Below, in pieces: positions 1-64,000 of a stretch of 64,000 nt of DNA. The translations under genes were made by a program, and so were the position numbers. Each line of letters begins with the position of its first letter. The stretch's first letter is position 1. The notes under the pieces are model-generated. The model searched no databases and was not told where the DNA came from. It saw nothing but the letters and a program-made list of their open reading frames with translations. Where the stretch lies: contig JALUYI010000023.1 in NCBI GenBank assembly GCA_027013095.1, forward strand, positions 1 to 64,000. Direction: 5' to 3'. Source of the stretch: Paracoccaceae bacterium. Its GTDB lineage: Bacteria > Pseudomonadota > Alphaproteobacteria > Rhodobacterales > Rhodobacteraceae.

Positions 1-120
1 AATCGCAAAAACGATGCGCCGCCAGGAACAACCGTCATTTGGCGAGGATTCTCGCGATTGGCGGACCTCGTCGACGGATTCAATGCTGCAAATCCCGAGG
101 CCCCACCGACTTGTGGGTAA
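1..120 (+). CDS. IS4/Tn5-like transposase, C-terminal fragment (5' end outside window)
   Basis: Frame 1 is open from the window edge to the TAA at 118-120 and encodes 39 residues. They contain the string RKNDAPPGTTVIWRGFSRL followed by ADLVDGF. Seen: a PPG-x4-WRG-x2-RL-x-D pattern. Known: IS4-family transposases of the IS50/Tn5 group commonly end with a similar RKxDGxPG...WRGLxRLxD stretch. The stop codon lies inside a sequence resembling an IS50-type end (109-127), which is usual for this group. Inference: this is the last part of a transposase whose element continues left of the window. The family call rests on a short stretch and memory of the pattern. Confidence 0.55.
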   Translation, partial: NRKNDAPPGTTVIWRGFSRLADLVDGFNAANPEAPPTCG

Positions 121-127
121 TTGAAAG
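109..127. repeat. Probable right terminal inverted repeat of an IS50-like element
   Basis: The 19 bases from 109 begin ACTTGTGGGTAA. They match the reverse complement of the IS50 outside end (ACTTGTGTATAAGAGTCAG) at 14 of 19 positions, including the first seven. The transposase stop codon is inside it. The element would end at about 127, so the 9 bp from 128 would be one copy of the target duplication. The other copy lies outside the window. Confidence 0.45.
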
Positions 128-128
128 C

Positions 129-159
129 TTGACCCTCCCCTTACTGGAAGGACCAGATA
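129..159 (+). promoter_or_regulatory. CueR-type (MerR family) copper-responsive promoter of copZ
   Basis: A -35 element TTGACC (129-134) and a -10-like CAGATA (154-159) are separated by 19 bp, the over-long spacer typical of MerR-family promoters. The spacer holds an interrupted dyad, CCCTCC-CCTTACT-GGAAGG, which is one mismatch from the CCTTCC-N7-GGAAGG arms of CueR operators. A strong SD (AAAGGAG, 168-174) follows and then copZ. Copper induction by a CueR-like activator is inferred; no cueR gene is in the window. Confidence 0.7.
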
Positions 160-182
160 GGGACCACAAAGGAGACTCAACC

Positions 183-383
183 ATGACAAAATTCAGTGTA
201 CCCGACATGACCTGCGGTCATTGCAAAGCGACGATTGAAACCGCCCTGAAAGAACTGGACGCCAACGCGGCAATCGACGTCGATCTGGAAAACCACGTCG
301 TTTCCGTCGAAGCGGCAGCCGAAGCGGCGGCGCTGCTGGCGGCAATCAAGGACGCAGGCTATACCCCAAGTCAGCTGAGCTGA
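183..383 (+). CDS. copZ: Copper chaperone CopZ (HMA-domain protein)
   Basis: A 66-residue cytosolic heavy-metal-associated domain that carries Cu(I) to P-type ATPases or regulators. The motif DMTCGHC (residues 7-13) supplies the two metal-binding cysteines, and the length is normal for CopZ/Atx1-like chaperones. An in-frame upstream extension to 39 was rejected: it crosses the insertion-sequence end and the promoter, while ATG 183 has AAAGGAG nine bases upstream. The promoter is of CueR type. No copA or cueR gene is adjacent inside the window; the insertion sequence upstream may have separated them. Function is firm from the motif. Confidence 0.9.
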   Translation: MTKFSVPDMTCGHCKATIETALKELDANAAIDVDLENHVVSVEAAAEAAALLAAIKDAGYTPSQLS

Positions 384-402
384 CGAGCCGCCTTTCTTGC
401 GC

Positions 403-416
403 CGGGCGGGCGCCCG
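403..416. terminator. Short GC-rich hairpin between convergent copZ and ior genes
   Basis: CGGGC (403-407) pairs with GCCCG (412-416) across a 4-base loop, between the 3' ends of copZ and the convergent oxidoreductase gene. The T tract is only two bases on the plus strand, so this is at best a weak terminator. Confidence 0.3.
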
Positions 417-417
417 T

Positions 418-3400
418 TCAAACCCCTACGAGGGCGGCAATCTTGGCGTCAAGGGCGGGCTTGGTGCGCGCGATTGACGCCTGCTTGACCGGACCAAAGC
501 CGCGGATCCCCTGCGCTGCCTTCAGAATTTGGATCCAGTCCTCGGCACTGTCTGGGGTCGCGTTTGCTCCGGCCAGCTCGAGAACCCCTTCGAACCAGGA
601 AATCAGCGCCCGCTCCTGGCGGCGCTCGGCGGTCGCACCGAAAGGATCGAACACCGTTCCCCGCAGAGGTTTGAGCCAGCCGAGCCCCTTGAACACGACC
701 CGGACCCACGGCCCGAAACGGCGCTTTTCCGGTCGGCCTCTGGCGTCCTTGGGTCCACCCAAGAGGGGCGGAGCCAGATGATAATATAACCGGTAACCGG
801 GCTCGAACTCCTGCGCGATCGAGGCCTGAAACGCCGGATCAAGATGCAGGCGCGCCACCTCGTATTCGTCCTTGAACGCCATCAGCCGACCCAGCGAGCG
901 GGCTGCCTCGGACAGCACCCGGGGGTCGATATCCGCCGGCAAAGCGGCCTGAAAGCGCGCCAGTGTTGCCCTGTAGCGCGCCGCGTATCCGGCGTTGCTA
1001 TGGGCGCCGAGAAAGGCGGCGGTTTCGGCGATGATCTGTGCCGGGTCCTCGGGCGGAGATTCCGGCTTTTCGGTGATCCCGGGCAGGTTCAGACGCTGCG
1101 GATCAGCAGCCAGAATGCGCCCCAGAGAAAACGCATCGTGGTTTTTTTCCGGCATGACGCCATTCAACTCGATCGCGCGCGCCAGTGCGGCGTGGCCAAC
1201 CGGAACCAGACCGTTTTGCCAAGCAAACCCCAGCATCATCACATTGGCAAAAACGCTATCGCCCAGCAGCGATTCCGCCGCCTGATTGGCGTTCAGAACC
1301 GCAAGGTTGTCGCCCCCCACCACCTTGGCCAACGCCGCCGCACGGGTGCCAACCTCAAGCGATGCATCGGGCGACAACACCAGATCGCCGGTGGGCATCT
1401 CGGCGGTGTTCAGCGCAACGCGCGTGCCGTTACGATAGGTGGCCGACGCCTTGGGTGACGTACTGACCACGACATCGCAACCGATCACCGCATCCGCGGC
1501 GCGCTGGTCGATGCGCACCTGATGCAGGGACTCCGGGGTTTCGCCAAGGCGCACAAAACTGAGGACCGGGCCGAATTTTTGGGCAAATCCGGTAAAGTCG
1601 AGCACACTGGCCCCCTTGCCCTCCAGATGCGCCGCCATGGTGACAAGGGCGCCGATGGTGACCACCCCGGTGCCCCCGACTCCGGTCACCAACAGGTCAT
1701 AGGGACCATCAAGGGTCGGCAACTCGGGCGCTGGCAGAGCCGCCGTCAGCCCGGCAATATCCAGATCCGCTGCGCTTTTCTGGCGCCGTTTGGCCCCCTC
1801 GACGGTGACGAAACTGGGACAAAAACCGTTCACACAGGAAAAGTCCTTGTTGCATGAGGACAGGTTGATCTTGCGCTTGCGACCGAACCGGGTCTCAATC
1901 GGCTCAACGCTGAGACAGTTTGATTCAACCGAGCAATCCCCGCAGCCCTCACACACCAGCGGGTTGATGACGGGATAGCGCGCCGGATCTTCCATCAGGC
2001 CGCGCTTGCGCCGACGGCGTTTCTCGGTGGCGCAGGTCTGCTCGTAAATCAGCACGCTGACTCCCTTGACCTTGCGTAATTCACGCTGCACCCGATCAAG
2101 GTGCCGACGGTCGTCAAAGCTGGTCCCAGAGGGGAAATCGCCGGCGCGGAACTTGCCAATGTCATCCGATACGACCGCGATGCGCGAGACCCCCTCGGCG
2201 CGGCAGACCTGCGCGATCGAGGCAACGCTGATCGGCCCGTCAACTGGCTGCCCGCCGGTCATTGCGACGGCATCGTTGAACAGGATCTTGTAGGTAATGT
2301 TGACCTTGGCGGCAACCGCCTGCCGGATGGCCATCGAGCCGGAATGATACCATGTGCCCTCGCCAAGGTTCTGAAAGACGTGCCCATCGCCCATGAATTT
2401 TGCCGCCGCCGTCCAGTTGACGCCCTCGCCGCCCATCTGGATCAGGCACGAGGTCTGCCGGTCCATCCACGTCGCCATGAAATGACAGCCGATGCCCGCC
2501 TGCGCGCGTGAGCCCTCGGGCACCCGCGTCGAGGTGTTATGCGGACAGCCCGAGCAGAAATAGGGTGTGCGCGTGGCGCCCGGAATTTGCAGGACGACGG
2601 GTGCACGGTCCAGATGCACCGCTGCCCGTTTGGCAAAGCCCTCGCCGGGGAACACGCCGTCAAGGCGCCGGGCGATCAGCGGTAACAGTTGACGCGGGGA
2701 CAATTCGCCGGTCCAGGGGATCAGGCGGGCGCCGGTCTCGTCATGTTTGCCCACCATCCGCCGCGGCTTGTCCCCGTCCCAGTCGTAGAAATACTCCTTT
2801 AGCTGGCTTTCGATGATGCCGCGCTTTTCTTCGACAATCACCACCTCGTCCTTGCCGCGCACAAACTCCAGCGCGCGGTGGCGCGGCAGCGGCCAGACCA
2901 GACCCACCTTGTAAACCGCAATGCCCAAACGCTCGGCGGTGGCGCTGTCTACCCCCAACAGGCGCAGGGCCTCCATCAGGTCCAGGTGCCCCTTGCCCGT
3001 GGTGATAAATCCAAAGCGGCCGGATTTTTCCCCGAACACAACCCGGTCGATGGGGTTGGCGTCAGCAAAGGCGTAAACTGCGTGTTTCTTGGCCTCCATG
3101 CGCTCTTCGATCGCGGGGCCGGGCAGATCCAGCCAGCGATAGTGCAGACCGCCCGGTGGCGCGGTGAAATCCGGGAGAACAAAAGAGCGGTCCTCCGAAA
3201 GTGCAACGCTCATCGCGCTTTCCACGGTTTCCGAGATCGCCTTGAAGCCGACCCATGTGCCGGAAAACCGCGACAACGCGTAACCGTATTCCCCGAACGC
3301 CAGATATTCAGCGACGTTCGCGGGGTTCAGAACCGGCATGAAATTTGCCAGAAACGCAGCATCGGACTGATGCGGCATCGACGAGGACACGCAGCCGTGG

Positions 3401-3855
3401 TCATCGCCCGCGACCACCAGAACACCGCCATGCGCAGAACTGCCGTAAGCGTTGCCATGCTTCAGCGCATCGCCCGCCCGATCCACCCCCGGCCCCTTGC
3501 CATACCACATGCCAAAGACCGCATCGACCGTGCGCTCGTCTGCGGTCTCGACCTGCTGGCTGCCCAGAACCGCGGTCGCTGCCAGATCCTCGTTGACCGC
3601 AGGCAGAAAGGTAACTCGGGCGGCATTCAGCTGTTGCTTAGCGCGCCACAGCTCCAGATCGACGCCGCCAAGGGGCGAGCCGCGATAGCCCGAGACGAAA
3701 CCGGCAGTGTTCAACCCGGCAGTGCGGTCGCGTCTGGCCTGATCCAGAAGGATGCGCACCAAGGCCTGGGTGCCGGTCAAAAACACCCGCCCCTCCAGTT
3801 TCCGATAGCGGTCGAGCAGTTGGTAATCCAGATCTTTTGGCGCATCAAATGCCAT
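418..3855 (-). CDS. Indolepyruvate ferredoxin oxidoreductase, fused alpha/beta/gamma subunits
   Basis: An 1145-residue cytoplasmic enzyme that oxidatively decarboxylates aryl- or branched-chain 2-oxoacids to acyl-CoA with ferredoxin as acceptor. Order: pyrimidine-binding 2-oxoacid oxidoreductase domain at the N terminus; a cysteine stretch FCSGCPHNTSTR and a TPP-binding region containing MGGEGVNWTAAAKFMGDGH in the middle; a ferredoxin-like cysteine cluster CEGCGDCSVESNC near residue 640; and a C-terminal gamma domain beginning TGVGGTGVVT. Separate IorA and IorB are the archaeal form; the single fused chain of this length is common in alpha- and betaproteobacteria. The start has SD GAGGG five bases upstream. 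A divergent Lrp/AsnC gene 230 bp away is its likely regulator. The exact substrate (indolepyruvate, phenylpyruvate) is not readable from sequence. Confidence 0.92.
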   Translation of the reverse strand: MAFDAPKDLDYQLLDRYRKLEGRVFLTGTQALVRILLDQARRDRTAGLNTAGFVSGYRGSPLGGVDLELWRAKQQLNAARVTFLPAVNEDLAATAVLGSQQVETADERTVDAVFGMWYGKGPGVDRAGDALKHGNAYGSSAHGGVLVVAGDDHGCVSSSMPHQSDAAFLANFMPVLNPANVAEYLAFGEYGYALSRFSGTWVGFKAISETVESAMSVALSEDRSFVLPDFTAPPGGLHYRWLDLPGPAIEERMEAKKHAVYAFADANPIDRVVFGEKSGRFGFITTGKGHLDLMEALRLLGVDSATAERLGIAVYKVGLVWPLPRHRALEFVRGKDEVVIVEEKRGIIESQLKEYFYDWDGDKPRRMVGKHDETGARLIPWTGELSPRQLLPLIARRLDGVFPGEGFAKRAAVHLDRAPVVLQIPGATRTPYFCSGCPHNTSTRVPEGSRAQAGIGCHFMATWMDRQTSCLIQMGGEGVNWTAAAKFMGDGHVFQNLGEGTWYHSGSMAIRQAVAAKVNITYKILFNDAVAMTGGQPVDGPISVASIAQVCRAEGVSRIAVVSDDIGKFRAGDFPSGTSFDDRRHLDRVQRELRKVKGVSVLIYEQTCATEKRRRRKRGLMEDPARYPVINPLVCEGCGDCSVESNCLSVEPIETRFGRKRKINLSSCNKDFSCVNGFCPSFVTVEGAKRRQKSAADLDIAGLTAALPAPELPTLDGPYDLLVTGVGGTGVVTIGALVTMAAHLEGKGASVLDFTGFAQKFGPVLSFVRLGETPESLHQVRIDQRAADAVIGCDVVVSTSPKASATYRNGTRVALNTAEMPTGDLVLSPDASLEVGTRAAALAKVVGGDNLAVLNANQAAESLLGDSVFANVMMLGFAWQNGLVPVGHAALARAIELNGVMPEKNHDAFSLGRILAADPQRLNLPGITEKPESPPEDPAQIIAETAAFLGAHSNAGYAARYRATLARFQAALPADIDPRVLSEAARSLGRLMAFKDEYEVARLHLDPAFQASIAQEFEPGYRLYYHLAPPLLGGPKDARGRPEKRRFGPWVRVVFKGLGWLKPLRGTVFDPFGATAERRQERALISWFEGVLELAGANATPDSAEDWIQILKAAQGIRGFGPVKQASIARTKPALDAKIAALVGV

Positions 3856-4085
3856 GTGGGCCCTCTTCTGTTTGTCCGGCGGATCGCACCATCACGACAG
3901 TTGGGGGTCTTGCGTGGACCCTGTCGTCCTTATCGCGGGGCGCAAATGTCGCGGTCGGTCCATTGGCTCCAGTATGGCACGGGCGGGCTGGCAAGAGTTT
4001 TTGTTCGGTTGCGATTATTGCCAAAATTCGGTAGGGTTTCCCAAACCAGGCTGTATTATAGGAATTTCCTGCCGACTGGAGACTA

Positions 4086-4553
4086 ATGATGGAATTAGAG
4101 CCGCAGGATCGTCGCATCCTGAACTGCCTGCAAAAGAACGGGCGGATCTCCAATCAGGATCTGGCAGAGGCTGTTGGCATGTCCAGTTCAGCCTGCTGGC
4201 GCCGGGTGCGGATGCTTGAGAGCAACGGCATCATCAAGGGCTATGGTGCCATCATTGATGCCGATGCGACCGGGTTGCAGTTCCACGCGATTCTGCACAT
4301 CATGCTGACCCGGCACAAACCCGAAAACCAGAGGGATTTCGTGCGCACGATCCGCGCGCGACCCGAAGTTCTGGGCTGTTACCAGACCACAGGGGATGCG
4401 GATTACCACCTGATCGTGCGCTGCGCCAACAAGGAAGACTACAACCGCTTTCTCGACGACACCCTGTTTCGCCTACCGGGCGTCGCCAATGTGCGCACCA
4501 ATCTGGTCCTGAAAGAGATCAAACACCAGATCGGTGTCGATCTGGACGACTGA
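4086..4553 (+). CDS. Lrp/AsnC family transcriptional regulator
   Basis: A 155-residue protein with an N-terminal winged HTH (about residues 5-60, including ILNCLQKNGRISNQDLAEAV) and a C-terminal RAM/AsnC ligand-binding domain (about 70-150). Length and architecture are standard for the family, which binds amino acids or their derivatives and acts as a local regulator. It is transcribed divergently from the indolepyruvate oxidoreductase gene, the usual position for a dedicated regulator, so control by an aromatic or branched amino acid is inferred. Upstream, TATTAT at 4054-4059 may be its -10 box. Tandem ATG codons open the gene; either could be used. Its 3' end faces the ABC permease gene 19 bp away. 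Confidence 0.9.
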   Translation: MMELEPQDRRILNCLQKNGRISNQDLAEAVGMSSSACWRRVRMLESNGIIKGYGAIIDADATGLQFHAILHIMLTRHKPENQRDFVRTIRARPEVLGCYQTTGDADYHLIVRCANKEDYNRFLDDTLFRLPGVANVRTNLVLKEIKHQIGVDLDD

Positions 4554-4572
4554 GTGCCCCGTAGCGCCCGCG

Positions 4573-5508
4573 TTAGCGCCCGCGGATTCGGGGGTCCAGC
4601 GCGTCGCGCAGGCCGTCGCCCATATAGTTCACGCTGAGAACCGTCAGGCTGATGGCCAGCCCCGGCCAGATCACCCGGGCGGGATGCAGGCTCATGAAAT
4701 TGGTGCTGTCAAACAAGAGACGCCCCCAGGTGGGGAAATCCGAGGGGAACCCGAGACCCAAAAAGCTGAGCGCGCTTTCGGTGATGATCGCATTGGCAAT
4801 CCCGAGGGTCGCCGAAACCATGATCGGAGACATGACATTGGGCAAAACGTGACGCAGGATCATCCGGTGCGGCGGGGTGCCGATGCTACGCGCGGCAAGG
4901 ACGAACTCCTGCTGTTTCAGGGCCAGCACATCGCCGCGCACGATGCGCGCCGTCTGCATCCAGCTGGTGATGCCGATGACAAAGACGATCAGGATGAAAA
5001 TGCCGGTCTCGGGCCCAAAGGCCGCGCGCAGCGTGTCCCGAAACAGCATGATGATAACCAGCAGCAGGGGCAGCAAGGGCAAGGCCAGAAATAGGTCGGT
5101 AAAGCGCATCAAAAGGCCGTCGATGCGGCGGAAATAGCCGGCGAGAACACCGACAAGAGTTCCCACAAACAGGCTGAGGGCCATCGCCACGACCCCCACG
5201 GCCAACGACACGCGCCCACCCGACAGCATCTGCGCAAAGGTATCGCGCCCCAGTTGATCCGTGCCCATGGGGTGGGCAAGACTCATTCCCTGATTCTTGG
5301 CGCGGATGTCGATATGGTTCGGCGCAATCGTCCACAGATGCGGCCCCACCAGAACCAGCAAAATGACCAGCACAAAGAACGCCAGTCCCAGAACCGCACC
5401 CTTGTGGGTCTTGAACTGATCCCAGACATCCCACCACTGGCTGCGGGGATCCTCGACCACGGCGATGGCCTCGATTTCGCCGATCGGGTTGGTGTTGAGA
5501 TCAGTCAT
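4573..5508 (-). CDS. Peptide-type ABC transporter permease, DppC/OppC family
   Basis: A 311-residue inner-membrane permease with an N-terminal membrane segment near residues 37-57, a periplasmic stretch and five further segments. The coupling region includes ARSIGTPPHRMILRHVLPN, the EAA-type loop that contacts the ATPases. Known: DppC/OppC subunits pair with DppB/OppB in importers for peptides, nickel or related solutes. ATG 5508 was chosen because the frame then starts inside the last codons of the upstream permease (8-bp overlap ATGACTGA), typical of translational coupling. It is last in the five-gene transport operon 10415-4573. The substrate cannot be read from the permease. Confidence 0.9.
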   Translation of the reverse strand: MTDLNTNPIGEIEAIAVVEDPRSQWWDVWDQFKTHKGAVLGLAFFVLVILLVLVGPHLWTIAPNHIDIRAKNQGMSLAHPMGTDQLGRDTFAQMLSGGRVSLAVGVVAMALSLFVGTLVGVLAGYFRRIDGLLMRFTDLFLALPLLPLLLVIIMLFRDTLRAAFGPETGIFILIVFVIGITSWMQTARIVRGDVLALKQQEFVLAARSIGTPPHRMILRHVLPNVMSPIMVSATLGIANAIITESALSFLGLGFPSDFPTWGRLLFDSTNFMSLHPARVIWPGLAISLTVLSVNYMGDGLRDALDPRIRGR

Positions 5509-6514
5509 AGCGAATCCTCGGATCAAGTATGCCGTAAAGGATATCGGCGATCAGGTTAAACAGCACGATCAGGACGGCAAAGATGAATGTCAGGGTTTGC
5601 ACCAGCGGGATATCAGCGCCCTGAATGCCAATGATCAGGAGCTGGCCAAGGCCGTTCACCTTGAACACCTGCTCGGTGATGATCGCCCCGCCAAAGACCT
5701 GTGGCACGCCAAGCGCGATCACCGTCACCACCGGGATCAGCGAGTTGCGCAGGACATGCACCAGAACCACGACCCTTTCGTTTAGCCCTTTGGCGCGAGC
5801 GGTGCGGACATAATCCTGATTGAGGTTGTCCAGCATCGAGGCCCGCATGAACCGGCTGATCTGCGCCGCGTTATAAAGCGCCAGCACAAAGACCGGCATG
5901 GCCATTTGGCGAATCTGCGCACCAAGACTGCTCCAGTCAGTGACCCGCAGCGTAGTGTCGTATATCGACGGGAACCAGCGCAGTTGCACTGAAAAGATGA
6001 CGATCATCAGAACGCCGGTGAAAAACGTCGGCACGGAAAAGCCGATCATGGAAATGAAGGTGCCGAGCTGATCGAACCAGCTATATTGGCGATAGGCCGA
6101 ATAGACCCCGATCGGCACCGCGATCAGGATGCCAACGACGTAGGAGAGACCAACCACCCACAGGGTCTGCGGCATGCGCTCGGCGATCAGATCGACGACC
6201 GGGCTGCGGGTTGCCCAGCTGGTCACGCGCAGGCGGTTCTCGCAATCGCCGATGCAACTGTGGGTCCATTCGCCCAACAGATTGAGCGGCTCGTTAACAA
6301 AGAATTGCACCAGCCAGCGGTAGTAGCGCACGTAGATCGGGTCGCCCAGACCCAGCGCCTTGCGGATCTGCTCGCGCACCTCGGCGGGGATGGTCAGGGG
6401 CAGGTTGCCGGTGGGATCGTTGGGGGCCAGATCAAGCAGCAGAAAGATGATAAGGCTGATCAGCAAAAGCGTCGGAATGGTGAACAGCAATCGTCTGATC
6501 GTGAAATTCAGCAT
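5501..6514 (-). CDS. Peptide-type ABC transporter permease, DppB/OppB family
   Basis: A 337-residue inner-membrane permease beginning with the usual N-terminal transmembrane helix (residues 9-28). The motif FNPPVDA-type region is replaced by the form seen in larger OppB proteins, with a long periplasmic loop (about residues 60-110, two cysteines in CIGDC). The coupling loop contains ARAKGLNERVVVLVHVLRN, close to the DppB consensus. It lies 129 bp after the binding-protein gene and overlaps the next permease by 8 bp. Its SD is GGAGG. The long loop with its cysteine pair is somewhat unusual and could be a substrate-specific feature. Confidence 0.9.
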   Translation of the reverse strand: MLNFTIRRLLFTIPTLLLISLIIFLLLDLAPNDPTGNLPLTIPAEVREQIRKALGLGDPIYVRYYRWLVQFFVNEPLNLLGEWTHSCIGDCENRLRVTSWATRSPVVDLIAERMPQTLWVVGLSYVVGILIAVPIGVYSAYRQYSWFDQLGTFISMIGFSVPTFFTGVLMIVIFSVQLRWFPSIYDTTLRVTDWSSLGAQIRQMAMPVFVLALYNAAQISRFMRASMLDNLNQDYVRTARAKGLNERVVVLVHVLRNSLIPVVTVIALGVPQVFGGAIITEQVFKVNGLGQLLIIGIQGADIPLVQTLTFIFAVLIVLFNLIADILYGILDPRIRYD

Positions 6515-6559
6515 AGGAGGGCGCCTTTACGCAACAGTCTTGTCTTGCAGATGGAGTGA

Positions 6560-6589
6560 GCACCGCCCCGACAACGGCAGGGGCGGTGC
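6560..6589 (-). promoter_or_regulatory. Intercistronic hairpin after the binding-protein gene
   Basis: A perfect 10-bp inverted repeat, GCACCGCCCC and GGGGCGGTGC, with a 10-base loop, lies in the 129-bp gap between the binding-protein and DppB-type genes. No U tract follows, so it is more likely an mRNA-stabilising or partial-attenuation structure that keeps the binding protein more abundant than the permeases. Confidence 0.55.
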
Positions 6590-6643
6590 AGAGGTTCCAG
6601 CGACCCCACCGACGCAAAGGCGCCAGCGGGATCGGTTCAGCGA

Positions 6644-8344
6644 TTACTTGGCGCGGTACCAGTCGGCAGCGTTCCACATTTCGCTATCCCAGGCGTTCAT
6701 CTTGACGCCCATCAGCGTTTTCGATCGGGCCGAGACCGAACCACGGTGAACCAGCGGGATCATCGCGCCGTCCTGCATCAGCATGTCGTTCATCGCCTTG
6801 GCCAGTTTTGCCCGTTCGTTGATGTCCGCAGTGCCGGCCATTTCCGATGACAGCTTGTCATAGGCCGGGTTGCAATAGCGCGGCATGTTGTCGCCCAGCC
6901 AGTTGTTCGCCGGCGAGGGGATCTGCTTGCAGGTCCAGCTGCCCATATAGGCCTCGGGGTCGGTGCCATTGAAGTTGTTGGTGTACATCTCGATATCGGC
7001 AAAGAACTTCTGGAACGTGTCCGGGCTGGACTGATCGCCCCCGAAGAAAACCGCCGCGTCAATATTTTTCAGCTCGGTTTCAACACCGATTTCGCTCCAC
7101 CACTGCTTGATCAGGGCTTGCGTGTCCTGACGCACCGCATTGGTCGAGGTCTGATAGAGGATCGACAGGCGTACACCGTTTTTCGCGCGAATCCCGTCCG
7201 AGCCGCGCTTCCAACCTGCGGTGTCAAGGATCTTGTTGGCCTTGGCGATGTCCTGAACGAGGCAGGAATCATTGGCGGTCGAGGCATAGATCGCCGGGGC
7301 GGGAAGGACGTTGCACGTCGGCTTGCCGGCGCTACCATAGCCCACATCCGAGATCGTCTGCCGGTCGATGGCCAGACTCAGCGCCTTGCGCACCGCCGGA
7401 TCGGACAGGAACGGATGCGGCCCGCCCTCGACGGTCGACCGCTTGTCGCCCAGTTTCGGGTCGGGGTTGGTAAAGTTCACCATCAGACGCTCAACCGAGG
7501 TTCCAAAGGCCGAGATCACCTCGCCCTTGCCCGCTGCCGCCATCTGTTTCAGGATCGTCGGATCGACCTGAAGGTTCCACGCATAATCGAACTCGCCGGT
7601 TTCCAAAACCGAACGCGCCGCCGCCGCCGCATCGCCGCCACCCTTGAAGGTCAAGCTGGCAAAGCTGGGCTTGTTGGGGTCGCGATAGTTGGGGTTGGCC
7701 TTCATCGTCACCACGTCATTGGCGCGGAACTGATCCACGACAAAGGGGCCGGTCCCGACCGGGTGAAAGTTTTGCTCGGTGCAGCTCGGAGCCTTGGCAC
7801 CGACACAATTCTTGAACTGCGCCGCCTGAATGATCGGGCTCTGGGCGCCGACAAACGGCCCGTAGGGAAACGGTTTGGGTTTGGAGAAGGTCACCTTGAC
7901 GGTCAGGTCGTCAATCGCCTCGACCTTGGCGACGTCAGCAAAATTCGCCTTTTGCGCACAACCGCCATCGGGAGCCATGCAGTAATTGGCGGTAAAGACC
8001 GCATCCTTGGCCGTCAGCGCCGAACCGTCAGACCATTTGATGCCGGGCTTGATGTGCCAGGTGATCGACTTCAGATCCTTGGAGACACCGCCGTTCTTGA
8101 CCGACGGGATTTCCTTGGCCAGCCAAGGCACCATATTGCCTTTTTCGTCATAGCGGGCCAGCGGTTCGATGATCAGCGAGGAGGCCTCGACATCCTTTGT
8201 TCCGCCGGACAGGAACGGGTTCAGAATCGAGACCGCCTGCCAGTAGATGATGTTCAGGTGGCCACTGTCGCCGCGCCCGGCCTGCGCCATTGGCGCCAGC
8301 GCCAGCGCCGCTGCGGCGCCGAGTAGAATGGATTTCATTTTCAT
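6644..8344 (-). CDS. Peptide-type ABC transporter substrate-binding protein (SBP_bac_5 family)
   Basis: A 566-residue periplasmic binding protein of the DppA/OppA cluster C. It has a Sec signal peptide (MKMKSILLG then an Ala/Leu-rich core, cleavage near AQA-GR), followed by the typical N-terminal IIYWQAVSILNPFLSGG and a first-domain segment near SLIIEPLARYDEKG. ATG 8344 was preferred over GTG 8347 because AAGGAG lies six bases before the ATG. Upstream come the two ATPase genes, downstream the two permeases. Cysteines are unusually frequent for this family (two pairs in the 120-190 region), suggesting periplasmic disulfides. Peptides or N-acylated amino acids are plausible cargo given the neighbouring M20 hydrolases (inference). 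Confidence 0.9.
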   Translation of the reverse strand: MKMKSILLGAAAALALAPMAQAGRGDSGHLNIIYWQAVSILNPFLSGGTKDVEASSLIIEPLARYDEKGNMVPWLAKEIPSVKNGGVSKDLKSITWHIKPGIKWSDGSALTAKDAVFTANYCMAPDGGCAQKANFADVAKVEAIDDLTVKVTFSKPKPFPYGPFVGAQSPIIQAAQFKNCVGAKAPSCTEQNFHPVGTGPFVVDQFRANDVVTMKANPNYRDPNKPSFASLTFKGGGDAAAAARSVLETGEFDYAWNLQVDPTILKQMAAAGKGEVISAFGTSVERLMVNFTNPDPKLGDKRSTVEGGPHPFLSDPAVRKALSLAIDRQTISDVGYGSAGKPTCNVLPAPAIYASTANDSCLVQDIAKANKILDTAGWKRGSDGIRAKNGVRLSILYQTSTNAVRQDTQALIKQWWSEIGVETELKNIDAAVFFGGDQSSPDTFQKFFADIEMYTNNFNGTDPEAYMGSWTCKQIPSPANNWLGDNMPRYCNPAYDKLSSEMAGTADINERAKLAKAMNDMLMQDGAMIPLVHRGSVSARSKTLMGVKMNAWDSEMWNAADWYRAK

Positions 8345-8382
8345 CACTTTCTCCTTGTTGAATTGCTCGTTTTCCTCGGGGC

Positions 8383-8401
8383 GGGGCGGTTGATCCGCCC
8401 C
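8383..8401 (-). promoter_or_regulatory. Intercistronic hairpin before the binding-protein gene
   Basis: A perfect 7-bp stem GGGGCGG/CCGCCCC with a 5-base loop, in the 69-bp gap between the second ATPase gene and the binding-protein gene. It lacks a U tract. With the hairpin at 6560-6589 it flanks the binding-protein cistron, an arrangement often linked to differential transcript stability in ABC importer operons. Confidence 0.5.
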
Positions 8402-8413
8402 TGTTCTTTGTGA

Positions 8414-9397
8414 TCACATCAGATGGCAGGCGACAAAACGGCCGTCCTCCAACTGTTTGAATTCGGGGCTTTCGCGCCTGCAGATATCCATAACGCGGGG
8501 GCAGCGGGTGCAGAAGTTGCAGCCCTCGGGCGGGTCCGAGGGGCTGGGCACGTCGCCCTCGAGGATGATCCGCTCGCGGGTGTTTTCCAGTGTCGGATCG
8601 GGCTCGGGGACCGCTGACAACAGCGCCTCGGTATAGGGGTGTTTGGGGTCGCCATAGAGCTGCGCGCTGTCGGCCAATTCGACCACCTTGCCAAGATACA
8701 TCACCGCAACCCGCGTCGCCAGATGGCGCACCATCGACAGATCGTGGCTGATGAACAGATAGGTCAGCCCAAATTTTTCCTGCAGGTCCTCCAGCAGGTT
8801 CACCACCTGCGCCTGAATCGAGACATCAAGGGCGGCAATTGGTTCGTCGCAGACAATGAATTTGGGGTTCAGGGCCAGGGCGCGGGCAATACCGATGCGC
8901 TGACGCTGACCGCCGGAAAACTCATGCGGGTAGCGATTGGCGAAATTGCGGTTCAGGCCGACCGCGTCCATCAGCTCGAAAACCCGCTCCATGCGGGCGT
9001 TTCTGCTGAGTGTCTGGTGCTCGTCCAGCGGCTCGGCAATAATCGCCGCCACGGTCATCCGCGGGTTCAGGCTGGCCTGCGGATCCTGAAAGATCATCTG
9101 CATCTCGGGGCGCAAGCGGCGCAGCTCATCCCCGGCGAGATGCGCGATCTCGTTGCCGTCTATCGAAATCTCGCCATCAGTCACATCGTAAAGCCTGAGG
9201 ATCGCCCGACCAGCCGAGGACTTGCCGCAGCCAGATTCACCGACAAGGCCGAGGGTCTCGCCGGCATAGATATCAAAGGATATGCCGTCCACCGCCCGGA
9301 CCTCGCCCACCTGCCTGCGCATCACACCGCGATAGATCGGAAAGTGCATCTTGAGGTTGCGCACCCGCACCAATGGGCGTTTACCGTCGTCAAGCAT
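8414..9397 (-). CDS. Peptide-type ABC transporter ATP-binding protein, DppF/OppF family
   Basis: A 327-residue ATPase: Walker [10 protein letters not shown] (about 53-61), ABC signature [15 protein letters not shown], Walker B with CDEPIAALD, and a C-terminal oligopeptide-type extension with a cysteine cluster (CNFCTRCP...C) seen in DppD/DppF proteins. The frame stays open far upstream, but ATG 9397 is right: it has GGGAGAGG as SD, aligns with family N termini and overlaps the end of the preceding ATPase by 8 bp. The two ATPases form the heterodimer driving the DppB/DppC-type permeases. Confidence 0.93.
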
Positions 9398-10415
9398 CGG
9401 CCTCTCCCGCGTTATCGGCGTTGTCCGGGCTCCAGAAACAGGCGACATCATGCCGATGCGCCAAGCGCTCGATCGGCGGGTTCTTTTGCGCGCAAACGGC
9501 CATTGCATGGGCGCAGCGGGCACGAAACGGGCAGGACGTGGGTTGTGCGCTGAGCGCCGGGGGCTGCCCTTCGATGGTGCGCAAACGCTTGCTACGGCCA
9601 CCGGCAATCGAAGGCAGCGTTTCCAGCAGCGCCCGCGTGTAGGGGTGGCGCGGGTTGGAAAACAGCTCATGCACGGGGGCCTGCTCAACCACTTGGCCGC
9701 CATACATGACCATCACCCGGTCGGCGATCCCGGCGATCACCCCAAGGTCGTGGGTGATCCAGATGATCCCCATGCCCAGCTTTTGACGCAGGTCGCGCAC
9801 CAGTTCGAGGATCTGCGCCTGAATGGTCACGTCAAGCGCAGTGGTCGGCTCATCTGCGATCAGCACCTTAGGGTCACAGGCCAGCGCAATCGCGATCATC
9901 ACCCGCTGGCGCATCCCGCCGGAAAACTGGTGCGGATAATCCGACAGGCGCGGACCCGGATCGGATATGCCGACCAGTTCCAGCAGTTCAATCGCCCGCT
10001 CGCGCGCCGCCGCGCGGTTCATACCCATGTGCCGGCGTAACGGCTCCATGATCTGAAAGCCGATCGTGAACACCGGGTTGAGAGAGGTCATCGGATCCTG
10101 AAACACAAAACCGATTTCACGCCCGCGAATGTCGCGCAGGTCGTCCGCGGACATCTGCAGGATGTCGTGCCCTTCAAAGATCACGCTGCCGTCGCGGATC
10201 TCGGCTGGAGGTTGTGGTAACAGCCCGATCAGCGACATCATGGTCACCGACTTGCCCGAGCCACTTTCGCCGACGACACCCAACAATTCGCCCGGGGCAA
10301 GGTCGAAACTGACCGAATTCACGGCATGCACCTCACCCGAGCGGGTACTGAAAACGGTTTTCAGGCCTTTCACGTCGAGAATCGGCACAAGGTCGGAAAT
10401 GGCCCCGTCGGGCAT
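9390..10415 (-). CDS. Peptide-type ABC transporter ATP-binding protein, DppD/OppD family
   Basis: A 341-residue ATPase, first gene of the transport operon. It shows Walker [10 protein letters not shown] (about 47-55), signature [15 protein letters not shown], Walker [11 protein letters not shown] and a C-terminal region with cysteines CPFRARC...C like other OppD/DppD proteins. The start ATG 10415 follows GGGGAGT; longer in-frame readings run through the intergenic region and have no family similarity. It is divergent from the ArgE-like gene with 228 bp between them, so both promoters must lie there. Confidence 0.93.
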
Positions 10416-10511
10416 ATGAGACTCCCCAGTCTGGTCTTTATCAGCCGTCGATGAAGCAAAATACAACCCGCAGCCGTTTTTATATGTGACAGAGTATGCA
10501 CGAAACGCCCC

Positions 10512-10531
10512 ACCCGGCAACCGGGTTTTTT
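10512..10531 (+). terminator. Intrinsic terminator inside the 5' region of the ArgE-like gene
   Basis: ACCCGG (10512-10517) pairs with CCGGGT (10521-10526) over a 3-base loop and runs into six T residues (10526-10531). It reads on the plus strand, 112 bp before the ArgE-like start, and no annotated plus-strand gene ends before it. It could end a short leader or small RNA starting around 10440-10480. Confidence 0.5.
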
Positions 10532-10643
10532 CCATTTGGTCAGTTTCCGTCACGCAAAGGAGGCGAGGACTTGACCTTCCGGCAGCCCTGACACAGTCTT
10601 GGCCTCTGAACGCGGCCCTGCACTCAGAAGGAGAGACTTTTAT

Positions 10644-11807
10644 ATGGGGATGCACCTCAGCGCGCGGGAAATGCTGGCGAAACTGGTCGCATTTCCGTCG
10701 GTCTCGAACGTCAGCAACCTGCCGATCATCGACTTTATCGCCGCCTATCTGCAGTCATGGGGGATTGAATCGCACTTGGTTCACGATGCCAGCGGGCAAA
10801 AGGCCAATCTTTACGCCCATGTCGGCCCGATGGAGCCGGGTGGTGTGATCCTGTCCGGGCATACCGATGTCGTTCCGGTCAAAGGGCAGGAGTGGCACAG
10901 CGATCCGTTCGAGCTGGTTGAGCGAGATGGCCGTCTTTATGGCCGCGGCGCCTGTGACATGAAGGGGTTTGACGCGCTGGCCCTGACAGCCGTGCCGCTG
11001 GCGCTGGCGCGGGGATTGAAGCGGCCACTGCAAATCGCCATGAGCTACGACGAAGAGGTCGGCTGCCTTGGCGCGCCGGCATTGATCGACACCATGCGCA
11101 CCACCCTGCCCCCTGCAGCCGCAGTGATCGTCGGGGAACCCTCGTTGATGAAGGTGGTGACCGGCCACAAGGGCGCGGTCGGGTTTACAACCGATGTTCG
11201 CGGCTTTGAGGTCCACTCCAGCCTGATGCACACCGGCGTTTCGGCGGTGATGACGGCGGCCCGTCTGGTCGAATGGCTGCGCGCGCGCTTTGTTGAAAAC
11301 ATGGCCACCGTCCCGAACGAGATGGACGCGCCGTTCGAGCCCCCCTTCACCACGCTCCATGTCGGCGTCTTTCATGGTGGCACCGCCGGCAACATCACCG
11401 CCAGAGATTGCCGGTTTGCGACCGACATTCGCTGCCCCCCCTCGCAAAGCCCGCAAGAGTGGCTGGATCGCTTCCAACACGAGGCCGAGCGTGTCGAAGC
11501 CGAAATTCAGGCCATCAGGCCGGAAGCGAAAATAACCATCACACCACGGATGGCCAATCCGGCGCTGATCCCCGAAACCGACGGAGCGGCGGAAAAACTG
11601 GCCCGCCAGTTGACTGGCGACAACGGTACGCATGTGGTCTCATATGGGACCGAGGCCGGACAGTTTCAGGAGCGCGGGTATTCCACCGTCGTCTGCGGTC
11701 CCGGCTCGATCGAACAGGCCCATCAGCCCGATGAATTCATCTCGCTTGAGCAACTGGCGGCAGGAGAGGCCTTCATGCAGCGCCTCGTGGACTGGCTGGC
11801 CAGCTAA
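10644..11807 (+). CDS. argE: ArgE/DapE-family M20 deacylase (acetylornithine deacetylase-like)
   Basis: A 387-residue cytosolic metallohydrolase that removes the acyl group from N-acyl amino acids, acetylornithine in the named case. Metal-site motifs are GHTDVVP (first His/Asp), YGRGACDMKGF (bridging Asp), EEVGCLGA (catalytic Glu pair) and IEQAHQPDEF (last His). It has a normal dimerisation insert and length for ArgE. AAGGAG lies ten bases before ATG 10644; ATG 10650 is an alternative. It is divergent from the peptide importer and followed by a second M20 enzyme, so a catabolic role on imported acylated substrates is as likely as arginine synthesis (inference). Confidence 0.85.
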   Translation: MGMHLSAREMLAKLVAFPSVSNVSNLPIIDFIAAYLQSWGIESHLVHDASGQKANLYAHVGPMEPGGVILSGHTDVVPVKGQEWHSDPFELVERDGRLYGRGACDMKGFDALALTAVPLALARGLKRPLQIAMSYDEEVGCLGAPALIDTMRTTLPPAAAVIVGEPSLMKVVTGHKGAVGFTTDVRGFEVHSSLMHTGVSAVMTAARLVEWLRARFVENMATVPNEMDAPFEPPFTTLHVGVFHGGTAGNITARDCRFATDIRCPPSQSPQEWLDRFQHEAERVEAEIQAIRPEAKITITPRMANPALIPETDGAAEKLARQLTGDNGTHVVSYGTEAGQFQERGYSTVVCGPGSIEQAHQPDEFISLEQLAAGEAFMQRLVDWLAS

Positions 11808-11913
11808 CGGTGCCGGGCGCGTCAGACCCGCAGCAGTCAACGGCAACGATTGACATTCCGGGGTACGCGCCATCAACTGGGCCCGACCCCGTTCTTTGAA
11901 AGGAGCACGCCCC

Positions 11914-13101
11914 ATGCCGCTTATCAACCGTTTTGCCGATCTGCACGCCGAAATCACTGCTTGGCGGCGTGATCTTCACGAAAACCCCGAATTGCTGTTT
12001 GACACGACCCGCACCGCCGCGCTGGTGGCCGAGAAACTGCGCGCCTTTGGCTGCGACCGGATCGAGACCGGTATCGGGCGCACCGGTGTCGTCGCCGTGA
12101 TCCGGGGCAAGACGAACAAATCCGGCAAGGTGATCGGCCTGCGCGCCGACATGGATGCGCTGCCGATCCTTGAGGCAACAGGCCTTGATTACAAGTCAAA
12201 GGTCGAGGGCCTGATGCACGCCTGCGGCCATGACGGGCACACCGCGATGCTGTTGGGGGCGGCGAAATATCTGGCCGAGACGCGCAATTTCGATGGCACC
12301 GCCGTGATGATCTTTCAACCCGCCGAAGAAGGCGGTGGCGGCGGGCGCGAGATGTGCGCCGATGGGCTGATGGATAATTTCGGCATTCAAGAGGTTTATG
12401 GAATGCACAACATGCCCGGCTATCCGGTTGGCGAATTTGCCATCCGCCCCGGCGCCTTTTTTGCTGCTGCCGACCAGTTCACCGTCGACATCGAAGGCAA
12501 GGGCGGCCACGCGGCAAAGCCCCATGAGGCCATTGATACGACCCTCGTCGGCGCTCAGATCGTCGTCGCCCTGCAATCCATCGTCGCGCGCAACGCCGAT
12601 CCGCTGAAATCTCTGGTGATCTCGGTCTGCTCATTTCAGACCGAAAGCGACGCCTATAACGTGATCCCGCAGCACGTGCGCCTGAAAGCTACCGTCCGCA
12701 CCATGGACAAGGACATTCAGGACATGGCCGAGGAAAAGATCAAGCGCGTCATCACCAACACCGCCGAGGCCTTTGGAGCCCGGGCAACTGTGGACTATCA
12801 GCGCGGCTATCCGGTGATGGTCAACAGCGACAAACAGGCCGATTTCGCCTATGAGGTCGCTCGCAAGGTGGCCGGCGATGGCAAGGTCCAGAAAGAAGCG
12901 CCACAGATCATGGGGGCCGAGGATTTCTCGTTCATGCTGGAAGAGCGCCCCGGTGCCTATATTCTGGTCGGAAACGGCGACACCCCCATGTGCCACCACC
13001 CGGAATACAATTTTGACGATGACGCGATCCCGGCGGGCTGTTCCTATTGGGCGACACTGGTGGAAACCGCAATGCCCGCCAGCGCCGGAGAGGGGTCCTG
13101 A
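11914..13101 (+). CDS. M20 amidohydrolase, hippurate hydrolase/HipO-like
   Basis: A 395-residue cytosolic amidohydrolase of the M20D group (hippurate hydrolase, IAA-amino acid hydrolase, N-acyl-L-amino acid amidohydrolase). Seen: the metal-binding HACGHDGHTAMLLGAAKYL, the catalytic-Glu segment QPAEEGGGGG and the terminal metal-His region with MCHHPEYNF. AAGGAG precedes ATG 11914 by ten bases; an upstream TTG at 11896 overlaps the SD and was rejected. It follows the ArgE-like gene by 106 bp in the same direction, probably one transcript. The likely reaction is release of an aryl or acyl acid from an N-acyl amino acid brought in by the adjacent importer (inference). Confidence 0.88.
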   Translation: MPLINRFADLHAEITAWRRDLHENPELLFDTTRTAALVAEKLRAFGCDRIETGIGRTGVVAVIRGKTNKSGKVIGLRADMDALPILEATGLDYKSKVEGLMHACGHDGHTAMLLGAAKYLAETRNFDGTAVMIFQPAEEGGGGGREMCADGLMDNFGIQEVYGMHNMPGYPVGEFAIRPGAFFAAADQFTVDIEGKGGHAAKPHEAIDTTLVGAQIVVALQSIVARNADPLKSLVISVCSFQTESDAYNVIPQHVRLKATVRTMDKDIQDMAEEKIKRVITNTAEAFGARATVDYQRGYPVMVNSDKQADFAYEVARKVAGDGKVQKEAPQIMGAEDFSFMLEERPGAYILVGNGDTPMCHHPEYNFDDDAIPAGCSYWATLVETAMPASAGEGS

Positions 13102-13117
13102 CCCCGGGACGAATACC

Positions 13118-13897
13118 CTAACCGGCGGTCCAGCCGCCGTCGATCATCAGAGCACTTCCGGTGACCATTCCTGACGCATCGGAGGCAAGGTAAAGCACCG
13201 CTCCCAGAACATCGCTGACCACCCCCGTGCGCGGCAAGCTGATCTTTTCCTGCACCCATTTCAGGCTGTTGGGGTCGGCAAATGTCGGCTCGGTCAGGGG
13301 CGTGCGAATAAAGGTGGGGCAGATCGTGTTCACCCTGATATTCGCCGCCCCCCAGTCGATTGCCATGGCCTTTGTGAACCCTTCGAGCGCAAATTTCGAG
13401 GCACAGTAAACGGCGCGCTCGGGGCCTCCGACATGGCCCATCTGCGAGGAAATATTGATCAGGCTGCCGGGTTTTCCTGCCGCCAGCAGACCGTTTGCAA
13501 CCGCCTGCGTGACGAAATAGGCACCGCGCAGATTGACCGCCATCACCGCATCGAAATCATCGGGCGTGGTCAGGTCGGCCCGCGCGTGGCGGGCAAGGCC
13601 GGCGCTGTTCAGAAGAATATCAAATAGCCCAAGCCGCCGAACCTTGTCCTGCATATCCTCGACGTCACTCAGATCCATGACGCATGTCTCGGCCCGCAAC
13701 CCCTCCTGCGCCAGCGCATCCGACAGCTGGGTCAGCGGCGCAAGATGGCGCGCACCCAGCGTCACCCGCGCCCCGGCCCGCGCCAGAGCAACAGCGGCGC
13801 CAAGCCCGATCCCCGAGGACGCCCCCACCACAAGGGCACGCCGCCCGCCAAGATCAAATGTCGGGGTTTTTGGTAATGTGGTCGCGTGGGCGGTCAT
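13118..13897 (-). CDS. SDR-family oxidoreductase
   Basis: A 259-residue classical short-chain dehydrogenase/reductase. Cofactor motif GASSGIGLG near residue 22, NSAG in strand 4, catalytic Ser in NISSQMG and YCASK as the YxxxK pair. Basic residues after the second strand (GARHLAPL) suggest NADP(H), but this is weak. ATG 13897 gives the family-normal N terminus; upstream frame extension was rejected. It converges on the HipO-like gene 16 bp away and its substrate cannot be inferred. Similar enzymes are often labelled gluconate 5-dehydrogenase-like or 3-oxoacyl-ACP reductase-like. Confidence 0.88.
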   Translation of the reverse strand: MTAHATTLPKTPTFDLGGRRALVVGASSGIGLGAAVALARAGARVTLGARHLAPLTQLSDALAQEGLRAETCVMDLSDVEDMQDKVRRLGLFDILLNSAGLARHARADLTTPDDFDAVMAVNLRGAYFVTQAVANGLLAAGKPGSLINISSQMGHVGGPERAVYCASKFALEGFTKAMAIDWGAANIRVNTICPTFIRTPLTEPTFADPNSLKWVQEKISLPRTGVVSDVLGAVLYLASDASGMVTGSALMIDGGWTAG

Positions 13898-14029
13898 CGG
13901 ATATCCATGCAAAGAAGCCTTGGCTGGGGCAAGTATCGCCTGCGGATCGGCCCCTGTAAACCAACACGCGGGGAGAATACGCATAATTTGCGGGTCTGTC
14001 TGATTTTGGGGTGCAGCGCCAATCATTCC

Positions 14030-14057
14030 CTTGAAATCGCGGCGATTTACCCTAGCT
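14030..14057 (+). promoter_or_regulatory. Possible sigma-32 (RpoH) promoter upstream of cbpA
   Basis: CTTGAAA (14030-14036), a 13-bp spacer and CCCTAGCT (14050-14057) resemble the sigma-32 consensus CTTGAAA-N11-16-CCCCATNT. The -35 match is perfect; the -10 matches at C, C, C, A and the final T. A DnaJ-type co-chaperone gene follows about 160 bp downstream, which makes heat-shock control plausible. Confidence 0.4.
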
Positions 14058-14098
14058 TTGAAGTAATCCATTGCAAGGCCTCAAGACCTGAACCGTCA

Positions 14099-14144
14099 GC
14101 GTGCCCGGCCCCAGCGCCCGGCACCCTCTTGCCACCGGGCACGC
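14099..14144 (+). repeat. Perfect 10-bp inverted repeat in the cbpA leader
   Basis: GCGTGCCCGG (14099-14108) and CCGGGCACGC (14135-14144) are exact reverse complements separated by 26 bp. In RNA this would be a strong stem-loop about 70 bases before the cbpA start. No U tract follows. It may be a leader structure or a protein-binding site. Confidence 0.5.
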
Positions 14145-14216
14145 CGTTCAGCGGCGATCTCGTTGGCGCACAGAAACCCGGCTCAGGGCCTGAGGCAATC
14201 TGAAAAGGGGCCGGGC

Positions 14217-15143
14217 GTGTCCGTAAAGACGAAAACACCATATGAAATACTCGGGGTCTCTCCCAAGGCCTCAGATGCCGATATCAAAAAGGCCTACAAG
14301 GCGCTGGCCAAAAAGCTGCACCCGGACCTGAACCCCGGCAAGGCCGGTAATGAGGACCGGTTCAAGGACGTGTCGGCGGCGTTCAATTTTCTCAAGGACA
14401 AGGAGCAGCGGCGCCGTTACGATGCCGGAGAAATCGACGCATCCGGGCAGGAAAAGCCCGAGCATGCGTTCTATCGCCAGTATGCCGGGGGACCGCAAGG
14501 CCAGCGGTATCGCTCGGAGGCCGAATATGACGATCTCAACGATATTTTCGCCCAAGCCTTTGGTCACGGCGCACAGGGGCCGGGGGGAGCTAAAATCCGC
14601 ATGCGTGGGGCCGATCTGCGCTTTCATCTAAAGCTGGGATTCCGTGACGCTGTCAAAGGCACCAAGCAGCGGGTCACGACACCGGACGGTCAAGCATTGG
14701 ACATCACCATCCCCGCCGGGATTCAGGACGGCCAGACCTTGCGGCTGGCCGGGCGTGGCCAACCGGGACTGAATGGCGGCCCTCCCGGGGACGCGCTGAT
14801 CGAAATCTCGGTCGGGCGGGACAGGTTGTTCAGCCGCGAGGGCAACGACATCCTGCTGGAGTTACCGATCTCTATTGACGAGGCCGTCCTTGGCGGCGCC
14901 GTCGAGGTTCCGACGGTTGACGGCTCGGTCAAACTGAAGATCCCCGCCGCATCGAGCAGCGGGCGCAAGATGCGGCTGAAAGGGCGCGGCGTCAAACCGG
15001 CGCGCGGGAAGGCCGGAGACCAGATCGTCACCCTCAAGATCGTCCTGCCCAGTGCCCCGGATGCGGCGCTGAAATCGGCCATGGAGGCGCTGCGCAAATC
15101 CGGCTCATACGATGCGCGGAAAAACTGGAAGGGGCAGGCCTGA
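14217..15143 (+). CDS. cbpA: DnaJ-type co-chaperone, CbpA family
   Basis: A 308-residue class II J-protein: N-terminal J domain with the HPD tripeptide at about 35-37 (KLHPDLNPG), a short linker without zinc-finger cysteine repeats, then two C-terminal beta-sandwich client-binding domains. It stimulates DnaK ATPase and in Escherichia coli also binds curved DNA. GTG 14217 is the best start: it directly precedes the J domain and AAAGGGG lies nine to fifteen bases upstream. The next gene overlaps the stop (TGATG) and encodes its modulator CbpM, which confirms the family. Confidence 0.9.
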   Translation: MSVKTKTPYEILGVSPKASDADIKKAYKALAKKLHPDLNPGKAGNEDRFKDVSAAFNFLKDKEQRRRYDAGEIDASGQEKPEHAFYRQYAGGPQGQRYRSEAEYDDLNDIFAQAFGHGAQGPGGAKIRMRGADLRFHLKLGFRDAVKGTKQRVTTPDGQALDITIPAGIQDGQTLRLAGRGQPGLNGGPPGDALIEISVGRDRLFSREGNDILLELPISIDEAVLGGAVEVPTVDGSVKLKIPAASSSGRKMRLKGRGVKPARGKAGDQIVTLKIVLPSAPDAALKSAMEALRKSGSYDARKNWKGQA

Positions 15144-15475
15144 TGTTGACCGAGACCGATGTTCTTGCCCGGATTTCGGGCCTCAGCAAGAAACGCCTCA
15201 GGGTTTGCGTATCCCGGGCCTGGGTCACTCCGGCAAGCGGAAAGAGCGGGGCAATGTTTGACGAGATCGACCTCGCCCGGCTGCGCCTGATTTCCGAGCT
15301 GCGTGACAATCTGGGGGTCAATGACGACGCCGTCCCGATCATCCTGTCCCTGATCGACCAGTTGAACGACGCGCATCGACGCCTGCGGACAATCGACTGC
15401 GCCGTCCGCCGTCAGGGGCCGGACATGTCGGAGAAAATCGTCTCTTGGCTGCGTGCCGAGCTGGCCCAAGAGTGA
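15143..15475 (+). CDS. cbpM: Chaperone modulator CbpM
   Basis: A 110-residue MerR-HTH-like protein that binds the J domain of CbpA and inhibits it. Seen: N-terminal short helices (LTETDVLARISGLSKKRL), a central FDEIDLARLRLISELRDNLG helix and a C-terminal predicted coiled segment. It overlaps cbpA by one base (stop and ATG share the A), so translation is coupled. Its 3' end lies 36 bp from a convergent operon. Confidence 0.85.
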   Translation: MLTETDVLARISGLSKKRLRVCVSRAWVTPASGKSGAMFDEIDLARLRLISELRDNLGVNDDAVPIILSLIDQLNDAHRRLRTIDCAVRRQGPDMSEKIVSWLRAELAQE

Positions 15476-15511
15476 CGCGCCAGCACCCGCGCCCGATGGC
15501 GTTCGGAGCGA

Positions 15512-15937
15512 TCAGAACGGAAACGGTTTGCCCCACATGTAGGACATCGGATGCGAGACCGCATAGGTCGCCTGCCCGACATCATAGGTCATTTTGGACA
15601 TGCTGGCGTTCATTTGCAGCATGACCCCCGACAGGTTCCGCACCGAGCCCGACATGTCGGCGATTTTCCCGTTCATCAGGGCAATATTCTGATCCATATG
15701 GCTGGTGTTGCCGCGCATTTTGGCCATGTCGAGGCTCATGGCGTGCATATCGGCGGCCATGCTGGTCTGGGTCACGACCATGGATTTAAAGCTCTGGTTC
15801 AGTTCAACCATAACGTCGGTCATCTTGAACACCTGCTGGGCCATCCCGTACATGACCCAGGTGAACAGGGCCATGACAATGACGATTCCAAGAGTGGTCA
15901 GGACAATGAATCCGCCACTGTTCACGCGTCTATACAT
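15512..15937 (-). CDS. Methionine-rich, membrane-anchored coiled-coil protein, function unknown
   Basis: I do not recognise this protein. It has 141 residues: a short basic N terminus, one transmembrane helix (about 9-32) and a long periplasmic or cytoplasmic helical region in which Met recurs at about every third or fourth position (for example MAADMHAMSLDMAKM), about 20 Met in all. The C terminus ends in aromatic YMWGKPFPF. The Met spacing suggests a coiled coil packed on methionines or a copper-binding surface; both are speculation. AAGGA precedes ATG 15937. It is last in the 27893-15512 operon, 13 bp after the M41-like gene, and converges on cbpM. Confidence 0.75.
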   Translation of the reverse strand: MYRRVNSGGFIVLTTLGIVIVMALFTWVMYGMAQQVFKMTDVMVELNQSFKSMVVTQTSMAADMHAMSLDMAKMRGNTSHMDQNIALMNGKIADMSGSVRNLSGVMLQMNASMSKMTYDVGQATYAVSHPMSYMWGKPFPF

Positions 15938-15950
15938 GCGTATTTTTCCT

Positions 15951-16547
15951 TCATTTTGCGGCCTCCCCGGGCCGAGATTTCCTGCTGCCAAGACCCATCA
16001 TACGCCGGAAACGGCCAACCTTGACGCGCGCCGGCAGATGCTGATCGAGAAACCCCTCGATGGTCGGTCCGTCAATGATTTCTTCGCCGTTCCGAACGCG
16101 GGCGTGCAAGAACTCGGCTACTGTGACGATCGCCGCGCAGTAGGGAGCGTTGTCAAAGATGTTGCGGCTGCGCTCTTCGAGGTCAAACCATATGTCCTCG
16201 GGATCGCGGCTGTCACCAAGACCGGCCAGAAGGCGCGTCAGCTCATCGATGCGGGCGATATCGCCGGAACAGCAGGTGTTTGAGCCGCAAGCGATCTCCT
16301 CGGCGATCTGCCCGCCGAACAGTTCCATGATACGAATCTCCAGCATCTCGCCGAACGACCCCCAGTCGCGGCCGCGAAAGGCCTTATCGCTGAGCAGCAC
16401 CGGCGGGCGCGGGAGCATCCTCAAGGCGTGGATTTTCAGTCCCAGCGCGCGGGCAACCAGCGCATGACCGGATTCATAAACCGCCAATCGAAAGGCCAGC
16501 TCTGCACATCTGCCCTGCGGTAGGTCGCAATTTTGTCGGCTATACAA
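15951..16547 (-). CDS. Stand-alone M41 (FtsH-type) protease-like domain with degenerate zinc site
   Basis: A 198-residue protein whose first half follows the FtsH protease domain: LAVYESGHALVARALGL aligns with the HEAGHA helix, and FGGQIAEEIACGSNTCCSGDI with the later segment that carries the third metal ligand (Asp). The AAA+ module is absent. In the HExxH position the first His is Tyr24 (codon TAT at 16476-16478), so Glu25 and His28 remain but one zinc ligand is gone. It is therefore probably an inactive scaffold or adaptor, unless another residue substitutes. No ATG is available; TTG 16547 with AAAGGG six bases upstream is the only sensible start, since a stop lies six codons before it. 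It is the tenth gene of the operon. Confidence 0.7.
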   Translation of the reverse strand: MYSRQNCDLPQGRCAELAFRLAVYESGHALVARALGLKIHALRMLPRPPVLLSDKAFRGRDWGSFGEMLEIRIMELFGGQIAEEIACGSNTCCSGDIARIDELTRLLAGLGDSRDPEDIWFDLEERSRNIFDNAPYCAAIVTVAEFLHARVRNGEEIIDGPTIEGFLDQHLPARVKVGRFRRMMGLGSRKSRPGEAAK

Positions 16548-16618
16548 TTCAGGCCCTTTCGTTCACTCGGCCTTGGTGACCGAGCGTGGTGTTCTGGCAC
16601 AGATGGCGCCGCGTACGC

Positions 16619-18229
16619 TTAGGCGACAGCGTTGCCTTTTTGCGTGTCACTGCCACCGCCCCCCCCGCTCGCATCCGCGGACGTGTGCCTCGTGGGGGCC
16701 TCGGTCGGCGTGGCATCGCCCGTCGGTGCCGCCGGCGACCTTGATTTGTCCGCGACGATGGGCGCGGCGTCCTCCCGGGGCGGCTGGACCGGATCGACCG
16801 GCGCGGTCTTGCCCGAGGGGTCCGCGTAACGGTCGTTGAGTTCCTGAATATGGTTGGCCACGGTTTCGCGAATTATACGCAGCTGACGGCGGTCGCGCTT
16901 GCCCCAGCCAACCGGAAACGGGCGAAAGATCGAGCGAAACAGCCCGGTGCTTTTCTCGAATGCTTGCCTGAGGTTCAGTTCGACATGCCCGAACGCCTCG
17001 GGCAGGCCGGCAGCGATGCGACGGGCGACAAACCCGCGCAGCCAGATATGGAAACTGCCCGCCAGAATGATCACCGCCAGAACACCCACGGTGACATCCA
17101 GCAGATGCGCACCAATCCAGGCAAAGCTGAAGACATCCGCCGATGGCATCCAGCCAAAGCGCAGCATTGCCCCAAGCACCAGCAGCAGAACACCCCCCAG
17201 CGCCACCCCGTCGCCCAACAGCACATTGCGCCGCCAGCGGTCCTTGGCCTCGGTCAGCCGCGGGATGATGTCGTGCTCCATCTCATTGGCCACCGTCTCC
17301 AGAACGCCGACAATACGATAGTTGCGCTGCAAGTCCACCTCGTCCATGCGTTCGACAATCTTTTTCAGATCGTGGTCGCGCTTGGCGCGAAAGCGCTCGC
17401 GCAGCCCCTCGTCCTCGATTGGGTTGGCCGCTTCTTCGTTGTAAATGGTAAAGAATTGTCCGGCCCCCAGCCCCGCCTGCGCCACGGCCCTTTGCCATGC
17501 GCCGGTGATGTCCTCGGGGTTGTCCTCTTTGGCGGCGGTGTCGATCTGGTTCAGAACATAAAAGAATTTCGACGCATCGGTGCGCGAAACGGTATTGGCA
17601 ACCAGATGCTCCAGCGTATCCTGCATGGCGCCCGGTTCTGGGTGGCGGGCGTCAAAAAACACCAGAACCATGTCCGAGAGGTCAATGATGTGATCAGTGA
17701 TCCGCAAGGTCGAGCGGCGCTGGTCATCGGCGTCGAAACCGGGACTGTCGATCAGGATCTTGCCTTTGATGCGCTCTTTGGCAGTGGTGCGCAACTGTAG
17801 GTAGCTTTCGATATGCTTGCCCTCGCCCTGCGCCACCTTTTCGATCTCGCCGCTGATCCGAAAGAACGGAAACCTCGGGTCTGCATCTAGGGCCGAGCCG
17901 GGCAACGTGCGGTTGCCTCCGACCCCCGCCGAGCGGTGGCAGATCACGGTAAACTTGTCGTCCACCGCCTGATTGCCAGTGTCCTGAATCTTTTCGCCGA
18001 TATAGTCGTTAATAAAGGTCGATTTGCCGGAACTGAAGGTGCCCAGAACCGAGATCAGCGGCCACCACGAGATGCGAGAGGCCAGCGAGCTTTCCCGATC
18101 CAGCAGCCCGACCCGATAGAGCATCTTGTCGAATTTGTAGAACGTCGGCAGCACATCCAGCAGCGCCGGGTTCTCGGCCTGCATGTGGCTTTCCAGACGT
18201 TCCAACCGCTTTTTCAGAAAATCGCTCAT
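16619..18229 (-). CDS. Dynamin-like GTPase, membrane-associated
   Basis: A 536-residue bacterial dynamin-family protein. G1 is GTFSSGKST (63-71), G3 is DSPGFD (about 165-170) and G4 is NQID (about 215). After the G domain come helical segments, then two hydrophobic stretches (about 335-405), a basic region and a disordered Pro/Ala/Asp-rich tail. Known: bacterial dynamins bind and remodel or fuse membranes with GTP hydrolysis. Here it is encoded 24 bp after the TPR-like gene and two genes after a ParA-type ATPase, in an operon with an RND pump. Two membrane segments suggest permanent inner-membrane anchoring. Role in membrane organisation is inferred. Confidence 0.85.
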   Translation of the reverse strand: MSDFLKKRLERLESHMQAENPALLDVLPTFYKFDKMLYRVGLLDRESSLASRISWWPLISVLGTFSSGKSTFINDYIGEKIQDTGNQAVDDKFTVICHRSAGVGGNRTLPGSALDADPRFPFFRISGEIEKVAQGEGKHIESYLQLRTTAKERIKGKILIDSPGFDADDQRRSTLRITDHIIDLSDMVLVFFDARHPEPGAMQDTLEHLVANTVSRTDASKFFYVLNQIDTAAKEDNPEDITGAWQRAVAQAGLGAGQFFTIYNEEAANPIEDEGLRERFRAKRDHDLKKIVERMDEVDLQRNYRIVGVLETVANEMEHDIIPRLTEAKDRWRRNVLLGDGVALGGVLLLVLGAMLRFGWMPSADVFSFAWIGAHLLDVTVGVLAVIILAGSFHIWLRGFVARRIAAGLPEAFGHVELNLRQAFEKSTGLFRSIFRPFPVGWGKRDRRQLRIIRETVANHIQELNDRYADPSGKTAPVDPVQPPREDAAPIVADKSRSPAAPTGDATPTEAPTRHTSADASGGGGGSDTQKGNAVA

Positions 18230-18253
18230 GGTTTTGGTCCTATCGTTTGTCGC

Positions 18254-19108
18254 TCAGTTCGTCTTGCTCGCCGTTTTGCGCAGCTCGTCTGCCATCTGCG
18301 GCGCAATCGCCTGAAGGACCGACAGCATGGCCTGCGCGCGGGCAGTTTGACCAGTCGCCAGAAGGTCGCGCGCGACGCGCTTGTAATAAGGCGCGGCCAG
18401 TTTGACCCGCCCCGAGGAATAATAGATGTTGCCCAGTTCCCCGGCAAAATCCACCCGGTTCGGGAAATCCGCGATCAGAGCCTTGTAAAGCTTTTCGGCG
18501 GTTTTGCTGTCGCCCTTCCAATAGGCGGCGCGGGCCGCATTCTGGCGTCTGGTCGCGTCGTCTTTCGGCGATGCCGATTTTTCCTGTGGCTGCGCTTGGG
18601 GCTGCGGTTCTGCCAGCGCGGTTGTTGTCGGCACGGGCGTGGGAGTCGGCGGGGTCAGGGGCACGGCCTCAGCGGCAGGTTTTTCGTTCGCGGCCACCGG
18701 AGCGGGGGTAGCCTTGGGCACCGTCACGCCGAGTTTTGGTTTGGGCGCGGGGGCAGTCACTGCAGCGCTGGCGGTGACGTCGTTGGCCCGCGGCGCGGGG
18801 GTGGCCTGCGGTGCGGGCGTCGCTGCAGGGGCGCTCTGGGCGGGGGGTGCCACCGTCGCCTGTGCCGTAGCGTCGGCTTTGGCCACATCTGTCGCCGGTG
18901 CCGCATCATTTTCGGGCGTTGCGACCTGATCCTCCGCAACCGGCGCGGCAGGGGGGATCGGAGGCAGAGACGGGTCCGAATAGGCGACACTGGCGCCGTC
19001 GCCGGCAATGCCCAGCATCTGCTTCAGCCCGTCGCGGTTGAAGACGATGAACACCGCCACACCAACCAGCACATAAATGGTTATCAATCGAACAAATGGC
19101 ATGATCAT
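18254..19108 (-). CDS. Membrane-anchored protein with Pro/Ala-rich linker and TPR-like C terminus
   Basis: A 284-residue protein: transmembrane helix at about 5-23 (RLITIYVLVGVAVFIVF), a long Ala/Pro/Val linker (about 45-190) that looks disordered, and a C-terminal helical repeat region (about 195-275) including ARAAYWKGDSKTAEKLYKAL, which fits a tetratricopeptide pair. TPR units usually bind partner proteins. I infer a tether or scaffold for the ParA-type and dynamin-like proteins encoded on either side (gaps 43 and 24 bp). ATG 19102 is an alternative start. No enzyme motif was seen. Confidence 0.7.
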   Translation of the reverse strand: MIMPFVRLITIYVLVGVAVFIVFNRDGLKQMLGIAGDGASVAYSDPSLPPIPPAAPVAEDQVATPENDAAPATDVAKADATAQATVAPPAQSAPAATPAPQATPAPRANDVTASAAVTAPAPKPKLGVTVPKATPAPVAANEKPAAEAVPLTPPTPTPVPTTTALAEPQPQAQPQEKSASPKDDATRRQNAARAAYWKGDSKTAEKLYKALIADFPNRVDFAGELGNIYYSSGRVKLAAPYYKRVARDLLATGQTARAQAMLSVLQAIAPQMADELRKTASKTN

Positions 19109-19151
19109 CTTTTCATCCCCGGATCAGGTTTCAGAATTGTTGCGGCGCGGC

Positions 19152-19778
19152 TCATTTTGCACCGTAAAGAGCGTTGGCAAGGGCGTTCAGTTCTGCCGCC
19201 GCCTTGCCACTCGGTTCCATTTCAAAGGCTGCCAGCCCCTCAGAGAACGAGCGTCGAAAGGCGAGGCGTTGCACCAGTTTTTCCGGCACAGCCTGGATCA
19301 ACTGAAGCATCTTCAGCGCCTCCAGCGTCTCGGCGTTCTCGCGTGAGCGCGGGTGCGCATCGGCCCGGTTGATAAAGGCCTTGATCATCGGCATCCGCGA
19401 TTTTCCACCGCCGCGTTCGGCGGTAATGATGTCCAGAAACTGCTGCGTGGCCCAGATGTCAGCCTGTGAGGGGGTGACCGGAATCACGACCTGATGGCAG
19501 GCGCGGATGGCCGCCCGCAGCGCCTCCATATCCGAGATCCCGACGTCGATCAGCCAGTCGCCGCGGGCCTTGCCCTTGGCCGGCAGCTCATGCACGACCT
19601 TTAGCCCCGGCTCAATTGCGTCCTCGTCGCGGATCATGGCCACGTCGCTGACGGTGCGCTGCGGGTCGAGGTCACAAACCGTCACCTTGCGCCCCTCGGC
19701 CATACGCCAGACCGCCATATTGAAGACAACCGTACTTTTTCCGGTGCCGCCTTTGAAATTTGCAAATAGTGTCAACAT
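19152..19778 (-). CDS. ParA/MinD-type P-loop ATPase
   Basis: A 208-residue cytosolic ATPase with the deviant Walker A KGGTGKST (9-16), a second lysine-containing signature typical of the ParA/MinD/SIMIBI class, and Walker A' CDLDPQRTVSD (about 34-44). The short length and division protein/ParA-like middle (IPVTPSQADIWATQQFLDII) match orphan ParA-like proteins that position cargo such as chemosensory arrays, carboxysomes or polyhydroxybutyrate granules. No parB or plasmid replication gene is nearby, so chromosome or plasmid partition is unlikely. It sits 16 bp after the LolA-like gene and before the TPR-like and dynamin genes. Cargo positioning is inferred. Confidence 0.85.
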   Translation of the reverse strand: MLTLFANFKGGTGKSTVVFNMAVWRMAEGRKVTVCDLDPQRTVSDVAMIRDEDAIEPGLKVVHELPAKGKARGDWLIDVGISDMEALRAAIRACHQVVIPVTPSQADIWATQQFLDIITAERGGGKSRMPMIKAFINRADAHPRSRENAETLEALKMLQLIQAVPEKLVQRLAFRRSFSEGLAAFEMEPSGKAAAELNALANALYGAK

Positions 19779-19794
19779 TCCATGCGCCTCTAAC

Positions 19795-20601
19795 CTAGTT
19801 CCCGGCCGGTTTGGGTGCCGCAGGAGCGGTCAGGCTGCGCGCCTCACTCTGCTGCCAACCAGCGGGCGGGGCAAACATCGCGGGGTCCAGCGGAGCAACG
19901 ACCAGATGGTCCAGCCGCCGGGTTTCACCACCGGGGATCGACTGGCGCACGACGACCCGCAGGTCAGGGTCGAACCACCACTCTCCGGTGACAACGGGCT
20001 GGCCCTTGCGGATGATATCGACATCCCAACGCTCGGTCGGGCGGCCGGCGACCTTTTCCATCGCACGAAAGCGCATCAGCATCTTGCTGCCGTCGGGGAA
20101 AACCTCGCTGAGCGCATGGCGGCGCGCCGGATCCCACAGGATATCCACCGGCCCGCCGGTTTGCCCGGGACTGGAGATCAGCCAGCGCTCGGCCCGAACG
20201 CCGCTGCTGATCGCGTCGCCCACATGTTCGCAACGGGTATTCGGAGTCGGGGGACATGGCGATTTATAGCCAATCACGCTTTCTTCCGGCACCGCCTTGC
20301 CCCGGATCAGGGAATAGGTCTTACTGGCCGGATCAAGAATATACATCAGCCCCTTGGTCGGCAGGATAATCTGCACCACCCGTTTGCCGTTCTGCGTGTA
20401 TTCAAGGCGCATCTTGGCGCCGGATTTGACGATTGTCCCGACGCGCTCGGGCTGTCCAGGGCGCTGGCTGACGGCGGTGGCCGTGTACATCCGCGCGGCA
20501 CTTGCGGCTGTGGCGCTCGGCGCGGGCAAGACCGGGGTCAGCCCGCCGGTGCCAAGCGCCAGAAAAAGAACCACCCCTGCGGCTTTGATCGAGATCGGCA
20601 T
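19795..20601 (-). CDS. Exported LolA-like/DUF4412-like protein
   Basis: A 268-residue protein with an N-terminal signal sequence (core VVLFLALGTGG, Ala-rich cleavage zone near residue 30). The rest has the alternating beta pattern of LolA-fold proteins: GAKMRLEYTQNGKRVVQI, then GLMYILDPASKTYSLI, a Cys pair (CPPTPNTRC) and a C-terminal WWFDPDLRVVVRQ segment. Known: such folds bind lipid or lipoprotein acyl chains in the periplasm; here only the fold is suggested. ATG 20601 follows GGGGGA. It lies between the low-complexity protein genes and parA-like. A specific family name could not be assigned. Confidence 0.65.
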   Translation of the reverse strand: MPISIKAAGVVLFLALGTGGLTPVLPAPSATAASAARMYTATAVSQRPGQPERVGTIVKSGAKMRLEYTQNGKRVVQIILPTKGLMYILDPASKTYSLIRGKAVPEESVIGYKSPCPPTPNTRCEHVGDAISSGVRAERWLISSPGQTGGPVDILWDPARRHALSEVFPDGSKMLMRFRAMEKVAGRPTERWDVDIIRKGQPVVTGEWWFDPDLRVVVRQSIPGGETRRLDHLVVAPLDPAMFAPPAGWQQSEARSLTAPAAPKPAGN

Positions 20602-20692
20602 ATTTCCCCCTGTCGGTAAAATCCGTGCTGTTCGTGTTTCCGTCCGCCCCAGACAGGGCGAACGGGAGCTTTCTTGGGAGGGACACATTCTG

Positions 20693-20715
20693 GGCGGGCA
20701 CAGGCTGCGCCCGCC
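20693..20715 (-). promoter_or_regulatory. Intercistronic hairpin after the Gly/Asn-rich protein gene
   Basis: GGCGGGC (20693-20699) and GCCCGCC (20709-20715) form a 7-bp stem with a 9-base loop just after the stop of the Asn/Gly/Trp-rich gene, in a 134-bp gap. There is no U tract. It may raise the stability of the upstream mRNA relative to the downstream cytosolic genes. Confidence 0.45.
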
Positions 20716-20735
20716 GGAATGGTCACGCCTCAGCC

Positions 20736-21287
20736 TCAGTTCGAGGGCGCAGCGGGCTTTTGCAGGTCGGCCTTTGCGCCAGCCTTGGGAGCCGCCGCAG
20801 GAGCCGCAGGATTATAGGCCCCGGCCGGTGCGTTCGGTGCTGCACCCGGCTTTTGCTGCTGCCACGGAGCGGGGTAGCCATAGCCCGGATAGCCGTAGCC
20901 GTTGTTGCCGTAACCATAGCCATAGCCATTGCCGCGGCCACGACCTTCGCCTTGCGCCTTGCCCGTGGCATTGCCCGAGAAGCCAAAGTTGAAGCTGCCG
21001 TTCCCGTTGCCATTGCTGTTGCCGTTAAACGGACCCCAGTTGTTGCCCCAGTTGTTGCCCCAGCCATTGTTCCACGGAGTCCAGCCATTGAACGGACCCC
21101 AGTTGTTGCCGCCCCAGCCGTTATTCCATGGCGCCCAGCCGTTGCCGTAATAGGGACCATAAGCCGGGCCACCCCAATAGCCGGGAGCCGGCGCATAACC
21201 CGGGCCCCAGGTCTGGGCGTCAGCAGTTGCGACGAAAGCGCCGCCAAGTCCGGCAGCCAGAGCTGCGGTGATCATCAATTTACGCAT
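20736..21287 (-). CDS. Secreted Gly/Asn/Trp/Tyr-rich low-complexity protein (sulfur-globule-protein-like)
   Basis: A 183-residue protein with a clear signal peptide (MRKLMITAALAAGLGGAFV, cleavage after ADA). The mature part is repetitive: WAPWNNGWGGNNWGPFNG and near copies, an NGNGNG run, then GYGYGYGNNGYGYPGYGYP and an Ala/Pro tail. This composition resembles the sulfur-globule envelope proteins of purple sulfur bacteria, which is how such proteins are often annotated, but low-complexity similarity alone does not prove it. It also resembles structural or glycine-rich envelope proteins. A strong SD (AAGGAGA) precedes ATG 21287. It is the third of three consecutive aromatic/Gly-rich exported proteins between an RND pump and a ParA-type module. 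Confidence 0.75.
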   Translation of the reverse strand: MRKLMITAALAAGLGGAFVATADAQTWGPGYAPAPGYWGGPAYGPYYGNGWAPWNNGWGGNNWGPFNGWTPWNNGWGNNWGNNWGPFNGNSNGNGNGSFNFGFSGNATGKAQGEGRGRGNGYGYGYGNNGYGYPGYGYPAPWQQQKPGAAPNAPAGAYNPAAPAAAPKAGAKADLQKPAAPSN

Positions 21288-21398
21288 GTTTAGTCTCCTT
21301 GGTTTGTCCCGACTGAAATTTCGGATTTTGGCATCGGGACCTCTGCCTTTCTCCGCTTGAAGGCCTTCCCGGTGAGGAAAGCGCGTTGTCCGACCGGC

Positions 21399-22046
21399 TC
21401 ACCAAAAGCCGAACGGACTGAACCCAAAAAATGGGAAACCTTGTGAGGGCAAGCCACCGCCAAACGGCCCAAGCCCGGTGGTGCTGCCATAGGGGGTGAT
21501 CCCCGGCGCACCACCGTAGGGCAGGCCTCCATAGGGCAGGCCGCTGTAGGGAACGCCATAGGGGGTGGCGCCCCCATAAGGCGGGACGGCGCGGTAGGGG
21601 TTGGCCGCCCCGTAGGGACTGACCCGGCGCGGGAGATACCCCCGACCGGGGATATTACGCGCCTGCACACTGGCCTCTGGGGCCAGCAGCGCCGGGTTGA
21701 TCGCAACCCCCGGGGTCAGCGGCGAAAGAGGCGGCAATGCCTGCGGCTGTTGCAACGGAACGGCAGGGGTCGTCGGGGCCCTCCCCGACAGACGCGCATC
21801 AAGATCATCGGGAGCATAGACACTGCCCTGATCGGTGCCGTTGCCCCAGACTCCGCCGCCACTGGCGGGCGTGTCGATATAGGTCGGCGCTGTGCTGTCC
21901 TTGGCCTGCGCGGGCGCCGGAGTCGGGCTCCAGTTGTTGCCAGCGGTGGCCGCCTGACCGGAGATCGCCAAAGCCAGCGACCCGGCCAGCGCAAGGCCAC
22001 CGGCCAGCAGCAGAGGTTTGCGTGAAAAGATGAAAATCCGGCTCAT
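21399..22046 (-). CDS. Secreted Pro/Tyr/Gly-repeat protein
   Basis: A 215-residue exported protein, function unknown. Signal peptide: SRKPLLLAGGLALAGSLAL, cleavage near GQA. The second half is built of PYGG-type repeats (PYGAANPYRAVPPYGGATPY, then further copies), ending in a Phe/Gly-rich FPFFGFSPFGFW. The start at 22046 overlaps the upstream gene by 4 bp (ATGA), which indicates translational coupling and supports both frames in a region where several frames are open. Regular Tyr/Phe-Gly spacing is typical of self-associating structural proteins. Confidence 0.7.
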   Translation of the reverse strand: MSRIFIFSRKPLLLAGGLALAGSLALAISGQAATAGNNWSPTPAPAQAKDSTAPTYIDTPASGGGVWGNGTDQGSVYAPDDLDARLSGRAPTTPAVPLQQPQALPPLSPLTPGVAINPALLAPEASVQARNIPGRGYLPRRVSPYGAANPYRAVPPYGGATPYGVPYSGLPYGGLPYGGAPGITPYGSTTGLGPFGGGLPSQGFPFFGFSPFGFW

Positions 22047-22690
22047 TTCTGGACCCCGTAGTCTGTGCGATAGCCGGGCGGCGGCGCATAGCCCGGCGCC
22101 ACCCCATAGCCGAATGGCATAAAGTTCGGCCGCCCATAGCCCGGCCAAAAGGGAAAGCCCGGCCCATATCCCGGGGCCGGCGCGAATCCCGTGTTGGCGG
22201 CCCCCCCCCGCCGCACAGTCCAAGGCCGTCCAGTCCAAGGTCGTGCAGCCCAAACCGACCGACGTGGATCAGAAGCAGCCCAGCCGGTCGAGCCCGCGCG
22301 CTCCTGCGCCTGTCCGCGCCCCTGAACCGACGCATGGAGCGACGCTGAAAAGCCAAAGCCACCACTGAGCTGACCGGCCCCCTGCCCGCGCGCCCCGGCC
22401 CGCCCGGCGGCGGTGCTTGTGCCGACCCTCGGAGGGGTGCCCGAGGGGGCAAACCCTGGCCGGGGCTGCATCCAGTAGGGCAAGCTCTGGCGAACGCTCC
22501 AATCCGACGGGATCGAGCGCTGTGCCACAGGAGGTGCAAGCGGCGCCACGCTCTCGAACGGACCCGGAGGCGGCAGCGGCTTGTCCTGCGCTTTGGCCCC
22601 GGGGTTCAGGGTCAGGCCCAGAATCAGGCCCAAGGTCAGGGTCAAACCTTGGGTCAGGTTGGGAACACTCAATGGTATCGCTCGTATCAT
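22043..22690 (-). CDS. Secreted Gly/Pro/aromatic-rich protein
   Basis: A 215-residue exported protein, function unknown. It has a hydrophobic N-terminal signal region (LTQGLTLTLGLILGLTLNPG, cleavage near AKA), a Pro-rich early section, a Gly/Ala/Arg middle and a C-terminal GYGPGFPFWPGYGRPNFMPF type repeat. Composition groups it with the next two genes. It starts 12 bp after the RND permease stop and overlaps the following gene by 4 bp, so the trio belongs to the RND transcription unit. The middle part is the least certain because other frames are also open there. Confidence 0.65.
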   Translation of the reverse strand: MIRAIPLSVPNLTQGLTLTLGLILGLTLNPGAKAQDKPLPPPGPFESVAPLAPPVAQRSIPSDWSVRQSLPYWMQPRPGFAPSGTPPRVGTSTAAGRAGARGQGAGQLSGGFGFSASLHASVQGRGQAQERAGSTGWAASDPRRSVWAARPWTGRPWTVRRGGAANTGFAPAPGYGPGFPFWPGYGRPNFMPFGYGVAPGYAPPPGYRTDYGVQK

Positions 22691-22702
22691 GGTGACGTTT
22701 CC

Positions 22703-25700
22703 TCAATCCTGTTTCGGTGTGCCCGAGCCGGGCTTTAGCCGAATCCCGCGGCGTCCGGTCTGGCGCGGTTTACGCGGTGCTGTGGCGACTTTCCGGGGCG
22801 GTGATGGTTTCGTCCCGGCAGGTTTCGCGGCCTTGGGTTTCGCGGCCTTGGGTTTTGTGGTCTTGGGTTTTGTGACCGCCGGTTTTGGCGCCGCCGGTTT
22901 CGCAGCCTTGGATTTCGCGGTTGTTGATTCCGTAGGGGATTTCACCACTTTGGATTTCGCCGACGCACGCTTTTTGGGTGCCGCTTTGGGTGCTTTTTCC
23001 ACCGGCGTTTCCGACTGTTTCGGCGGCGCGGGAACGGGCGCGGCCACGACTTCGGGGGTGGCCACCTTGGCGGGTGTCTCCACCGCTGCGGGGGCGCGCA
23101 TCTCTGCGGTCGATTTTTCGGGCACCGTGACAGCTTGGGGGTGTGGTGTCGCCGGTGTGGCCGGGCGCGGCATTTCAGGCTGTGCCGCCGCGGCTCTGCG
23201 GGCCGAGATTGCCCGCAGCATGGCCTTGACGGCGCTGACCAACAGAAAGGCAATCGCCGCCCCCAGCAGAGCGAGAAGATCGACAAGCGCCCTGAGCGCC
23301 ATCATCAGACGCGCCAGCAACCCGGTGTCGCAGCGCGCGGCCTCAGCCCGTTTCAGCGCCTCGCTCTTAGGTTCTGACGGGCGGCCCAGCGTATCCTTTG
23401 AATCGGGTCCGGTGTCGCCTTGTCCACTCTCTGTCAACGCCTTGCGAAAGCTGACGCAGCCCAGCGGGATGACCACGAGCGTCAGAATCGTGGCCACCAG
23501 ACCACCCATCATCAGCGAGATCGCCATGCCCTGAAAGATCGGGTCCGACAAGATCACGGAAGAGCCGAGGATCAGCGCCAGAGCGGTAATGATGATCGGT
23601 CGGGTCCGAGTCGCACAGGCGGTGATGACCGCAGTGCGCGGATCGACCCCGCGCAACACCGCCTGGCGCGAGAAATCCACCAGCAGGATCGAATTGCGCA
23701 CGATAATGCCCGCCAGCGCGATAAAGCCGATCATCGAGGTTGCGGTGAACGGCGCCCCGAACAGCCAGTGGCCGGGAACGATGCCGATCAGGGTCAAGGG
23801 GATCGGCACCATGACGATTGCCGGGGTGATGAAATTGCCGAACTCCCAGACCACGAGGATATAGATCATGACCAGTGCGACACCAAAGGCAATGCCCATA
23901 TCGCGAAAGGTTTCGTAGGTGACGGTCCACTCGCCGGTCCACTCCAGCGCCGACTGGAGGCTGGTTTTCGGTGGTCCGGTAAAGGTCGTTGCCACCCGCA
24001 CACCATCCGGCGCGACATAGTCCTTCAGCAGCTTCTGAAGTTCAAGAATCCCATAGATGGGGGCGCCCAACTTACCGGTGACCTCGCCGGTCACGTATTC
24101 CACCGCGCGCAAGTCCTTGTGAAAGACCGGGTCGTCCACCATGAAGGGCTCAAAGCGGCCAAGCTCGGTCAAGGGGATCATATCGCCGCTGCTCGAGGGG
24201 ATCGGCAGTTGCCCCAGCCGCCCCAGATCGCCACGCAGCGCAATCGGCATTTGCAGATAGATGAACCGCGGCTCCAGTGAGCGCTGCGTCTTGGCGTCGC
24301 CCAGCTTGTATCCCCCCATCGCCATTTCGAGTTGGCGGTTGATGTTGGCAACCGACACCCCACGACGCGAGGCCTTTTCCCGGTCGATGACAAAGCGCCA
24401 GCTTTTGAACGGGGCCTGCAGGTAGCTGCCTTCATCGACAACAGTCTTGGCCTTGCCGAACAGATCACGCATGTCGCGCGCCACCTGACGGCGGGTCTTG
24501 GCGTCTGGGCCGTAGATCTCGGCGACCATAGTCTGCAGGACGGGCGGTCCGGGTGGCATTTCGACGACCTCGATGCGGGCACCCATCTTCTTTGCGATCG
24601 GCGTCAGCATCTTGCGCGCCAGATCGGCCAGCTGCGACGACGAGCGCGTACGTTCGCCTTTGGGGATCAGCTGCACCTGAATGTCGCCATACCACGGCTT
24701 GTTGCGCAGATACGAGTGGCGGACCAGACCGTTGAAATTGAACGGGCTTGCAGTGCCCGAATAGGACTGCACGGCCATGACCTCGGGCAAGCTCATCACA
24801 CGTTCCGAGAGGCGCGCGGCCACGTTCGCGGTGACCGGCAGCGCCGTTCCCGCGGGCATGTTGATGGTCACGTTGAACTCGGGCTTGTTGTCCTTGGGCA
24901 ACATCTTGACCGCAACGCTTTCGGTGGCGAACATGTAGAGGCTGCCGAAAAAAACCAACAGCAGGCCCGCGGCGAACAGCCATCCCTTCAGGCGACTGTC
25001 CAGAAGCGGCATCAGGATATTCCGATAGAATGCATCCAGCCGCTGCGCCTGACGGTGCTCGCGCAGACGCGCCTTTTCCAGATGCGCCATTGGCGGGCGA
25101 ATACGCTGGGCCAGCCACGGCGTGAAAATGAAGGCGGCAAACAGCGAGAACAGCATGGCCACCGAGCCCAGCGCCGGAATCGGCTCCATATAGGGGCCCA
25201 TCATCCCCGACACAAAGCCCATCGGCAGCAGCGCCGCAATCACGGTAAAGGTCGCCAGCACCGTGGGGTTGCCCACCTCGCGCACCGCGTCGATGCTGCA
25301 ATCAGCGGTACATTCCCCCTGCAACAGCCATCGCCGGTAGATGTTTTCAACCACGACGATCGCATCATCGACCAGAATTCCGATGGAAAAGATCAATGCA
25401 AACAAACTGACCCGGTCGATGGTATAGCCCAGCAGAAAGGCGGCAAAGACGGTGACAAGGATCACGATCGGGATCACCACCAGAACCACCGTCGCCGCCC
25501 GCAATCCCAGCGCCAGCCAGATCAGCACGGTCACCGCGCCGGTCACGACAAACAGCTTGAAGATCAGCTCGTTGACCTTCTCGTTGGCGGTAACACCGTA
25601 GTTGCGAGTCACCTCGACATGGACATTATCCGGGATCAGACTGCCTTGCAGGCGCTTGACATAGGCCAGAATGTCATTGGCCACCGTCACCCCGTTCGAG

Positions 25701-26707
25701 CCGGCCTTCTTGGCCACCGCAATGGTGACCGCAGGGGCCCCGATTGGCGCCAACTGCGGGCCCGAGGTTGCATCGGACAGGCCCACATGGGCGCGTGTCC
25801 CATAGGCCGGGCCGGTGTAATACGAGACGACATTTTGGGCTTCCGCGGTGCCGTCGGTGACCAGCGCCACGTCGCGCACATAGGTCGGGCGGCCCTGACT
25901 GACGCCAACCATCAGGTTCTCGATGTCCTGCGCATTGCGTAGAAACGCGCCGGTATAGAGGGTAAACGTGGTCTGCCCTGCCTCGACCGAGCCCACGCCG
26001 CGTTCAGAGTTGGCGGTACGGATAGTCTGCGCCAGTTGATCGAGGCTGATGCCAAAGCCGGCCAGACGCTCGGGGAAAACCTCGACCTTGATCGCCTCGG
26101 GGCGACCGCCGACGATAAAGCTCTGGGCGGTGTTGGGGATCTGCTTTAGCCGCTGCACGATGTCCAGCCCAAGCGAGCGCATGGCGGCCTCGTCAACCTG
26201 CTGCGACCACAGCGTCAGGGTCACAAGCGGCACATCGTTCACCCCCTTGGGGCGAATCAGCGGGCGCGAAACACCGGGTGGGATCTTGTCGAGGTTGGAC
26301 TGGATCTTGTCGTTCAGCTTGACCAGTGACGGGCCCATCTTTTCGCCGACCTTGAACTGCACGGTGACGATGGCGCCCTCGCGCTCGGAGCGGGAATAGA
26401 CGTGTTTGACGCCGGGGATCTCGGACATCAGCTTTTCCAGCGGATCGGTGGCCAGCGAGGCCACCTGCTCGGCAGAAGCGCCCGGATAGGAAAAGAAGAT
26501 ATCGACCATCGGCACCGAGATCTGCGGATCTTCCTGACGCGGGGTCAGCACCAGCCCCATCAGGCCCAGCGCAAGGCAGGCGATCAGCAACAGCGGCGAC
26601 AGCGGCGAATGGATGAAGTTCTTGGTCAGCGTCCCGGCCAGGCCCAGCCCGCGTTGGGGGGCGCTGGCGCCGGTCTCGGCATCTTCATTTGTCTGATTAT
26701 CGGTCAT
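22703..26707 (-). CDS. RND-family efflux permease with extra C-terminal helix and lysine-rich tail
   Basis: A 1334-residue inner-membrane RND transporter of the HAE/AcrB-like class. The first 1080 or so residues are standard: N-terminal helix, two large periplasmic loops, and the proton-relay helix GILVDDAIVVVENIYRRW. It differs from relatives in a tail of about 250 residues. The tail holds one more hydrophobic segment (LLALLGAAIAFLLVSAVKAM), then a Pro/Ala/Glu stretch, then about 100 residues of KPKAA-type repeats like histone H1 or AlgP, ending in basic RRGIRLKPGSGTPKQD. ATG 26707 has GGGAGG six to seven bases upstream. The membrane-fusion partner is 28 bp upstream. Cargo unknown. Confidence 0.9.
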   Translation of the reverse strand: MTDNQTNEDAETGASAPQRGLGLAGTLTKNFIHSPLSPLLLIACLALGLMGLVLTPRQEDPQISVPMVDIFFSYPGASAEQVASLATDPLEKLMSEIPGVKHVYSRSEREGAIVTVQFKVGEKMGPSLVKLNDKIQSNLDKIPPGVSRPLIRPKGVNDVPLVTLTLWSQQVDEAAMRSLGLDIVQRLKQIPNTAQSFIVGGRPEAIKVEVFPERLAGFGISLDQLAQTIRTANSERGVGSVEAGQTTFTLYTGAFLRNAQDIENLMVGVSQGRPTYVRDVALVTDGTAEAQNVVSYYTGPAYGTRAHVGLSDATSGPQLAPIGAPAVTIAVAKKAGSNGVTVANDILAYVKRLQGSLIPDNVHVEVTRNYGVTANEKVNELIFKLFVVTGAVTVLIWLALGLRAATVVLVVIPIVILVTVFAAFLLGYTIDRVSLFALIFSIGILVDDAIVVVENIYRRWLLQGECTADCSIDAVREVGNPTVLATFTVIAALLPMGFVSGMMGPYMEPIPALGSVAMLFSLFAAFIFTPWLAQRIRPPMAHLEKARLREHRQAQRLDAFYRNILMPLLDSRLKGWLFAAGLLLVFFGSLYMFATESVAVKMLPKDNKPEFNVTINMPAGTALPVTANVAARLSERVMSLPEVMAVQSYSGTASPFNFNGLVRHSYLRNKPWYGDIQVQLIPKGERTRSSSQLADLARKMLTPIAKKMGARIEVVEMPPGPPVLQTMVAEIYGPDAKTRRQVARDMRDLFGKAKTVVDEGSYLQAPFKSWRFVIDREKASRRGVSVANINRQLEMAMGGYKLGDAKTQRSLEPRFIYLQMPIALRGDLGRLGQLPIPSSSGDMIPLTELGRFEPFMVDDPVFHKDLRAVEYVTGEVTGKLGAPIYGILELQKLLKDYVAPDGVRVATTFTGPPKTSLQSALEWTGEWTVTYETFRDMGIAFGVALVMIYILVVWEFGNFITPAIVMVPIPLTLIGIVPGHWLFGAPFTATSMIGFIALAGIIVRNSILLVDFSRQAVLRGVDPRTAVITACATRTRPIIITALALILGSSVILSDPIFQGMAISLMMGGLVATILTLVVIPLGCVSFRKALTESGQGDTGPDSKDTLGRPSEPKSEALKRAEAARCDTGLLARLMMALRALVDLLALLGAAIAFLLVSAVKAMLRAISARRAAAAQPEMPRPATPATPHPQAVTVPEKSTAEMRAPAAVETPAKVATPEVVAAPVPAPPKQSETPVEKAPKAAPKKRASAKSKVVKSPTESTTAKSKAAKPAAPKPAVTKPKTTKPKAAKPKAAKPAGTKPSPPRKVATAPRKPRQTGRRGIRLKPGSGTPKQD
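22821..22925 (-). repeat. Seven 15-bp tandem repeats encoding KAAKP-type pentapeptides
   Basis: Seven consecutive 15-bp units lie in the RND tail. The plus-strand unit is GGTTTCGCGGCCTTG and variants, starting at 22821, 22836, 22851, 22866, 22881, 22896 and 22911. On the coding strand they encode lysine/alanine/proline pentapeptides. The first two are identical, so copy number could vary between strains. Confidence 0.85.
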
Positions 26708-26735
26708 AAGGATCCTCCCAGTTCCCAAATCGGTT

Positions 26736-27893
26736 TCACTTGCCGCCAGAAACCAGATTTGCGGGTGGATCCAAGATGACTTCTTCGCCGCCCCTCAGGC
26801 CGGAAACGACCGACAGCCGCCCCCCGGGCAAGGGATAGCCGACGCGGATCAGGCGCAGCGACGGTTTGCCGTTTTCAACGACAAAGACCGAGGGCAGGCT
26901 GCCGCGCCAGACCACCGCTGCGGCCGGAACCGCCGGTTGGCTGCGGGTCGGCACGGATTGGTCGGGAATCGTCACCTCGACATACATGCCAGGCCCGCCG
27001 GGAGTGCCCTTGGGCAGGTCGAACTTGACCTTGACGGTGTGGCGCCCGGGGTCAGCGACCGGATAGATCTGCGCCACCTTGGCCGCGACCGAGCCGCCGC
27101 CGCCGGCATCCAGTCGCGCCGGAACTGTCATTCCTTTTTTCAACCCGGCGGCCAGACGCACGGGCACATCGGCAACGATGCGCAGATAATCGGTATAGGC
27201 AAATTTCAACAATGGCGTGCCCGGTTGCACGGTGTCGCCGACCTCGACCATCTTGTCCACCACGACGCCATCAAAGGGGGCAACGGATTTTGCATCGCGC
27301 AGCTGCGCGTCCAGCGCGTCCAGATTGGCGCGCGCCTGCATCAACCCGCTCTGGGCCTGATTGACCCCCGAGCCGCGGGCGTAGAGATCGGCCTGCCGCT
27401 CGAGCCCCGAGTTCGAGCGCCCCATCGTGTCGGCGAACCCGCGGGTAAAGAACTGGTCGAACATGCTGGGCACGCCCATGCCGGGAAAGCCGGAAATCGA
27501 GTTGATCCGCGGGGAATAAAGCTCACGCGAGTATTGCATCTGGGCGTTGCGCACACCGGATTCAGCGCGATAGATCTGCGCCGCCGCGGCCCGGCGTTTG
27601 GCCTGAATGGCGGCATCGTCGATCGTCAGCAGAACCTCGTTCTTGGCGGCGCGATGGCCCTCCTTGCCAGCAATGAACTTGATCCGGCCGGGAATTTGGG
27701 CATTCAGCGTCACCTCTTTATAGGGTATGACCGTCCCGCCAACCGTTGCGCTGCCACCGACCTCGTTGGTCAGCACCCTCGCCGTCTTGAACGATCGTCC
27801 TGTTTGCTGGGCAATGGCCCCGGAATTCAGATACAACCCGAACGCGATCAGCGTTACAAGTACGGCAATGACATAGCGCCCCGTTTTCAGCAT
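26736..27893 (-). CDS. RND efflux membrane-fusion protein (periplasmic adaptor)
   Basis: A 385-residue HlyD/AcrA-type adaptor anchored by an N-terminal membrane segment (about 6-27). It shows the split lipoyl/barrel-sandwich halves (early GTVIPYKEVTLNAQIPGRI and later APFDGVVVDKMVEVGDTVQP), a helical hairpin containing an unusual Gly/Phe-rich insert (FPGMGVPSMFDQFFTRGF), a beta-barrel region and a C-terminal proximal domain. It links the RND permease to an outer-membrane channel, which is not encoded here. It is first in the operon; GGGAGAG precedes ATG 27893. The hairpin insert is atypical. Confidence 0.88.
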   Translation of the reverse strand: MLKTGRYVIAVLVTLIAFGLYLNSGAIAQQTGRSFKTARVLTNEVGGSATVGGTVIPYKEVTLNAQIPGRIKFIAGKEGHRAAKNEVLLTIDDAAIQAKRRAAAAQIYRAESGVRNAQMQYSRELYSPRINSISGFPGMGVPSMFDQFFTRGFADTMGRSNSGLERQADLYARGSGVNQAQSGLMQARANLDALDAQLRDAKSVAPFDGVVVDKMVEVGDTVQPGTPLLKFAYTDYLRIVADVPVRLAAGLKKGMTVPARLDAGGGGSVAAKVAQIYPVADPGRHTVKVKFDLPKGTPGGPGMYVEVTIPDQSVPTRSQPAVPAAAVVWRGSLPSVFVVENGKPSLRLIRVGYPLPGGRLSVVSGLRGGEEVILDPPANLVSGGK

Positions 27894-28012
27894 GACTCTC
27901 CCATCTTTCCCTGCTTTCGGAGGCGCTTGTTTTTTGGTTGCTTGATTGGCTGCAACGCCGTCCGAACTCCATCTGGGGCAGATTCATAACATATAAATAC
28001 CTTAATACCTAC

Positions 28013-28038
28013 TAATATATTGTTATGCGAATATATTA
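28013..28038 (-). promoter_or_regulatory. Perfect inverted repeat in AT-rich promoter of the RND operon
   Basis: TAATATATT (28013-28021) and AATATATTA (28030-28038) are exact reverse complements across an 8-bp spacer. They lie in a stretch (about 27984-28060) that is strikingly A/T-rich in an otherwise GC-rich window, 120 bp before the first gene of the 12-kb operon. It looks like a dimeric repressor or activator site (ArsR- or MarR-sized). The regulator is not identified. Confidence 0.5.
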
Positions 28039-28182
28039 AATCATTTAAGTAATTTAGGGTACCCCGCACCTTGAAAACACGGGTCAGTTGCGGGTTTCGA
28101 CCCGGCGGGAAAACCTGATACCGCGAATCACTTTTGGGGAAACCCCGCCCCCTCAACGCCTTGCGGCAGAGCGCACCTTGGC

Positions 28183-29133
28183 TCAGCGCACCTGTTTCTG
28201 GTGCTCGCTCAGTATTTCAGCCAGCACGCTGACCGCCAGCGTGCGCGCATCGCGCACTGACGGAACCAACCCTATGGGGCCGCGCAGGCGCGCCAGATCC
28301 GCCACGCCAATGCCGGCTTCCTGCAGCGCCAGCATCCGCGCATCGCGGGCGCGCCGACTGCCCTGTGCGCCGATATAAAACGCATCCGAGCGCAGCGCCC
28401 CGGCAAGGATCGGCGGCTCCCATTCGTGATCGTGAAAAAACAGCACCACCGCCGACCAGCGGTCTGCCAGCAACTCCACCGGCATCTCAGGGGCTTTCAG
28501 CCGACAGGTCGGGCTGCCGGCCTGATGCGCGCGCTCCAAGGTTTCCTGATCTGGCGATAACACCATGTTGGGATAGCCCGCCGACTGCACCAGAGCGGCA
28601 AATGTGCTGGCCTCGGGCCCCTTGCCGAAAACGTAGAAATATAGCTCGGGCATGATGCGGACGAGAAACCGGTCGCCATCGCGACCCGTTGCCCCCGTTT
28701 CGCGTATCTCCAGCCCGCCGTGGTCCGGTGCGATCGCCAGCGTAACCGGGCGCCTTGCCGCCTGTCGCATCACCAACTCGGACAGAACGCGCTGTTCCGG
28801 GCGCGGAAGCAGCAGTATTTCCAGCCCGCCACCGCACGGCAACTTGATATCGATGAACGGTGAGCCCAGCCCGTAGCGGACGGTTTTCGGGCGCCCGCTG
28901 TCCAGCGCCTCAGCAGCGTGCAGAACGATATCCTGTTCGATACACCCCGAAGACAGGGTCCCGACCCGCGCGCCGCCCGGCAGAATGGCCATATAAGCCC
29001 CAAGCGGCCGATACGACGGCCCGTCAACGCCGGTGATGACCGCCAGAACCGCATCGCCACCCTGTTCGGAGGCGTCAGCAATTGTCTGCAAGGGGTCGCC
29101 GTGCAATCCCCGGTCTGGGTCTTTTCTGCTCAT
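28183..29133 (-). CDS. xdhC: XdhC/CoxF-family molybdenum-enzyme maturation factor
   Basis: A 316-residue cytosolic protein of the XdhC/CoxI family, which binds molybdenum cofactor and helps insert the sulfurated form into xanthine-dehydrogenase-type hydroxylases. N-terminal domain: GVDGPSYRPLGAYMAI and the conserved GTLSSGCIEQDI. C-terminal Rossmann domain: VFGKGPEAST and the ending YIGAQGSRRARDARM. ATG 29133 follows GAGG and matches the family start. It is divergent from the moxR-to-coxM operon by 209 bp and almost certainly serves that hydroxylase. Confidence 0.88.
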   Translation of the reverse strand: MSRKDPDRGLHGDPLQTIADASEQGGDAVLAVITGVDGPSYRPLGAYMAILPGGARVGTLSSGCIEQDIVLHAAEALDSGRPKTVRYGLGSPFIDIKLPCGGGLEILLLPRPEQRVLSELVMRQAARRPVTLAIAPDHGGLEIRETGATGRDGDRFLVRIMPELYFYVFGKGPEASTFAALVQSAGYPNMVLSPDQETLERAHQAGSPTCRLKAPEMPVELLADRWSAVVLFFHDHEWEPPILAGALRSDAFYIGAQGSRRARDARMLALQEAGIGVADLARLRGPIGLVPSVRDARTLAVSVLAEILSEHQKQVR

Positions 29134-29342
29134 CCGCGCCTCATGTGGTTTGCTGCGACGCACAGTATGATCCGCTTGTGTGTGAACGGCAAGATACCCG
29201 CCCCCAAGCTCGCCCCCGGCAGCGGCATGGACAGGCGCCCTTGACGCGGGTTATGTCAGGGCTGTGGCCTGAAAACACAGACACAACAATATTGGCGCAA
29301 CGATACCGCCACCGACGGCAGAAAAAGAGGGCAAGGACAAAC

Positions 29343-30260
29343 ATGGCATCCCTACCGGCAAGCATTGACGACACGATCCGCCTTCTGGCCGAGCAAAACT
29401 ATATCTGCGGGCGCGATCTGGGCACGGTCACCTATCTTGCGCTGAAACTGGGCAAGCCGCTGTTTCTGGAGGGCGAGGCTGGCGTCGGCAAAACTGAGAT
29501 CGCCCGCGCCATCGCCGCCATGCTGGGGCGGCGGCTGATCCGGTTGCAATGTTATGAGGGGCTGGACGCGGCGGCGGCGATCTATGACTGGAATTTTACC
29601 GCGCAAATGGTCGCCATTCGCGCCGCCGAAGCGACCGGCGAGGCCAGCCGCGCCGATCTGCAGCACGAACTGTTCAGCGAAGACTTTCTGATCCGCCGCC
29701 CGCTATTGGAGGCGATGGAGGCCCATGCCGAAGGGCCGCCGGTTCTGTTGATCGACGAGGTTGACCGCACGGATGAGCCGTTTGAGGCGTTCCTGCTCGA
29801 GGCGCTCTCGGATTTTCAGGTCACAATCCCTGAGTTGGGCACGATCAAGGCGCCCGAGCCGCCAATCGTCGTCTTGACCTCGAACCGCACCCGCGAAGTC
29901 CACGATGCGCTCAAGCGACGCTGCCTCTATCACTGGGTCGATTACCCGGCGTTCCAGCGCGAAGTCGATATCCTGAATGCCAGCGTGCCGGACTGTTCCG
30001 CCGATCTGTCGCGAGAAGTCGTCGCCTTTGTGCAGGGCTTGCGCGGCGAAGACCTGTTCAAGACCCCCGGTGTTGCCGAAAGCATCGACTGGGCGCGCTG
30101 TCTGATCGCGCTGGATGCGGTCTCGTTGACGCCCGAGATGGTCACCGACACGCTGGGGGCGGTCCTGAAATATCAGGACGACATCGCCAAGGTCAGCGGC
30201 TCGGAGGCGGCGCGGCTGCTCAGCGAAACCCGCGCCAAACTACAGGCAAAAGAGCCGTGA
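29343..30260 (+). CDS. MoxR-type AAA+ ATPase (CoxD-like)
   Basis: A 305-residue AAA+ ATPase: Walker A GEAGVGKTEIA (about 40-50), Walker B VLLIDEVDRTDEPFEAF, sensor-1 TSNRTREVHDAL. The RLQCYEGLDAAAAIYDWNF segment is typical of the CoxD subgroup. Known: CoxD of Oligotropha unfolds or remodels the apo-CO dehydrogenase so that the copper/sulfur of the active site can be installed. The start at 29343 was chosen because residues before it have no family match; its SD (AAGGA) is modest. It overlaps the following VWA gene by 4 bp (GTGA), the classic MoxR-VWA pair. Confidence 0.88.
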   Translation: MASLPASIDDTIRLLAEQNYICGRDLGTVTYLALKLGKPLFLEGEAGVGKTEIARAIAAMLGRRLIRLQCYEGLDAAAAIYDWNFTAQMVAIRAAEATGEASRADLQHELFSEDFLIRRPLLEAMEAHAEGPPVLLIDEVDRTDEPFEAFLLEALSDFQVTIPELGTIKAPEPPIVVLTSNRTREVHDALKRRCLYHWVDYPAFQREVDILNASVPDCSADLSREVVAFVQGLRGEDLFKTPGVAESIDWARCLIALDAVSLTPEMVTDTLGAVLKYQDDIAKVSGSEAARLLSETRAKLQAKEP

Positions 30261-31537
30261 CCGGCCAGCGACCCGCGGTAACGGCACCGGAACCGGTCCA
30301 AACCGGAACAGAGGCGTCCGATACAGGTTTGCCCGAAACCGAGGGGCGACTGGTCGAGAATATCGTTCATTTCATTCGCGCCCTCAGACGCGCGGGCGTC
30401 GCCGCCGGACCGGCGCAGGCGGCAACGGCAATCCGCGCTGTGCGCACCGCCGGCTTTACCAGACGCAGCGACTTTTATTACACGTTGCGGGCAACCCTGA
30501 TCCACCGTCCCGAGGACTTGGAAACCTTTCATCAGCTGTTCCAGATGTTCTGGCGCGACCCTGCTTTTCTGGAGCGAATGATGCGCATGATGCTGCCATT
30601 GTTGCAGACGATGGAGCCCGCCCAAAAGCCCGAGCAGGCCGCCGCCCGCCGCGCCACCGAGGCGCTGACCGAGGACAATGGCGGAAACGACACAGCGCCC
30701 GAACGCGACGATCTGGAGCTGGACGCAAAATTCACCTGGTCGCGAAACGAAATCTTGCGGGCGATGGATTTTGAACAGATGAGCAGCGCCGAACTGGCTA
30801 CCGCGCGCAAGGCCCTGAGCACCCTCTCGCTGCCGTTTCAACCCGCCCGCAGCCGCCGGTTCAGGCCGGCAGGACATGGCCGGCGCCCGGACACCCACGC
30901 CATCATGCGCCGCGCCCTTCGAAAAGGGGGCGAACTGGATCGGCTGATGATGAAAACCCCGCGCACCCGGCCGCGCAATCTGGTGGTGCTTTGCGATATT
31001 TCCGGCTCGATGTCGGTCTATGCGCGCATGATGATGCATTTTCTGCACGGTCTGGCACTGACGCCAAACACCGGATGGGGGCGGCTCTACGCCTTTACCT
31101 TTGGCACCCGCCTGACCAATATCAGCCGCGCGTTGCACCTCAGGGATGTCGATTTGGCGCTGCAAGCGGTTGGAAAGGAGGCCCCCGACTGGCAGGGTGG
31201 AACCCGGATCGGGGCGTCATTGCGCCAGTTCAACAAGGACTGGTCGCGCCGGGTTCTAGGACAGGGGGCTGTTGTCCTTTTAATCACCGACGGGCTGGAA
31301 CGCAGCGACCCCGACCTGCTGGGGCGCGAGGCCGACCGCCTGTCGCTGTCCTGCCACCGCCTGATCTGGCTGAACCCCCTGCTGCGCTGGGACGGGTTTG
31401 AACCCAAGGCTGCCGGCATTCGGGCGCTATTGCCCCATGTCAGCAGCCTGCACGCCTGCCACTCGATCAACAGCATCAGCGAACTCTGCGCCGCCTTTGA
31501 TGCCAACTTTTCCGGCGCGCCGCTCACGGCAATCTGA
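30257..31537 (+). CDS. VWA-domain protein (CoxE-like)
   Basis: A 426-residue cytosolic protein with a variable N-terminal helical region and a C-terminal von Willebrand factor A domain. The MIDAS motif CDISGSMSVYARM places the key Asp at residue 247, and later segments (TFGTRLTNISRAL, GGTRIGASLRQF) complete the fold. CoxE partners with the MoxR-type ATPase in maturing molybdenum hydroxylases. The GTG start overlaps the stop of the ATPase gene. It is followed after 80 bp by coxG-like; that gap holds an inverted repeat. Confidence 0.87.
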   Translation: MTGQRPAVTAPEPVQTGTEASDTGLPETEGRLVENIVHFIRALRRAGVAAGPAQAATAIRAVRTAGFTRRSDFYYTLRATLIHRPEDLETFHQLFQMFWRDPAFLERMMRMMLPLLQTMEPAQKPEQAAARRATEALTEDNGGNDTAPERDDLELDAKFTWSRNEILRAMDFEQMSSAELATARKALSTLSLPFQPARSRRFRPAGHGRRPDTHAIMRRALRKGGELDRLMMKTPRTRPRNLVVLCDISGSMSVYARMMMHFLHGLALTPNTGWGRLYAFTFGTRLTNISRALHLRDVDLALQAVGKEAPDWQGGTRIGASLRQFNKDWSRRVLGQGAVVLLITDGLERSDPDLLGREADRLSLSCHRLIWLNPLLRWDGFEPKAAGIRALLPHVSSLHACHSINSISELCAAFDANFSGAPLTAI

Positions 31538-31554
31538 TTTCTCCGCGATTTATG

Positions 31555-31599
31555 TTGCAAGGAATCAACCCGCGCCTATTATGGGGGCGTTGATTGCAA
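31555..31599 (+). repeat. Interrupted inverted repeat between VWA gene and coxG-like gene
   Basis: AATCAAC (31563-31569) and GTTGATT (31589-31595) are exact complements, flanked by TTGCAA (31555-31560) on the left and overlapping TTGCAA (31594-31599) on the right. The structure lies in the only sizeable gap of the operon and could be a processing hairpin or a regulator site for an internal promoter (TATTAT nearby). Confidence 0.35.
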
Positions 31600-31617
31600 A
31601 CTCAGGACCAAAACCGC

Positions 31618-32094
31618 ATGGACATGACCGGCGAATTCCGCATCGGAGCGCCCCGCGAAGCCGTATGGCAAGCACTGAACGATCCGGCCGTTCTGGCCGC
31701 CTGTATTCCCGGTTGCGAGGCGATGGAAAAAACCTCGGACAGCAGTTTTGAGGCAACGGTCGTTCAGAAGATCGGCCCGGTAAAGGCCCGTTTTCATGGC
31801 ATTGTGGAGCTGGAAAACATCCGCCCCCCCGAAAGCTATACCCTGAACGGCGAAGGCAAGGGAGGAGTCGCCGGATTCGCCCGGGGCGGCGCGGATGTGC
31901 GCCTTGAGGCGGACGGTGCGGACACCATTTTGCTTTATGAGGCCCGCGCGCAGGTCGGTGGCAAACTGGCGCGCCTTGGCAGTCGGCTGATCGACTCGAC
32001 CGCAAAAAAGCTGGCCGCCAAGTTTTTTGACAATTTCCATGAGTATTTGAGCAAAGAAGACAACGCCGAAGAAAAATCCGCGGCGGCGTCATGA
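31618..32094 (+). CDS. coxG: CoxG-family SRPBCC protein
   Basis: A 158-residue START/SRPBCC-fold protein of the CO dehydrogenase subunit G family. Typical opening [20 protein letters not shown], then [11 protein letters not shown] and the C-terminal [19 protein letters not shown] helix. Known: CoxG recruits the molybdenum hydroxylase to the membrane or couples it to the quinone pool. ATG 31618 is preferred to an upstream TTG because it starts the conserved domain. It overlaps nothing; the 2Fe-2S subunit follows after 44 bp. Confidence 0.88.
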
Positions 32095-32138
32095 AATCTG
32101 AAAAAGCGGCCAAGCGCCGCGAGGTCAGGGAGGACCAA

Positions 32139-32609
32139 ATGACGAATGTGACGATGACAGTGAACGGCAAGTCCGTCAGCCGGAATGTGCCGGATGAGAC
32201 GCTCTTGTCGGAATTCCTGCGCGAGGAATTGCGCCTGACAGGGACCCATGTGGGCTGTGACACCAGCCAATGCGGGGCCTGCACCGTGCATGTCAATGGC
32301 AAGTCGGTAAAGTCCTGCACAACCCTTGCAGTTGCCCTTGACGGGGCCGAGGTGACGACCATCGAAGGCGTGGCCAACGGCGAATTGCACCCGATGCAGG
32401 TTGCCTTCAACGACAACCACGGCCTGCAATGCGGGTTTTGCACGCCCGGCATGATCATGGCCGGGATCGACATGGTAAACCGCTACAAGGCCTCGGGGCA
32501 GGAGTTGACGGCAGATGCCATCCGCCACGAGCTGGAGGGCAACATCTGCCGCTGCACCGGCTATCACAACATCGTAAAATCCATTCAGGACGCCGCCGCG
32601 AAAATGTAA
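32139..32609 (+). CDS. Small 2Fe-2S subunit of a form II CO-dehydrogenase-like hydroxylase (CoxS-like)
   Basis: A 156-residue iron-sulfur protein with a plant-type 2Fe-2S domain ([16 protein letters not shown] plus SC) and a C-terminal helical 2Fe-2S domain (CGFCTPGM and [11 protein letters not shown]). Together they pass electrons from the Mo site to FAD. AGGGAGGA is an excellent SD for ATG 32139; an in-frame upstream ATG at 32091 would add a non-conserved basic leader. The gene order S-L-M is that of form II clusters. Confidence 0.92.
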
Positions 32610-32633
32610 GCGGCACCACGGGAGGAACATGAA

Positions 32634-34997
32634 ATGACCGATCAGGGAATTGGCGCCCGCGTCAAACGCAAGGAAGACAAGCGTTTCACCACTGGGCACG
32701 GAAAATACACGGACGATGTCCGCATGGAAAATCAGGCCTATGCCGCCTTTGTGCGCAGCCCGTTTGCACATGCCGAGATCAAGGGCATCGACAAATCGGC
32801 CGCCGAGGCCATGGAGGGGGTAATCGCGGTACTGACCGGCCCCGAGCTGGTGGCCGATGGCATTGGCAATATCATCTGCGGCTGGGCCGTGACCTCAAAG
32901 GACGGCAGCCCGATGAATATGGGAGCATGGTCGGCGCTGGCCACCGAAAAGGTGCGCTATGTCGGTGATGCCGCGGCCGTGGTGATCGCCGAGAGCGACG
33001 CCATCGCCCGTCGGGCCGCCGAGGCGGTCGAGGTCGATTATGCCGAACTGCCCGCCGTTGCCGTTGCCAGCAAGGCACTGGCGGCTGGCGCGCCCCAGAT
33101 CCATGACAACGCGCCCGGAAACCTGATTTACGACTGGGAGATCGGCGACGAGGCGGCAACCGATGCGGCGCTGGCCGGGGCGGCTCATGTCACGGAAATG
33201 GAGATCACCAACAACCGCCTTGCGCCCAACCCGATGGAGCCGCGCAGCGCCGTTGCCACCTATGATCCGATCGAGGAACATTATACCCTCTATACCACCA
33301 GCCAGAACCCGCATGTGGCGCGCCTGGTCCTGTCGGCGTTTTATCAGGTGGCCCCGGAAAACAAGCTGCGGGTGGTGGCACCGGACGTCGGCGGCGGCTT
33401 TGGCTCGAAAATCTATATCTACCCCGAGGAGATCACCTGCCTTTGGGCCTCGATGAAGACCGGCCGCTCGGTCAAATGGACATCGGACCGCTCCGAAGCC
33501 TTCATGACCGACGCCCACGGGCGTGATCACGTCACGACGGCGAAACTGGGCTTTGATGCCGACAACCGTATCGTCGGCTTCAAGGTCGATACGATCGCCA
33601 ATTTCGGCGCCTATATGTCGCTGTTTTCGTCGGCCGTTCCCACCTATCTTTATGCGACGCTTCTCAGCGGGCAGTATGATATCGCCAACATCCACTGCAA
33701 TGTGCGGGCAGTTTACACCAACACCGTGCCGGTAGATGCCTACCGGGGCGCGGGTCGCCCCGAGGCATGCTATCTGGTCGAGCGGATGATGGAAACCGCC
33801 GCCCGCGAATTGGGGGTTGAGCCGACCGAACTGCGGCGGGCCAATTTCATCCGCGAATTCCCGCACCAGACCCCGGTCATCATGGCCTATGACGCCGGTG
33901 ATTTTGAGGCCAACCTCGATCAGGCGCTGGCCGCCGCGGATGTCGCAGGCTTTGCTGCACGCAAAGCCGAAAGCGCCAAGCGCGGCGTGCTGCGGGGCCT
34001 TGGGTTCTCAAGCTATATCGAGGCCTGCGGGATCGCGCCTTCGGCAGCTGTCGGCAGCCTCGGCGCAGGGGTCGGCCTGTGGGAAAGCGCCGAGGTGCGC
34101 GTCAACGCCGTCGGCACCATCGAGGTTCTGACCGGCAGCCACAGCCACGGACAGGGCCACGAAACCGCCTTTGCACAGGTGGTCGCCGACCGCTTTGACC
34201 TGCCGCTGGACTCGATCTCGATTGTCCACGGCGACACCGACACCGTGCAGATGGGCATGGGCACCTATGGCTCGCGCTCGGGTGCGGTCGGCCTTTCGGC
34301 CATCGTCAAGGCACTCGACAAGGTCGAGGCCAAGGTGAAAAAGATCGCTGCGCATGTTCTGGAGGCCTCCGAGGACGACATTGTCATCGAGGGCGGTCAG
34401 GTCAAGGTTGCCGGCACCGACAAGGCGATGGGTTGGCACGAGGTCGGGCTGTCGGCCTACACCGCCCACAACCTGCCCGAGGGGATGGAGCCGGGGCTGA
34501 AGGAAACCGCCTTTTACGATCCGGCCAACTTTACCTTCCCTGCCGGCACCTATATCTGCGAGGTCGAGGTCGATCCTGAGACCGGCGTGACCAAAATCGA
34601 ACGGTTCACATGTTCGGATGATTTCGGCACCATCATCAATCCGATGATTGTCGAGGGTCAGGTCCACGGCGGCGTCGCTCAGGGGATCGGACAGGCCATG
34701 CTGGAACAGGTGGTTTATGACGATGACGGGCAGCTGATCACCGGCTCTTATATGGATTACACCATGCCGCGGGCCGACGATGTGCCATTTTACGATGTCC
34801 ATCACGCCTCGACCACCTGCCCCAACAACCCCTTGGGGATCAAGGGCTGTGGCGAGGCCGGTGCAATCGGCACGCCTCCGGCGGTCATCAACGCGATTAC
34901 CGACGCCATCGGCACCAACGATCTGGCCATGCCAGCCACACCACAGGCCGTCTGGTCCGCGCTTCAGGCGTCGGGCAAGTCCATGGCCGCAGAATAA
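32634..34997 (+). CDS. Molybdopterin-binding large subunit, form II CoxL-like
   Basis: A 787-residue xanthine-oxidase-family catalytic subunit holding Mo-molybdopterin cytosine dinucleotide. Conserved segments include GGGFGSKIYIYPEE, the active-site loop AYRGAGRPEACYLVERM (A369-R375 is AYRGAGR), GSHSHGQGHET, and near the C terminus NPLGIKGCGEAGAIG with the catalytic Glu. Form I (true CO dehydrogenase) has AYRCSFR with the copper-binding Cys; here that Cys is absent, so CO oxidation is unlikely. The natural substrate of form II enzymes is generally unknown; an aldehyde, purine or heterocycle is possible. GGGAGGA precedes the start. Confidence 0.93.
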   Translation: MTDQGIGARVKRKEDKRFTTGHGKYTDDVRMENQAYAAFVRSPFAHAEIKGIDKSAAEAMEGVIAVLTGPELVADGIGNIICGWAVTSKDGSPMNMGAWSALATEKVRYVGDAAAVVIAESDAIARRAAEAVEVDYAELPAVAVASKALAAGAPQIHDNAPGNLIYDWEIGDEAATDAALAGAAHVTEMEITNNRLAPNPMEPRSAVATYDPIEEHYTLYTTSQNPHVARLVLSAFYQVAPENKLRVVAPDVGGGFGSKIYIYPEEITCLWASMKTGRSVKWTSDRSEAFMTDAHGRDHVTTAKLGFDADNRIVGFKVDTIANFGAYMSLFSSAVPTYLYATLLSGQYDIANIHCNVRAVYTNTVPVDAYRGAGRPEACYLVERMMETAARELGVEPTELRRANFIREFPHQTPVIMAYDAGDFEANLDQALAAADVAGFAARKAESAKRGVLRGLGFSSYIEACGIAPSAAVGSLGAGVGLWESAEVRVNAVGTIEVLTGSHSHGQGHETAFAQVVADRFDLPLDSISIVHGDTDTVQMGMGTYGSRSGAVGLSAIVKALDKVEAKVKKIAAHVLEASEDDIVIEGGQVKVAGTDKAMGWHEVGLSAYTAHNLPEGMEPGLKETAFYDPANFTFPAGTYICEVEVDPETGVTKIERFTCSDDFGTIINPMIVEGQVHGGVAQGIGQAMLEQVVYDDDGQLITGSYMDYTMPRADDVPFYDVHHASTTCPNNPLGIKGCGEAGAIGTPPAVINAITDAIGTNDLAMPATPQAVWSALQASGKSMAAE

Positions 34998-35011
34998 GGG
35001 AGGCACGAACG

Positions 35012-35806
35012 ATGTATTCGACAAGATATCACAAGCCCGCAACGATTGACGACGCCCTCGCCGCCCTTGGCGCCGGGGACGAGGCCAAAGTTCTGGCCGG
35101 GGGGCAAACCCTGCTGGCCACGATGAAACAGCATCTCGCTGCCCCCAGCGATCTGGTGGATATCCGCGCGATTGACGGGATGTCAGGGGTGACCGTTCAA
35201 GACAACATTCTGACAATCGGCGCGGCCACCACCCACGCCGAAGTGGCGACAAACGCGGATGTGCGCCAGCACTGTGGCGCGCTTGGCCAACTGGCCGGGG
35301 GGATCGGAGACCCGGCCGTACGCCATCAGGGCACCATTGGCGGTTCAATTGCCAACAACGATCCGGCAGCCGATTACCCGGCAGCGATGCTGGCGCTGGG
35401 GGCAACGATCATCACCAATTCGCGCGAAATCGCGGCGGATGCTTTTTTTCAGGGACTGTTCACGACAGCTCTGGACGAAAATGAGATCATCACTGCAATC
35501 CGCATCCCCTGCCCGGCCAAGGCGGCCTATGCCAAGTTCAATCAACCGGCCTCGCGCTTTGCGCTGGTCGGTGTGTTCGTGGCCAAGACCGACATGGGTG
35601 CGCGCGTCGCCGTCACCGGCGCCGGTGAGGACGGGGTGTTTCGCCATGCGGCACTAGAGGCCGCATTGTCCGCAGATTGGTCCGAAAGCGCCGCTGCGAA
35701 GGTCGCGATCTCGGCCGATGGGCTGATGAGCGATATCCATGCCAGCGCCGCATACCGCGCCAACCTGATCGGGGTGATGGCCAAACGCGCCGTGGCGGCC
35801 AGCTGA
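35012..35806 (+). CDS. FAD-binding medium subunit (CoxM-like)
   Basis: A 264-residue FAD subunit of the molybdenum hydroxylase. The FAD pyrophosphate motifs are visible: VLAGGQTLLATMKQHLAAPS near residues 30-49 and the second loop GTIGGSIANNDPAADYPAA near 110-128, the TIGGxxxxxDPxxD type. A C-terminal CO_deh_flav_C domain follows. It starts 14 bp after the large-subunit stop with GGGAGG as SD, and is the last gene before a strong intrinsic terminator. Confidence 0.92.
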   Translation: MYSTRYHKPATIDDALAALGAGDEAKVLAGGQTLLATMKQHLAAPSDLVDIRAIDGMSGVTVQDNILTIGAATTHAEVATNADVRQHCGALGQLAGGIGDPAVRHQGTIGGSIANNDPAADYPAAMLALGATIITNSREIAADAFFQGLFTTALDENEIITAIRIPCPAKAAYAKFNQPASRFALVGVFVAKTDMGARVAVTGAGEDGVFRHAALEAALSADWSESAAAKVAISADGLMSDIHASAAYRANLIGVMAKRAVAAS

Positions 35807-35832
35807 CGCGGGATACCTGCAGAAAAACGGTC

Positions 35833-35864
35833 AACCGCCGCGGCCAGGTCCTGCGGCGGTTTTC
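35833..35864 (+). terminator. Rho-independent terminator of the molybdenum hydroxylase operon
   Basis: A perfect 9-bp stem AACCGCCGC/GCGGCGGTT with an 11-base loop, followed by TTTT, 27 bp after the FAD-subunit stop. This marks the end of the moxR-to-coxM unit. Confidence 0.85.
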
Positions 35865-36015
35865 ATTTGCACGGGGCAGCCGGTATGGTGGCTTGATAAA
35901 ACAACGATATATCAAGATCTTGGCATAGGTCTGAAGAGACATGGAATTTCCCGGGCGGATGCGCTATTCTGCCCGTGGTATTCTTGACTAATGATAATGT
36001 AGAGAGGTGGAACCC

Positions 36016-36543
36016 ATGAAACGTCTGTTTTTTGCCCTGTCACTGGCGGCCCTCGGGTCCTTTGCCGCTGTTACGACGACGGCGGGGACGCGTCTTCCCA
36101 GCTTCAATCAGGGCTATAACACCCATGCGGTTCAGGGATATGTTCTGCAAAGCTACCCCGTTTACAAGGCCGGACAACCGCAAAAGCGCAGGGTGTGTCA
36201 GGACGTGCGCGTGCCGATCTATCGCAATGGCAACAAGGCGGACCAGACCGGAAACGTGGTCGCGGGCGCAATCATCGGCGGCATCCTTGGCAAGGCTCTG
36301 ACCGGCAAGGACAGTGGCGCAGCGGTCGGGGCCGTTGTCGGCGGTGTGGCTGGATCAAAGAAGGCAACGCATCGCATCGTCGGCTATCAGATTCAGCGTC
36401 AATGCTCGACCGTGGTTCAGGATCAGGCCAGCCGACTGAAATATTTCGAGGCACGGGTTCGCCTGGAGGGGCGGATTTATCGCATCCGCACGACCTATCA
36501 GATGGTTCAGGGCAGCTACGTCACGATGTATATGCCGAACTGA
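36016..36543 (+). CDS. Exported glycine-zipper protein
   Basis: A 175-residue protein with a signal peptide (MKRLFFALSLAALGSFAAV, cleavage near TTA-GT). A central glycine zipper (VVAGAIIGGILGKALTGKDS continuing GAAVGAVVGGVAG) has the two-helix pattern of the SlyB/Gly-zipper 2TM family. Flanking segments each have one Cys (RRVCQDV and QRQCSTV) that could pair. No lipobox was seen, unlike SlyB. ATG 36016 has AGAGAGG upstream; GTG 36007 is part of the SD. It stands alone between the terminator and the convergent hrpB. Envelope-stabilising function is likely but unproven. Confidence 0.75.
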   Translation: MKRLFFALSLAALGSFAAVTTTAGTRLPSFNQGYNTHAVQGYVLQSYPVYKAGQPQKRRVCQDVRVPIYRNGNKADQTGNVVAGAIIGGILGKALTGKDSGAAVGAVVGGVAGSKKATHRIVGYQIQRQCSTVVQDQASRLKYFEARVRLEGRIYRIRTTYQMVQGSYVTMYMPN

Positions 36544-36573
36544 CGGCCAAGTCGTAGGCCCGTTCAAGTATCG

Positions 36574-39081
36574 TCACCGCGCCGTCTTGCCGGAATGCGG
36601 TTTTGCGCGGCGTGTGGCCTGCGCCTTGGTTGGATCCTCAGGCCAGGGGTGACGTGGGTAACGTCCGCGCATGTCTTTTCGCACCTCCGCGTAGCTTGAG
36701 CGCCAAAATCCGGGCAGATCCGAGGTCAGCTGCACCGCCCGGCGCGCCGGTGACAGCAGCTCTATGACCAGCGGCACGCGATCGGGACCAATCACAGGGT
36801 GACGATCAAGCCCGAACAACTCCTGCAAGCGCACAGAAACACGCGGCGCTTCGCCGCTATAGTCAATCGGCAGCCGGGTTCCGGTTGGTGCCCGGATCTC
36901 GGCCGGGGCCATTTGCTGCAAGGTCTCTTTCTGCGCCCAATCCAGCCGGGATTTCAGCGCCGCCGACAGGTCAACCGAGGCCAGATCCGCCGGTTTTCGA
37001 CAGGTCCCGAGATAGGGCAGCAACCACTCCTCAAGCGAGCCCATCAGCCCGTCTGGCGAAAAATCCGGAAGTGCGGCGCCACGGGCCCGCGCCCATTCCA
37101 CCCGCCCGATCAGCGCCTTGGCCGTTTTCCCCAGAGTAAGCGCCTCGAGGCCAAGATCGCGCAGGCCCTCGACCATCGCCACAGCAATGCGCTGTTGTGG
37201 ACAATCACGCCAAGGCCTGTCGTCCAGCACCAGTGCCCCAAAAACCTCTTGATCCCGGGCCTCGACCTGTTTTTCGCGCGCCGACCAGCGGCAAATCCAG
37301 CGACGGGAAATGGCGTCGGGAAAGGCTCTGCGTAAATCATCCTCCGACAGCGGCACCGCCAAACGGATACGGGCCTCGCGCCGGTCGCCGTCAAGGTCCG
37401 TGGCGACGATCATCTGCTCGGTGCCAAGCGGGTCGTCATCGGCCAGACACGCCCCCTTGCCGCCGGACAGGATATAGCGCGGCGCCGTCCCCTTGCGCCG
37501 CAACCCGACCCGATCGGGATAGGCCAGCGCCGCCAGCACCCCCAACGACGGCGATTCGCCCTTGGCTGCAGGAAGGCGCCGGGCGTCGTCACGGATTTTG
37601 GCCAGTGCGGCCCGGTTCACGCTGTAAGGGTGTTCCGCCTCGAACCGGCCGGGGTTCTGTGCCGCCATGACGCGCAGAGCCAGATCTGCCGGCGCCCGCC
37701 GACCCGTCGCCGACAGGATATCGCGCGCCCCAAGGATGGCCGCAACCAACGGCGCCTGCCGCCCGCCCTTCAGAACCATGTGCCCAAGCCGCGGATGCAC
37801 CGGCAGCGCTGCCAACGCCCGCCCGTGGGCCGTGATGTGCCCGGCCTCATCCAGCGCCCCCAGCGCCTTTAATAGAGACACCGCGTTGTTGACAGCCGGG
37901 GCCGCAGGGGGTGTCAAAAAGGGCAGATCGCCGGGCGAACGGGCCCCCCAAAGGGCGCTTTCCAGAACCAGCGGCGCAAGGTCCGCCGCGGCAATCTCAG
38001 GTGGGGCAAATGCGGCCAGCCCCCCTTCCTCGCCCTTGGTCCAGAGCTTGTAACATACGCCCGGTGCAACGCGCCCCGCGCGCCCCTGCCGCTGCGTCGC
38101 CTCGGCCCGACTGACCCGCTCGGTCACAAGGCGCGACATGCCAGACGCCGGGTCAAAGCGCGCCCGCCGCGCCCGTCCACCGTCAATCACCACACGCACC
38201 CCCTCGATGGTCAGCGAGGTTTCCGCAATCGCGCTTGCCAGCACCAGCTTTCGCCCCGAGCGGGCCGGTGCAATCGCCGCGCGTTGCCGGGCAAAGGGCA
38301 TCGCCCCAAACAGCGCATGAACCGAGACGTCCGGCGGCAGTTTCCCGCGCAAGAGCCCTTCGACACGCCGAATTTCCCCCTCGCCGGGCAAAAACGCCAA
38401 CAGCCCGCCCTCGGTGTCGGCCACCGCCTGAAGGATCAGATCGCGCATCGCCACCTCAAAGCGGATCCCCCGCTCTCCGGGCCGTGCCCAAGGGCGTACC
38501 AGCCAACGCGACTGCACCGGAAAATTCCGGCTTTGCGAGGTCACGACCGGCGCGCCCCCCATCAGATCGGCAACCGGCTGCGCATCCAGCGTAGCCGACA
38601 TTACCAGCAAATACAGATCGGGGCGCAGCGCCTCGCGGATTTCGAGGCTGAGGGCCAACCCAAGATCCGCCTGCAGCGAGCGTTCGTGAAATTCGTCAAA
38701 AATCACCGCACCGATCCCGGACAATTCGGGGTCGGACTGGATCATGCGGGTCAGGATGCCCTCGGTCACAACCTCGATCCGGGTCGCGCGACTGCTGCGG
38801 CTTTCTCCCCTGATCCGGTAGCCGACGCTCTGGCCAACCGTCTGCCCGAGGGTCTCGGCCATCCGCTCGGCGGCGGCACGAGTCGCCAGACGGCGTGGCT
38901 CCAACATCAGGATGCGGCCCTTGATCCTCCCGGATTGCAGCAACGCCAAGGGCACCCGGGTCGTCTTGCCCGCGCCGGGAGGGGCCTGCAGCACCGCCTG
39001 TCCATCCCGCGCCAGCGCCGCCAGAATCGTCGGCAGGACGTCATCAATCGGCAGGCTCGGGGTCGGGTCACGCTCTCTCAT
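36574..39081 (-). CDS. hrpB: ATP-dependent RNA helicase HrpB
   Basis: An 835-residue DEAH-type helicase. Motif I APPGAGKTTRVPLALL near residue 34, motif II DEFHERS, motif III SATLD, then RecA2 motifs including QRQGRAGRVAPG, an HA2-like region and the HrpB-specific C-terminal domain (ending PGFWRSSYAEVRKDMRGRYPRHPWPEDPT). Length and order are normal for proteobacterial HrpB; its cellular role is poorly defined, probably RNA processing. ATG 39081 was preferred over 39099 because GAGGGGACA lies directly before it. It is convergent with the glycine-zipper gene and divergent from meaB. Confidence 0.93.
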   Translation of the reverse strand: MRERDPTPSLPIDDVLPTILAALARDGQAVLQAPPGAGKTTRVPLALLQSGRIKGRILMLEPRRLATRAAAERMAETLGQTVGQSVGYRIRGESRSSRATRIEVVTEGILTRMIQSDPELSGIGAVIFDEFHERSLQADLGLALSLEIREALRPDLYLLVMSATLDAQPVADLMGGAPVVTSQSRNFPVQSRWLVRPWARPGERGIRFEVAMRDLILQAVADTEGGLLAFLPGEGEIRRVEGLLRGKLPPDVSVHALFGAMPFARQRAAIAPARSGRKLVLASAIAETSLTIEGVRVVIDGGRARRARFDPASGMSRLVTERVSRAEATQRQGRAGRVAPGVCYKLWTKGEEGGLAAFAPPEIAAADLAPLVLESALWGARSPGDLPFLTPPAAPAVNNAVSLLKALGALDEAGHITAHGRALAALPVHPRLGHMVLKGGRQAPLVAAILGARDILSATGRRAPADLALRVMAAQNPGRFEAEHPYSVNRAALAKIRDDARRLPAAKGESPSLGVLAALAYPDRVGLRRKGTAPRYILSGGKGACLADDDPLGTEQMIVATDLDGDRREARIRLAVPLSEDDLRRAFPDAISRRWICRWSAREKQVEARDQEVFGALVLDDRPWRDCPQQRIAVAMVEGLRDLGLEALTLGKTAKALIGRVEWARARGAALPDFSPDGLMGSLEEWLLPYLGTCRKPADLASVDLSAALKSRLDWAQKETLQQMAPAEIRAPTGTRLPIDYSGEAPRVSVRLQELFGLDRHPVIGPDRVPLVIELLSPARRAVQLTSDLPGFWRSSYAEVRKDMRGRYPRHPWPEDPTKAQATRRAKPHSGKTAR

Positions 39082-39249
39082 TGTCCCCTCTCTGGTCATC
39101 AGGCGATACGGGCGCTACGATACGGGTTGCGGGGCTTCCCCCGGGTCTACGCCCTAGCACCAAAGCACCGCGGTTGAACAGAGTGCCCCGGTCGCGCGAC
39201 AGTGACGCTGGACAAGACTGACAAAAAGAGGGCAGAAACGGGGGATGAG

Positions 39250-40296
39250 ATGGCCCGAGGACACCCCGCCGTGACTGATATTCCAACCCTTGCCAAAGAC
39301 ATCCTGTCCGGCCAGCGCCGCGCCCTCGCGCGCGGGATCACGCTGGTGGAAAGCACCCGGGCGGATCACCGCAAACAGGCGCTGCACCTGCTTGAAACCC
39401 TGCACGGGATGACCGCAGGGACAAGCACAGGGACGGGCACAAAGGACAGCGCTGGCGGCGCCCTTCGGATCGGCCTTTCCGGCACGCCGGGGGTCGGGAA
39501 ATCCACCTTCATCGAAAGCTTTGGCATGATGCTGATTGACAAAGGCCTTCGTGTCGCGGTGTTGGCGGTGGACCCCAGCTCAACCCGCTCGGGCGGCTCG
39601 ATCCTTGGCGACAAGACCCGGATGGAGCGCCTCAGCCGCGAGAAAAACGCCTTTATCCGCCCCTCGCCCAGTCAGACCGCACTTGGCGGTGTGGCGCGAC
39701 GCACGCGCGAGGCGATCAGCCTCTGCGAGGCCGCCGGTTTTGACGTCATCCTGATTGAAACCGTAGGCGTCGGGCAATCGGAAACGATGGTTGCCGACAT
39801 GAGCGACATTTTTGTTCTGCTGCTGGCCCCGGGCGGCGGAGATGAGCTGCAGGGGGTCAAGCGCGGGATCATGGAAATCGCCGATCTGATCCTGATCAAC
39901 AAGGCCGATGGCGACCTTGCGGCGGCGGCCCGGCGCACTGCTGCGGATTATGCCGGCGCTCTGCGCCTGTTGCGAAAACGACCTCAGGATCCCGACGGGT
40001 TTCCCCGCGCGGAAACGGTCTCGGCGATCACCGGCGCGGGGATCGAGGACGCCTGGAGCGCAATCAATGCCCTCAGCGCATGGCGTCAGCGGACCGGAGT
40101 CTGGCGGGAAATCCGCGCCGCCCAGGCAAGGCGCTGGTTTCGCGAGGAATTGCAGAGCGGGCTGTTGCGGCAGATCAACAACCGCTCCTCGTCAGCAGAT
40201 GAGGTGACGCAATTGGAAAACCGGGTAATCGCCGGCGAGCTGGCCCCCTCGCGGGCGGCCGATCTGGCGCTCTCGCGGCTGACGGGCGGAAAATAG
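39250..40296 (+). CDS. meaB: Methylmalonyl-CoA mutase-associated GTPase MeaB
   Basis: A 348-residue SIMIBI-class GTPase that protects methylmalonyl-CoA mutase and gates adenosylcobalamin loading (ArgK/MeaB/MMAA family). Motifs: Walker A GTPGVGKSTF, DPSSTRSGGSILGDKTRM, the RPSPSQTALGGVARRTREA switch region, ETVGVGQSE and NKADGD. ATG 39250 with GGGGAT five bases upstream is favoured; a GTG at 39202 would add 16 mostly polar residues. The mutase itself is not in the window, which is common in Rhodobacterales. Role firm by family. Confidence 0.92.
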   Translation: MARGHPAVTDIPTLAKDILSGQRRALARGITLVESTRADHRKQALHLLETLHGMTAGTSTGTGTKDSAGGALRIGLSGTPGVGKSTFIESFGMMLIDKGLRVAVLAVDPSSTRSGGSILGDKTRMERLSREKNAFIRPSPSQTALGGVARRTREAISLCEAAGFDVILIETVGVGQSETMVADMSDIFVLLLAPGGGDELQGVKRGIMEIADLILINKADGDLAAAARRTAADYAGALRLLRKRPQDPDGFPRAETVSAITGAGIEDAWSAINALSAWRQRTGVWREIRAAQARRWFREELQSGLLRQINNRSSSADEVTQLENRVIAGELAPSRAADLALSRLTGGK

Positions 40297-40338
40297 GCGC
40301 ACAAACCACCGTCTCTGACGAAACCTTGGCCGAATCCC

Positions 40339-40367
40339 TTGACGCCGTGCCGACATGAGCCTAAAGA
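40339..40367 (+). promoter_or_regulatory. Probable housekeeping promoter of rpmB
   Basis: TTGACG (40339-40344), a 17-bp spacer and TAAAGA (40362-40367) form a sigma-70-type promoter 69 bp before rpmB. The -35 is strong; the -10 is weak, as is common in alphaproteobacteria. Confidence 0.45.
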
Positions 40368-40435
40368 AGCGCTTCAAATTTCCTCTGTGCCGCGTTGCGG
40401 CGCATTTGCAAGCTGTAACCCAAGGACGATCCCAC

Positions 40436-40726
40436 ATGTCTCGCCGTTGTGAACTGACTGGTAAGGGCGTGATGGTTGGCAACAATGTCAGCCACGCCAA
40501 CAACAAGACCAAACGCCGCTTTTTGCCGAACCTGAACGATGTCACGCTGGCATCCGAAGCGCTGGGTCGGTCGTTCAAGCTGCGGATCTCGGCCGCGGCG
40601 CTGCGCAGCGTTGACCACCGGGGCGGTCTGGACGCGTTTCTGGCCAAGGCCAAGGACGGCGAACTGTCGGCCCGTGCGTTGAAAATCAAAAAAGACATCG
40701 AAAAAGCTGCCGAGGCCGCCGCGTAA
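40436..40726 (+). CDS. rpmB: 50S ribosomal protein L28
   Basis: A 96-residue L28 with the signature opening [20 protein letters not shown] followed by [12 protein letters not shown]. It binds near the tRNA exit side of the large subunit. It is the longer alphaproteobacterial form with a basic C-terminal helix. ATG 40436 matches the invariant start; AAGGA lies upstream. Monocistronic: its own promoter precedes it and a terminator follows. Confidence 0.97.
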
Positions 40727-40770
40727 TCTACCGGCATCGCACCGTATTTTTCTGTCGTGAATACCCTCTC

Positions 40771-40797
40771 AGGCCCCGCGGATCGTGGGGCCTTTTT
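40771..40797 (+). terminator. Rho-independent terminator of rpmB
   Basis: AGGCCCC (40771-40777) and GGGGCCT (40787-40793) form a perfect 7-bp stem with a 9-base loop, followed by a run of T residues. Confidence 0.85.
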
Positions 40798-40857
40798 GCC
40801 GGGTTCCAGGCCTTCGGCCCAAGTTGCCGTCACTAAGCCTTCGGCCCTAGGGAGCGG

Positions 40858-41175
40858 CTACGGTTTGGATTTTTTGGCGCAGGTATCCTCCGCCTCGGTG
40901 GCCCAGGCCTTGTATCGAACCCAAAAGACCTCATGATCGGGGCGGTCGGACTGGCGAATGACCTGCGCCTTTGCCGGGTTGCGAAAAAAGCTGGCGGCGA
41001 GACGTTGCTCGCCACGCCTCAGGCGCGCATTGGCGACGCGCTGAATACACAGGCACGTGTCAGGCGTTGCAGCGCTCCGCCCGGATTTCAGGCAGGCCTT
41101 GCGGATAAGGTCGCTGGCCGGCGCCGAACTGGAGCTGAAGGTCAAAAGTGTAAGCGCCACCACCAATTTTCGCAC
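40858..41175 (-). CDS. Small exported hypothetical protein
   Basis: A 105-residue protein of unknown function. It has a signal peptide (MRKLVVALTLLTFSSSSAP, cleavage near APA-SD) and a short mature domain. Four cysteines (ACLKSG, DTCLCIQR and the C-terminal DTCAKKS) suggest two disulfides in the periplasm. Helical, Arg-rich. It reads against rpmB, whose terminator lies 60 bp beyond its stop. The reading is supported by codon bias and the signal peptide; no family is recognised. Confidence 0.65.
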   Translation of the reverse strand: MRKLVVALTLLTFSSSSAPASDLIRKACLKSGRSAATPDTCLCIQRVANARLRRGEQRLAASFFRNPAKAQVIRQSDRPDHEVFWVRYKAWATEAEDTCAKKSKP

Positions 41176-41327
41176 CGGACCCTCCGCCTGACTGTGGCTT
41201 TCAGCATGCGCGCCGGGTCGGAAATCTCAAGGGAAAACCGCGTGGGGGCGACTCTTTTGCCAAAACGGCATGCTTTGGCAACACGTTCTGCGCGCCATAT
41301 CATCACGGCATGCGGCCTGCCGACACC

Positions 41328-42575
41328 TCAGAAAAAGCGGATGACCTGCAGCGTCGCCAACGTGGCCGGGCGCGCAAAAACACCCGACCCGGGGGCTGTT
41401 TCACGCCCGCCGAACTCGGTCCTCCCACCGCCAACGGGCTGCGAATAATTGAACCGGATATTGACGTTGTCGCCCAGAGCATAGTCAAACGTCAGCCCCG
41501 CCAGAATGCTGTGGTCATCGAGGCTGACAATGGCGTTGGGGGCAAGGGTTGCATCCGCCCCCACCTGCACGTTCAGCCCCAGCGCCAAAAAATTTCGCCC
41601 GGCTAGAAAGACCTGCCCGGTTGACATCCGCCGGGTCAGGCGACTTGGTAGAGCAGCGAGCGGCACGGACGCGTCCACCCCGAACCCGTTGTGGTAAAAC
41701 TCGGCAAAGGTCGAGACATTGTGCCCCCAAAGAGTGCCAAAATTCGAAATGTTGAGCAGCCACGACGGCACGTTTTCGCCACTCTGCAAGGCCCAATCGA
41801 TTGCTTCGACGTTCCACGAGGCGCCGCCCAGCGCCCCGGACAGGCCCAGCGTCCCGACCGTGTCCGCGTGATCGCGCGCCAGCATCAGATTGGTGTCGAT
41901 GTCACCCCACCTTCCGTGCAGCCGCAGCGCATAGGTGCTGGCCGAAAAAGCAACCGGCCCGCCGCGGCTTATCGGGCGCGGCACCGCGACAAGCTGCAGG
42001 TCTGCGCCGCTGTCAAACAGCATCTGAGCATAGAGCATGTCGGCGCCGGGCTTGTAGGTCGTGTCAATCGTGTTTGGGGCAAAGGGGGCCACAATATCAG
42101 CGGGGTGAAACACCATCCCGCTGCCCCACGTGATTGCCTGACGCCCCAGCTTCACGACCGTGGTTTCACCGGCAAAGCCAACCGACAGCCGATCGATCCG
42201 GCGCCGAACGACGGTGGTTGCATTTCCACTCCAGCTTCCTGACAGATCAAAGAGAGTCGCGGGTGCCACTGTTGGCAGAAACGGCCGCAGTGCGCGCTGA
42301 TAGGCGACGTTGTCGCCCCGCCGAATGCTCAGATCAAGGGCGGCATCAAAGCTAAGCGCACCGACCGATCCGCGCCACATCAGGCGCGCACCGGCAGTCC
42401 CGCTCAGCCGTTGCCCGAACCCCAGCGCGGCATCCAGTGAATCCGCCCTGTTGCCTGCGCTTTCGCCTGAATAGCTCAGGCGCAGGCGCAGCCCCTCGCC
42501 GCGGACGGGGCCGGACATTGGTGCTGCGACAAGCGCGGCCAGCCCCAGTATGGCGATACGCCTAACCCTGCCCAT
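41328..42575 (-). CDS. Outer-membrane beta-barrel protein of an ABC export system
   Basis: A 415-residue protein with a signal peptide (core RIAILGLAALVAAPM, cleavage near VRG-EG). The mature part is made of alternating amphipathic strands (GLRLRLSYSGES, SFDAALDLSIRRGDN, LTFDYALGDNVNIRFNY) and ends in aromatic IRFF, the usual BAM-recognition C terminus. I infer a 16-22-strand barrel. Its ATG is 14 bp inside the end of the LolD-like ATPase gene, so it is translationally coupled to the export operon and probably forms its outer-membrane part. No specific family name is assigned. Confidence 0.78.
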   Translation of the reverse strand: MGRVRRIAILGLAALVAAPMSGPVRGEGLRLRLSYSGESAGNRADSLDAALGFGQRLSGTAGARLMWRGSVGALSFDAALDLSIRRGDNVAYQRALRPFLPTVAPATLFDLSGSWSGNATTVVRRRIDRLSVGFAGETTVVKLGRQAITWGSGMVFHPADIVAPFAPNTIDTTYKPGADMLYAQMLFDSGADLQLVAVPRPISRGGPVAFSASTYALRLHGRWGDIDTNLMLARDHADTVGTLGLSGALGGASWNVEAIDWALQSGENVPSWLLNISNFGTLWGHNVSTFAEFYHNGFGVDASVPLAALPSRLTRRMSTGQVFLAGRNFLALGLNVQVGADATLAPNAIVSLDDHSILAGLTFDYALGDNVNIRFNYSQPVGGGRTEFGGRETAPGSGVFARPATLATLQVIRFF

Positions 42576-43248
42576 CGCCGTCGATCCTGCCATCCAGTAA
42601 CTGTATATGGCGCTTGCTGTGGGCCATGACGCCGGGGTCATGGGTGCCGATCACAAAGGTCGTGCCGCGTTCCTGATTCAGGCGATACATCAGGGCAATC
42701 AATTCCTCTGAGGTCTTGGAATCCAGATTGGCGGTCGGCTCGTCGGCAAGGACGATCGCCGGGCGCGAGACAAGGGCGCGGGCCACGGCAACCCGTTGCT
42801 GCTGCCCGCCGGACATTTGCGCCGGGCGACGATCCGCCAGACCCTCCAATGCGACATCAGCCAGCGCGTTTAGCGCCCGCTCCTTGCGCTCGGCGCCGGG
42901 GACCCCCTGCAATTCAAGGACAAACTCGATATTTTCCCGCGCCGAAAGAACCGGGATCAGGTTATAGGCCTGAAAGACGAAACCGACCTTGTGCAGGCGT
43001 ATCTCAGACAACTGTGCGGCCGTCAGTCGGGCCAAGGGCTGACCGTCGATCACCACTTCGCCGGAGCTGGGGGTATCAAGCGCGCCGATCATGTTCAAAA
43101 GCGTGGTCTTGCCTGATCCGCTGGGTCCGGCAAGCGTGGCAAAATCCCCGGCGTGGATATCCAGATTAATGCCTTGCAGCGCCTGAACGGCCAAATCTGC
43201 GTGGCCGAACACCTTGCTGACGTTCCGGCATGACACGATATTGCTCAT
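42562..43248 (-). CDS. ABC transporter ATP-binding protein, LolD/MacB-type
   Basis: A 228-residue ATPase: Walker A GPSGSGKTTLLN (about 40-51), Q-loop FVFQAYNLIPVLSARENIEF typical of LolD/FtsE/MacB, signature MSGGQQQRVAVARAL, Walker B VLADEPTANLD. It powers mechanotransmission through the FtsX-like permeases encoded immediately upstream, acting on lipids or lipoproteins held at the periplasmic side rather than carrying solute through the membrane. It starts 27 bp after the second permease gene. Confidence 0.92.
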   Translation of the reverse strand: MSNIVSCRNVSKVFGHADLAVQALQGINLDIHAGDFATLAGPSGSGKTTLLNMIGALDTPSSGEVVIDGQPLARLTAAQLSEIRLHKVGFVFQAYNLIPVLSARENIEFVLELQGVPGAERKERALNALADVALEGLADRRPAQMSGGQQQRVAVARALVSRPAIVLADEPTANLDSKTSEELIALMYRLNQERGTTFVIGTHDPGVMAHSKRHIQLLDGRIDGDGQG

Positions 43249-43275
43249 GATTGGTCCTTTTCGTGTGGCATGGCT

Positions 43276-44505
43276 TCATGTGGCATGGCGCATCGCCTCG
43301 ACCGGGCTGGCCTTGGCCGCGCGGCTGGCTGGCCACAACGCCACCAGAATGCCCAGCAGCCAGATCAACAGGGGAAAAACGACAAAGCTGGCCAGGTCAA
43401 ATTTCGGGAATAAGACCTGCCCACCCTGAACCAGCTCCAGACCCTTTGCAAAGGCGCTGAGGTCGATACCGCCCCGCAGCCCCCAGATCGTTAGCGCCGC
43501 CAGCGCCATTCCCACAAGGCAGCCAACCCCGATCAGGAACAGCGATTCAAGGCTGACCATCATCAGGACACGGCGCGGGGTCATGCCAAGGGCACGCAGG
43601 AGGCCGAATTCGTGCAGGCGCTCGAAAACCGCCATCAGCTGGGTATTCACGATCCCGATGGCCATCATTGAAAAAACCACCGCCAGCCAGATATAGATCA
43701 CCCCCCGCATCATGCTGTCCGTTGCTGCCAGATAGGTCGAAAGCTGGCGCCACGAGCGCACGTCGAGCTGCGGCGCCGCGGCCCTCAACCGCGTCAGAAC
43801 AGGATCCAGATCGGCGTCGTTCGGGACCGCAAAGGCAATCTCGGATATCTCAGCGTTCAAATGCAGGAACCGCTGGTCTGCCGCACGCCCGGTGAAGACG
43901 TAGAAATCCTCGGTCTTTTGATTGGCATCAAACAGGCCAACCACGGTAAAGCTCTGCTCGGAAACCGTGCCGTCGGCGTTTTGCGACATCAGGATCACAC
44001 GCCGCCCAAGGCCGGTTTTCAGCCGCTTGGCCATATGCAGGCCCAGCACCACCCCGTCATCATCGACACCATTCAGATAGCGCCCCCGGACGATCTTGGC
44101 AGGGATGCTGGATAGCCGCCGCTCGGTCGCTGGATCGACCCCGGCAATGTTGACCGGCCGAGTTTTGTATTCGCTCTGGATGACGCCGGGCAGCACCAGA
44201 CGGGCACTCCATGCGGCAATCTCGGGGCGCTCCAGAGCCGCGCGCAACCTCGCACCAGGCGGGGCCATGACGGTCTTGATATTGGGATTGTCCATATACT
44301 CACGCGCATGAATCTGCCCCGAGCCGATCAACAGTTTCAGGGTTGCGTCCTTGCTGGACTGCATCCACGCGTTCAGAAACGCGTTAAAAAACAGGATCGA
44401 CCAGAGACCGGCGCTGACCACGACAAGGGTAATCAGCGTCCGGCGCGGGTTGCGCCACATGTTGCGCCATGCGAGCTGGATAAAGCTGTGCAGGGTGCCG
44501 CTCAT
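43276..44505 (-). CDS. FtsX/LolC-type ABC permease (second of pair)
   Basis: A 409-residue permease: N-terminal helix (about 20-42), large periplasmic MacB-like core domain (about 45-275), then three C-terminal helices including the FtsX motif region ERLHEFGLLRALGMTPRRVL. This is the topology of LolC/LolE. ATG 44505 overlaps the stop of the upstream permease (ATGA); longer readings were rejected. A 15-bp-period direct repeat TGTGGCATGGC (43264-43274 and 43279-43289) spans its stop codon, apparently a small tandem duplication. Confidence 0.9.
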   Translation of the reverse strand: MSGTLHSFIQLAWRNMWRNPRRTLITLVVVSAGLWSILFFNAFLNAWMQSSKDATLKLLIGSGQIHAREYMDNPNIKTVMAPPGARLRAALERPEIAAWSARLVLPGVIQSEYKTRPVNIAGVDPATERRLSSIPAKIVRGRYLNGVDDDGVVLGLHMAKRLKTGLGRRVILMSQNADGTVSEQSFTVVGLFDANQKTEDFYVFTGRAADQRFLHLNAEISEIAFAVPNDADLDPVLTRLRAAAPQLDVRSWRQLSTYLAATDSMMRGVIYIWLAVVFSMMAIGIVNTQLMAVFERLHEFGLLRALGMTPRRVLMMVSLESLFLIGVGCLVGMALAALTIWGLRGGIDLSAFAKGLELVQGGQVLFPKFDLASFVVFPLLIWLLGILVALWPASRAAKASPVEAMRHAT

Positions 44506-45725
44506 CCTCCCGCCCCCATCGCCGAGACCGGCTTTAGCCCCAGCACCCGCCGATAGGGGATGACGGCCAGCAGGACAACCGCGGCCAACATCACCAAGGG
44601 TCCGAACAACACCCGAAACGGGGTCATATGCGGATAGATTCGCGACGGCAGGCCAAACTGGGCATAAACCTCCTGCAGCCCCTGAAACGAGATCCCGTGG
44701 ACCTGAAACCAGCCTGTCAGGATCATCCCCAGAACAACCCCGATTCCGGTGCCGACGAGGGACAGGAAAATGATCTCCATCCACACCATGCGTCCGATCT
44801 GGCGCGGCTTCATCCCGATGGCCAAGAGGACGCCAAACTCGCGGGTGCGTTCCAGAACCGACATGTAAAGAGTGTTCAGAATGATAAACACGACAACGAA
44901 AATCAGGGTCGCATACATCGTCATCGCGGTGCTGAGGTCCAGCGCGATACCCTGCTTGATCGCCGGTTGCAGCTGCGCCCAGTCCAAATAGACCAGACCG
45001 TGGCGGGCCGCGATCCGGCGCAGCCTGCCGCTGGCGGCCGTTATGTCGCGCAGGGTCCGGCCGCTCAGGGCAACCGTGTTGACCGCACCGTTCATCTGAA
45101 AGGTCTCGTTGAATCGCGCCAGCGGAATCTGTGCCACCTGCCGGTCCATCTCGGGGATGTTGGATTTGAATATTCCCACCAGCCGCAAGACATCCGCCGC
45201 AACCGAGCCATCGCGCGCCGAGCCCAGCAACGTGATCCGATCGCCAAGCTTTACCCCCAGATTGCGGGCCAGCCCATCGCCCAGAATTATCGCATCGCGG
45301 TCCCCAGCGCGCAACGCGCGGCCCTGTTTGACATAGCTCGAAACGACCGTGATCCGGTTTTCCTGGACTGGATCGATCCCGGTCACAGCCGCCGCAAAGC
45401 TGAGGTTTCCCCGGGCCAGAAGGACAAAGGCCATATCCCGCGCGCTGCTGGCCGTCACCGCGCCGACCCCGGCCAGATCGGCCATCAGGGCAGTAGGCTC
45501 CTCGATCACCTTGTCGATGGCCGGATCGTCCTTGTAGCCCTTTGGCTGTATCTGTCCAAAGCCGTCGCTGATCCGCAGCATGCCGGTTTTTATCGTGTCA
45601 TATGAGCCGAACTCGAACGACAGCATGAACACCAAGAGCATCGCCGCAAAACCCATTCCCACCATGCTGAGGGCGGTGCGGATGGGCTGACGCCAGATAT
45701 TCCTCCAGGCGAGGGCGGCGATCAT
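44502..45725 (-). CDS. FtsX/LolE-type ABC permease (first of pair)
   Basis: A 407-residue permease with the same four-helix plus periplasmic-domain layout as its neighbour. N-terminal WRNIWRQPIRTALSMVGMGF enters the first helix; near the C terminus lies ERTREFGVLLAIGMKPRQIG, the coupling element that meets the ATPase. The two permeases form a heterodimer. It begins 3 bp after the LolA-like gene and ends in a 4-bp overlap with the next permease, showing one tightly coupled transcript. Confidence 0.9.
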   Translation of the reverse strand: MIAALAWRNIWRQPIRTALSMVGMGFAAMLLVFMLSFEFGSYDTIKTGMLRISDGFGQIQPKGYKDDPAIDKVIEEPTALMADLAGVGAVTASSARDMAFVLLARGNLSFAAAVTGIDPVQENRITVVSSYVKQGRALRAGDRDAIILGDGLARNLGVKLGDRITLLGSARDGSVAADVLRLVGIFKSNIPEMDRQVAQIPLARFNETFQMNGAVNTVALSGRTLRDITAASGRLRRIAARHGLVYLDWAQLQPAIKQGIALDLSTAMTMYATLIFVVVFIILNTLYMSVLERTREFGVLLAIGMKPRQIGRMVWMEIIFLSLVGTGIGVVLGMILTGWFQVHGISFQGLQEVYAQFGLPSRIYPHMTPFRVLFGPLVMLAAVVLLAVIPYRRVLGLKPVSAMGAGG

Positions 45726-45728
45726 TGC

Positions 45729-46562
45729 TCAGTTCCGTGGGTTCTGCAGGTTGGACTGCGTGAACATATAGGCCGGGATCTTGATGTTAAAGCGGGCTTT
45801 CGTGGTGGTGATTCGGGTGAATGTACCGGGCCGGTCATCGCGGCGCATCGTCATCACCACCGGATAGGGTCGCCCGCCGATCCGACCGATCTTGTCCGCG
45901 CTCATCGCCCGCACCCGCTTGCCCAGCTGATCGTAATATTCCACCTTGACTAGCACCCCGTCGCGGCGCACCCAGAGGATCTGCTTGCCCCATACGATCG
46001 GCTTGCCCTTCTTGGGGATCGCCTCGATCACATAAACCGTCCGGCCGCCAATGCGCTTGGTCGCCAGCAGTTTCTGCCGATAGTCGTCCACCACCTTTTG
46101 CGAGCGCGCAAGGTCGTTATAGGAAAAATCGCTGCCCATCCAGCTTTGCGACATGGCGCTGGCCGGCAGTTTGATCACCTGATTGAGCTTGGGATTGTAA
46201 ACATATGTCGCTGCGCCCAGTTGCAAGGTCGCATTGCCCGCATCCCGCGCCGGCGCGATAAAACGCACCAACGCCTTGCTGGTTCCCTTGGTCCAGCTTT
46301 TGAAGGTCATCTTGCGGGTTCCTCTGGCCCGCCGGACGGTCATCGTCGTCACCGCATACGAGCTGTCGGCCCGCCAGTTGTCAAACGCGGATTTCAGGAT
46401 CTGCCGGGCGGTCTGCGCCTGCAAGGGCGCGGTGCCAAGGATCCCGGTAAGGCCCAAAACGGAAATCCCTAACGCCGCCTTCAGGATCGCATGGCGGCCC
46501 CACTCCTGCCCCTGCCTCAAATCAGCCGTTGCGAATTTCCCGTCGTGCCACATTTTGCGCAT
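45729..46562 (-). CDS. Outer-membrane lipoprotein-sorting (LolA-like) protein
   Basis: A 277-residue exported protein: hydrophobic signal (ILKAALGISVLGLTGILG, cleavage after LQA) preceded by a longer than usual polar N terminus. The mature part is a LolA-like fold with repeated beta strands (SYAVTTMTVRRARGTRKMTF, GAATYVYNPKLNQVIKLP, GSDFSYNDLARS). SDF and related elements match the family often annotated outer membrane lipoprotein-sorting protein. GTG 46568 is an alternative start, with GAGGAG upstream. It is first in the five-gene export operon and presumably ferries the extracted lipid or lipoprotein across the periplasm. Confidence 0.85.
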   Translation of the reverse strand: MRKMWHDGKFATADLRQGQEWGRHAILKAALGISVLGLTGILGTAPLQAQTARQILKSAFDNWRADSSYAVTTMTVRRARGTRKMTFKSWTKGTSKALVRFIAPARDAGNATLQLGAATYVYNPKLNQVIKLPASAMSQSWMGSDFSYNDLARSQKVVDDYRQKLLATKRIGGRTVYVIEAIPKKGKPIVWGKQILWVRRDGVLVKVEYYDQLGKRVRAMSADKIGRIGGRPYPVVMTMRRDDRPGTFTRITTTKARFNIKIPAYMFTQSNLQNPRN

Positions 46563-46646
46563 TTTCACATCGCTCCTCTTGGCAACCTTGCCAAAGTTGG
46601 CCAAAATCTCTTGTCAAACCCCCGAAACCGGGATTATCAATAAATC

Positions 46647-46662
46647 TGGACCAGTCGGTCCA
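46647..46662. promoter_or_regulatory. TetR-type palindromic operator between divergent genes
   Basis: TGGACC-AGTC-GGTCCA is a perfect inverted repeat of two 6-bp arms. It lies in the divergent gap between the LolA-like operon and the TetR-family gene, about 40 bp from the regulator start. Palindromes of the GACC-N4-GGTC type are common operators of TetR-family repressors, so autoregulation and repression of the export operon are inferred. Confidence 0.6.
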
Positions 46663-46699
46663 CTCTTCACATAATCCGGCATTGGAGCCCTGTCAAGAA

Positions 46700-47380
46700 T
46701 TGCGCCAGCATCCCTCGAAAAAAATCCCCCCCGCGCGCCGCACCGCGCTGTTTCGGGTCGCCGCCGCCGAGTTTGCCGCGCACGGGTATCGGCAGGCCTC
46801 ACTGAACCGGATCATCCTCGCCGTCGGGATGAGCAAATCCTCGTTCTATCATTACTTCAAAAACAAATCGGACCTGTTTCAGCAAACCCTCGCGCAGCCC
46901 CTTGCCCCGATCATCGCACTGGGCACCGGGTTTGATTTCCAGACCCTCGATGCGCAATCCTTCTGGCCCTTTTTCGAGGGGCTGATCGCCGCCGCGTCAC
47001 AATTGGCCGACACGCAGCCCGAGCTTGTCGATGTTGGCCACATGTTTTACCGCGCGCTCGAGCAACCCGAGGGACAGAACCTGACGGGTGGCATCCTTGA
47101 CCTCGCGACAGAATGGGCCACGGGGTTGCTCTGCCGGGGGCAGGATCTGGGCCTTTTGCGCAAGGATCTGCCGCAGAGCCTGCTGATCGATTCGGTAATG
47201 GCGATGGCGATGGCACTGGACCGCTGGTTCCTGAAAAACTGGGACACAATAACCGGCACCGATCGTCAAGCGCTTGGGGCCCGGACCTTCGATCTCTTCC
47301 GCCGCCTGCTGGAAAAACGTCCTGACCAACCCCCTGATGCGCCGCCATTCACCATTGCAGGTTCGCCAGACAAGCCGTAA
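46700..47380 (+). CDS. TetR-family transcriptional regulator
   Basis: A 226-residue regulator with an N-terminal TetR HTH (RTALFRVAAAEFAAHGYRQA then SLNRIILAVGMSKSSFYHYF) and a helical ligand-binding domain. No ATG or GTG lies in a suitable place. TTG 46700 gives a nine-residue leader before the HTH; TTG 46682 is an alternative. The start is thus uncertain though the protein is clear. It is divergent from the LolA-like export operon with a palindrome between them, which makes it the likely repressor of that operon, responding to a lipid or toxic hydrophobic ligand (inference). Confidence 0.85.
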   Translation: MRQHPSKKIPPARRTALFRVAAAEFAAHGYRQASLNRIILAVGMSKSSFYHYFKNKSDLFQQTLAQPLAPIIALGTGFDFQTLDAQSFWPFFEGLIAAASQLADTQPELVDVGHMFYRALEQPEGQNLTGGILDLATEWATGLLCRGQDLGLLRKDLPQSLLIDSVMAMAMALDRWFLKNWDTITGTDRQALGARTFDLFRRLLEKRPDQPPDAPPFTIAGSPDKP

Positions 47381-47428
47381 GCCGGACGTCACCCAGAGTA
47401 TCGCAAGACGTGCATAGAAAATCGGGAA

Positions 47429-49468
47429 ATGAACATGACAAATCCGCTTTTGGACGATTGGGATACACCCTTTGCCCTGCCCCCCTTTGACAAGATCACC
47501 GACGCTGATTTTGCCCCCGCATTCAAGGTCGCCTTTGCGCGTGCGCGTGCCGCAATTAACGCCATCGCCAACGCGCCGCAGCCCGCAACGTTTGTTAATA
47601 CGATCGAAGCATTGGAACGTGCCGAGACCCTGATGGACAAGGTGGCCGGCGTGTTTTTCAACCTTGTCGGCGCGGATTCCACCCCCACGCTGGAGGCCCT
47701 GCAACGCAAGTTGTCCCCAGAATTTGCCGCGTTCAATTCCGAAACCATGATGAACCAGCGCCTGTTTCAGCGCGTCGATCAGCTGTTTTCCCGCCGGGCA
47801 CAGCTGGACCTGACGACCGAACAGGCGCGGGTGCTGACGCTATATCATCGCATGTTCCTGCGTGCCGGAGCCGCCTTGACGCCCGCTGATCGCAAGCGTC
47901 TGGCCAAGGTCACCGAACGGCTGGCGGTTCTGGGCACGGCATTTTCACAAAACCTGCTGGCGGATGAGCGCAACTGGGTTCTTGCCCTTGCCCCTGACGA
48001 TCTGGACGGGCTGCCGGATTTCCTGCTGGATGCGGCTCGCGCCGCTGCCGACGCGCGGGACCTCAACGGGCATGTGATCACGCTTTCACGCTCGTTGATC
48101 GTGCCATTCCTGCAATTCTCGCCGCGCCGCGACCTGCGGGAAAAGGCCTTTCGCGCCTGGGTTTCACGCGGGGCGACCGGCGGCGACACCGACAATGGCG
48201 AAATCGTGCGCGAAATCTTGGTCTTGCGCGAAGAGCGCGCGCATCTGCTGGGGTACGAAGATTTCGCCACCTTCAAGCTGGCCCCGAAAATGGCCAAAAC
48301 ACCAGCGGCGGCAAAGGACCTCTTGATGGCGGTCTGGAAACCGGCTCGGGCGCAGGCAGAACGGGATGCCGAGGTCTTGGAAAAGATGATGCGCCAAGAC
48401 GGGATTAACGCACCGCTCAGCGCTTGGGACTGGCGCTATTACGCCGAAAAACGCCGCCTGTCCGAACACGCGCTGAACGAGGCCGAACTGAAACCCTACT
48501 TTCAACTGGATCAGATGATTGCAGCGGCATTCGATTGTGCAAATCGCCTGTTTGGCGTCAGCTTCAGACCTTTGGATGTCCCCCTTTACCACAAGGATGC
48601 CCGCGCTTGGGAGGTCACGAAAAATGGCCATCATCAGGCCGTGTTCATCGGCGATTACCTTGCCCGCCCATCGAAACGCTCAGGAGCGTGGTGCTCGCGC
48701 TTTCGCCCACAGTCACGCCTGAACGGAGCGACCGGCGCGATAACCGTCAATGTCTGCAATTTTGCCCGCGCCCCCGAGGGGCAACCCAACCTTCTGACCT
48801 TTGATGATGCCCGCACCCTGTTTCACGAATTCGGCCATGCGCTGCACTCCATGCTGTCTGATGTCACCTACCCGATGATCTCGGGCACGGCGGTGGCCCG
48901 GGATTTCGTTGAACTGCCCAGCCAGCTTTTCGAGCATTGGCTGACAGTGCCCGAGGTCTTGCAAAAATACGCGTTGCATGCCGACACCGGCCAGCCAATC
49001 CCCGGGGCGCTCTTGAAGCGCCTGCTGGCAGCGCAGAATTTTGACCAGGGCTTTGCCACGGTTGAATATACCGCCAGCGCATTGGTAGATCTGGCCTTTC
49101 ATTCCGCTCCTGCGCCCAAGGATCCGATGGCGCGTCAAAGGCAGATCCTGTCGGACCTTGGCCTGCCCGCAGCCATTCCCATGCGTCATGCCACGCCCCA
49201 TTTTGCGCATGTCTTTTCCGGCGATGGCTATTCCAGCGGATATTACAGCTACATGTGGTCCGAGGTGATGGACGCCGACGCCTTTGCCGCCTTTGAAGAG
49301 GCCGGAGACCCGTTTGCCCCCACCCTTGCCGCGCGTCTTGAGCGCACGATTTTCGCCGCTGGCGGACGGCAGGAGGCCGATCAGGCCTATCTGGCCTTCC
49401 GAGGTCGCCTGCCGGGGGTCGAGGCCCTGCTGAAAGGGCGTGGATTGTCAGCCGGTGAGGACGGTTAG
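47429..49468 (+). CDS. M3-family oligopeptidase (peptidyl-dipeptidase Dcp/OpdA-like)
   Basis: A 679-residue cytosolic zinc metallopeptidase. The zinc motif HEFGHALH starts at His466, with the third ligand Glu in the following ARDFVELPSQLFEHW segment, and the C-terminal FSGDGYSSGYYSYMWSE is the M3 substrate loop. Length fits Dcp and oligopeptidase A. It degrades short peptides, for example signal-peptide remnants or imported oligopeptides. No signal peptide was seen. ATG 47429 and ATG 47435 are both possible. It stands alone 48 bp after the TetR gene. Confidence 0.92.
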   Translation: MNMTNPLLDDWDTPFALPPFDKITDADFAPAFKVAFARARAAINAIANAPQPATFVNTIEALERAETLMDKVAGVFFNLVGADSTPTLEALQRKLSPEFAAFNSETMMNQRLFQRVDQLFSRRAQLDLTTEQARVLTLYHRMFLRAGAALTPADRKRLAKVTERLAVLGTAFSQNLLADERNWVLALAPDDLDGLPDFLLDAARAAADARDLNGHVITLSRSLIVPFLQFSPRRDLREKAFRAWVSRGATGGDTDNGEIVREILVLREERAHLLGYEDFATFKLAPKMAKTPAAAKDLLMAVWKPARAQAERDAEVLEKMMRQDGINAPLSAWDWRYYAEKRRLSEHALNEAELKPYFQLDQMIAAAFDCANRLFGVSFRPLDVPLYHKDARAWEVTKNGHHQAVFIGDYLARPSKRSGAWCSRFRPQSRLNGATGAITVNVCNFARAPEGQPNLLTFDDARTLFHEFGHALHSMLSDVTYPMISGTAVARDFVELPSQLFEHWLTVPEVLQKYALHADTGQPIPGALLKRLLAAQNFDQGFATVEYTASALVDLAFHSAPAPKDPMARQRQILSDLGLPAAIPMRHATPHFAHVFSGDGYSSGYYSYMWSEVMDADAFAAFEEAGDPFAPTLAARLERTIFAAGGRQEADQAYLAFRGRLPGVEALLKGRGLSAGEDG

Positions 49469-49493
49469 GGCGTGGGCCTGCACCGCACGCGCT

Positions 49494-50819
49494 TCAGCCC
49501 TTGGTGCGATTGTCCCGCACCCGGACCGCCTTGCCTTGCGAACGGGGGATCTCGCCGGGGGACTTGACCCGCACGTCGCAGCTGACACCGATGATCGACT
49601 TGATGTTGTGGCGCACCGCCCGGGCAAGCTCGGCATGGCTCTGGCTGGCGTCGGGTAGGATCTCGACCTCAACCGCCATCGCATCCATCGTGCCGTCGCG
49701 GAACAGCTCGATCTGGTAATGCGGAGCAAGGCCCGGCACCCCGATCAGGACCGATTCGATCTGACTGGGAAACACGTTGACCCCGCGCAGGATCATCATG
49801 TCGTCATCGCGCCCGGTGACGCGCTGGATGCGCAGATGGGTGCGCCCGCAGGAACAGGGCTCATCGGTCAGGCGGGTGATGTCGCGGGTGCGGTAGCGGA
49901 TCATCGGCATCGCCTCTTTGGTCAGGGTGGTGATGACCAGTTCGCCGGCCTCGCCCATGGGCAGGGGGGCAAGGGTTTCGGGGTCGATGACCTCAAACAG
50001 GAAATGGTCCTCCCAGCCATGCAGCCCGGCGCGCACCGCGTCGCATTCACAGGCGACCCCCGGACCCATGATCTCGGACAGGCCATAGATATCGACAGCC
50101 TTGATGCCAAGGCGCCGGTCCAACTGGACCCGCATTTCCTCGGACCACGGCTCGGCCCCGAACAGACCGCGATGGACCGGCAGTTCTGCGACATCGACTC
50201 CCATTCCCTCGGCAACCTCGGCGATATTCAGCGCATAGGATGGCGTGGCACAGAGGATCGCCGGTGCGAAATCGCGCAGCAATGTCACCTGCCGCTCGGT
50301 GCCACCGCCCGAGACCGGCACCACCACGCAGCCCAGCCGCTCGGCCCCGGCATGGGCCCCCAGCCCGCCGGTAAACAGGCCATAACCATAGGCGTTGTGC
50401 ACGATATCGCCGGGACGCGCCCCGGCCGCAGCCAGCGAGCGCGCCATCAGGTCGGCCCAGCGGTCAAGATCGGCGGCTGTGTAGCCCACCACGGTCGGCT
50501 TGCCCGTCGTGCCACTGGAGGCATGCAGCCGGGCCAGATCGCGAACCGGGTTGGCAAACATGCCAAACGGATAATTGTCGCGCAGGTCGGTTTTCAGGGT
50601 AAACGGGAATTTTGCGATATCGGCCAGAGTCTTCAGATGTGCCGGCGTCACCCCGGCGGCATCAAAGGCCTGTCGGTAATGCGGGATATTCTCATATGCT
50701 CGCTCCAGCGACCAGCGCAGACGCTCCAATTGCAGCGCGCCGAGGGCCGCGCGAGGCATCGTCTCGATGTCGGGCGAGACCATGAAATCCGGCTCGGGTT
50801 GTTTTTTCAATGCGGTCAT
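49494..50819 (-). CDS. paaK: Phenylacetate-CoA ligase
   Basis: A 441-residue AMP-forming ligase converting phenylacetate, ATP and CoA to phenylacetyl-CoA. The P-loop LHASSGTTGKPTVVGYT near residue 100, YGLSEIMGPGVACEC, and the C-terminal TGRDDDMMILRGVNVFPSQI define the PaaK family; the length is typical. AGGAGG five bases before ATG 50819 settles the start. It is the last of four co-oriented genes (thioesterase, Mo subunit, FeS/anchor, ligase), 19 bp after the anchor gene. The aerobic paa epoxidase genes are absent here; the context is that of phenylacetyl-CoA alpha-oxidation (inference). Confidence 0.92.
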   Translation of the reverse strand: MTALKKQPEPDFMVSPDIETMPRAALGALQLERLRWSLERAYENIPHYRQAFDAAGVTPAHLKTLADIAKFPFTLKTDLRDNYPFGMFANPVRDLARLHASSGTTGKPTVVGYTAADLDRWADLMARSLAAAGARPGDIVHNAYGYGLFTGGLGAHAGAERLGCVVVPVSGGGTERQVTLLRDFAPAILCATPSYALNIAEVAEGMGVDVAELPVHRGLFGAEPWSEEMRVQLDRRLGIKAVDIYGLSEIMGPGVACECDAVRAGLHGWEDHFLFEVIDPETLAPLPMGEAGELVITTLTKEAMPMIRYRTRDITRLTDEPCSCGRTHLRIQRVTGRDDDMMILRGVNVFPSQIESVLIGVPGLAPHYQIELFRDGTMDAMAVEVEILPDASQSHAELARAVRHNIKSIIGVSCDVRVKSPGEIPRSQGKAVRVRDNRTKG

Positions 50820-50838
50820 GGTGTCCTCCTCTTGAAAA

Positions 50839-52428
50839 CTATTCTGCCACCCAGCCCGGGCGTATGCCCGGCCCACTGACCCCGGCGCCCCGGGCGGGCA
50901 TCCGCGCAATTTCATAGCCCTGATTAAACGCCGCCCGGGTCACCAGCGCAAACTTGAACCGCCACCCCGTCAACAGCGCCAACGCCCCGGCCACGCCCAG
51001 CGACGCAGGGGTCAGAAACGCAGCACTGACCAGAACAAGGATGATCGCCTGCCCCAGCCCGGCCAGGGCAAGGGGCGTCTCATCCAGCTCAGCCAGCGCT
51101 GCCTTTGGCGCCCCCCCATGGCCCAAGGCGCGGCGATAAACCTGCCACAGGGCAAAGCGCAGGACGACAAGGGCAAACAAACCACCCGCCAGCCAGCCGT
51201 GATGCAATAGGCCAATATCAACGCCAGCGAGGGCCTGATCAATCAAGGCCACGACGGCAAACAGCCCGGCGCCTTCGGTCAGGCCGGTGACAACGATCAG
51301 GGGCACGATCTGTTTTTGCCGCCACAGCGGAATACCTCGGGCGGCGCGCAGAATACGGGCCTGCGCATAGACAAAGGCAAACGCAAACGGGGCGGCCAAC
51401 AGCAGCAGCGCCAAGGCCCCGGTCAACCATGCCAGCCCGCCCAGCGCGAAATACGCCAGCGCAATGCCCGCCTCACGGCTCATCCAGCTTTGCGCGGGGT
51501 GACGAAAAACGTTGAGAAACCGCCACGGGCGCCCGATCTCCAGCCAAACGCAGCCCAGCCCGGCACCGACAAGCGCCAGTCCCAGAAACACCGCCGACCA
51601 CATCGGCGGCGCGATCAAACCGTAAAGGGCCGCTGCGATCAGCAGCCCGCTTCCGGCCCCGCCAAAAATGAAATTGCCCACCGCGCGCCAGTCCCAGCTG
51701 TGCTGCAGGCGGGGCAAAACCGCGGCCATTCCCGCCGGCTCGGCAACCATAGGAGCGGGTTCGATCGGGGCAGTCTGGCCGATCTCGCCATCATAAAGGT
51801 AGTAAATTCCCGGGCCGGTACCCAGATCCTCGTGCATCCGAAAATGCCGGTTCTCGCGCAACAGGGTCGAGACATTGCTGTCGGCATCCTCGATATCGCC
51901 AAAGGTCAGCGCCCCGGCGATACACGAGTTGACACAGGCCGGCGTCGCCTCGGGATCGATACCGGGAACCAACCCGGCGGCCATCCCCGCGTCGATCCGC
52001 TCAACGCAAAAGGTGCATTTCTGGGCCACCCCGAGGCGCGCCGGATCGTCTCGCAAACGCTCATGGCGCATGCGCTCACCCCCATAGGCATTCGCCGGCG
52101 CATCGACACGAAACCGCGCCTGATAGGGGCAGGCGATGGCGCAATATGCGCAGCCGATGCAGATGTCGTAATCGATCGTGACGATCCCGTCGGCGCGTTT
52201 GCGCGTCGCCGTCGAGGGGCAGACCTCAAGGCACGGCGGCTCATCACAATGCATGCAGCCTACCGGCACAAAGGCGCGGCTGACCTCGGGGAACTCACCC
52301 ACCTCGAAATCCAGCACCTTGCGCCACTGTATTCCCGGCGCGGTGGCGTTTTGGTGTTTGCAGGCCGACGTGCAGGTCTGACACCCCACGCAACGGTTCA
52401 GGTCAGCAACAATTGCATAGCGGGTCAT
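50839..52428 (-). CDS. Fused ferredoxin-type electron-transfer subunit and DmsC/NrfD-type membrane anchor (PadC-PadD-like)
   Basis: A 529-residue fusion. Residues 1-200 hold four [4Fe-4S] cysteine clusters of the DmsB type (CVGCQTCTSACKHQN, CMHCDEPPCLEVCP, CIGCAYCAIACP, CTFC plus a later CVNSC). After a linker, residues 245-529 are a polytopic DmsC-like anchor with about eight membrane helices for quinone reduction. In related complexes (DMSO reductase, SoeBC, phenylacetyl-CoA:acceptor oxidoreductase PadC and PadD) these are usually separate genes. ATG overlaps the stop of the Mo-subunit gene by 4 bp. It passes electrons from the catalytic subunit to the quinone pool. Confidence 0.85.
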   Translation of the reverse strand: MTRYAIVADLNRCVGCQTCTSACKHQNATAPGIQWRKVLDFEVGEFPEVSRAFVPVGCMHCDEPPCLEVCPSTATRKRADGIVTIDYDICIGCAYCAIACPYQARFRVDAPANAYGGERMRHERLRDDPARLGVAQKCTFCVERIDAGMAAGLVPGIDPEATPACVNSCIAGALTFGDIEDADSNVSTLLRENRHFRMHEDLGTGPGIYYLYDGEIGQTAPIEPAPMVAEPAGMAAVLPRLQHSWDWRAVGNFIFGGAGSGLLIAAALYGLIAPPMWSAVFLGLALVGAGLGCVWLEIGRPWRFLNVFRHPAQSWMSREAGIALAYFALGGLAWLTGALALLLLAAPFAFAFVYAQARILRAARGIPLWRQKQIVPLIVVTGLTEGAGLFAVVALIDQALAGVDIGLLHHGWLAGGLFALVVLRFALWQVYRRALGHGGAPKAALAELDETPLALAGLGQAIILVLVSAAFLTPASLGVAGALALLTGWRFKFALVTRAAFNQGYEIARMPARGAGVSGPGIRPGWVAE

Positions 52429-55163
52429 GGTGCAGCCCCGATCGGGGTAACCGAGGCACGCACCAGATCTGCCCCCGAGCCCGTTGCGTCAGTCAATGCC
52501 AGCAGCATCGGCATCAGCGCATTCATGCTGGGGCGCTGCAGTTCCTTGGCATAGGGGGTTTTCCAGTGATCGAACTGCCCCAGCATCAACAAGGTATCAG
52601 GGCGAATCCCCTGACGCAGGCTGACGGCCCCGCGGGTCTTGCCGCTGGGAGACGCGATCTCGACCAGGTCACCCTCTCTCAGGCCCAGTCGCGCCGCCGC
52701 CTTGGGGTTCATTACCACACCGGCATGACCGGCAATATTGCGCGCAACCTCGTCAATCATCTGTATCCCCGCATTTCCACCCCATGAATATTGCATCGAG
52801 CGCGCGGTCAGAACCCAGAATGGATAGTCGTCAATCCTGACCTCAAAAGCATCCTCGAGCGCCTGCGCCCAAAGCCCGGGGAGGTCCTGCCAATGGGGCA
52901 TCGGCTCATATTCCTTCAACTGGCGATCCCACCATGTTATGCCCGCCTCGTGCAGACGTGCGCCCAACTGCTGGCCAATGCGCATCAGGCGTTCCTGATA
53001 GGGCAGTTCAAACCGCAGGCCCTGGTCCTTGAGCGCCGGATACAGATACCATTGCAGGCGCGGGAATTTTTTTACGCGAAAGCCGTGCTTGCGGTAGTAG
53101 TCCAGCCCCTGCGATTGCGCGCCGCCGGTCAACTCGGCGCTGGCGGCGCGGCAGATCGCATCCCAGATTTCCTCGGGCGGGTGCGGCTGCTCGGGGGGCA
53201 GCGAAAAATCATACCCCTCGCCAAACAGACGCACTCCGGCGGCCCCCTTGTTGATTGCGGCATTGTATTTTTCCAGCAAACCGGTGCGGCGCGCCAACTC
53301 GGTCGATATCCAGCTGAAATCCCGCGCCTCCCCCTGTGGCGGGCTGGCCGGATCGCGCAGCGCAAAACCCTGATACTCCCAGAATTGCTCGACATATTTC
53401 GAGCCACCGATACGGATCAGCTGCAATCCCTCAAGGTCGGTGCATTCGGGCAGCAGAATATCCGCAGTGTGGTTTGTCTCATCCATCGTGTAGGCAAAAC
53501 AGACCGTGAAGGGGAAATTCGACATCGCGTCCAGAACCGCGCCCGTATCCCAGAATGAAATCGCCGGATTGGTGCGATAGACGAACCAGACATCAGGGGG
53601 CGTGGGTTTTGGCAGGTGGTCAAAGCCCTTCTTTTGCATCATCCAGGCCAGATGGGTTGGCCCCAGCGCCTGCGACCATGGCGAATTGGCCGCCAAGGGC
53701 ACCAACGTCTGATGCGCATGGCGGGTGGTCGAACGCTTGTGCCACGTCTCTTTTTCCGTCGGGTTCATCGGGTAGAACATGAACCCGTCCGGCCCCGGCG
53801 TGACGCTGCTCCAGCGGTTGTCGGCCGGGCGATTCAGACGCACCGTTGTTCCCAGCGTACCGCCGGGCACCTCAAGCCCACCGATCAGACAGGCCATCAA
53901 AGTGCGGGCCCAGACGCATTCATAGCCCCCCCATCCGTTGTTGACGGTCTTGCCCAGCGAGATCGCCACCGGCCGGAACGGTAGGCGCCGACCCTCAATC
54001 TCGATGGTTTCACCGACATGGGCGTGATCCAGAAACGCCTCGGCCGTGTCCCGAATATCCTCCGCCGGCACGTCGCAAATCTCAGCCGCCCAGACCGGGC
54101 TGTAGGGCTCAACATGGGCGATCAGATGGGAAAACGCCGGTCGGGTCGGAATGTTTTCGTGGCTCCAGCGCTGCTCATCGGCACCATCCTCGCGCCCGGA
54201 GGCGACAAACTCACCCTCCAGCGCCGGGTCGAGATCGGGGCTGTCAAAGGGGCGGGCAGTGGCGGTTTTCAGATCCCAGACCAACGGCTTGCCGCTGTCG
54301 GGATCACGCAGATAAAAGCCGTTTGGCGCGATCAGATAGGGCGAGGATGTCATCTCTTTCAGAAACGGCAGATCCAGTCGCTCACGCGGCGCGCTGTAAA
54401 GCAGATGATGCAGCATCGCAAACAGGAATGCCGCGTCCGTCTTGGGGCGGATCGGCACCCATTTGGCCGAGCAGGCGCCGGTGACGCTGAGGTGGGGCTC
54501 GACCTGAATTCGCCTGATCCCGCGCGCTCGCGCATCGGCGTGGCGCCGGATTCCGCATACCCCGCCCGAGGCCTCGACATTGGCACCAAAAGAGATCACC
54601 AGCTCGCAGAGCGGCGTATCCGGCGAAACCGTAAAGGCCCGGTGCCAGAGCTCGCCATAAAGATGTTCGGAATGGTAGCACTTGACGCCCTGCCCCGAGC
54701 CAAAGCTCATGTCTACGGGGCCCCAGGCGGCCAGAAAGGCCGGGAAGGTGCCCATATAGGCGGTCGGCGTCCCGCCACCGCCAAAGCTGGCCGCCACCCG
54801 GGGAAAGCCGCTTTCATCGGTCAGCCCGTCAGCGCGCGCCTGCTTCAGCCGTGCGGCGATGGCATCCAGCGCCTCGTCCCAGCTGACCGGCCGGAATCCG
54901 GGGTCCTGATCGCGGCCCTTTTTTGGGTTTGTACGCATCATCGGTGTCAGAATCCGGTTCGGATTGTGGGTTTTCTGGATCAGCCCAAAGGCCTTGACGC
55001 AAACCTTGCCACCGGCAGGGTGAATTTCGGCGGCTTCATCGTTGGGGCCAACCTGATAGGGCACGCCGTTGCGGGTTTTGACCTTCAGCAGATCGGGGCC
55101 TGCCACGCATTGATAGCAATAGGACCAGCGCCCGTCTGATGGTGTGTCTGCGTTTTGCTGCAT
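52425..55163 (-). CDS. Molybdopterin oxidoreductase catalytic subunit, PadB-like
   Basis: A 912-residue DMSO-reductase-superfamily protein. No twin-arginine signal is present, so it is cytoplasmic. The N-terminal FS0 region has Cys16, Cys19 and Cys55 (SYCYQCVAGPD and GGKVCVKAFG), with Asp24 where a third Cys often stands. GSGQGVKCYHSEH contains Cys162, a candidate Mo ligand. The C-terminal molydop-binding domain (MNPKAAARLGLREGDLVEIA) is clear. With the adjacent FeS/anchor fusion, PaaK and a thioesterase, the best analogue known to me is phenylacetyl-CoA:acceptor oxidoreductase (phenylacetyl-CoA to phenylglyoxylate). Sulfite or polysulfide enzymes are alternatives. GTG 55169 is a possible earlier start. 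Confidence 0.8.
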   Translation of the reverse strand: MQQNADTPSDGRWSYCYQCVAGPDLLKVKTRNGVPYQVGPNDEAAEIHPAGGKVCVKAFGLIQKTHNPNRILTPMMRTNPKKGRDQDPGFRPVSWDEALDAIAARLKQARADGLTDESGFPRVAASFGGGGTPTAYMGTFPAFLAAWGPVDMSFGSGQGVKCYHSEHLYGELWHRAFTVSPDTPLCELVISFGANVEASGGVCGIRRHADARARGIRRIQVEPHLSVTGACSAKWVPIRPKTDAAFLFAMLHHLLYSAPRERLDLPFLKEMTSSPYLIAPNGFYLRDPDSGKPLVWDLKTATARPFDSPDLDPALEGEFVASGREDGADEQRWSHENIPTRPAFSHLIAHVEPYSPVWAAEICDVPAEDIRDTAEAFLDHAHVGETIEIEGRRLPFRPVAISLGKTVNNGWGGYECVWARTLMACLIGGLEVPGGTLGTTVRLNRPADNRWSSVTPGPDGFMFYPMNPTEKETWHKRSTTRHAHQTLVPLAANSPWSQALGPTHLAWMMQKKGFDHLPKPTPPDVWFVYRTNPAISFWDTGAVLDAMSNFPFTVCFAYTMDETNHTADILLPECTDLEGLQLIRIGGSKYVEQFWEYQGFALRDPASPPQGEARDFSWISTELARRTGLLEKYNAAINKGAAGVRLFGEGYDFSLPPEQPHPPEEIWDAICRAASAELTGGAQSQGLDYYRKHGFRVKKFPRLQWYLYPALKDQGLRFELPYQERLMRIGQQLGARLHEAGITWWDRQLKEYEPMPHWQDLPGLWAQALEDAFEVRIDDYPFWVLTARSMQYSWGGNAGIQMIDEVARNIAGHAGVVMNPKAAARLGLREGDLVEIASPSGKTRGAVSLRQGIRPDTLLMLGQFDHWKTPYAKELQRPSMNALMPMLLALTDATGSGADLVRASVTPIGAAP

Positions 55164-55200
55164 GTGCACTGGCCCTCCCTGCCGCGCCGATCAGATGCGC

Positions 55201-55608
55201 TCAACCCTTGGACAGGCGCGCCGCCTTGGCCCGAAGGCGTGCCTTGGTCTTGTCCAGATTGACGACAAAGCGCTCATGGGTTCCGCTGCAGATATCCTCA
55301 AGCGCGTCGCGGGCGCTGACCTCGAAAACCACGCGCGGCCCCTCGATTTGGGAAATCATCACGTCGATCGTGACTGCCATCCCCAACAGCGTTGGCGCGG
55401 TGTGAAGGATGGAAACTCTGGTGCCGACGGAATCGGTCCCCTCAGGGGTATTTTCAACAATCAGATCCCGGCAGGCATGTTCGATATCTGCAATCAGGGA
55501 TGGGGTCGAATAGACACGGGCCTCCTCGCCCATGAAGTCGATGGTTTGCTCTGGCGTGACTGTCAGCGATCTGGTTTTCCTTGCGCCGGTCTGCAGGTGC
55601 TGGCTCAT
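55201..55608 (-). CDS. Hotdog-fold thioesterase, FlK-like
   Basis: A 135-residue hotdog-fold acyl-CoA thioesterase of the fluoroacetyl-CoA thioesterase-like family. Seen: STPSLIADIEHACRDL (central helix), GTRVSILHTAPTLLGMAVTI with the conserved His, and VVFEVSARDALEDICSGTHE. Known members hydrolyse short or aryl acyl-CoA. It is first in the four-gene molybdoenzyme/ligase cluster, 37 bp before the Mo-subunit gene, so it may release free acid from an aryl-acyl-CoA or prevent CoA trapping (inference). ATG 55608 with AGGG upstream is the only good start. Confidence 0.8.
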   Translation of the reverse strand: MSQHLQTGARKTRSLTVTPEQTIDFMGEEARVYSTPSLIADIEHACRDLIVENTPEGTDSVGTRVSILHTAPTLLGMAVTIDVMISQIEGPRVVFEVSARDALEDICSGTHERFVVNLDKTKARLRAKAARLSKG

Positions 55609-55635
55609 GATTGTAGCCCTGTTGGTTGATTCTCA

Positions 55636-55647
55636 GCTTAATTAAGC
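55636..55647. promoter_or_regulatory. 12-bp perfect palindrome in divergent promoter region
   Basis: GCTTAATTAAGC is a perfect palindrome 28 bp upstream of the thioesterase start, in an A/T-rich patch between the molybdoenzyme cluster and the alpha-hydroxy-acid dehydrogenase gene. Its placement near the start suggests an operator for a regulator encoded elsewhere. Confidence 0.35.
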
Positions 55648-55780
55648 ATAACAGTACGTCATTACATATTTTATCTCAACACAAGATTTCACCACCCGTT
55701 TCAAACCGCGCGCGCCACATTGCAACGCTGCCAAACGCGGGATATGGAGAAAGGGACAGCCATTCAGCGGAGGCCCGATC

Positions 55781-56944
55781 ATGCCCGTCATCACCTGCAT
55801 CGAAGATTTGCGCGCGCTCTACAAACGCCGAGTCCCGCGGATGTTTTACGATTACGCCGAGACCGGCAGCTGGACCGAGCAGACCTTCCATGAGAACGTC
55901 ACCGATTTCCAGAAGATCTATTTCCGCCAGCGCGTAGCAACGGACATGGAGGGGCGCTCGACCGCGACCCGGATGATCGGTCAGGATGTGGCGATGCCTG
56001 TGGCCCTGTCACCGGTCGGGCTGACCGGGATGCAATGCGCCGATGGCGAGATCAAGGCGGCGCGGGCGGCGGAGAAATTCGGCGTGCCGTTTACCCTGTC
56101 CACAATGTCGATCTGCTCGATCGAGGATGTTGCCGCCGCGACAACCAAGCCGTTCTGGTTCCAGCTGTACGTGATGCGCGACGAGGGGTTCCTGCGTGAC
56201 ATCATCGCCCGCGCAAAGGCCGCCAAATGTTCGGCGCTGGTGTTGACGCTGGATTTGCAAATTCTCGGGCAACGGCACAAGGATCTGAAAAACGGCCTGT
56301 CTGCGCCGCCCAAGCTGACGTTTGGCAATCTTGTAAATATGGCAACCAAGCTGCGCTGGGGGCTGGGGATGTTGGGGACCCGGCGTCGGGGCTTTGGCAA
56401 TATCGTGGGGCATGTGAAAAATCTGGACGACGACAGTTCGCTGTTTGAGTGGGTCGGCAGCCAGTTCGACCCCAAGCTGGACTGGAACGCGGTCGAAAAG
56501 ATCAAAGACATGTGGGGCGGACCGCTGATCCTGAAAGGGATACAGGATCCGGGCGATGCCCTTCGCGCGGCTGAGTCCGGGGCTGACGCCCTGATCGTCT
56601 CGAACCACGGCGGCCGGCAATTGGACGGCGCGCTCAGCTCAATCCGGGCGCTGCCGGATATTGTCGATGCGGTTGGCGCGAACATCGAGGTTCACATGGA
56701 CGGGGGTATCCGCACCGGGCAGGACATTCTGAAGGCGGTCGCACTGGGCGCCAAGGGGGTCTATATCGGCCGCAGCTATATCTATGGGCTGGGGGCAATG
56801 GGCGAAGCCGGCGTTTACACCGCGTTGGAGCTGTTGCACCGCGAGCTGGACCTGTCGATGGCCTTTTGCGGCCACAAGAATATCAACGATGTGGACCAGA
56901 ACATCCTGATGGTTCCCAAAGACTTTCACGGCGACTGGCTGTAA
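55781..56944 (+). CDS. FMN-dependent alpha-hydroxy-acid dehydrogenase (LldD/MdlB family)
   Basis: A 387-residue TIM-barrel flavoenzyme oxidising L-lactate or other alpha-hydroxy acids such as mandelate. FMN and catalytic motifs: N-terminal YDYAETGSWTE, ALSPVGLTGMQ, FQLYVMRD, TLDLQILGQRHKD, and the active-site SNHGGRQLDGALSS with the catalytic His. GGIRTGQDILKAVALGAKGV binds the phosphate. Full length for the family and no membrane segment of the LldD loop type is obvious. L-lactate dehydrogenase is the usual annotation; a mandelate-type substrate is possible because the divergent neighbours look like aryl-acetyl-CoA chemistry (inference). Confidence 0.88.
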   Translation: MPVITCIEDLRALYKRRVPRMFYDYAETGSWTEQTFHENVTDFQKIYFRQRVATDMEGRSTATRMIGQDVAMPVALSPVGLTGMQCADGEIKAARAAEKFGVPFTLSTMSICSIEDVAAATTKPFWFQLYVMRDEGFLRDIIARAKAAKCSALVLTLDLQILGQRHKDLKNGLSAPPKLTFGNLVNMATKLRWGLGMLGTRRRGFGNIVGHVKNLDDDSSLFEWVGSQFDPKLDWNAVEKIKDMWGGPLILKGIQDPGDALRAAESGADALIVSNHGGRQLDGALSSIRALPDIVDAVGANIEVHMDGGIRTGQDILKAVALGAKGVYIGRSYIYGLGAMGEAGVYTALELLHRELDLSMAFCGHKNINDVDQNILMVPKDFHGDWL

Positions 56945-56973
56945 TCGGGGGCCCTGCCCCCCGTCCCTTGCGG

Positions 56974-57010
56974 GCCTCCCCCCGGGAGTATTTGCACAAA
57001 GAAGAAAGAG
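56974..57010 (+). repeat. Intergenic sequence resembling a recurrent Rhodobacterales 3' motif
   Basis: Just after the dehydrogenase stop, a GC-rich stretch leads into CCCCGGGAGTATTTGCACAAA and then GAAGAAAG. From memory, sequences of the form CCCCGGGAGTATTT-N-AAGAAG recur downstream of genes in Rhodobacteraceae genomes. Only one copy was seen in this window. Confidence 0.35.
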
Positions 57011-57075
57011 GCGGCGCCGGAATCTGCAAGCCGCCCCTTTTCAAGCCCGCAGAAACCTTTTATAGGAGCGGCTTC

Positions 57076-57114
57076 ATGCGGCCTTGCACCCTTGGAGGAA
57101 GGCTGCTCATTTAA
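57076..57114 (+). CDS. Possible 12-codon leader peptide upstream of rplY
   Basis: ATG 57076 has AGGAG seven bases upstream and opens a 12-codon frame ([12 protein letters not shown]) that stops at 57112-57114, 17 bp before the rplY start. The frame itself contains a GGAGGAAGG Shine-Dalgarno-like stretch. It could be a translated leader that affects rplY initiation, or chance. Confidence 0.3.
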
Positions 57115-57131
57115 CCAGATGGAGAATTCCG

Positions 57132-57776
57132 ATGGCTGGACAGATTCCAGATCTTATTGCCACGGTGCGTGCGGGGACAGGCAAGGGGGCCGCCCGCCAA
57201 GCGCGTCGTGAGGGGATGGTCCCCGGTGTGGTCTATGGTGGCGGACAGGACCCGCAGCCAATCAACATCAAGTTCAACGTCCTGTTGAAACACCTGAAAG
57301 CGGGCAAGTTCCTGTCAACGTTGTTTAACCTGAAAATTGACGGGCAAGACGACGTTCGCGTAATCTGCCGCGGTGTTCAGCGCGACGTGGTCAAGGACCT
57401 GCCGACCCATATCGACCTGATGCGTTTGCACCGGACCTCGCGGATCAACCTCTATATCCCGGTTGAGTTCATCGGCGAAGATGTCAGCGTCGGCCTGAAA
57501 CGCGGCGGCGTCCTGACCGTCGTGCGCGGCGAAGTGGAGCTGAAGGTGACCGCGGGTGACATTCCTGAAAAACTGGTCGTCGATCTGACCAACCACGATG
57601 TCGGTGACGTGATCCACATGTCCGAGATTGACCTGCCGGAAGGCACGCGGCCCATGATCACCGACCGGGACTTTGTCATTGCCAATATCGCGGCGCCCTC
57701 CAGCCTGCGCTCGTCTGACGATGATGAGGATGAGGGCGAAACCGAAGAGGTCGTGGCCGAGGCCGCTGAAGAGTAG
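57132..57776 (+). CDS. rplY: 50S ribosomal protein L25/general stress protein Ctc
   Basis: A 214-residue long-form L25 (TL5/Ctc): N-terminal 5S-rRNA-binding L25 domain ([21 protein letters not shown] near residues 16-36) and a C-terminal beta domain, ending in a very acidic tail ([19 protein letters not shown]). ATG 57132 matches the family start and has GGAGA upstream. It precedes pth, a common pairing in alphaproteobacteria. A hairpin lies between the two genes. Confidence 0.95.
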
Positions 57777-57809
57777 CTCGTCACCACGGATGACGCATGT
57801 TAGAACAGG

Positions 57810-57839
57810 CGCGTCGGCCCCACTGGCCGGCGCGTTTAT
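57810..57839 (+). terminator. Hairpin between rplY and pth (terminator or attenuator)
   Basis: CGCGTCGGCC (57810-57819) pairs with GGCCGGCGCG (57825-57834) with one G-U pair and a 5-base loop, followed by TTTATGGTTTT. It lies 24 bp before pth, so it may partly terminate rplY transcription and lower pth expression. Confidence 0.55.
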
Positions 57840-57857
57840 GGTTTTACCGGGCGAAAC

Positions 57858-58538
57858 ATGAAGCTGTTCGTTGGACTTGGAAATCCGGGCGAGAAATATT
57901 CCCGCAACCGGCATAACATCGGCTATATGGCGCTGGACCGGATTGCCGGGGATCATCGCTTTGGTCCGTGGCGGAACAAGTTTCAGGGCGAGTTAAGCGA
58001 AGGGCGGCTGGGGCAGAGCAAGGTGATGTTGCTCAAACCGACAACCTTCATGAACCTCTCGGGACAGTCGGTGGGGGCCGCTCTGCGGTTTTTCAAGCTG
58101 GAACCGGCTGAGGTGATCGTGTTTCACGATGAACTGGATCTGGCTCCGGGCAAGCTGCGCCTGAAACAGGGCGGCGGCCATGCCGGGCATAACGGGTTGC
58201 GCTCGATCCATCAGCATATCGGGCCCGATTATGCCCGGGTACGTCTGGGAATTGGCCATCCTGGCCACAAGGACCGGGTTGCCGCCTATGTCTTAAGCAA
58301 CTTTGCCAAATCGGATCAGGACTGGCTGGAGGATCTCCTTAACGGCATTTCCAAGGGTGCGCCTGAGCTGGCCGACGGGGCGGGAGATCGTTTCATGAAT
58401 ACGGTTGCGTTGGCCACCGTACCGCAGCGCCCCTCGGGAGGGACACGTACAAAGGTGCAGACGCAGCCCTCGACGCCCGCGACAGCGACGGCGGACACGC
58501 GCACGCCGCTGCAAAAGCTTGCGGACAAGTTCAAGTGA
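57858..58538 (+). CDS. pth: Peptidyl-tRNA hydrolase
   Basis: A 226-residue cytosolic enzyme that releases tRNA from prematurely dropped peptidyl-tRNA. Motifs: FVGLGNPGEKYSRNRHNIGY with the catalytic His (residue 20), KPTTFMNLSGQSV, HDELDLAPGKLRLKQGGGHA with the catalytic Asp, and GHNGLRSI. It exceeds the usual 190 residues by a Thr/Ala-rich C-terminal extension of about 35 residues, typical of Rhodobacterales. ATG 57858 begins the conserved sequence. Confidence 0.96.
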   Translation: MKLFVGLGNPGEKYSRNRHNIGYMALDRIAGDHRFGPWRNKFQGELSEGRLGQSKVMLLKPTTFMNLSGQSVGAALRFFKLEPAEVIVFHDELDLAPGKLRLKQGGGHAGHNGLRSIHQHIGPDYARVRLGIGHPGHKDRVAAYVLSNFAKSDQDWLEDLLNGISKGAPELADGAGDRFMNTVALATVPQRPSGGTRTKVQTQPSTPATATADTRTPLQKLADKFK

Positions 58539-58628
58539 TGCGCCGTGTCTTTGCGGTGCAGTGTTTCAGAGGGTTGAGGCCATAGAGGGCGCCAGCGGTC
58601 TAACAAAACGGGAGCGAGGCTGAGTTTC

Positions 58629-59855
58629 ATGGCACCTTTCAAAATGACAATATCCCGAATGGTTGGCGCCCTTGGCATAGTTTCAAACCTTTTACTACGC
58701 CTTCAATGGAGTCATCTGCAGCGCCTGATGCGGGTTAATTCGCTGTTTTCCGAAAACCGGATCGTGTGGAATTTTTCCCACATGAAAGAATTCTTCTTCC
58801 ACCGCGAAATGCCGGTTTCTGCAAAACAGCCCCTGACATTCGGGCAGGCCGGGCACCCTTTGCCAAGGTCGTTTGCCTTTCGTGGCGAAACCTTTGACAC
58901 CGCCAAATGGCAGCGCGCCCGAACACAAACCGCGATCGTCGTCGTTCACAAGGGGGCGATCGCCTATGAAGCCTATTATCTGGGCACATCGGCCGAGGAT
59001 CAGCGGATTTCGTGGTCGATGGCGAAAAGCTTTTTGTCTGCGGCTTTTGGAATTGCCCACAGCGAAGGGCTGATCCCGGCACTGGATGCCCCGGTAACCG
59101 ATTATGTGCCGGAACTTGCGGGCACGGCCTATGACGGTGCAAGCATCCGCAACGTCCTGAACATGGCCAGCGGCGTCAGGTTCAACGAGGATTACCTTGA
59201 TTTTTATTCGGATATCAACCGGATGGGGCGGGTTCTGGCGCTGGGAAAATCAATGGATGCCTTTGCCATGAGCCTGACCGAGCGGGCACGCGGGCCGGGT
59301 TTACGACGTCAATATGTGTCGATTGATACCCATGTTCTAGGAATGGTTTTGCGGGCCGCCAGCGGGCGCAGCGTGCCGGATTACCTCAGCGACAATATCC
59401 TTATCCCCTTGGGGATGGAGGGGGACGCAACTTATCTGACCGACGGGTCGGGATGTGCCTTTGTTCTGGGGGGGTTGAATATGCGAACCCGAGACTATGC
59501 CCGTTTCGGAGTGCTGATGGCCCACGGAGGACGGCTTGGGGCACGGCAGATCATCCCTGCCGAGTGGGTCCGACAATCCACCCGACAATCTGCGCCGCCC
59601 CCCTGTGCTGCGGATGCCGACACCGACAACGGCCTTTTGGGATATGGCTATCAGTGGTGGCTACCGCCGGACGCAGAAACCGGCGAATTTTTCGCCATCG
59701 GCATTTACGGGCAATATATCTACGTGAATTCCGCGCAGGACGTGGTCATCGCGATCAACGCGGGGGACCGGAATTTCCGCGACGGGAACGGGCGGATTAC
59801 GCTGACCAATATTGCCATGTTCCGGGCAATCGTTGCCGACCTTTCTGGCCGGTGA
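58629..59855 (+). CDS. Serine hydrolase, class C beta-lactamase-like (NylB-type)
   Basis: A 408-residue hydrolase of the beta-lactamase/6-aminohexanoate-dimer hydrolase family. The nucleophile motif is SMAKS (S-x-x-K, about residue 137); the second element YVSIDTH carries the conserved Tyr. The C-terminal GYGYQWWLP and IGIYGQYIYV segments are typical. The N-terminal 50 residues include a weakly hydrophobic stretch that could anchor or export the protein. These enzymes act on esters, amides or peptidoglycan fragments; the substrate is unknown. It stands alone, 90 bp after pth. Confidence 0.85.
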   Translation: MAPFKMTISRMVGALGIVSNLLLRLQWSHLQRLMRVNSLFSENRIVWNFSHMKEFFFHREMPVSAKQPLTFGQAGHPLPRSFAFRGETFDTAKWQRARTQTAIVVVHKGAIAYEAYYLGTSAEDQRISWSMAKSFLSAAFGIAHSEGLIPALDAPVTDYVPELAGTAYDGASIRNVLNMASGVRFNEDYLDFYSDINRMGRVLALGKSMDAFAMSLTERARGPGLRRQYVSIDTHVLGMVLRAASGRSVPDYLSDNILIPLGMEGDATYLTDGSGCAFVLGGLNMRTRDYARFGVLMAHGGRLGARQIIPAEWVRQSTRQSAPPPCAADADTDNGLLGYGYQWWLPPDAETGEFFAIGIYGQYIYVNSAQDVVIAINAGDRNFRDGNGRITLTNIAMFRAIVADLSGR

Positions 59856-59894
59856 ACCCGCCCCGGCCCGGTGGGTCAGGGCGTGTGTCAAATG

Positions 59895-60203
59895 TCAGTC
59901 CTTGCGAAAGTATTTTTTTTCGCGCGGCTTGCCATCCCAACCCGGCTTGCCCTTGGGGCGGTCGTCAAAACGCTTGGCGCCACCGTCGCGGTCGCCTCGG
60001 AACGGGCGTCCGCCACCCTTGCCGCCGCGATCATCCTCGCGATGTTCCCAGCGCTTGAGCAGGATCGCGTTGAAGGTATCGCGCCCGATCTTGCCCTCGT
60101 GACACCAGACGCAGGACACAGCGTCCCCATCCACGGCCTCGACAGCCATGCGCATGGATCCGGCGGTCAGAACGACCAGATCCCCGATTGAATAATTCGC
60201 CAT
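59895..60203 (-). CDS. DUF2158 (YodC-like) small protein with charged tail
   Basis: A 102-residue protein. The N-terminal 50 residues (YSIGDLVVLTAGSMRMAVEA then VSCVWCHEGKIG) match the DUF2158/YodC beta-barrel domain found in many proteobacteria. The rest is a low-complexity Arg/Gly/Asp/Lys-rich tail (RGGKGGGRPFRGDRDGGAKR) that looks RNA-binding, resembling RGG boxes. Function unknown; RNA contact is only suggested by composition. Transcribed alone toward the serine hydrolase gene. Confidence 0.78.
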   Translation of the reverse strand: MANYSIGDLVVLTAGSMRMAVEAVDGDAVSCVWCHEGKIGRDTFNAILLKRWEHREDDRGGKGGGRPFRGDRDGGAKRFDDRPKGKPGWDGKPREKKYFRKD

Positions 60204-60302
60204 AACGTAACGTACCCTTGTTTGGATTGGAAAGAGTGCGGCGTATAGCGGACAATTCGCCCCTTGGAAAGGCTTCTTTCCCCCCGTGTCGGGCAGCGCC
60301 CG

Positions 60303-60812
60303 TTATTTCTTGGTCCGCTGGCGGATGTCCGAAGCCTCTGCCATCAATTCATCCACAAAGACGCTGAGCAGTTGATAGCGCCCGGAAACGCCGGCCTTGC
60401 GGTAGATTGCATTGCTTTGCGCCTTGACGGTTCCTTCGCTGGTGTTGCGCAACGCAGCGATCTCCTGGGTGGACATCCCTTTGACGGCGAACCAGGCGAC
60501 GTCGCGCTCGGCCGGGGTCAGGGCCCATTCGTCAAAGCGTTCTTCCAGCAATTCCGCAAACGCCCCCGAGGCCACCCTCAGCTGGCTTTCGATATGTTTT
60601 GAGCGCGCCTGCGTACGCACCATGGCGATGCCACCAAGGACGACCCCCAGCACCAGACCGACGGCGGCACCAATTTCGATCAGCTCGCGGAATTGCCAGT
60701 TGATCGGCGTGCTGCGCAGACCGAAAACGGTGATGAAGATATCCGAAACAAAAAATGTGGCGCAGATAACCTGCACCAGAAACACGAACCGCACGAACCA
60801 AGGGTTGGTCAT
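60303..60812 (-). CDS. Membrane-tethered LuxR-type HTH regulator
   Basis: A 169-residue protein with two N-terminal transmembrane helices (about 6-27 and 43-62) and a C-terminal LuxR/GerE HTH (LTPAERDVAWFAVKGMSTQE then IAALRNTSEGTVKAQSNAIY). There is no receiver or autoinducer domain. A membrane-anchored DNA-binding protein implies a signal sensed in the membrane. ATG 60812 with GGTGGA upstream was chosen over 60830. The next gene upstream (60933-61373) is a secreted Gly-rich protein 120 bp away, perhaps a target or partner. Target genes cannot be inferred. Confidence 0.85.
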   Translation of the reverse strand: MTNPWFVRFVFLVQVICATFFVSDIFITVFGLRSTPINWQFRELIEIGAAVGLVLGVVLGGIAMVRTQARSKHIESQLRVASGAFAELLEERFDEWALTPAERDVAWFAVKGMSTQEIAALRNTSEGTVKAQSNAIYRKAGVSGRYQLLSVFVDELMAEASDIRQRTKK

Positions 60813-60932
60813 TTTCCACCCCCCGGGCACAGGCTGAAAGCCCGTTGAAAACCATGATATTGCAGAGGTCTGCTCCTCGTCCTGAGTAACGGGGGCCCGT
60901 TTCTCCGGACCCGTTGGGGCGGGAGAATTCGT

Positions 60933-61373
60933 TCAGCCGCCGTGGCCCGAGCCGCCGTCACCGCCGTGCCCACTTCCGCCATCCCCATCTCCTGCGCCGC
61001 CGCCATTGTTCCCGCCGCTGTCTCCACCGCCCATGTTGCCACCTGAATCGCCCTCTTTCTTGCTATTGGGGAAGTCTTCGGGTTGCAGAATCTGGGCATC
61101 CTCATTCTTTGTCTTCTTAGCGGTTGGCGAGACATCCTTCCAGTAGTCACGCAGAATTTCGCCCGAGGTCGAGTTGAAAATCAGTTCGCGCTGGAATTTC
61201 CCGTTCGAACCGGTAATCCGGGTGCGCCCCAGCCAGGTTCGCGTGATCGACAGGTTCTTGAAGCCCTGCTTGTGCAGCTGGGCCACGAACTCGTCCTTGA
61301 TCGTGGTTGCAAAAACCGGGCCGGAGCTGAGCACAGCCGCGGCCAGAAGAGCCGTAAAATGCCGCCGTTTCAT
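60933..61373 (-). CDS. Exported protein with PepSY-like domain and Gly/Asp/His-rich tail
   Basis: A 146-residue exported protein. It has a signal peptide (MKRRHFTALLAAAVLSSGPV, cleavage after VFA) and a small domain (KDEFVAQLHKQGFKNLSITR, then GKFQRELIFNSTSGEILRDY) that resembles PepSY folds in its helix-strand layout. A Ser/Gly/Asp/His tail follows (GGDSGGNNGGGAGDGDGGSG and more) that could bind Ca2+ or other cations. AAGGAGG precedes ATG 61373. It is probably co-transcribed with the membrane-bound LuxR-type gene downstream. Family assignment is tentative. Confidence 0.7.
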   Translation of the reverse strand: MKRRHFTALLAAAVLSSGPVFATTIKDEFVAQLHKQGFKNLSITRTWLGRTRITGSNGKFQRELIFNSTSGEILRDYWKDVSPTAKKTKNEDAQILQPEDFPNSKKEGDSGGNMGGGDSGGNNGGGAGDGDGGSGHGGDGGSGHGG

Positions 61374-61628
61374 TTTTTTGCCCTCCTTGGGCGATTTATC
61401 GTTCGCTGCCACGGGATCCGGGCACAGGATCCGGGCAGAACAGGAGTTTCACCTTTGCGTTGTCAGGCTGCGGATCAACCCGGGTGAAGGGCCATTCGCA
61501 GCTAAGAATTTTCCGCAAGACCCCCGGGCCAGAAAAGCCAAGGCATATCGCAGCAAATTCCGCCGTCCGGGCAAATATGGACCTCGCAAGCGCGGCTCAC
61601 AATTGGCATGCGGGTTACGGCGCGGGCA

Positions 61629-61665
61629 ATAAACCTCTGGCCTAGGGCCCTAAACCAAGGTTTAT
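61629..61665 (-). terminator. Possible terminator overlapping the trpB stop
   Basis: ATAAACCT (61629-61636) and AGGTTTAT (61658-61665) are exact complements around a loop containing GGCC/GGCCC elements, at the end of the trp genes. On the minus strand only a short T pair follows, so terminator function is uncertain. The rest of the 288-bp gap (61374-61661) shows no gene. Confidence 0.4.
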
Positions 61666-62894
61666 GCGCCAGTATTAATGTTTACATTCAATGCCTTGGC
61701 GACCGTAAAGATGTCCTTGTCGCCGCGCCCGCACATATTCATCACGATCAGATGGTCCCGGGGCAGTCCCGGCGCGATCTTGGCAACATGGGCCAGGGCG
61801 TAGCTGGGTTCCAGCGCCGGAATGATTCCCTCGGTCTCGCACGACAGCTGAAAGGCAGCCAGCGCCTCCTTGTCGGTGATGGCAACATACTTGGCACGCC
61901 CCACGTCGTGCAGCCAGCTGTGTTCGGGGCCGATGCCGGGATAGTCCAGCCCCGCCGAGATCGAAAAACCCTCTTGTATCTGCCCATCATCATCCTGCAG
62001 CAGGTAGGTTCGATTGCCATGCAATACGCCCGGTCGCCCACCGGTCAGGCTGGCGCAATGCTGCATCTTCATGTTTACGCCCTTGCCGCCTGCCTCGACG
62101 CCGATAATCTGCACGTCTTTGTCATCCAGAAACGGGTAAAACAGTCCCATTGCGTTTGAGCCGCCTCCAATCGCTGCAACCAGAGTATCCGGAAGGCGCC
62201 CCTCGCGTTCCATGATCTGGGTACGCACCTCCTTGCCGATGATCGACTGAAAATCCCGCACCATCGCCGGATAGGGGTGCGGCCCGGCGACGGTGCCAAT
62301 GCAATAAAAGGTGTTTTCGACATTTGTCACCCAGTCGCGCAAGGCATCGTTCATGGCGTCCTTCAGCGTGCCGCGGCCGCTGGTTACAGGGACAACCTCG
62401 GCCCCTAGAAGGCGCATGCGAAAGACATTCGGCGCCTGCCGTTCGACGTCATGGGCCCCCATGTAAACCACGCATTGCAACCCGAACCGCGCGCAGACCG
62501 TGGCCGTGGCCACACCGTGCTGCCCGGCACCGGTCTCGGCGATGATCCGGGTCTTGCCCATGCGCCGCGCGAGCAGGATTTGCCCCAGCACGTTGTTGAT
62601 CTTGTGGGCGCCGGTGTGATTTAACTCGTCGCGCTTGAGGTAAATCCGGGCGCCGCCAAAGCGCTCGGTCATGCGTTCGGCGAAATAGAGCGGGCTGGGG
62701 CGTCCAACGTAATGTTTCCACAGATCGTCCATCTCGGCCCAAAAGGCGGGGTCCGTCTTGGCGTGTTCATATTCGGCCTCGAGCGACAGAATCAGCGGCA
62801 TCAGGGTTTCAGAGACAAAACGCCCGCCGTAATTTCCAAAACGTCCGCGCTCATCCGGGCCGGACATGAATGAATTGAAAAGCTCGTTTGGCAT
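61662..62894 (-). CDS. trpB: Tryptophan synthase beta subunit
   Basis: A 410-residue PLP enzyme joining indole and serine to tryptophan. The opening [17 protein letters not shown], the PLP-lysine motif [12 protein letters not shown], the serine/indole region [20 protein letters not shown] and the PLP-phosphate loop [10 protein letters not shown] are all present. Normal length. It starts 3 bp after the trpF stop, and its SD is inside trpF. Order trpF-trpB, with trpA expected elsewhere or beyond the window; none is downstream here. Confidence 0.97.
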
Positions 62895-62897
62895 CTT

Positions 62898-63533
62898 TCA
62901 AACTCCGTTTGCGGCCTTTAGAAAGGCCACGATCCTGTCATCGCCCTTGACTCCCGGCGCAACCTCGACCCCCGAGGAGACATCCACTTGCCCTGCCCCG
63001 GTCAGGCGCACCGCCTCGGCGACATTCTCAGGCGTCAGGCCACCAGCCAGCATCCACGGCACCGCCCAGCGCCGATTTGCAACGAGACGCCAGTCAAAGG
63101 CAAGGCCATTTCCACCGGGCAGCGTCGCTGTCTTAGGCGGCTTTGCATCCACAAGCAACTGGTCCGCGACCTCGGTGTAATCCTGCAGCATCGCGAGATC
63201 GCCCTCATCGCGCACACCCACGGCCTTCATCACCGGCAGGCCGTAGCGGTCGCGGATTTCGGCGACCCGCGCCGGTGTCTCGTGCCCATGCAGTTGCAGC
63301 ATGTCAATCGGCAGCCCTTGCAGCAGGCGATCCAGCGTTTGCGTTGTGGCATTGACGCTCAACGCCACCTTGCAGACCCCTTCGGGAACCGCCAGCATCA
63401 GATCGCGGGCCCGTGCAAGGGTCAGATGGCGGGGGGATTTGTCAAAGAACACGAACCCCATATAGCGTGCGCCATGTCGCGCCGCGATGTCGATGTGGCG
63501 TGCCTCGGTCAGGCCGCAGATTTTTACCCGCAT
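62898..63533 (-). CDS. trpF: Phosphoribosylanthranilate isomerase
   Basis: A 211-residue TIM-barrel enzyme of tryptophan synthesis (phosphoribosylanthranilate to CdRP). Catalytic Cys in [28 protein letters not shown], the catalytic Asp in LLVDAKPP, and the phosphate motif GGLTPENV followed by [17 protein letters not shown] 63533 is preferred over 63539 because AAGG then lies about eight bases upstream. Followed by trpB and preceded by lapA by 24 bp. Confidence 0.95.
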
Positions 63534-63557
63534 GGTCATGGCCTTGTCCGGATATAT

Positions 63558-63899
63558 TCAGTCCAGCAGCGCAAGTACGTCGTCCTTGCCCTCGCCAGTC
63601 TTGTCGCGCAGACCCTTGACCTCGCGCTCGAGCCGGGATTTCTCGCGCCGGTGACGCGCGGCGTCGGCGCGATGTTTGTATTCACGAAAATACTCCCACA
63701 CAAAGCCGATCAACAGCCCGGCCAGCACGCTGCCGAGGATGACAAGGAAAAGCGGCACCGTATAACTGTTGGGGATGGGCAGAAAGGGCGAAAATTCGGA
63801 CGGCACGATCTGGATCATCACCAGCCCGCGGTTGGCCAGTGCGACAACGATCAGGCCGATCCCGACCGCCGCCAGAAACAGATATTTGAGATAGCGCAT
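63558..63899 (-). CDS. LapA-family (DUF1049) inner-membrane protein
   Basis: A 113-residue protein with two transmembrane helices (about 5-26 and 46-70) and a cytoplasmic coiled-coil tail (RADAARHRREKSRLEREVKG). This is the lipopolysaccharide assembly protein A-domain layout. In Escherichia coli LapA works with LapB and FtsH in LPS quality control; there is no lapB next to it here. The ihfB-lapA-trpF order is standard for Rhodobacterales. Confidence 0.88.
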   Translation of the reverse strand: MRYLKYLFLAAVGIGLIVVALANRGLVMIQIVPSEFSPFLPIPNSYTVPLFLVILGSVLAGLLIGFVWEYFREYKHRADAARHRREKSRLEREVKGLRDKTGEGKDDVLALLD

Positions 63900-63923
63900 G
63901 GCGACCTTTCCGATCTGCGGGGA

Positions 63924-64000
63924 TCAGCCGCCGTTCAGCCGGTCCCGCAACAATTTTCCGGTCTTGAAGAACGGCACATGCTTTTCCTCGACCGCGACGG
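63924..64000 (-). CDS. ihfB: Integration host factor beta subunit, 3' end (5' part outside window)
   Basis: The last 25 codons on the minus strand read VAVEEKHVPFFKTGKLLRDR then LNGG and stop at 63924-63926. This is the C terminus of IHF-beta/HimD, where VPFFKxGKELR is invariant in the HU/IHF family. The gene runs off the right edge. It lies 24 bp upstream of lapA, as in other Rhodobacterales. Confidence 0.85.
   Translation of the reverse strand, partial: VAVEEKHVPFFKTGKLLRDRLNGG

Follow-up and report, generated by a model that had tools for sequence, protein, structure and literature searches.

The eleven-gene operon analysed here joins a sulfur-globule protein (Sgp) to an RND pump whose long C-terminal tail ends in a short, nearly invariant motif, and among the relatives this motif is found together with a ParA-type ATPase of one particular family. 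The conservation of the cluster, the identity of the Sgp protein, the association of the module with Sgp and dsr genes and the joint occurrence of tail motif and ParA are all computed directly. We consider it reasonably likely that the whole picture holds, in which the operon makes and places periplasmic sulfur globules with the pump tail acting as the ParA partner.

Results

Organisation of the operon

The window, that is, the whole stretch of 64,000 nucleotides that was analysed, contains at 15512-27893 eleven ORFs, all on the minus strand. The features from head to tail are as follows.

about 27950..28080, strand not assigned: candidate promoter region, AT-rich intergenic sequence at the operon head
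26736..27893, minus strand: g01, periplasmic adaptor (membrane fusion protein) of the RND pump, 385 aa (TIGR01730, 3.8e-48)
22703..26707, minus strand: g02, RND pump, 1334 aa (Pfam ACR_tran, 5e-142)
22043..22690, minus strand: g03, Pro/Gly-rich low-complexity protein, probably exported (ORF; signal-like N-terminal segment read by eye)
21399..22046, minus strand: g04, exported Gly/Pro/Tyr-rich low-complexity protein (ORF; signal-like segment; recognised in relatives)
20736..21287, minus strand: g05, sulfur-globule protein (Sgp), Gly/Asn/Tyr/Trp-rich, with signal peptide (Pfam PF17228)
19795..20601, minus strand: g06, periplasmic protein with a LolA/RseB/ependymin-like fold and an invariant Cys pair (AlphaFold; Foldseek; alignment A5)
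19152..19778, minus strand: g07, ParA/CbiA-type ATPase, 208 aa, Walker A KGGTGKST (Pfam, 1.3e-12; alignment A4)
18254..19108, minus strand: g08, protein with an N-terminal TM (residues 5-23), a Pro/Ala-rich linker and C-terminal TPR (Pfam TPR; hydrophobic segments)
16619..18229, minus strand: g09, dynamin-family GTPase, 536 aa, with two C-terminal hydrophobic segments (Pfam Dynamin_N, 2.4e-12)
15951..16547, minus strand: g10, degenerate FtsH protease domain, 198 aa, without the AAA+ module (Peptidase_M41 weak, E 0.003; AlphaFold and Foldseek)
15512..15937, minus strand: g11, small protein with an N-terminal TM at 10-28 and Met-rich coiled-coil-like repeats (ORF; hydrophobic segments)

The intergenic gaps recomputed from the best starts (28, 12, -4, 111, 134, 16, 43, 24, 71 and 13 bp) are identical to those listed for the eleven minus-strand genes in an initial annotation of this DNA, and the contents that it had named (RND pump, ParA-type ATPase, dynamin and low-complexity exported proteins) agree with the family matches and sequence features. 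The convergent gene that it had placed at the operon tail is likewise there, as a MerR/CbpM-like gene (15143-15475, plus strand) located behind a DnaJ-like gene. It had also described an AT-rich promoter at the head: the AT-rich stretch is present, but a consensus scan of this stretch found no sigma-70-like site. Judged from their arrangement, the eleven genes are likely to be carried on a single transcript. The next gene upstream of the operon head (28183-29163) lies on the same strand as the operon, and read-through from it is therefore conceivable. The host genome, 2.9 Mb in size, contains dsrAB.

The proton-relay residues D447, D448 and R1004 of the pump are conserved, the two TM4 aspartates (D447 and D448) being invariant (alignment A3), and an Arg stands at the position of the TM10 lysine of AcrB (K940). 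Since the Asp-Asp relay is kept and the TM10 Lys is replaced by Arg, g02 is predicted to be active and should be a proton-driven transporter; its cargo may be hydrophobic sulfur or lipid species. The hairpin region of the adaptor carries a conserved Met/Gly/Pro insertion, PGMG-P-MFDQ-FT (alignment A7, 12 relatives). A family search among the eleven operon genes did not find an outer-membrane channel partner for the pump.

The secreted protein g06 is rich in beta structure. Its AlphaFold model (pLDDT 86.6) matches LolA, RseB and EPDR1 in Foldseek at E about 1e-5, with low TM-scores of about 0.2-0.4. Proteins of the LolA/RseB/ependymin-like fold often hold hydrophobic ligands, and it is possible, as judged from the model, that g06 is a carrier of such a ligand. 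In g09 the motifs G1, G3 and G4 (GTFSSGKST, DSPG and NQxD) are invariant (alignment A2) and the nearest solved relative is EHD4, from a family of membrane-shaping ATPases; g09 may thus have a role in shaping the membrane. The AlphaFold model of g10 has the fold of the FtsH protease domain (Foldseek E 2.7e-5), and in nearly all relatives the zinc site HExxH is changed to YE(S/A)GH, so the description of g10 in the initial annotation as a degenerate FtsH-type protease was apt. Because HExxH is changed and the AAA+ part is missing, g10 is probably not a protease, and a role as a binding module is the likelier one.

Conservation of the cluster

The set of genes and their order recur in Rhodobacteraceae of the same genus and of a second genus, with 44-80% identity for most proteins. 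The module is rare in this family, with its dynamin found in 4 of the 149 genera sampled. Scanning named genomes for the dynamin family gave 80 loci, near which the order MFP-RND-(low-complexity, Sgp)-LolA-like-ParA-TPR-coiled coil-dynamin recurs with some rearrangement. This order is seen in Alphaproteobacteria, namely Rhodobacteraceae (including Marinosulfonomonas and Sinisalibacter), Magnetospira, Magnetovibrio and other Rhodospirillaceae, and also in Gammaproteobacteria, including Sedimenticola, Thiotrichaceae, Arenicellales and a lucinid clam symbiont. The order is thus kept both in the relatives and in a second class, and the finding by which the initial annotation would have been refuted, genes scattered in relatives, did not appear. 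The cluster frequently has an extra gene for a membrane-anchored DUF302 protein, and the FtsH-like gene was seen only in alphaproteobacterial clusters. The position of g11 varies: it is at the operon head in most Rhodobacteraceae, at the tail here and in one relative (G008), and beside the dynamin elsewhere.

The g09 dynamin family keeps 48-60% identity between distant lineages. The dynamin also occurs alone, without the cluster, in Azospirillum, Rhodospira, Magnetococcales and some Ectothiorhodospiraceae; we therefore rejected it as a marker of the module, and its distribution over the phylum is not a count of modules. The alphaproteobacterial pumps group as a single clade among the gammaproteobacterial ones in the pump tree, which may point to an old transfer.

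Sulfur-globule protein and association with sulfur oxidation genes

The g05 protein matches the Pfam family PF17228 ('Sulphur globule protein') with E 8.7e-11 and 43 bits, at a curated cut-off of 26.7. Since none of four shuffles of g05 with the same composition matched PF17228, we rejected a low-complexity artefact as the source of the match. The counterparts of g05 in other clusters match the same family, the best at 7e-25, and the N-terminus, with a hydrophobic segment at 4-22 followed by ADAQ, is signal-like as read from sequence features. By these family matches g05 is a member of the Sgp family. The low-complexity protein g03 gave no match in the family search.

For the wider association we used 369 gammaproteobacterial genomes taken evenly over the class, in which the pump family was called by score (complete matches above 1500 bits, other RND proteins below 1250) and was found in 73. 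Sgp and pump were both present in 48 of the 369, with 25 genomes having the pump only, 6 Sgp only and 290 neither (odds ratio 93, p 7e-35); for pump and dsrB the corresponding counts were 64 with both, 9 with the pump only, 55 with dsrB only and 241 with neither (odds ratio 31, p 1e-28), these Fisher p-values treating genomes as independent and ignoring shared ancestry. When only the dsrB-positive Gammaproteobacteria are taken, the odds ratio for pump and Sgp is 22. The pump is present in the genera or families of several of the six Sgp-only genomes, so some of these pump absences may be assembly gaps; dsrB was not detected in 9 of the 73 pump-positive genomes. Among 40 alphaproteobacterial genomes, dsrB is present in all eight carriers of the cluster and in 9 of the 32 non-carriers, and in a relative of the same genus (G004) dsrAB and the operon are ~5 kb apart. 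Genes for flavocytochrome c sulfide dehydrogenase are found near some pump relatives that have no tail. The link to sulfur globules is well supported, and that the module serves them is in our opinion highly probable.

The pump tail and ParA

Two further features lie at the C-terminal end of the pump.

22706..23437, minus strand: C-terminal tail of g02, about 244 aa, an extra hydrophobic segment followed by a basic K/A/P-rich stretch
22733..22753, minus strand: RRGIRLK, terminal motif of the pump tail and proposed ParA-contact peptide (comparison of C-termini; co-occurrence with ParA)

Nearly all cluster pumps with a full C-terminus carry 150-320 extra residues past the last conserved helix. 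These tails have a common layout, consisting of a hydrophobic segment, a Lys/Ala/Pro-rich basic stretch of low conservation and a nearly invariant RRGI(R/Q)LK. The tails are mostly basic and look disordered by sequence. The terminal motif is present in its strict form in 36 of 39 C-termini of cluster pumps, with near variants in two more, as against 5 of 5874 other ORFs.

The g07 ATPase has a deviant Walker A, KGG(T/S)GKST, in every row of the family alignment (A4). Its nearest solved relatives are TP228 ParF (4dzz and 5u1g), and it resembles NF041546 (ParA family partition ATPase) with a score below the cut-off of that model. Family searches of the eleven operon proteins gave no ParB-family match. 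What is the partner of this ATPase then? Counted per locus, motif and ParA are both present in 63 cases and both absent in 22, with 9 exceptions. Four of the nine could be rejected as motif-less pumps beside ParA, being a frameshift (L195) or near-motifs, KGIRLK or RGIRLN (L204, L223 and L237); in the other five (G840, G650, G737, G791 and G583) the motif is present and a ParA of the same family is encoded elsewhere in the genome. Counted per genome, with truncated pumps, unsearched genomes and G856 (second pump copy cut by a contig end) left out, 43 genomes have both, 13 neither, one the motif only and one ParA only (p about 6e-11). The 13 genomes with motif-less pumps have no ParA of the g07 family anywhere in the genome. 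The true exception is G716, in which a g07-family ParA is present and the pump tail lacks the motif; G653, with the motif and no ParA found, is a MAG that is 88% complete. In eight of the genomes that have both motif and ParA, no ParA gene was located next to the pump.

Mapped on the pump tree, the motif has switched state about 11 times, and among these changes are several independent losses in genomes that lack a g07-family ParA. Tailless second copies of the pump occur in ParA-bearing genomes that retain a tailed copy. No other pair of cluster features reaches the phi of motif and ParA, 0.86 (the next is 0.67), and in four loci (L171, L179, L214 and L224) the dynamin, coiled-coil and TPR genes are kept and ParA and the motif are both missing. 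The coupling of ParA and tail is thus well supported, and it is likely that the two work together. Because of this co-occurrence and of an operon without a ParB-like gene, we propose that the pump tail is the partner of ParA in place of ParB; the physical contact and the positioning phenotype are part of this proposal.

The proposal depends on which side of the membrane the tail is found. Our hydrophobic-segment analysis places an extra segment after the last helix of the pump and before the tail. A single crossing of the membrane by this segment would put the tail in the periplasm, out of reach of ParA. The strong positive charge of the tail and its co-occurrence with ParA argue against a periplasmic location without being proof; judged from the charge, a cytoplasmic tail is likely but not certain.

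Discussion

Comparison with known systems

The gene set combines elements that are familiar separately. The Sgp proteins SgpA-D of Allochromatium vinosum are one such element, g05 being a member of the Pfam Sgp family, and g03 and g04 also look exported. SgpD of this organism is a possible coiled-coil protein whose gene adjoins a gene for a hydrophobic/amphiphilic exporter (PMC10386293); as described, however, sgpD is its own transcription unit, and no ParA, dynamin or tailed pump is reported with it. With ParABS, McdAB (carboxysomes) and PomXYZ the operon shares a ParA-type ATPase with an intact Walker A, and the pump tail, with its basic disordered-looking stretch and its short aliphatic/positive motif, is a candidate for the kind of partner that ParA/MinD systems have. 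What differs is that an inner-membrane pump would supply the partner through its tail, and that the cargo would be periplasmic, with the membrane between cargo and nucleoid.

The pump shares its fold family, proton-relay aspartates and adaptor with the HAE1 RND pumps (AcrB, MexK and MdtB), from which g02 and g01 differ in the Arg at the K940 position, the long conserved tail, the insertion in the adaptor hairpin and the lack of a channel gene in the operon. With EHD ATPases and bacterial dynamins g09 has in common the GTPase domain with G1, G3 and G4 and two hydrophobic segments, but it forms a family of its own, and our literature search found no functional study of that family. Likewise, g10 shares the protease-domain fold of FtsH (M41) but differs in having no AAA+ module and YE(S/A)GH for HExxH. 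The initial annotation knew of no described system with this gene set, and our literature search, in which coverage of A. vinosum was incomplete, also found none. The same search found no publication in which sulfur globules are linked in one system to ParA, to RND pumps or to dynamins, and in view of that coverage an earlier mention is possible.

Proposed mechanism and alternatives

How could these parts work together? Oxidation of reduced sulfur would leave zero-valent sulfur at the periplasmic side, where the pump and its adaptor, perhaps with the LolA-like g06, may handle a hydrophobic species, either sulfur or lipid. The Sgp-type and other exported low-complexity proteins would coat the deposit, and the pump might deliver material to this low-complexity matrix, as the initial annotation had suggested. 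The TPR and coiled-coil membrane proteins could scaffold the site, and the dynamin may bend or stabilise the inner membrane around it. The basic tail of the pump, ending in RRGIRLK, would replace ParB as the partner of ParA; by stimulating nucleoid-bound ParA it would distribute the pump sites, with globules attached, at intervals over the nucleoid and between the daughter cells at division. The initial annotation had proposed a module that builds and positions an envelope-associated structure, and in direction this stands, as the module is conserved and one of its proteins is an Sgp by Pfam, although that annotation had put no firm name to the structure and had missed the ParA-linked pump tail. 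For the statement that sulfur globules are bacterial organelles positioned by ParA and built by a module of their own, with a cytoplasmic RND-pump tail activating ParA and the cargo lying across the membrane, we see the balance as about even.

The mechanism has to be weighed against other uses of the same genes. RND pumps are classically exporters, and the association with dsrB and fccB would fit sulfur stress equally well, so that the pump could detoxify globule-forming cells by exporting polysulfides or other reactive sulfur species, the cluster being a sulfur-stress operon, with ParA only spacing the pumps and globules forming without the operon. However, an Sgp gene lies within the cluster and the pump-Sgp association persists (odds ratio 22) inside dsrB-positive genomes; dynamin, TPR and coiled-coil genes would be odd for plain efflux, and no outer-membrane channel gene was noticed on reading through the cluster genes of the relatives. 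We regard this exporter as unlikely. Slightly less probable still is that the basic tail binds nucleoid DNA itself, in the manner of PhaM/PhaF on PHB granules, with ParA targeting another protein of the cluster. The tails are K/A/P-rich and histone H1-like, and there is a precedent in the histone-like domains that tether PHB granules to DNA (PMC13052382). It is, however, the short terminal motif that is nearly invariant and the K/A/P stretch that is variable, and this motif tracks ParA more closely than any other gene does; the four loci that have lost motif and ParA together with retention of TPR, coiled coil and dynamin also speak against another cluster protein as the target.

Two readings would remove ParA, or the whole cluster, from a common function. 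The likeness of g07 to NF041546 and TP228 ParF might indicate an ordinary plasmid or chromosome partition ATPase sitting in the operon by chance, but g07 scores below the NF041546 cut-off, belongs to a conserved family of its own (alignment A4) and is encoded in an operon without a ParB-like gene, and its family co-occurs with the pump tail genome-wide, unlinked cases included; we consider such a chance guest very improbable. Adjacency of unrelated genes by chance, for which the very different gene families could be cited, was rejected and has a negligible probability, since the order is conserved in the relatives and kept in dozens of genomes from two classes. A module for sulfur globules with the pump tail as ParA partner thus remains our preferred reading.

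Implications

The formation, coating, spacing and inheritance of sulfur globules are largely open questions; the literature that we found describes Sgp coat proteins, some of which can be dispensed with, and names no machinery by which globules are made or placed. The module described here offers candidate proteins for the pump and the scaffold of globule biogenesis, for its membrane part and for positioning, and its carriers are sulfur oxidisers, among them symbionts of animals and relatives of magnetotactic bacteria. Sgp proteins and positioning by ParA are each known, and joining them via a pump tail is not described in the literature searched. The short peptide motif makes the contact between ParA and the pump directly testable, and, if the proposal is true, ParA positioning would extend to cargo held across a membrane.

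Molybdenum enzyme genes in the window

The upstream flank of the operon carries the genes for the large and medium subunits of an aerobic CO-dehydrogenase (CODH)-type molybdenum enzyme, the large subunit of which scores below the CODH equivalog cut-offs. A second molybdenum locus, a molybdopterin oxidoreductase that could be a Soe-type sulfite dehydrogenase, is adjoined by a phenylacetate-CoA-ligase-like gene.

Window 28183-35806: XdhC/CoxF-like, MoxR-type AAA, VWA (CoxE-like), and CODH-type large and medium subunit genes
Window 50839-55169: molybdopterin oxidoreductase, PhsA-like (distant), and iron-sulfur subunit, DsrO/TtrB-like

Variation of the cluster among relatives

The cluster often also includes a membrane-anchored DUF302 protein, found at 40 loci in total, one of which is listed below; the window's copy of the cluster is without it. 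The small protein g11 (window 15512-15937), with its N-terminal transmembrane segment and Met-rich coiled-coil-like repeats, lies at the head of the cluster in some relatives and at its tail or in the middle in others, while remaining inside it.

L134 8277-8867: membrane-anchored DUF302 protein

In three small genomes of 1.4-1.6 Mb, all with dsrB present (G673, G880 and G785; loci L172, L174 and L244), the RND pump is found without the tail motif, the ParA-type ATPase and the neighbouring dynamin, and this is a reduced form of the system. Close relatives of the g09 dynamin also occur as solitary genes in Azospirillum, Rhodospira and Magnetococcales (L081, L083, L085-L090, L117 and L136), and the dynamin therefore has a wider role. 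Tailless relatives of the pump share their neighbourhood with flavocytochrome c sulfide dehydrogenase genes (L168, L177, L178, L224 and L232), a hint that the entire pump family has a sulfur substrate.

Follow-up and report, generated by a model that had tools for sequence, protein, structure and literature searches.

A conserved C-terminal peptide on a tailed RND permease as a candidate ParA-binding site

The locus and its genes

The window analysed here, a stretch of 64,000 nucleotides from a Paracoccaceae bacterium (contig JALUYI010000023.1), contains an RND permease gene with a long C-terminal extension, set within a cluster of genes that runs from a periplasmic adaptor to a membrane/coiled-coil-like protein. 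The genes are listed in that order, with the features of the pump gene placed beneath it.

26736..27893, minus strand: periplasmic adaptor, RND_mfp/HlyD family (family match); precedes the pump in 71 of 79 loci
22703..26728, minus strand: RND permease with C-terminal extension, 1341 residues (open ORF, Pfam ACR_tran)
23195..23320, minus strand: extra predicted helix of 42 residues, residues 1137-1178 (AF2 model; amphipathic, muH z 2.6 over the 42-residue segment)
22754..23194, minus strand: Lys/Pro/Ala-rich linker, disordered by prediction (pLDDT 32-39 across most of its length)
22821..22920, minus strand: 15-bp tandem repeat within the linker, 6.7 copies (Tandem Repeats Finder)
22733..22753, minus strand: C-terminal RRGIRLK motif, residues 1326-1332, putatively ParA-binding (conservation in relatives)
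22043..22690, minus strand: small secreted-looking protein of no family (ORF, Pfam)
21399..22049, minus strand: secreted-looking Pro/Gly-rich protein of no family, start inferred (ORF, Pfam)
20736..21287, minus strand: sulphur globule protein (Pfam PF17228, E 8.7e-11)
19795..20688, minus strand: protein of LolA-superfamily fold (AF2 pLDDT 84.5; distant Foldseek matches to LolA, RseB and ependymin-related proteins)
19152..19778, minus strand: orphan ParA/ParF-like ATPase with the deviant Walker A KGGTGKST (family match); proposed partner of the tail
18254..19108, minus strand: TPR protein with an N-terminal hydrophobic stretch (Pfam)
16619..18229, minus strand: dynamin-like GTPase (Dynamin_N)
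15951-16547: M41-like protein (weak Peptidase_M41 match, E 0.0027)
15512..15991, minus strand: membrane/coiled-coil-like protein (likeness to the FMPW proteins of relatives judged by eye)

Translation of the permease probably begins at the ATG at 26707. The core superposes on AcrD, OqxB and AcrB in structural alignment (329 matches with E ≤ 0.001), and the proton-relay pair D313 D314, the TM4 Asp-Asp expected of the RND family, is invariant in alignment A1; the permease falls short of every curated NCBIfam RND cut-off. The three other RND matches in the same genome lie in frames of 1048, 1109 and 1156 residues, all shorter than 1341. The ACR_tran match (475 bits) has residue 1089 as its last matched residue, and about 246 residues remain past the RND fold, in agreement with an earlier sequence-only reading of this DNA, which had counted about 250 there. 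The added hydrophobic helix described in that reading is likewise borne out, both by the best 19-mer of the segment (KD 2.47) and by the modelled helix. In sequence order, a short polar stretch leads into this helix, followed by the low-pLDDT linker and the end GRRGIRLK-PGSGTPKQD. The repeat within the linker had been put at seven units over 22821-22925; the array exists, with figures close to those computed (6.7 copies, ending at 22920), its 77% matches giving it the top score among the six arrays that Tandem Repeats Finder reports in the window, and the residues encoded there read ...TKPKTTKPKAAKPKAAKPAG....

The adaptor is not upstream of the pump in eight of the 79 loci, six of which start with the pump or just ahead of it (L013, L015, L022, L042, L062, L075), the others being L043 and the paralogue L074. 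As would be expected of an orphan ParA partnered with the pump, 34 of the 41 loci that offer 7 kb or more of room have the ATPase gene downstream of the pump, on its strand, and the deviant Walker A of the ATPase is intact across the aligned cluster ParAs; the two genes are non-adjacent in several lineages (L031, L034, L056, L059, L077). In one genome (G022:C26:74211-83318) the cluster ParA, the dynamin gene and dsrA all lie within about 9 kb.

The usual zinc-binding motif of Peptidase_M41 is HExxH. In the M41-like neighbour, which is conserved, this position reads YESGH, such that the protein is possibly inactive. A second C-terminal motif of the cluster, the conserved RPMSFxNxFMPW, closes the FMPW proteins of relatives (L033:12492-13178; L073:17077-17568). 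A phage-family search yielded nothing further.

A conserved end on a variable linker

Scanning named genomes yielded 79 pump loci at 51-77% identity, in Rhodobacteraceae, Rhodospirillaceae, Magnetococcales, Thiotrichaceae, Sedimenticola, Thiodiazotropha and Rhabdochromatium, among others. The motif, defined as RRG[IV][RQ][LVI][KRNS] at 0-30 residues ahead of the stop, is present in 58 of the 69 relatives whose pump ORF ends inside the locus, which with the window makes 59 sequences (RRGIRLK in 35, RRGIQLK in 11, other variants in 13). The sequence-only reading had allowed that relatives might lack the tail, or that the tail might go untranslated. The fusion of basic tail to pump is, however, retained by these relatives; moreover, since the end motif is kept at such identities and arises in 0 of 20,700 shuffled tail ends, the tail is translated. 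The idea that RRGIRLK is a sorting tag common to many proteins was rejected, as the back-translated pattern has a single match in the 2.9 Mb genome of the window.

The stretch ahead of the motif is far from constant. Complete motif-bearing tails are 121 to 378 residues long, and within the 80 residues preceding the motif in the 59 sequences the lysine share runs from 3 to 30% (median 21%), the net charge has a median of +15 but is zero or below in six, and KPKAA-type words occur in 18. The composition thus varies whereas the end motif persists, and the lysine-rich tail was rejected as the conserved element. In other words, the sequence-only reading, which had taken the histone-H1-like, lysine-rich part as the working element, overlooked the conserved RRGIRLK; it is this short end motif, and not the lysine-rich stretch, that is the conserved part of the tail. 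AlgP and PhaF carry histone-H1-like KPKAA tails, to which the linker in the window is alike in composition; it is unlike them in that its relatives do not conserve that composition, and the tail family as a whole lacks the conserved lysine-rich make-up of a histone-H1-like element. Any tie of the tail to nucleic acid is more likely to be indirect, by way of the ParA ATPase that the cluster encodes.

The motif and the ParA gene

If the tail were a ParA partner, motif and ATPase would be expected to occur together. Counting rows as both/motif only/ParA only/neither, the first set of 64 rows gives 50/5/1/8 (Fisher p 2.4e-6), the same set without rows that lack dynamin as well as ParA gives 50/4/1/6 (p 2.5e-5), and a second set of 21 further genomes, under the same motif definition, gives 10/0/3/8 (p 0.001), all of these p values ignoring the kinship of the rows. 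The co-occurrence is therefore seen in both sets, whilst a tree-aware test is not significant: there are about three concordant and practically no discordant independent pairs (sign test p ~0.25), too few for significance.

The first table leaves out, of the 79 loci, ten that are open-ended, three with X residues (L008, L011, L041), one that is N-terminally short (L022) and one with a tail below 100 residues (L074); L071 is in the tree and not in this table. L008, L011 and L022 have both the motif and a ParA in the locus. The second set was drawn as relatives of one ParA-less genome (27 with the pump, less five already used and one open-ended), and in its three multi-pump genomes the long-tailed pump was scored. 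A looser motif, RG[IV][RQ]x[KRNS], gives 13/1/0/7 for this set, its lone ParA-less match (L140) being spurious; it was picked after the data had been seen and is not relied on.

The exceptions in the first set are five loci with the motif and no detected ParA (L014, L040, L051, L068, L076) and one with ParA and no motif (L042). In the second set, the three ParA-bearing exceptions end in RRGIRTK, TRGIRLK and KRGIRLK, each one substitution off the motif, and the eight ParA-less genomes end in RRGIELK, RQGIQLK (twice), RRDIQLK, RRSVELK, TRGIRLD or nothing similar (twice). Since absence of ParA from a draft genome may be missing data, the dynamin gene was searched as a control. It is found in 64 of 72 pump genomes and is still there in six of the eight without motif and ParA, which speaks against the motif tracking the entire cluster instead of ParA. 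The L035 locus, on a 156 kb contig, has the same order of pump, LolA-fold, globule-like and FMPW proteins as L033, with ParA gone and the motif reading RRAVRVR; the RPMSFxNxFMPW protein is retained there. That the motif tends to decay where the ParA gene is missing suggests that ParA grips the pump by its tail, perhaps so that stored sulfur is placed in the cell or divided at its inheritance.

Thiomargarita and Thioploca have very large cells. ParA is lost and the motif eroded in four of their MAGs (L050, L060, L064, L070), and again in relatives of one such MAG (L126-L129, L133, L135, L137), as if partitioning were without importance in this group.

The side of the membrane

Among 76 tails scored for an extra hydrophobic segment, 65 contain it, at a mean length of 35 residues (that of L041, among the 65, is probably false). 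Its hydrophobic moment exceeds that of shuffles (z > 1) in 58 of the 65; by the same measure, z for the window's 12 core TM helices runs from -1.4 to 1.2. The flanking charge is about +2.3 after the segment and -0.1 before it. The best 19-mer nevertheless matches a true TM helix in hydrophobicity, and one crossing would place the tail in the periplasm.

RND permeases have a cytoplasmic C terminus, as is established for AcrB. Nine motif-bearing relatives lack a spanning segment (L012, L023, L025, L031, L033, L034, L036, L040 and L078, with L023 borderline at 1.33), and since RND permeases end in the cytoplasm, the motif of these nine should lie there; by homology to them it is probably cytoplasmic in all tails. 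Together with the amphipathic character of the helix in most relatives, this favours a cytoplasmic tail. The HHH_5 domain that takes the place of the tail end in L043 (L043:5900-6856), a locus with neither motif nor ParA, also counts for the cytoplasmic side.

Pumps or paralogues with tails of just 6-53 residues (L074, L115, L139, L141) indicate that the RND core is able to exist without a tail. A Solemya symbiont (L074) was considered as a case of pump and tail encoded separately, and rejected: the genome assigned to it, G016, holds a second, tail-bearing pump adjoining ParA, and L074 is therefore a paralogue.

Association with sulfur oxidisers

In line with occurrence in reverse-dsr sulfur oxidisers, dsrA scores above its curated cut-off in 61 of the 72 pump genomes and in only five of the 289 genomes of an even class sample, the genome of the window being among both; these counts score presence of the gene, whichever way its pathway runs. 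A cluster-type ParA orthologue occurs in that sample in the genome of the window only, the next best match scoring 90.6 bits; in the pump genomes the orthologues score at least 150 bits and the other ParAs reported at most 67. The likeness of the cluster to Pfam SGP sulfur globule proteins consists of this dsrA association and the one PF17228 match in the window, and it is offset by matches in relatives that are weak or absent: of six globule-like proteins, those of L098 (1.4e-5) and L030 (0.003) are both under the curated cut-off and four have no match. From the SGP match, the dsr association and the neighbourhood, the cluster is possibly tied to sulfur globules, and the modelled LolA fold hints that the substance moved by the pump may be hydrophobic.

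Known systems for comparison

ParB is established to bind ParA through a short aliphatic/basic motif that lies in an unstructured region (PMC12462528), and a short motif in an unstructured tail is reported to act similarly in ParG (PMC7308502). PMC12204374 places a short basic peptide, necessary and sufficient for McdA binding, within the N-terminal 20 residues of McdB. The cluster resembles the carboxysome-positioning McdA-McdB system in pairing an orphan ParA-type ATPase with a partner that bears such a peptide, and differs in that the proposed peptide is C-terminal and on an integral-membrane pump whose presumed cargo is extracytoplasmic. Its likeness to ParF-ParG (TP228) and ParA-ParB lies in the ATPase, for which ParF (4dzz) is the closest PDB sequence match, and in the aliphatic and positive character of a motif on a flexible tail, RRGI[RQ]LK being situated where pLDDT is 32-39; unlike those systems, no DNA-binding centromere protein was seen with the cluster ParA, and the cargo is presumably not DNA. 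Position counts against the comparison, since known ParA-activating peptides are N-terminal and all 59 sequences carry the motif 0-30 residues short of the C terminus. As for the pump, it shares core fold, family and TM4 Asp-Asp pair with AcrB/MexK-type permeases, from which its additional residues and its failure to reach any curated cut-off set it apart.

Proposed mechanism and alternatives

The reading preferred here, to which we give a probability of about 0.6, is that the tail is a cytoplasmic ParA adaptor on an RND pump, through whose end peptide ParA, bound to the nucleoid, would position the pump and possibly sulfur globules. Past TM12 the chain would remain in the cytoplasm, with its long amphipathic helix resting on the membrane, and a disordered spacer of variable length would then display RRGI[RQ]LK at the chain end. 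This basic and aliphatic peptide would bind and stimulate the ParF-like ParA of the cluster, in the way that ParB, ParG and McdB act on theirs through flexible tails. The pump, along with its periplasmic adaptor, the LolA-fold protein and the Gly/Asn-rich globule-type proteins, would thereby be distributed along the nucleoid or kept over it, such that the export site, and perhaps an extracytoplasmic sulfur globule too, may be positioned via the pump. A broader proposal, that of a class of transmembrane ParA adaptors in which a cytoplasmic ParA-activating peptide on a secondary transporter, together with a dedicated dynamin, would let nucleoid-bound ParA position and partition a periplasmic sulfur globule, is tentative, and we hold it at somewhat below even odds.

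The lysine-rich linker might itself, in the manner of histone H1, hold the pump to the nucleoid with no need of ParA, by directly binding DNA or else RNA, polyphosphate or acidic proteins. The typical lysine content and charge of the linker, its KPKAA repeat in the window and the HHH_5 domain standing in its place in one relative would all suit this; yet the end motif persists where the charge is zero or negative and where KPKAA-type words are missing, and the correlation of motif with ParA is left unexplained, making it unlikely. Improbable too is a tail on the other side of the membrane, in which the segment would be TM13 and the basic, Pro-rich tail would cross the periplasm, with RRGIRLK docking to a protein of the envelope, the cell wall or a globule. 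The linker of TonB, which spans the periplasm, is a model for such an arrangement, and both the hydrophobicity of the 19-mer and the secreted globule-type proteins of the cluster are consistent with it. Against it stand the nine motif-bearing relatives without a spanning segment, the length, internal charges and strong helical periodicity of the segment where present, and the tracking of motif decay with the gene of a cytoplasmic ATPase.

The motif could, alternatively, be recognised by another cluster protein lost along with ParA, for example the TPR protein, which would make the correlation with ParA indirect. The TPR protein diverges fast and the genome-wide searches covered ParA and dynamin only, leaving some room for this; the dynamin gene is, however, kept in most genomes lacking motif and ParA, and the FMPW protein is kept in L035, and we regard this explanation as very unlikely.

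Implications

An RND pump with a ParA-docking tail has no description in the literature searched, which lay largely outside subscription journals, and the same literature, in its available text, does not describe the placement and inheritance of sulfur globules. The word sulfur is absent from the available main text of a review of organelle positioning (PMC13052382), and this cluster is undescribed in the available text of that review and of PMC12204374, PMC6509183, PMC11267869, PMC11172852, PMC5728499, PMC12462528 and PMC7308502. If the ParA-adaptor reading is true, the ParA principle would reach membrane transporters and cargo beyond the cytoplasm, and a peptide of about 16 residues would provide an experimental handle. 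Adaptor, pump, LolA-fold protein, globule proteins, ParA and dynamin would then make up a candidate sulfur-globule module, one that would serve chemosynthetic symbionts, giant sulfur bacteria and magnetotactic bacteria.
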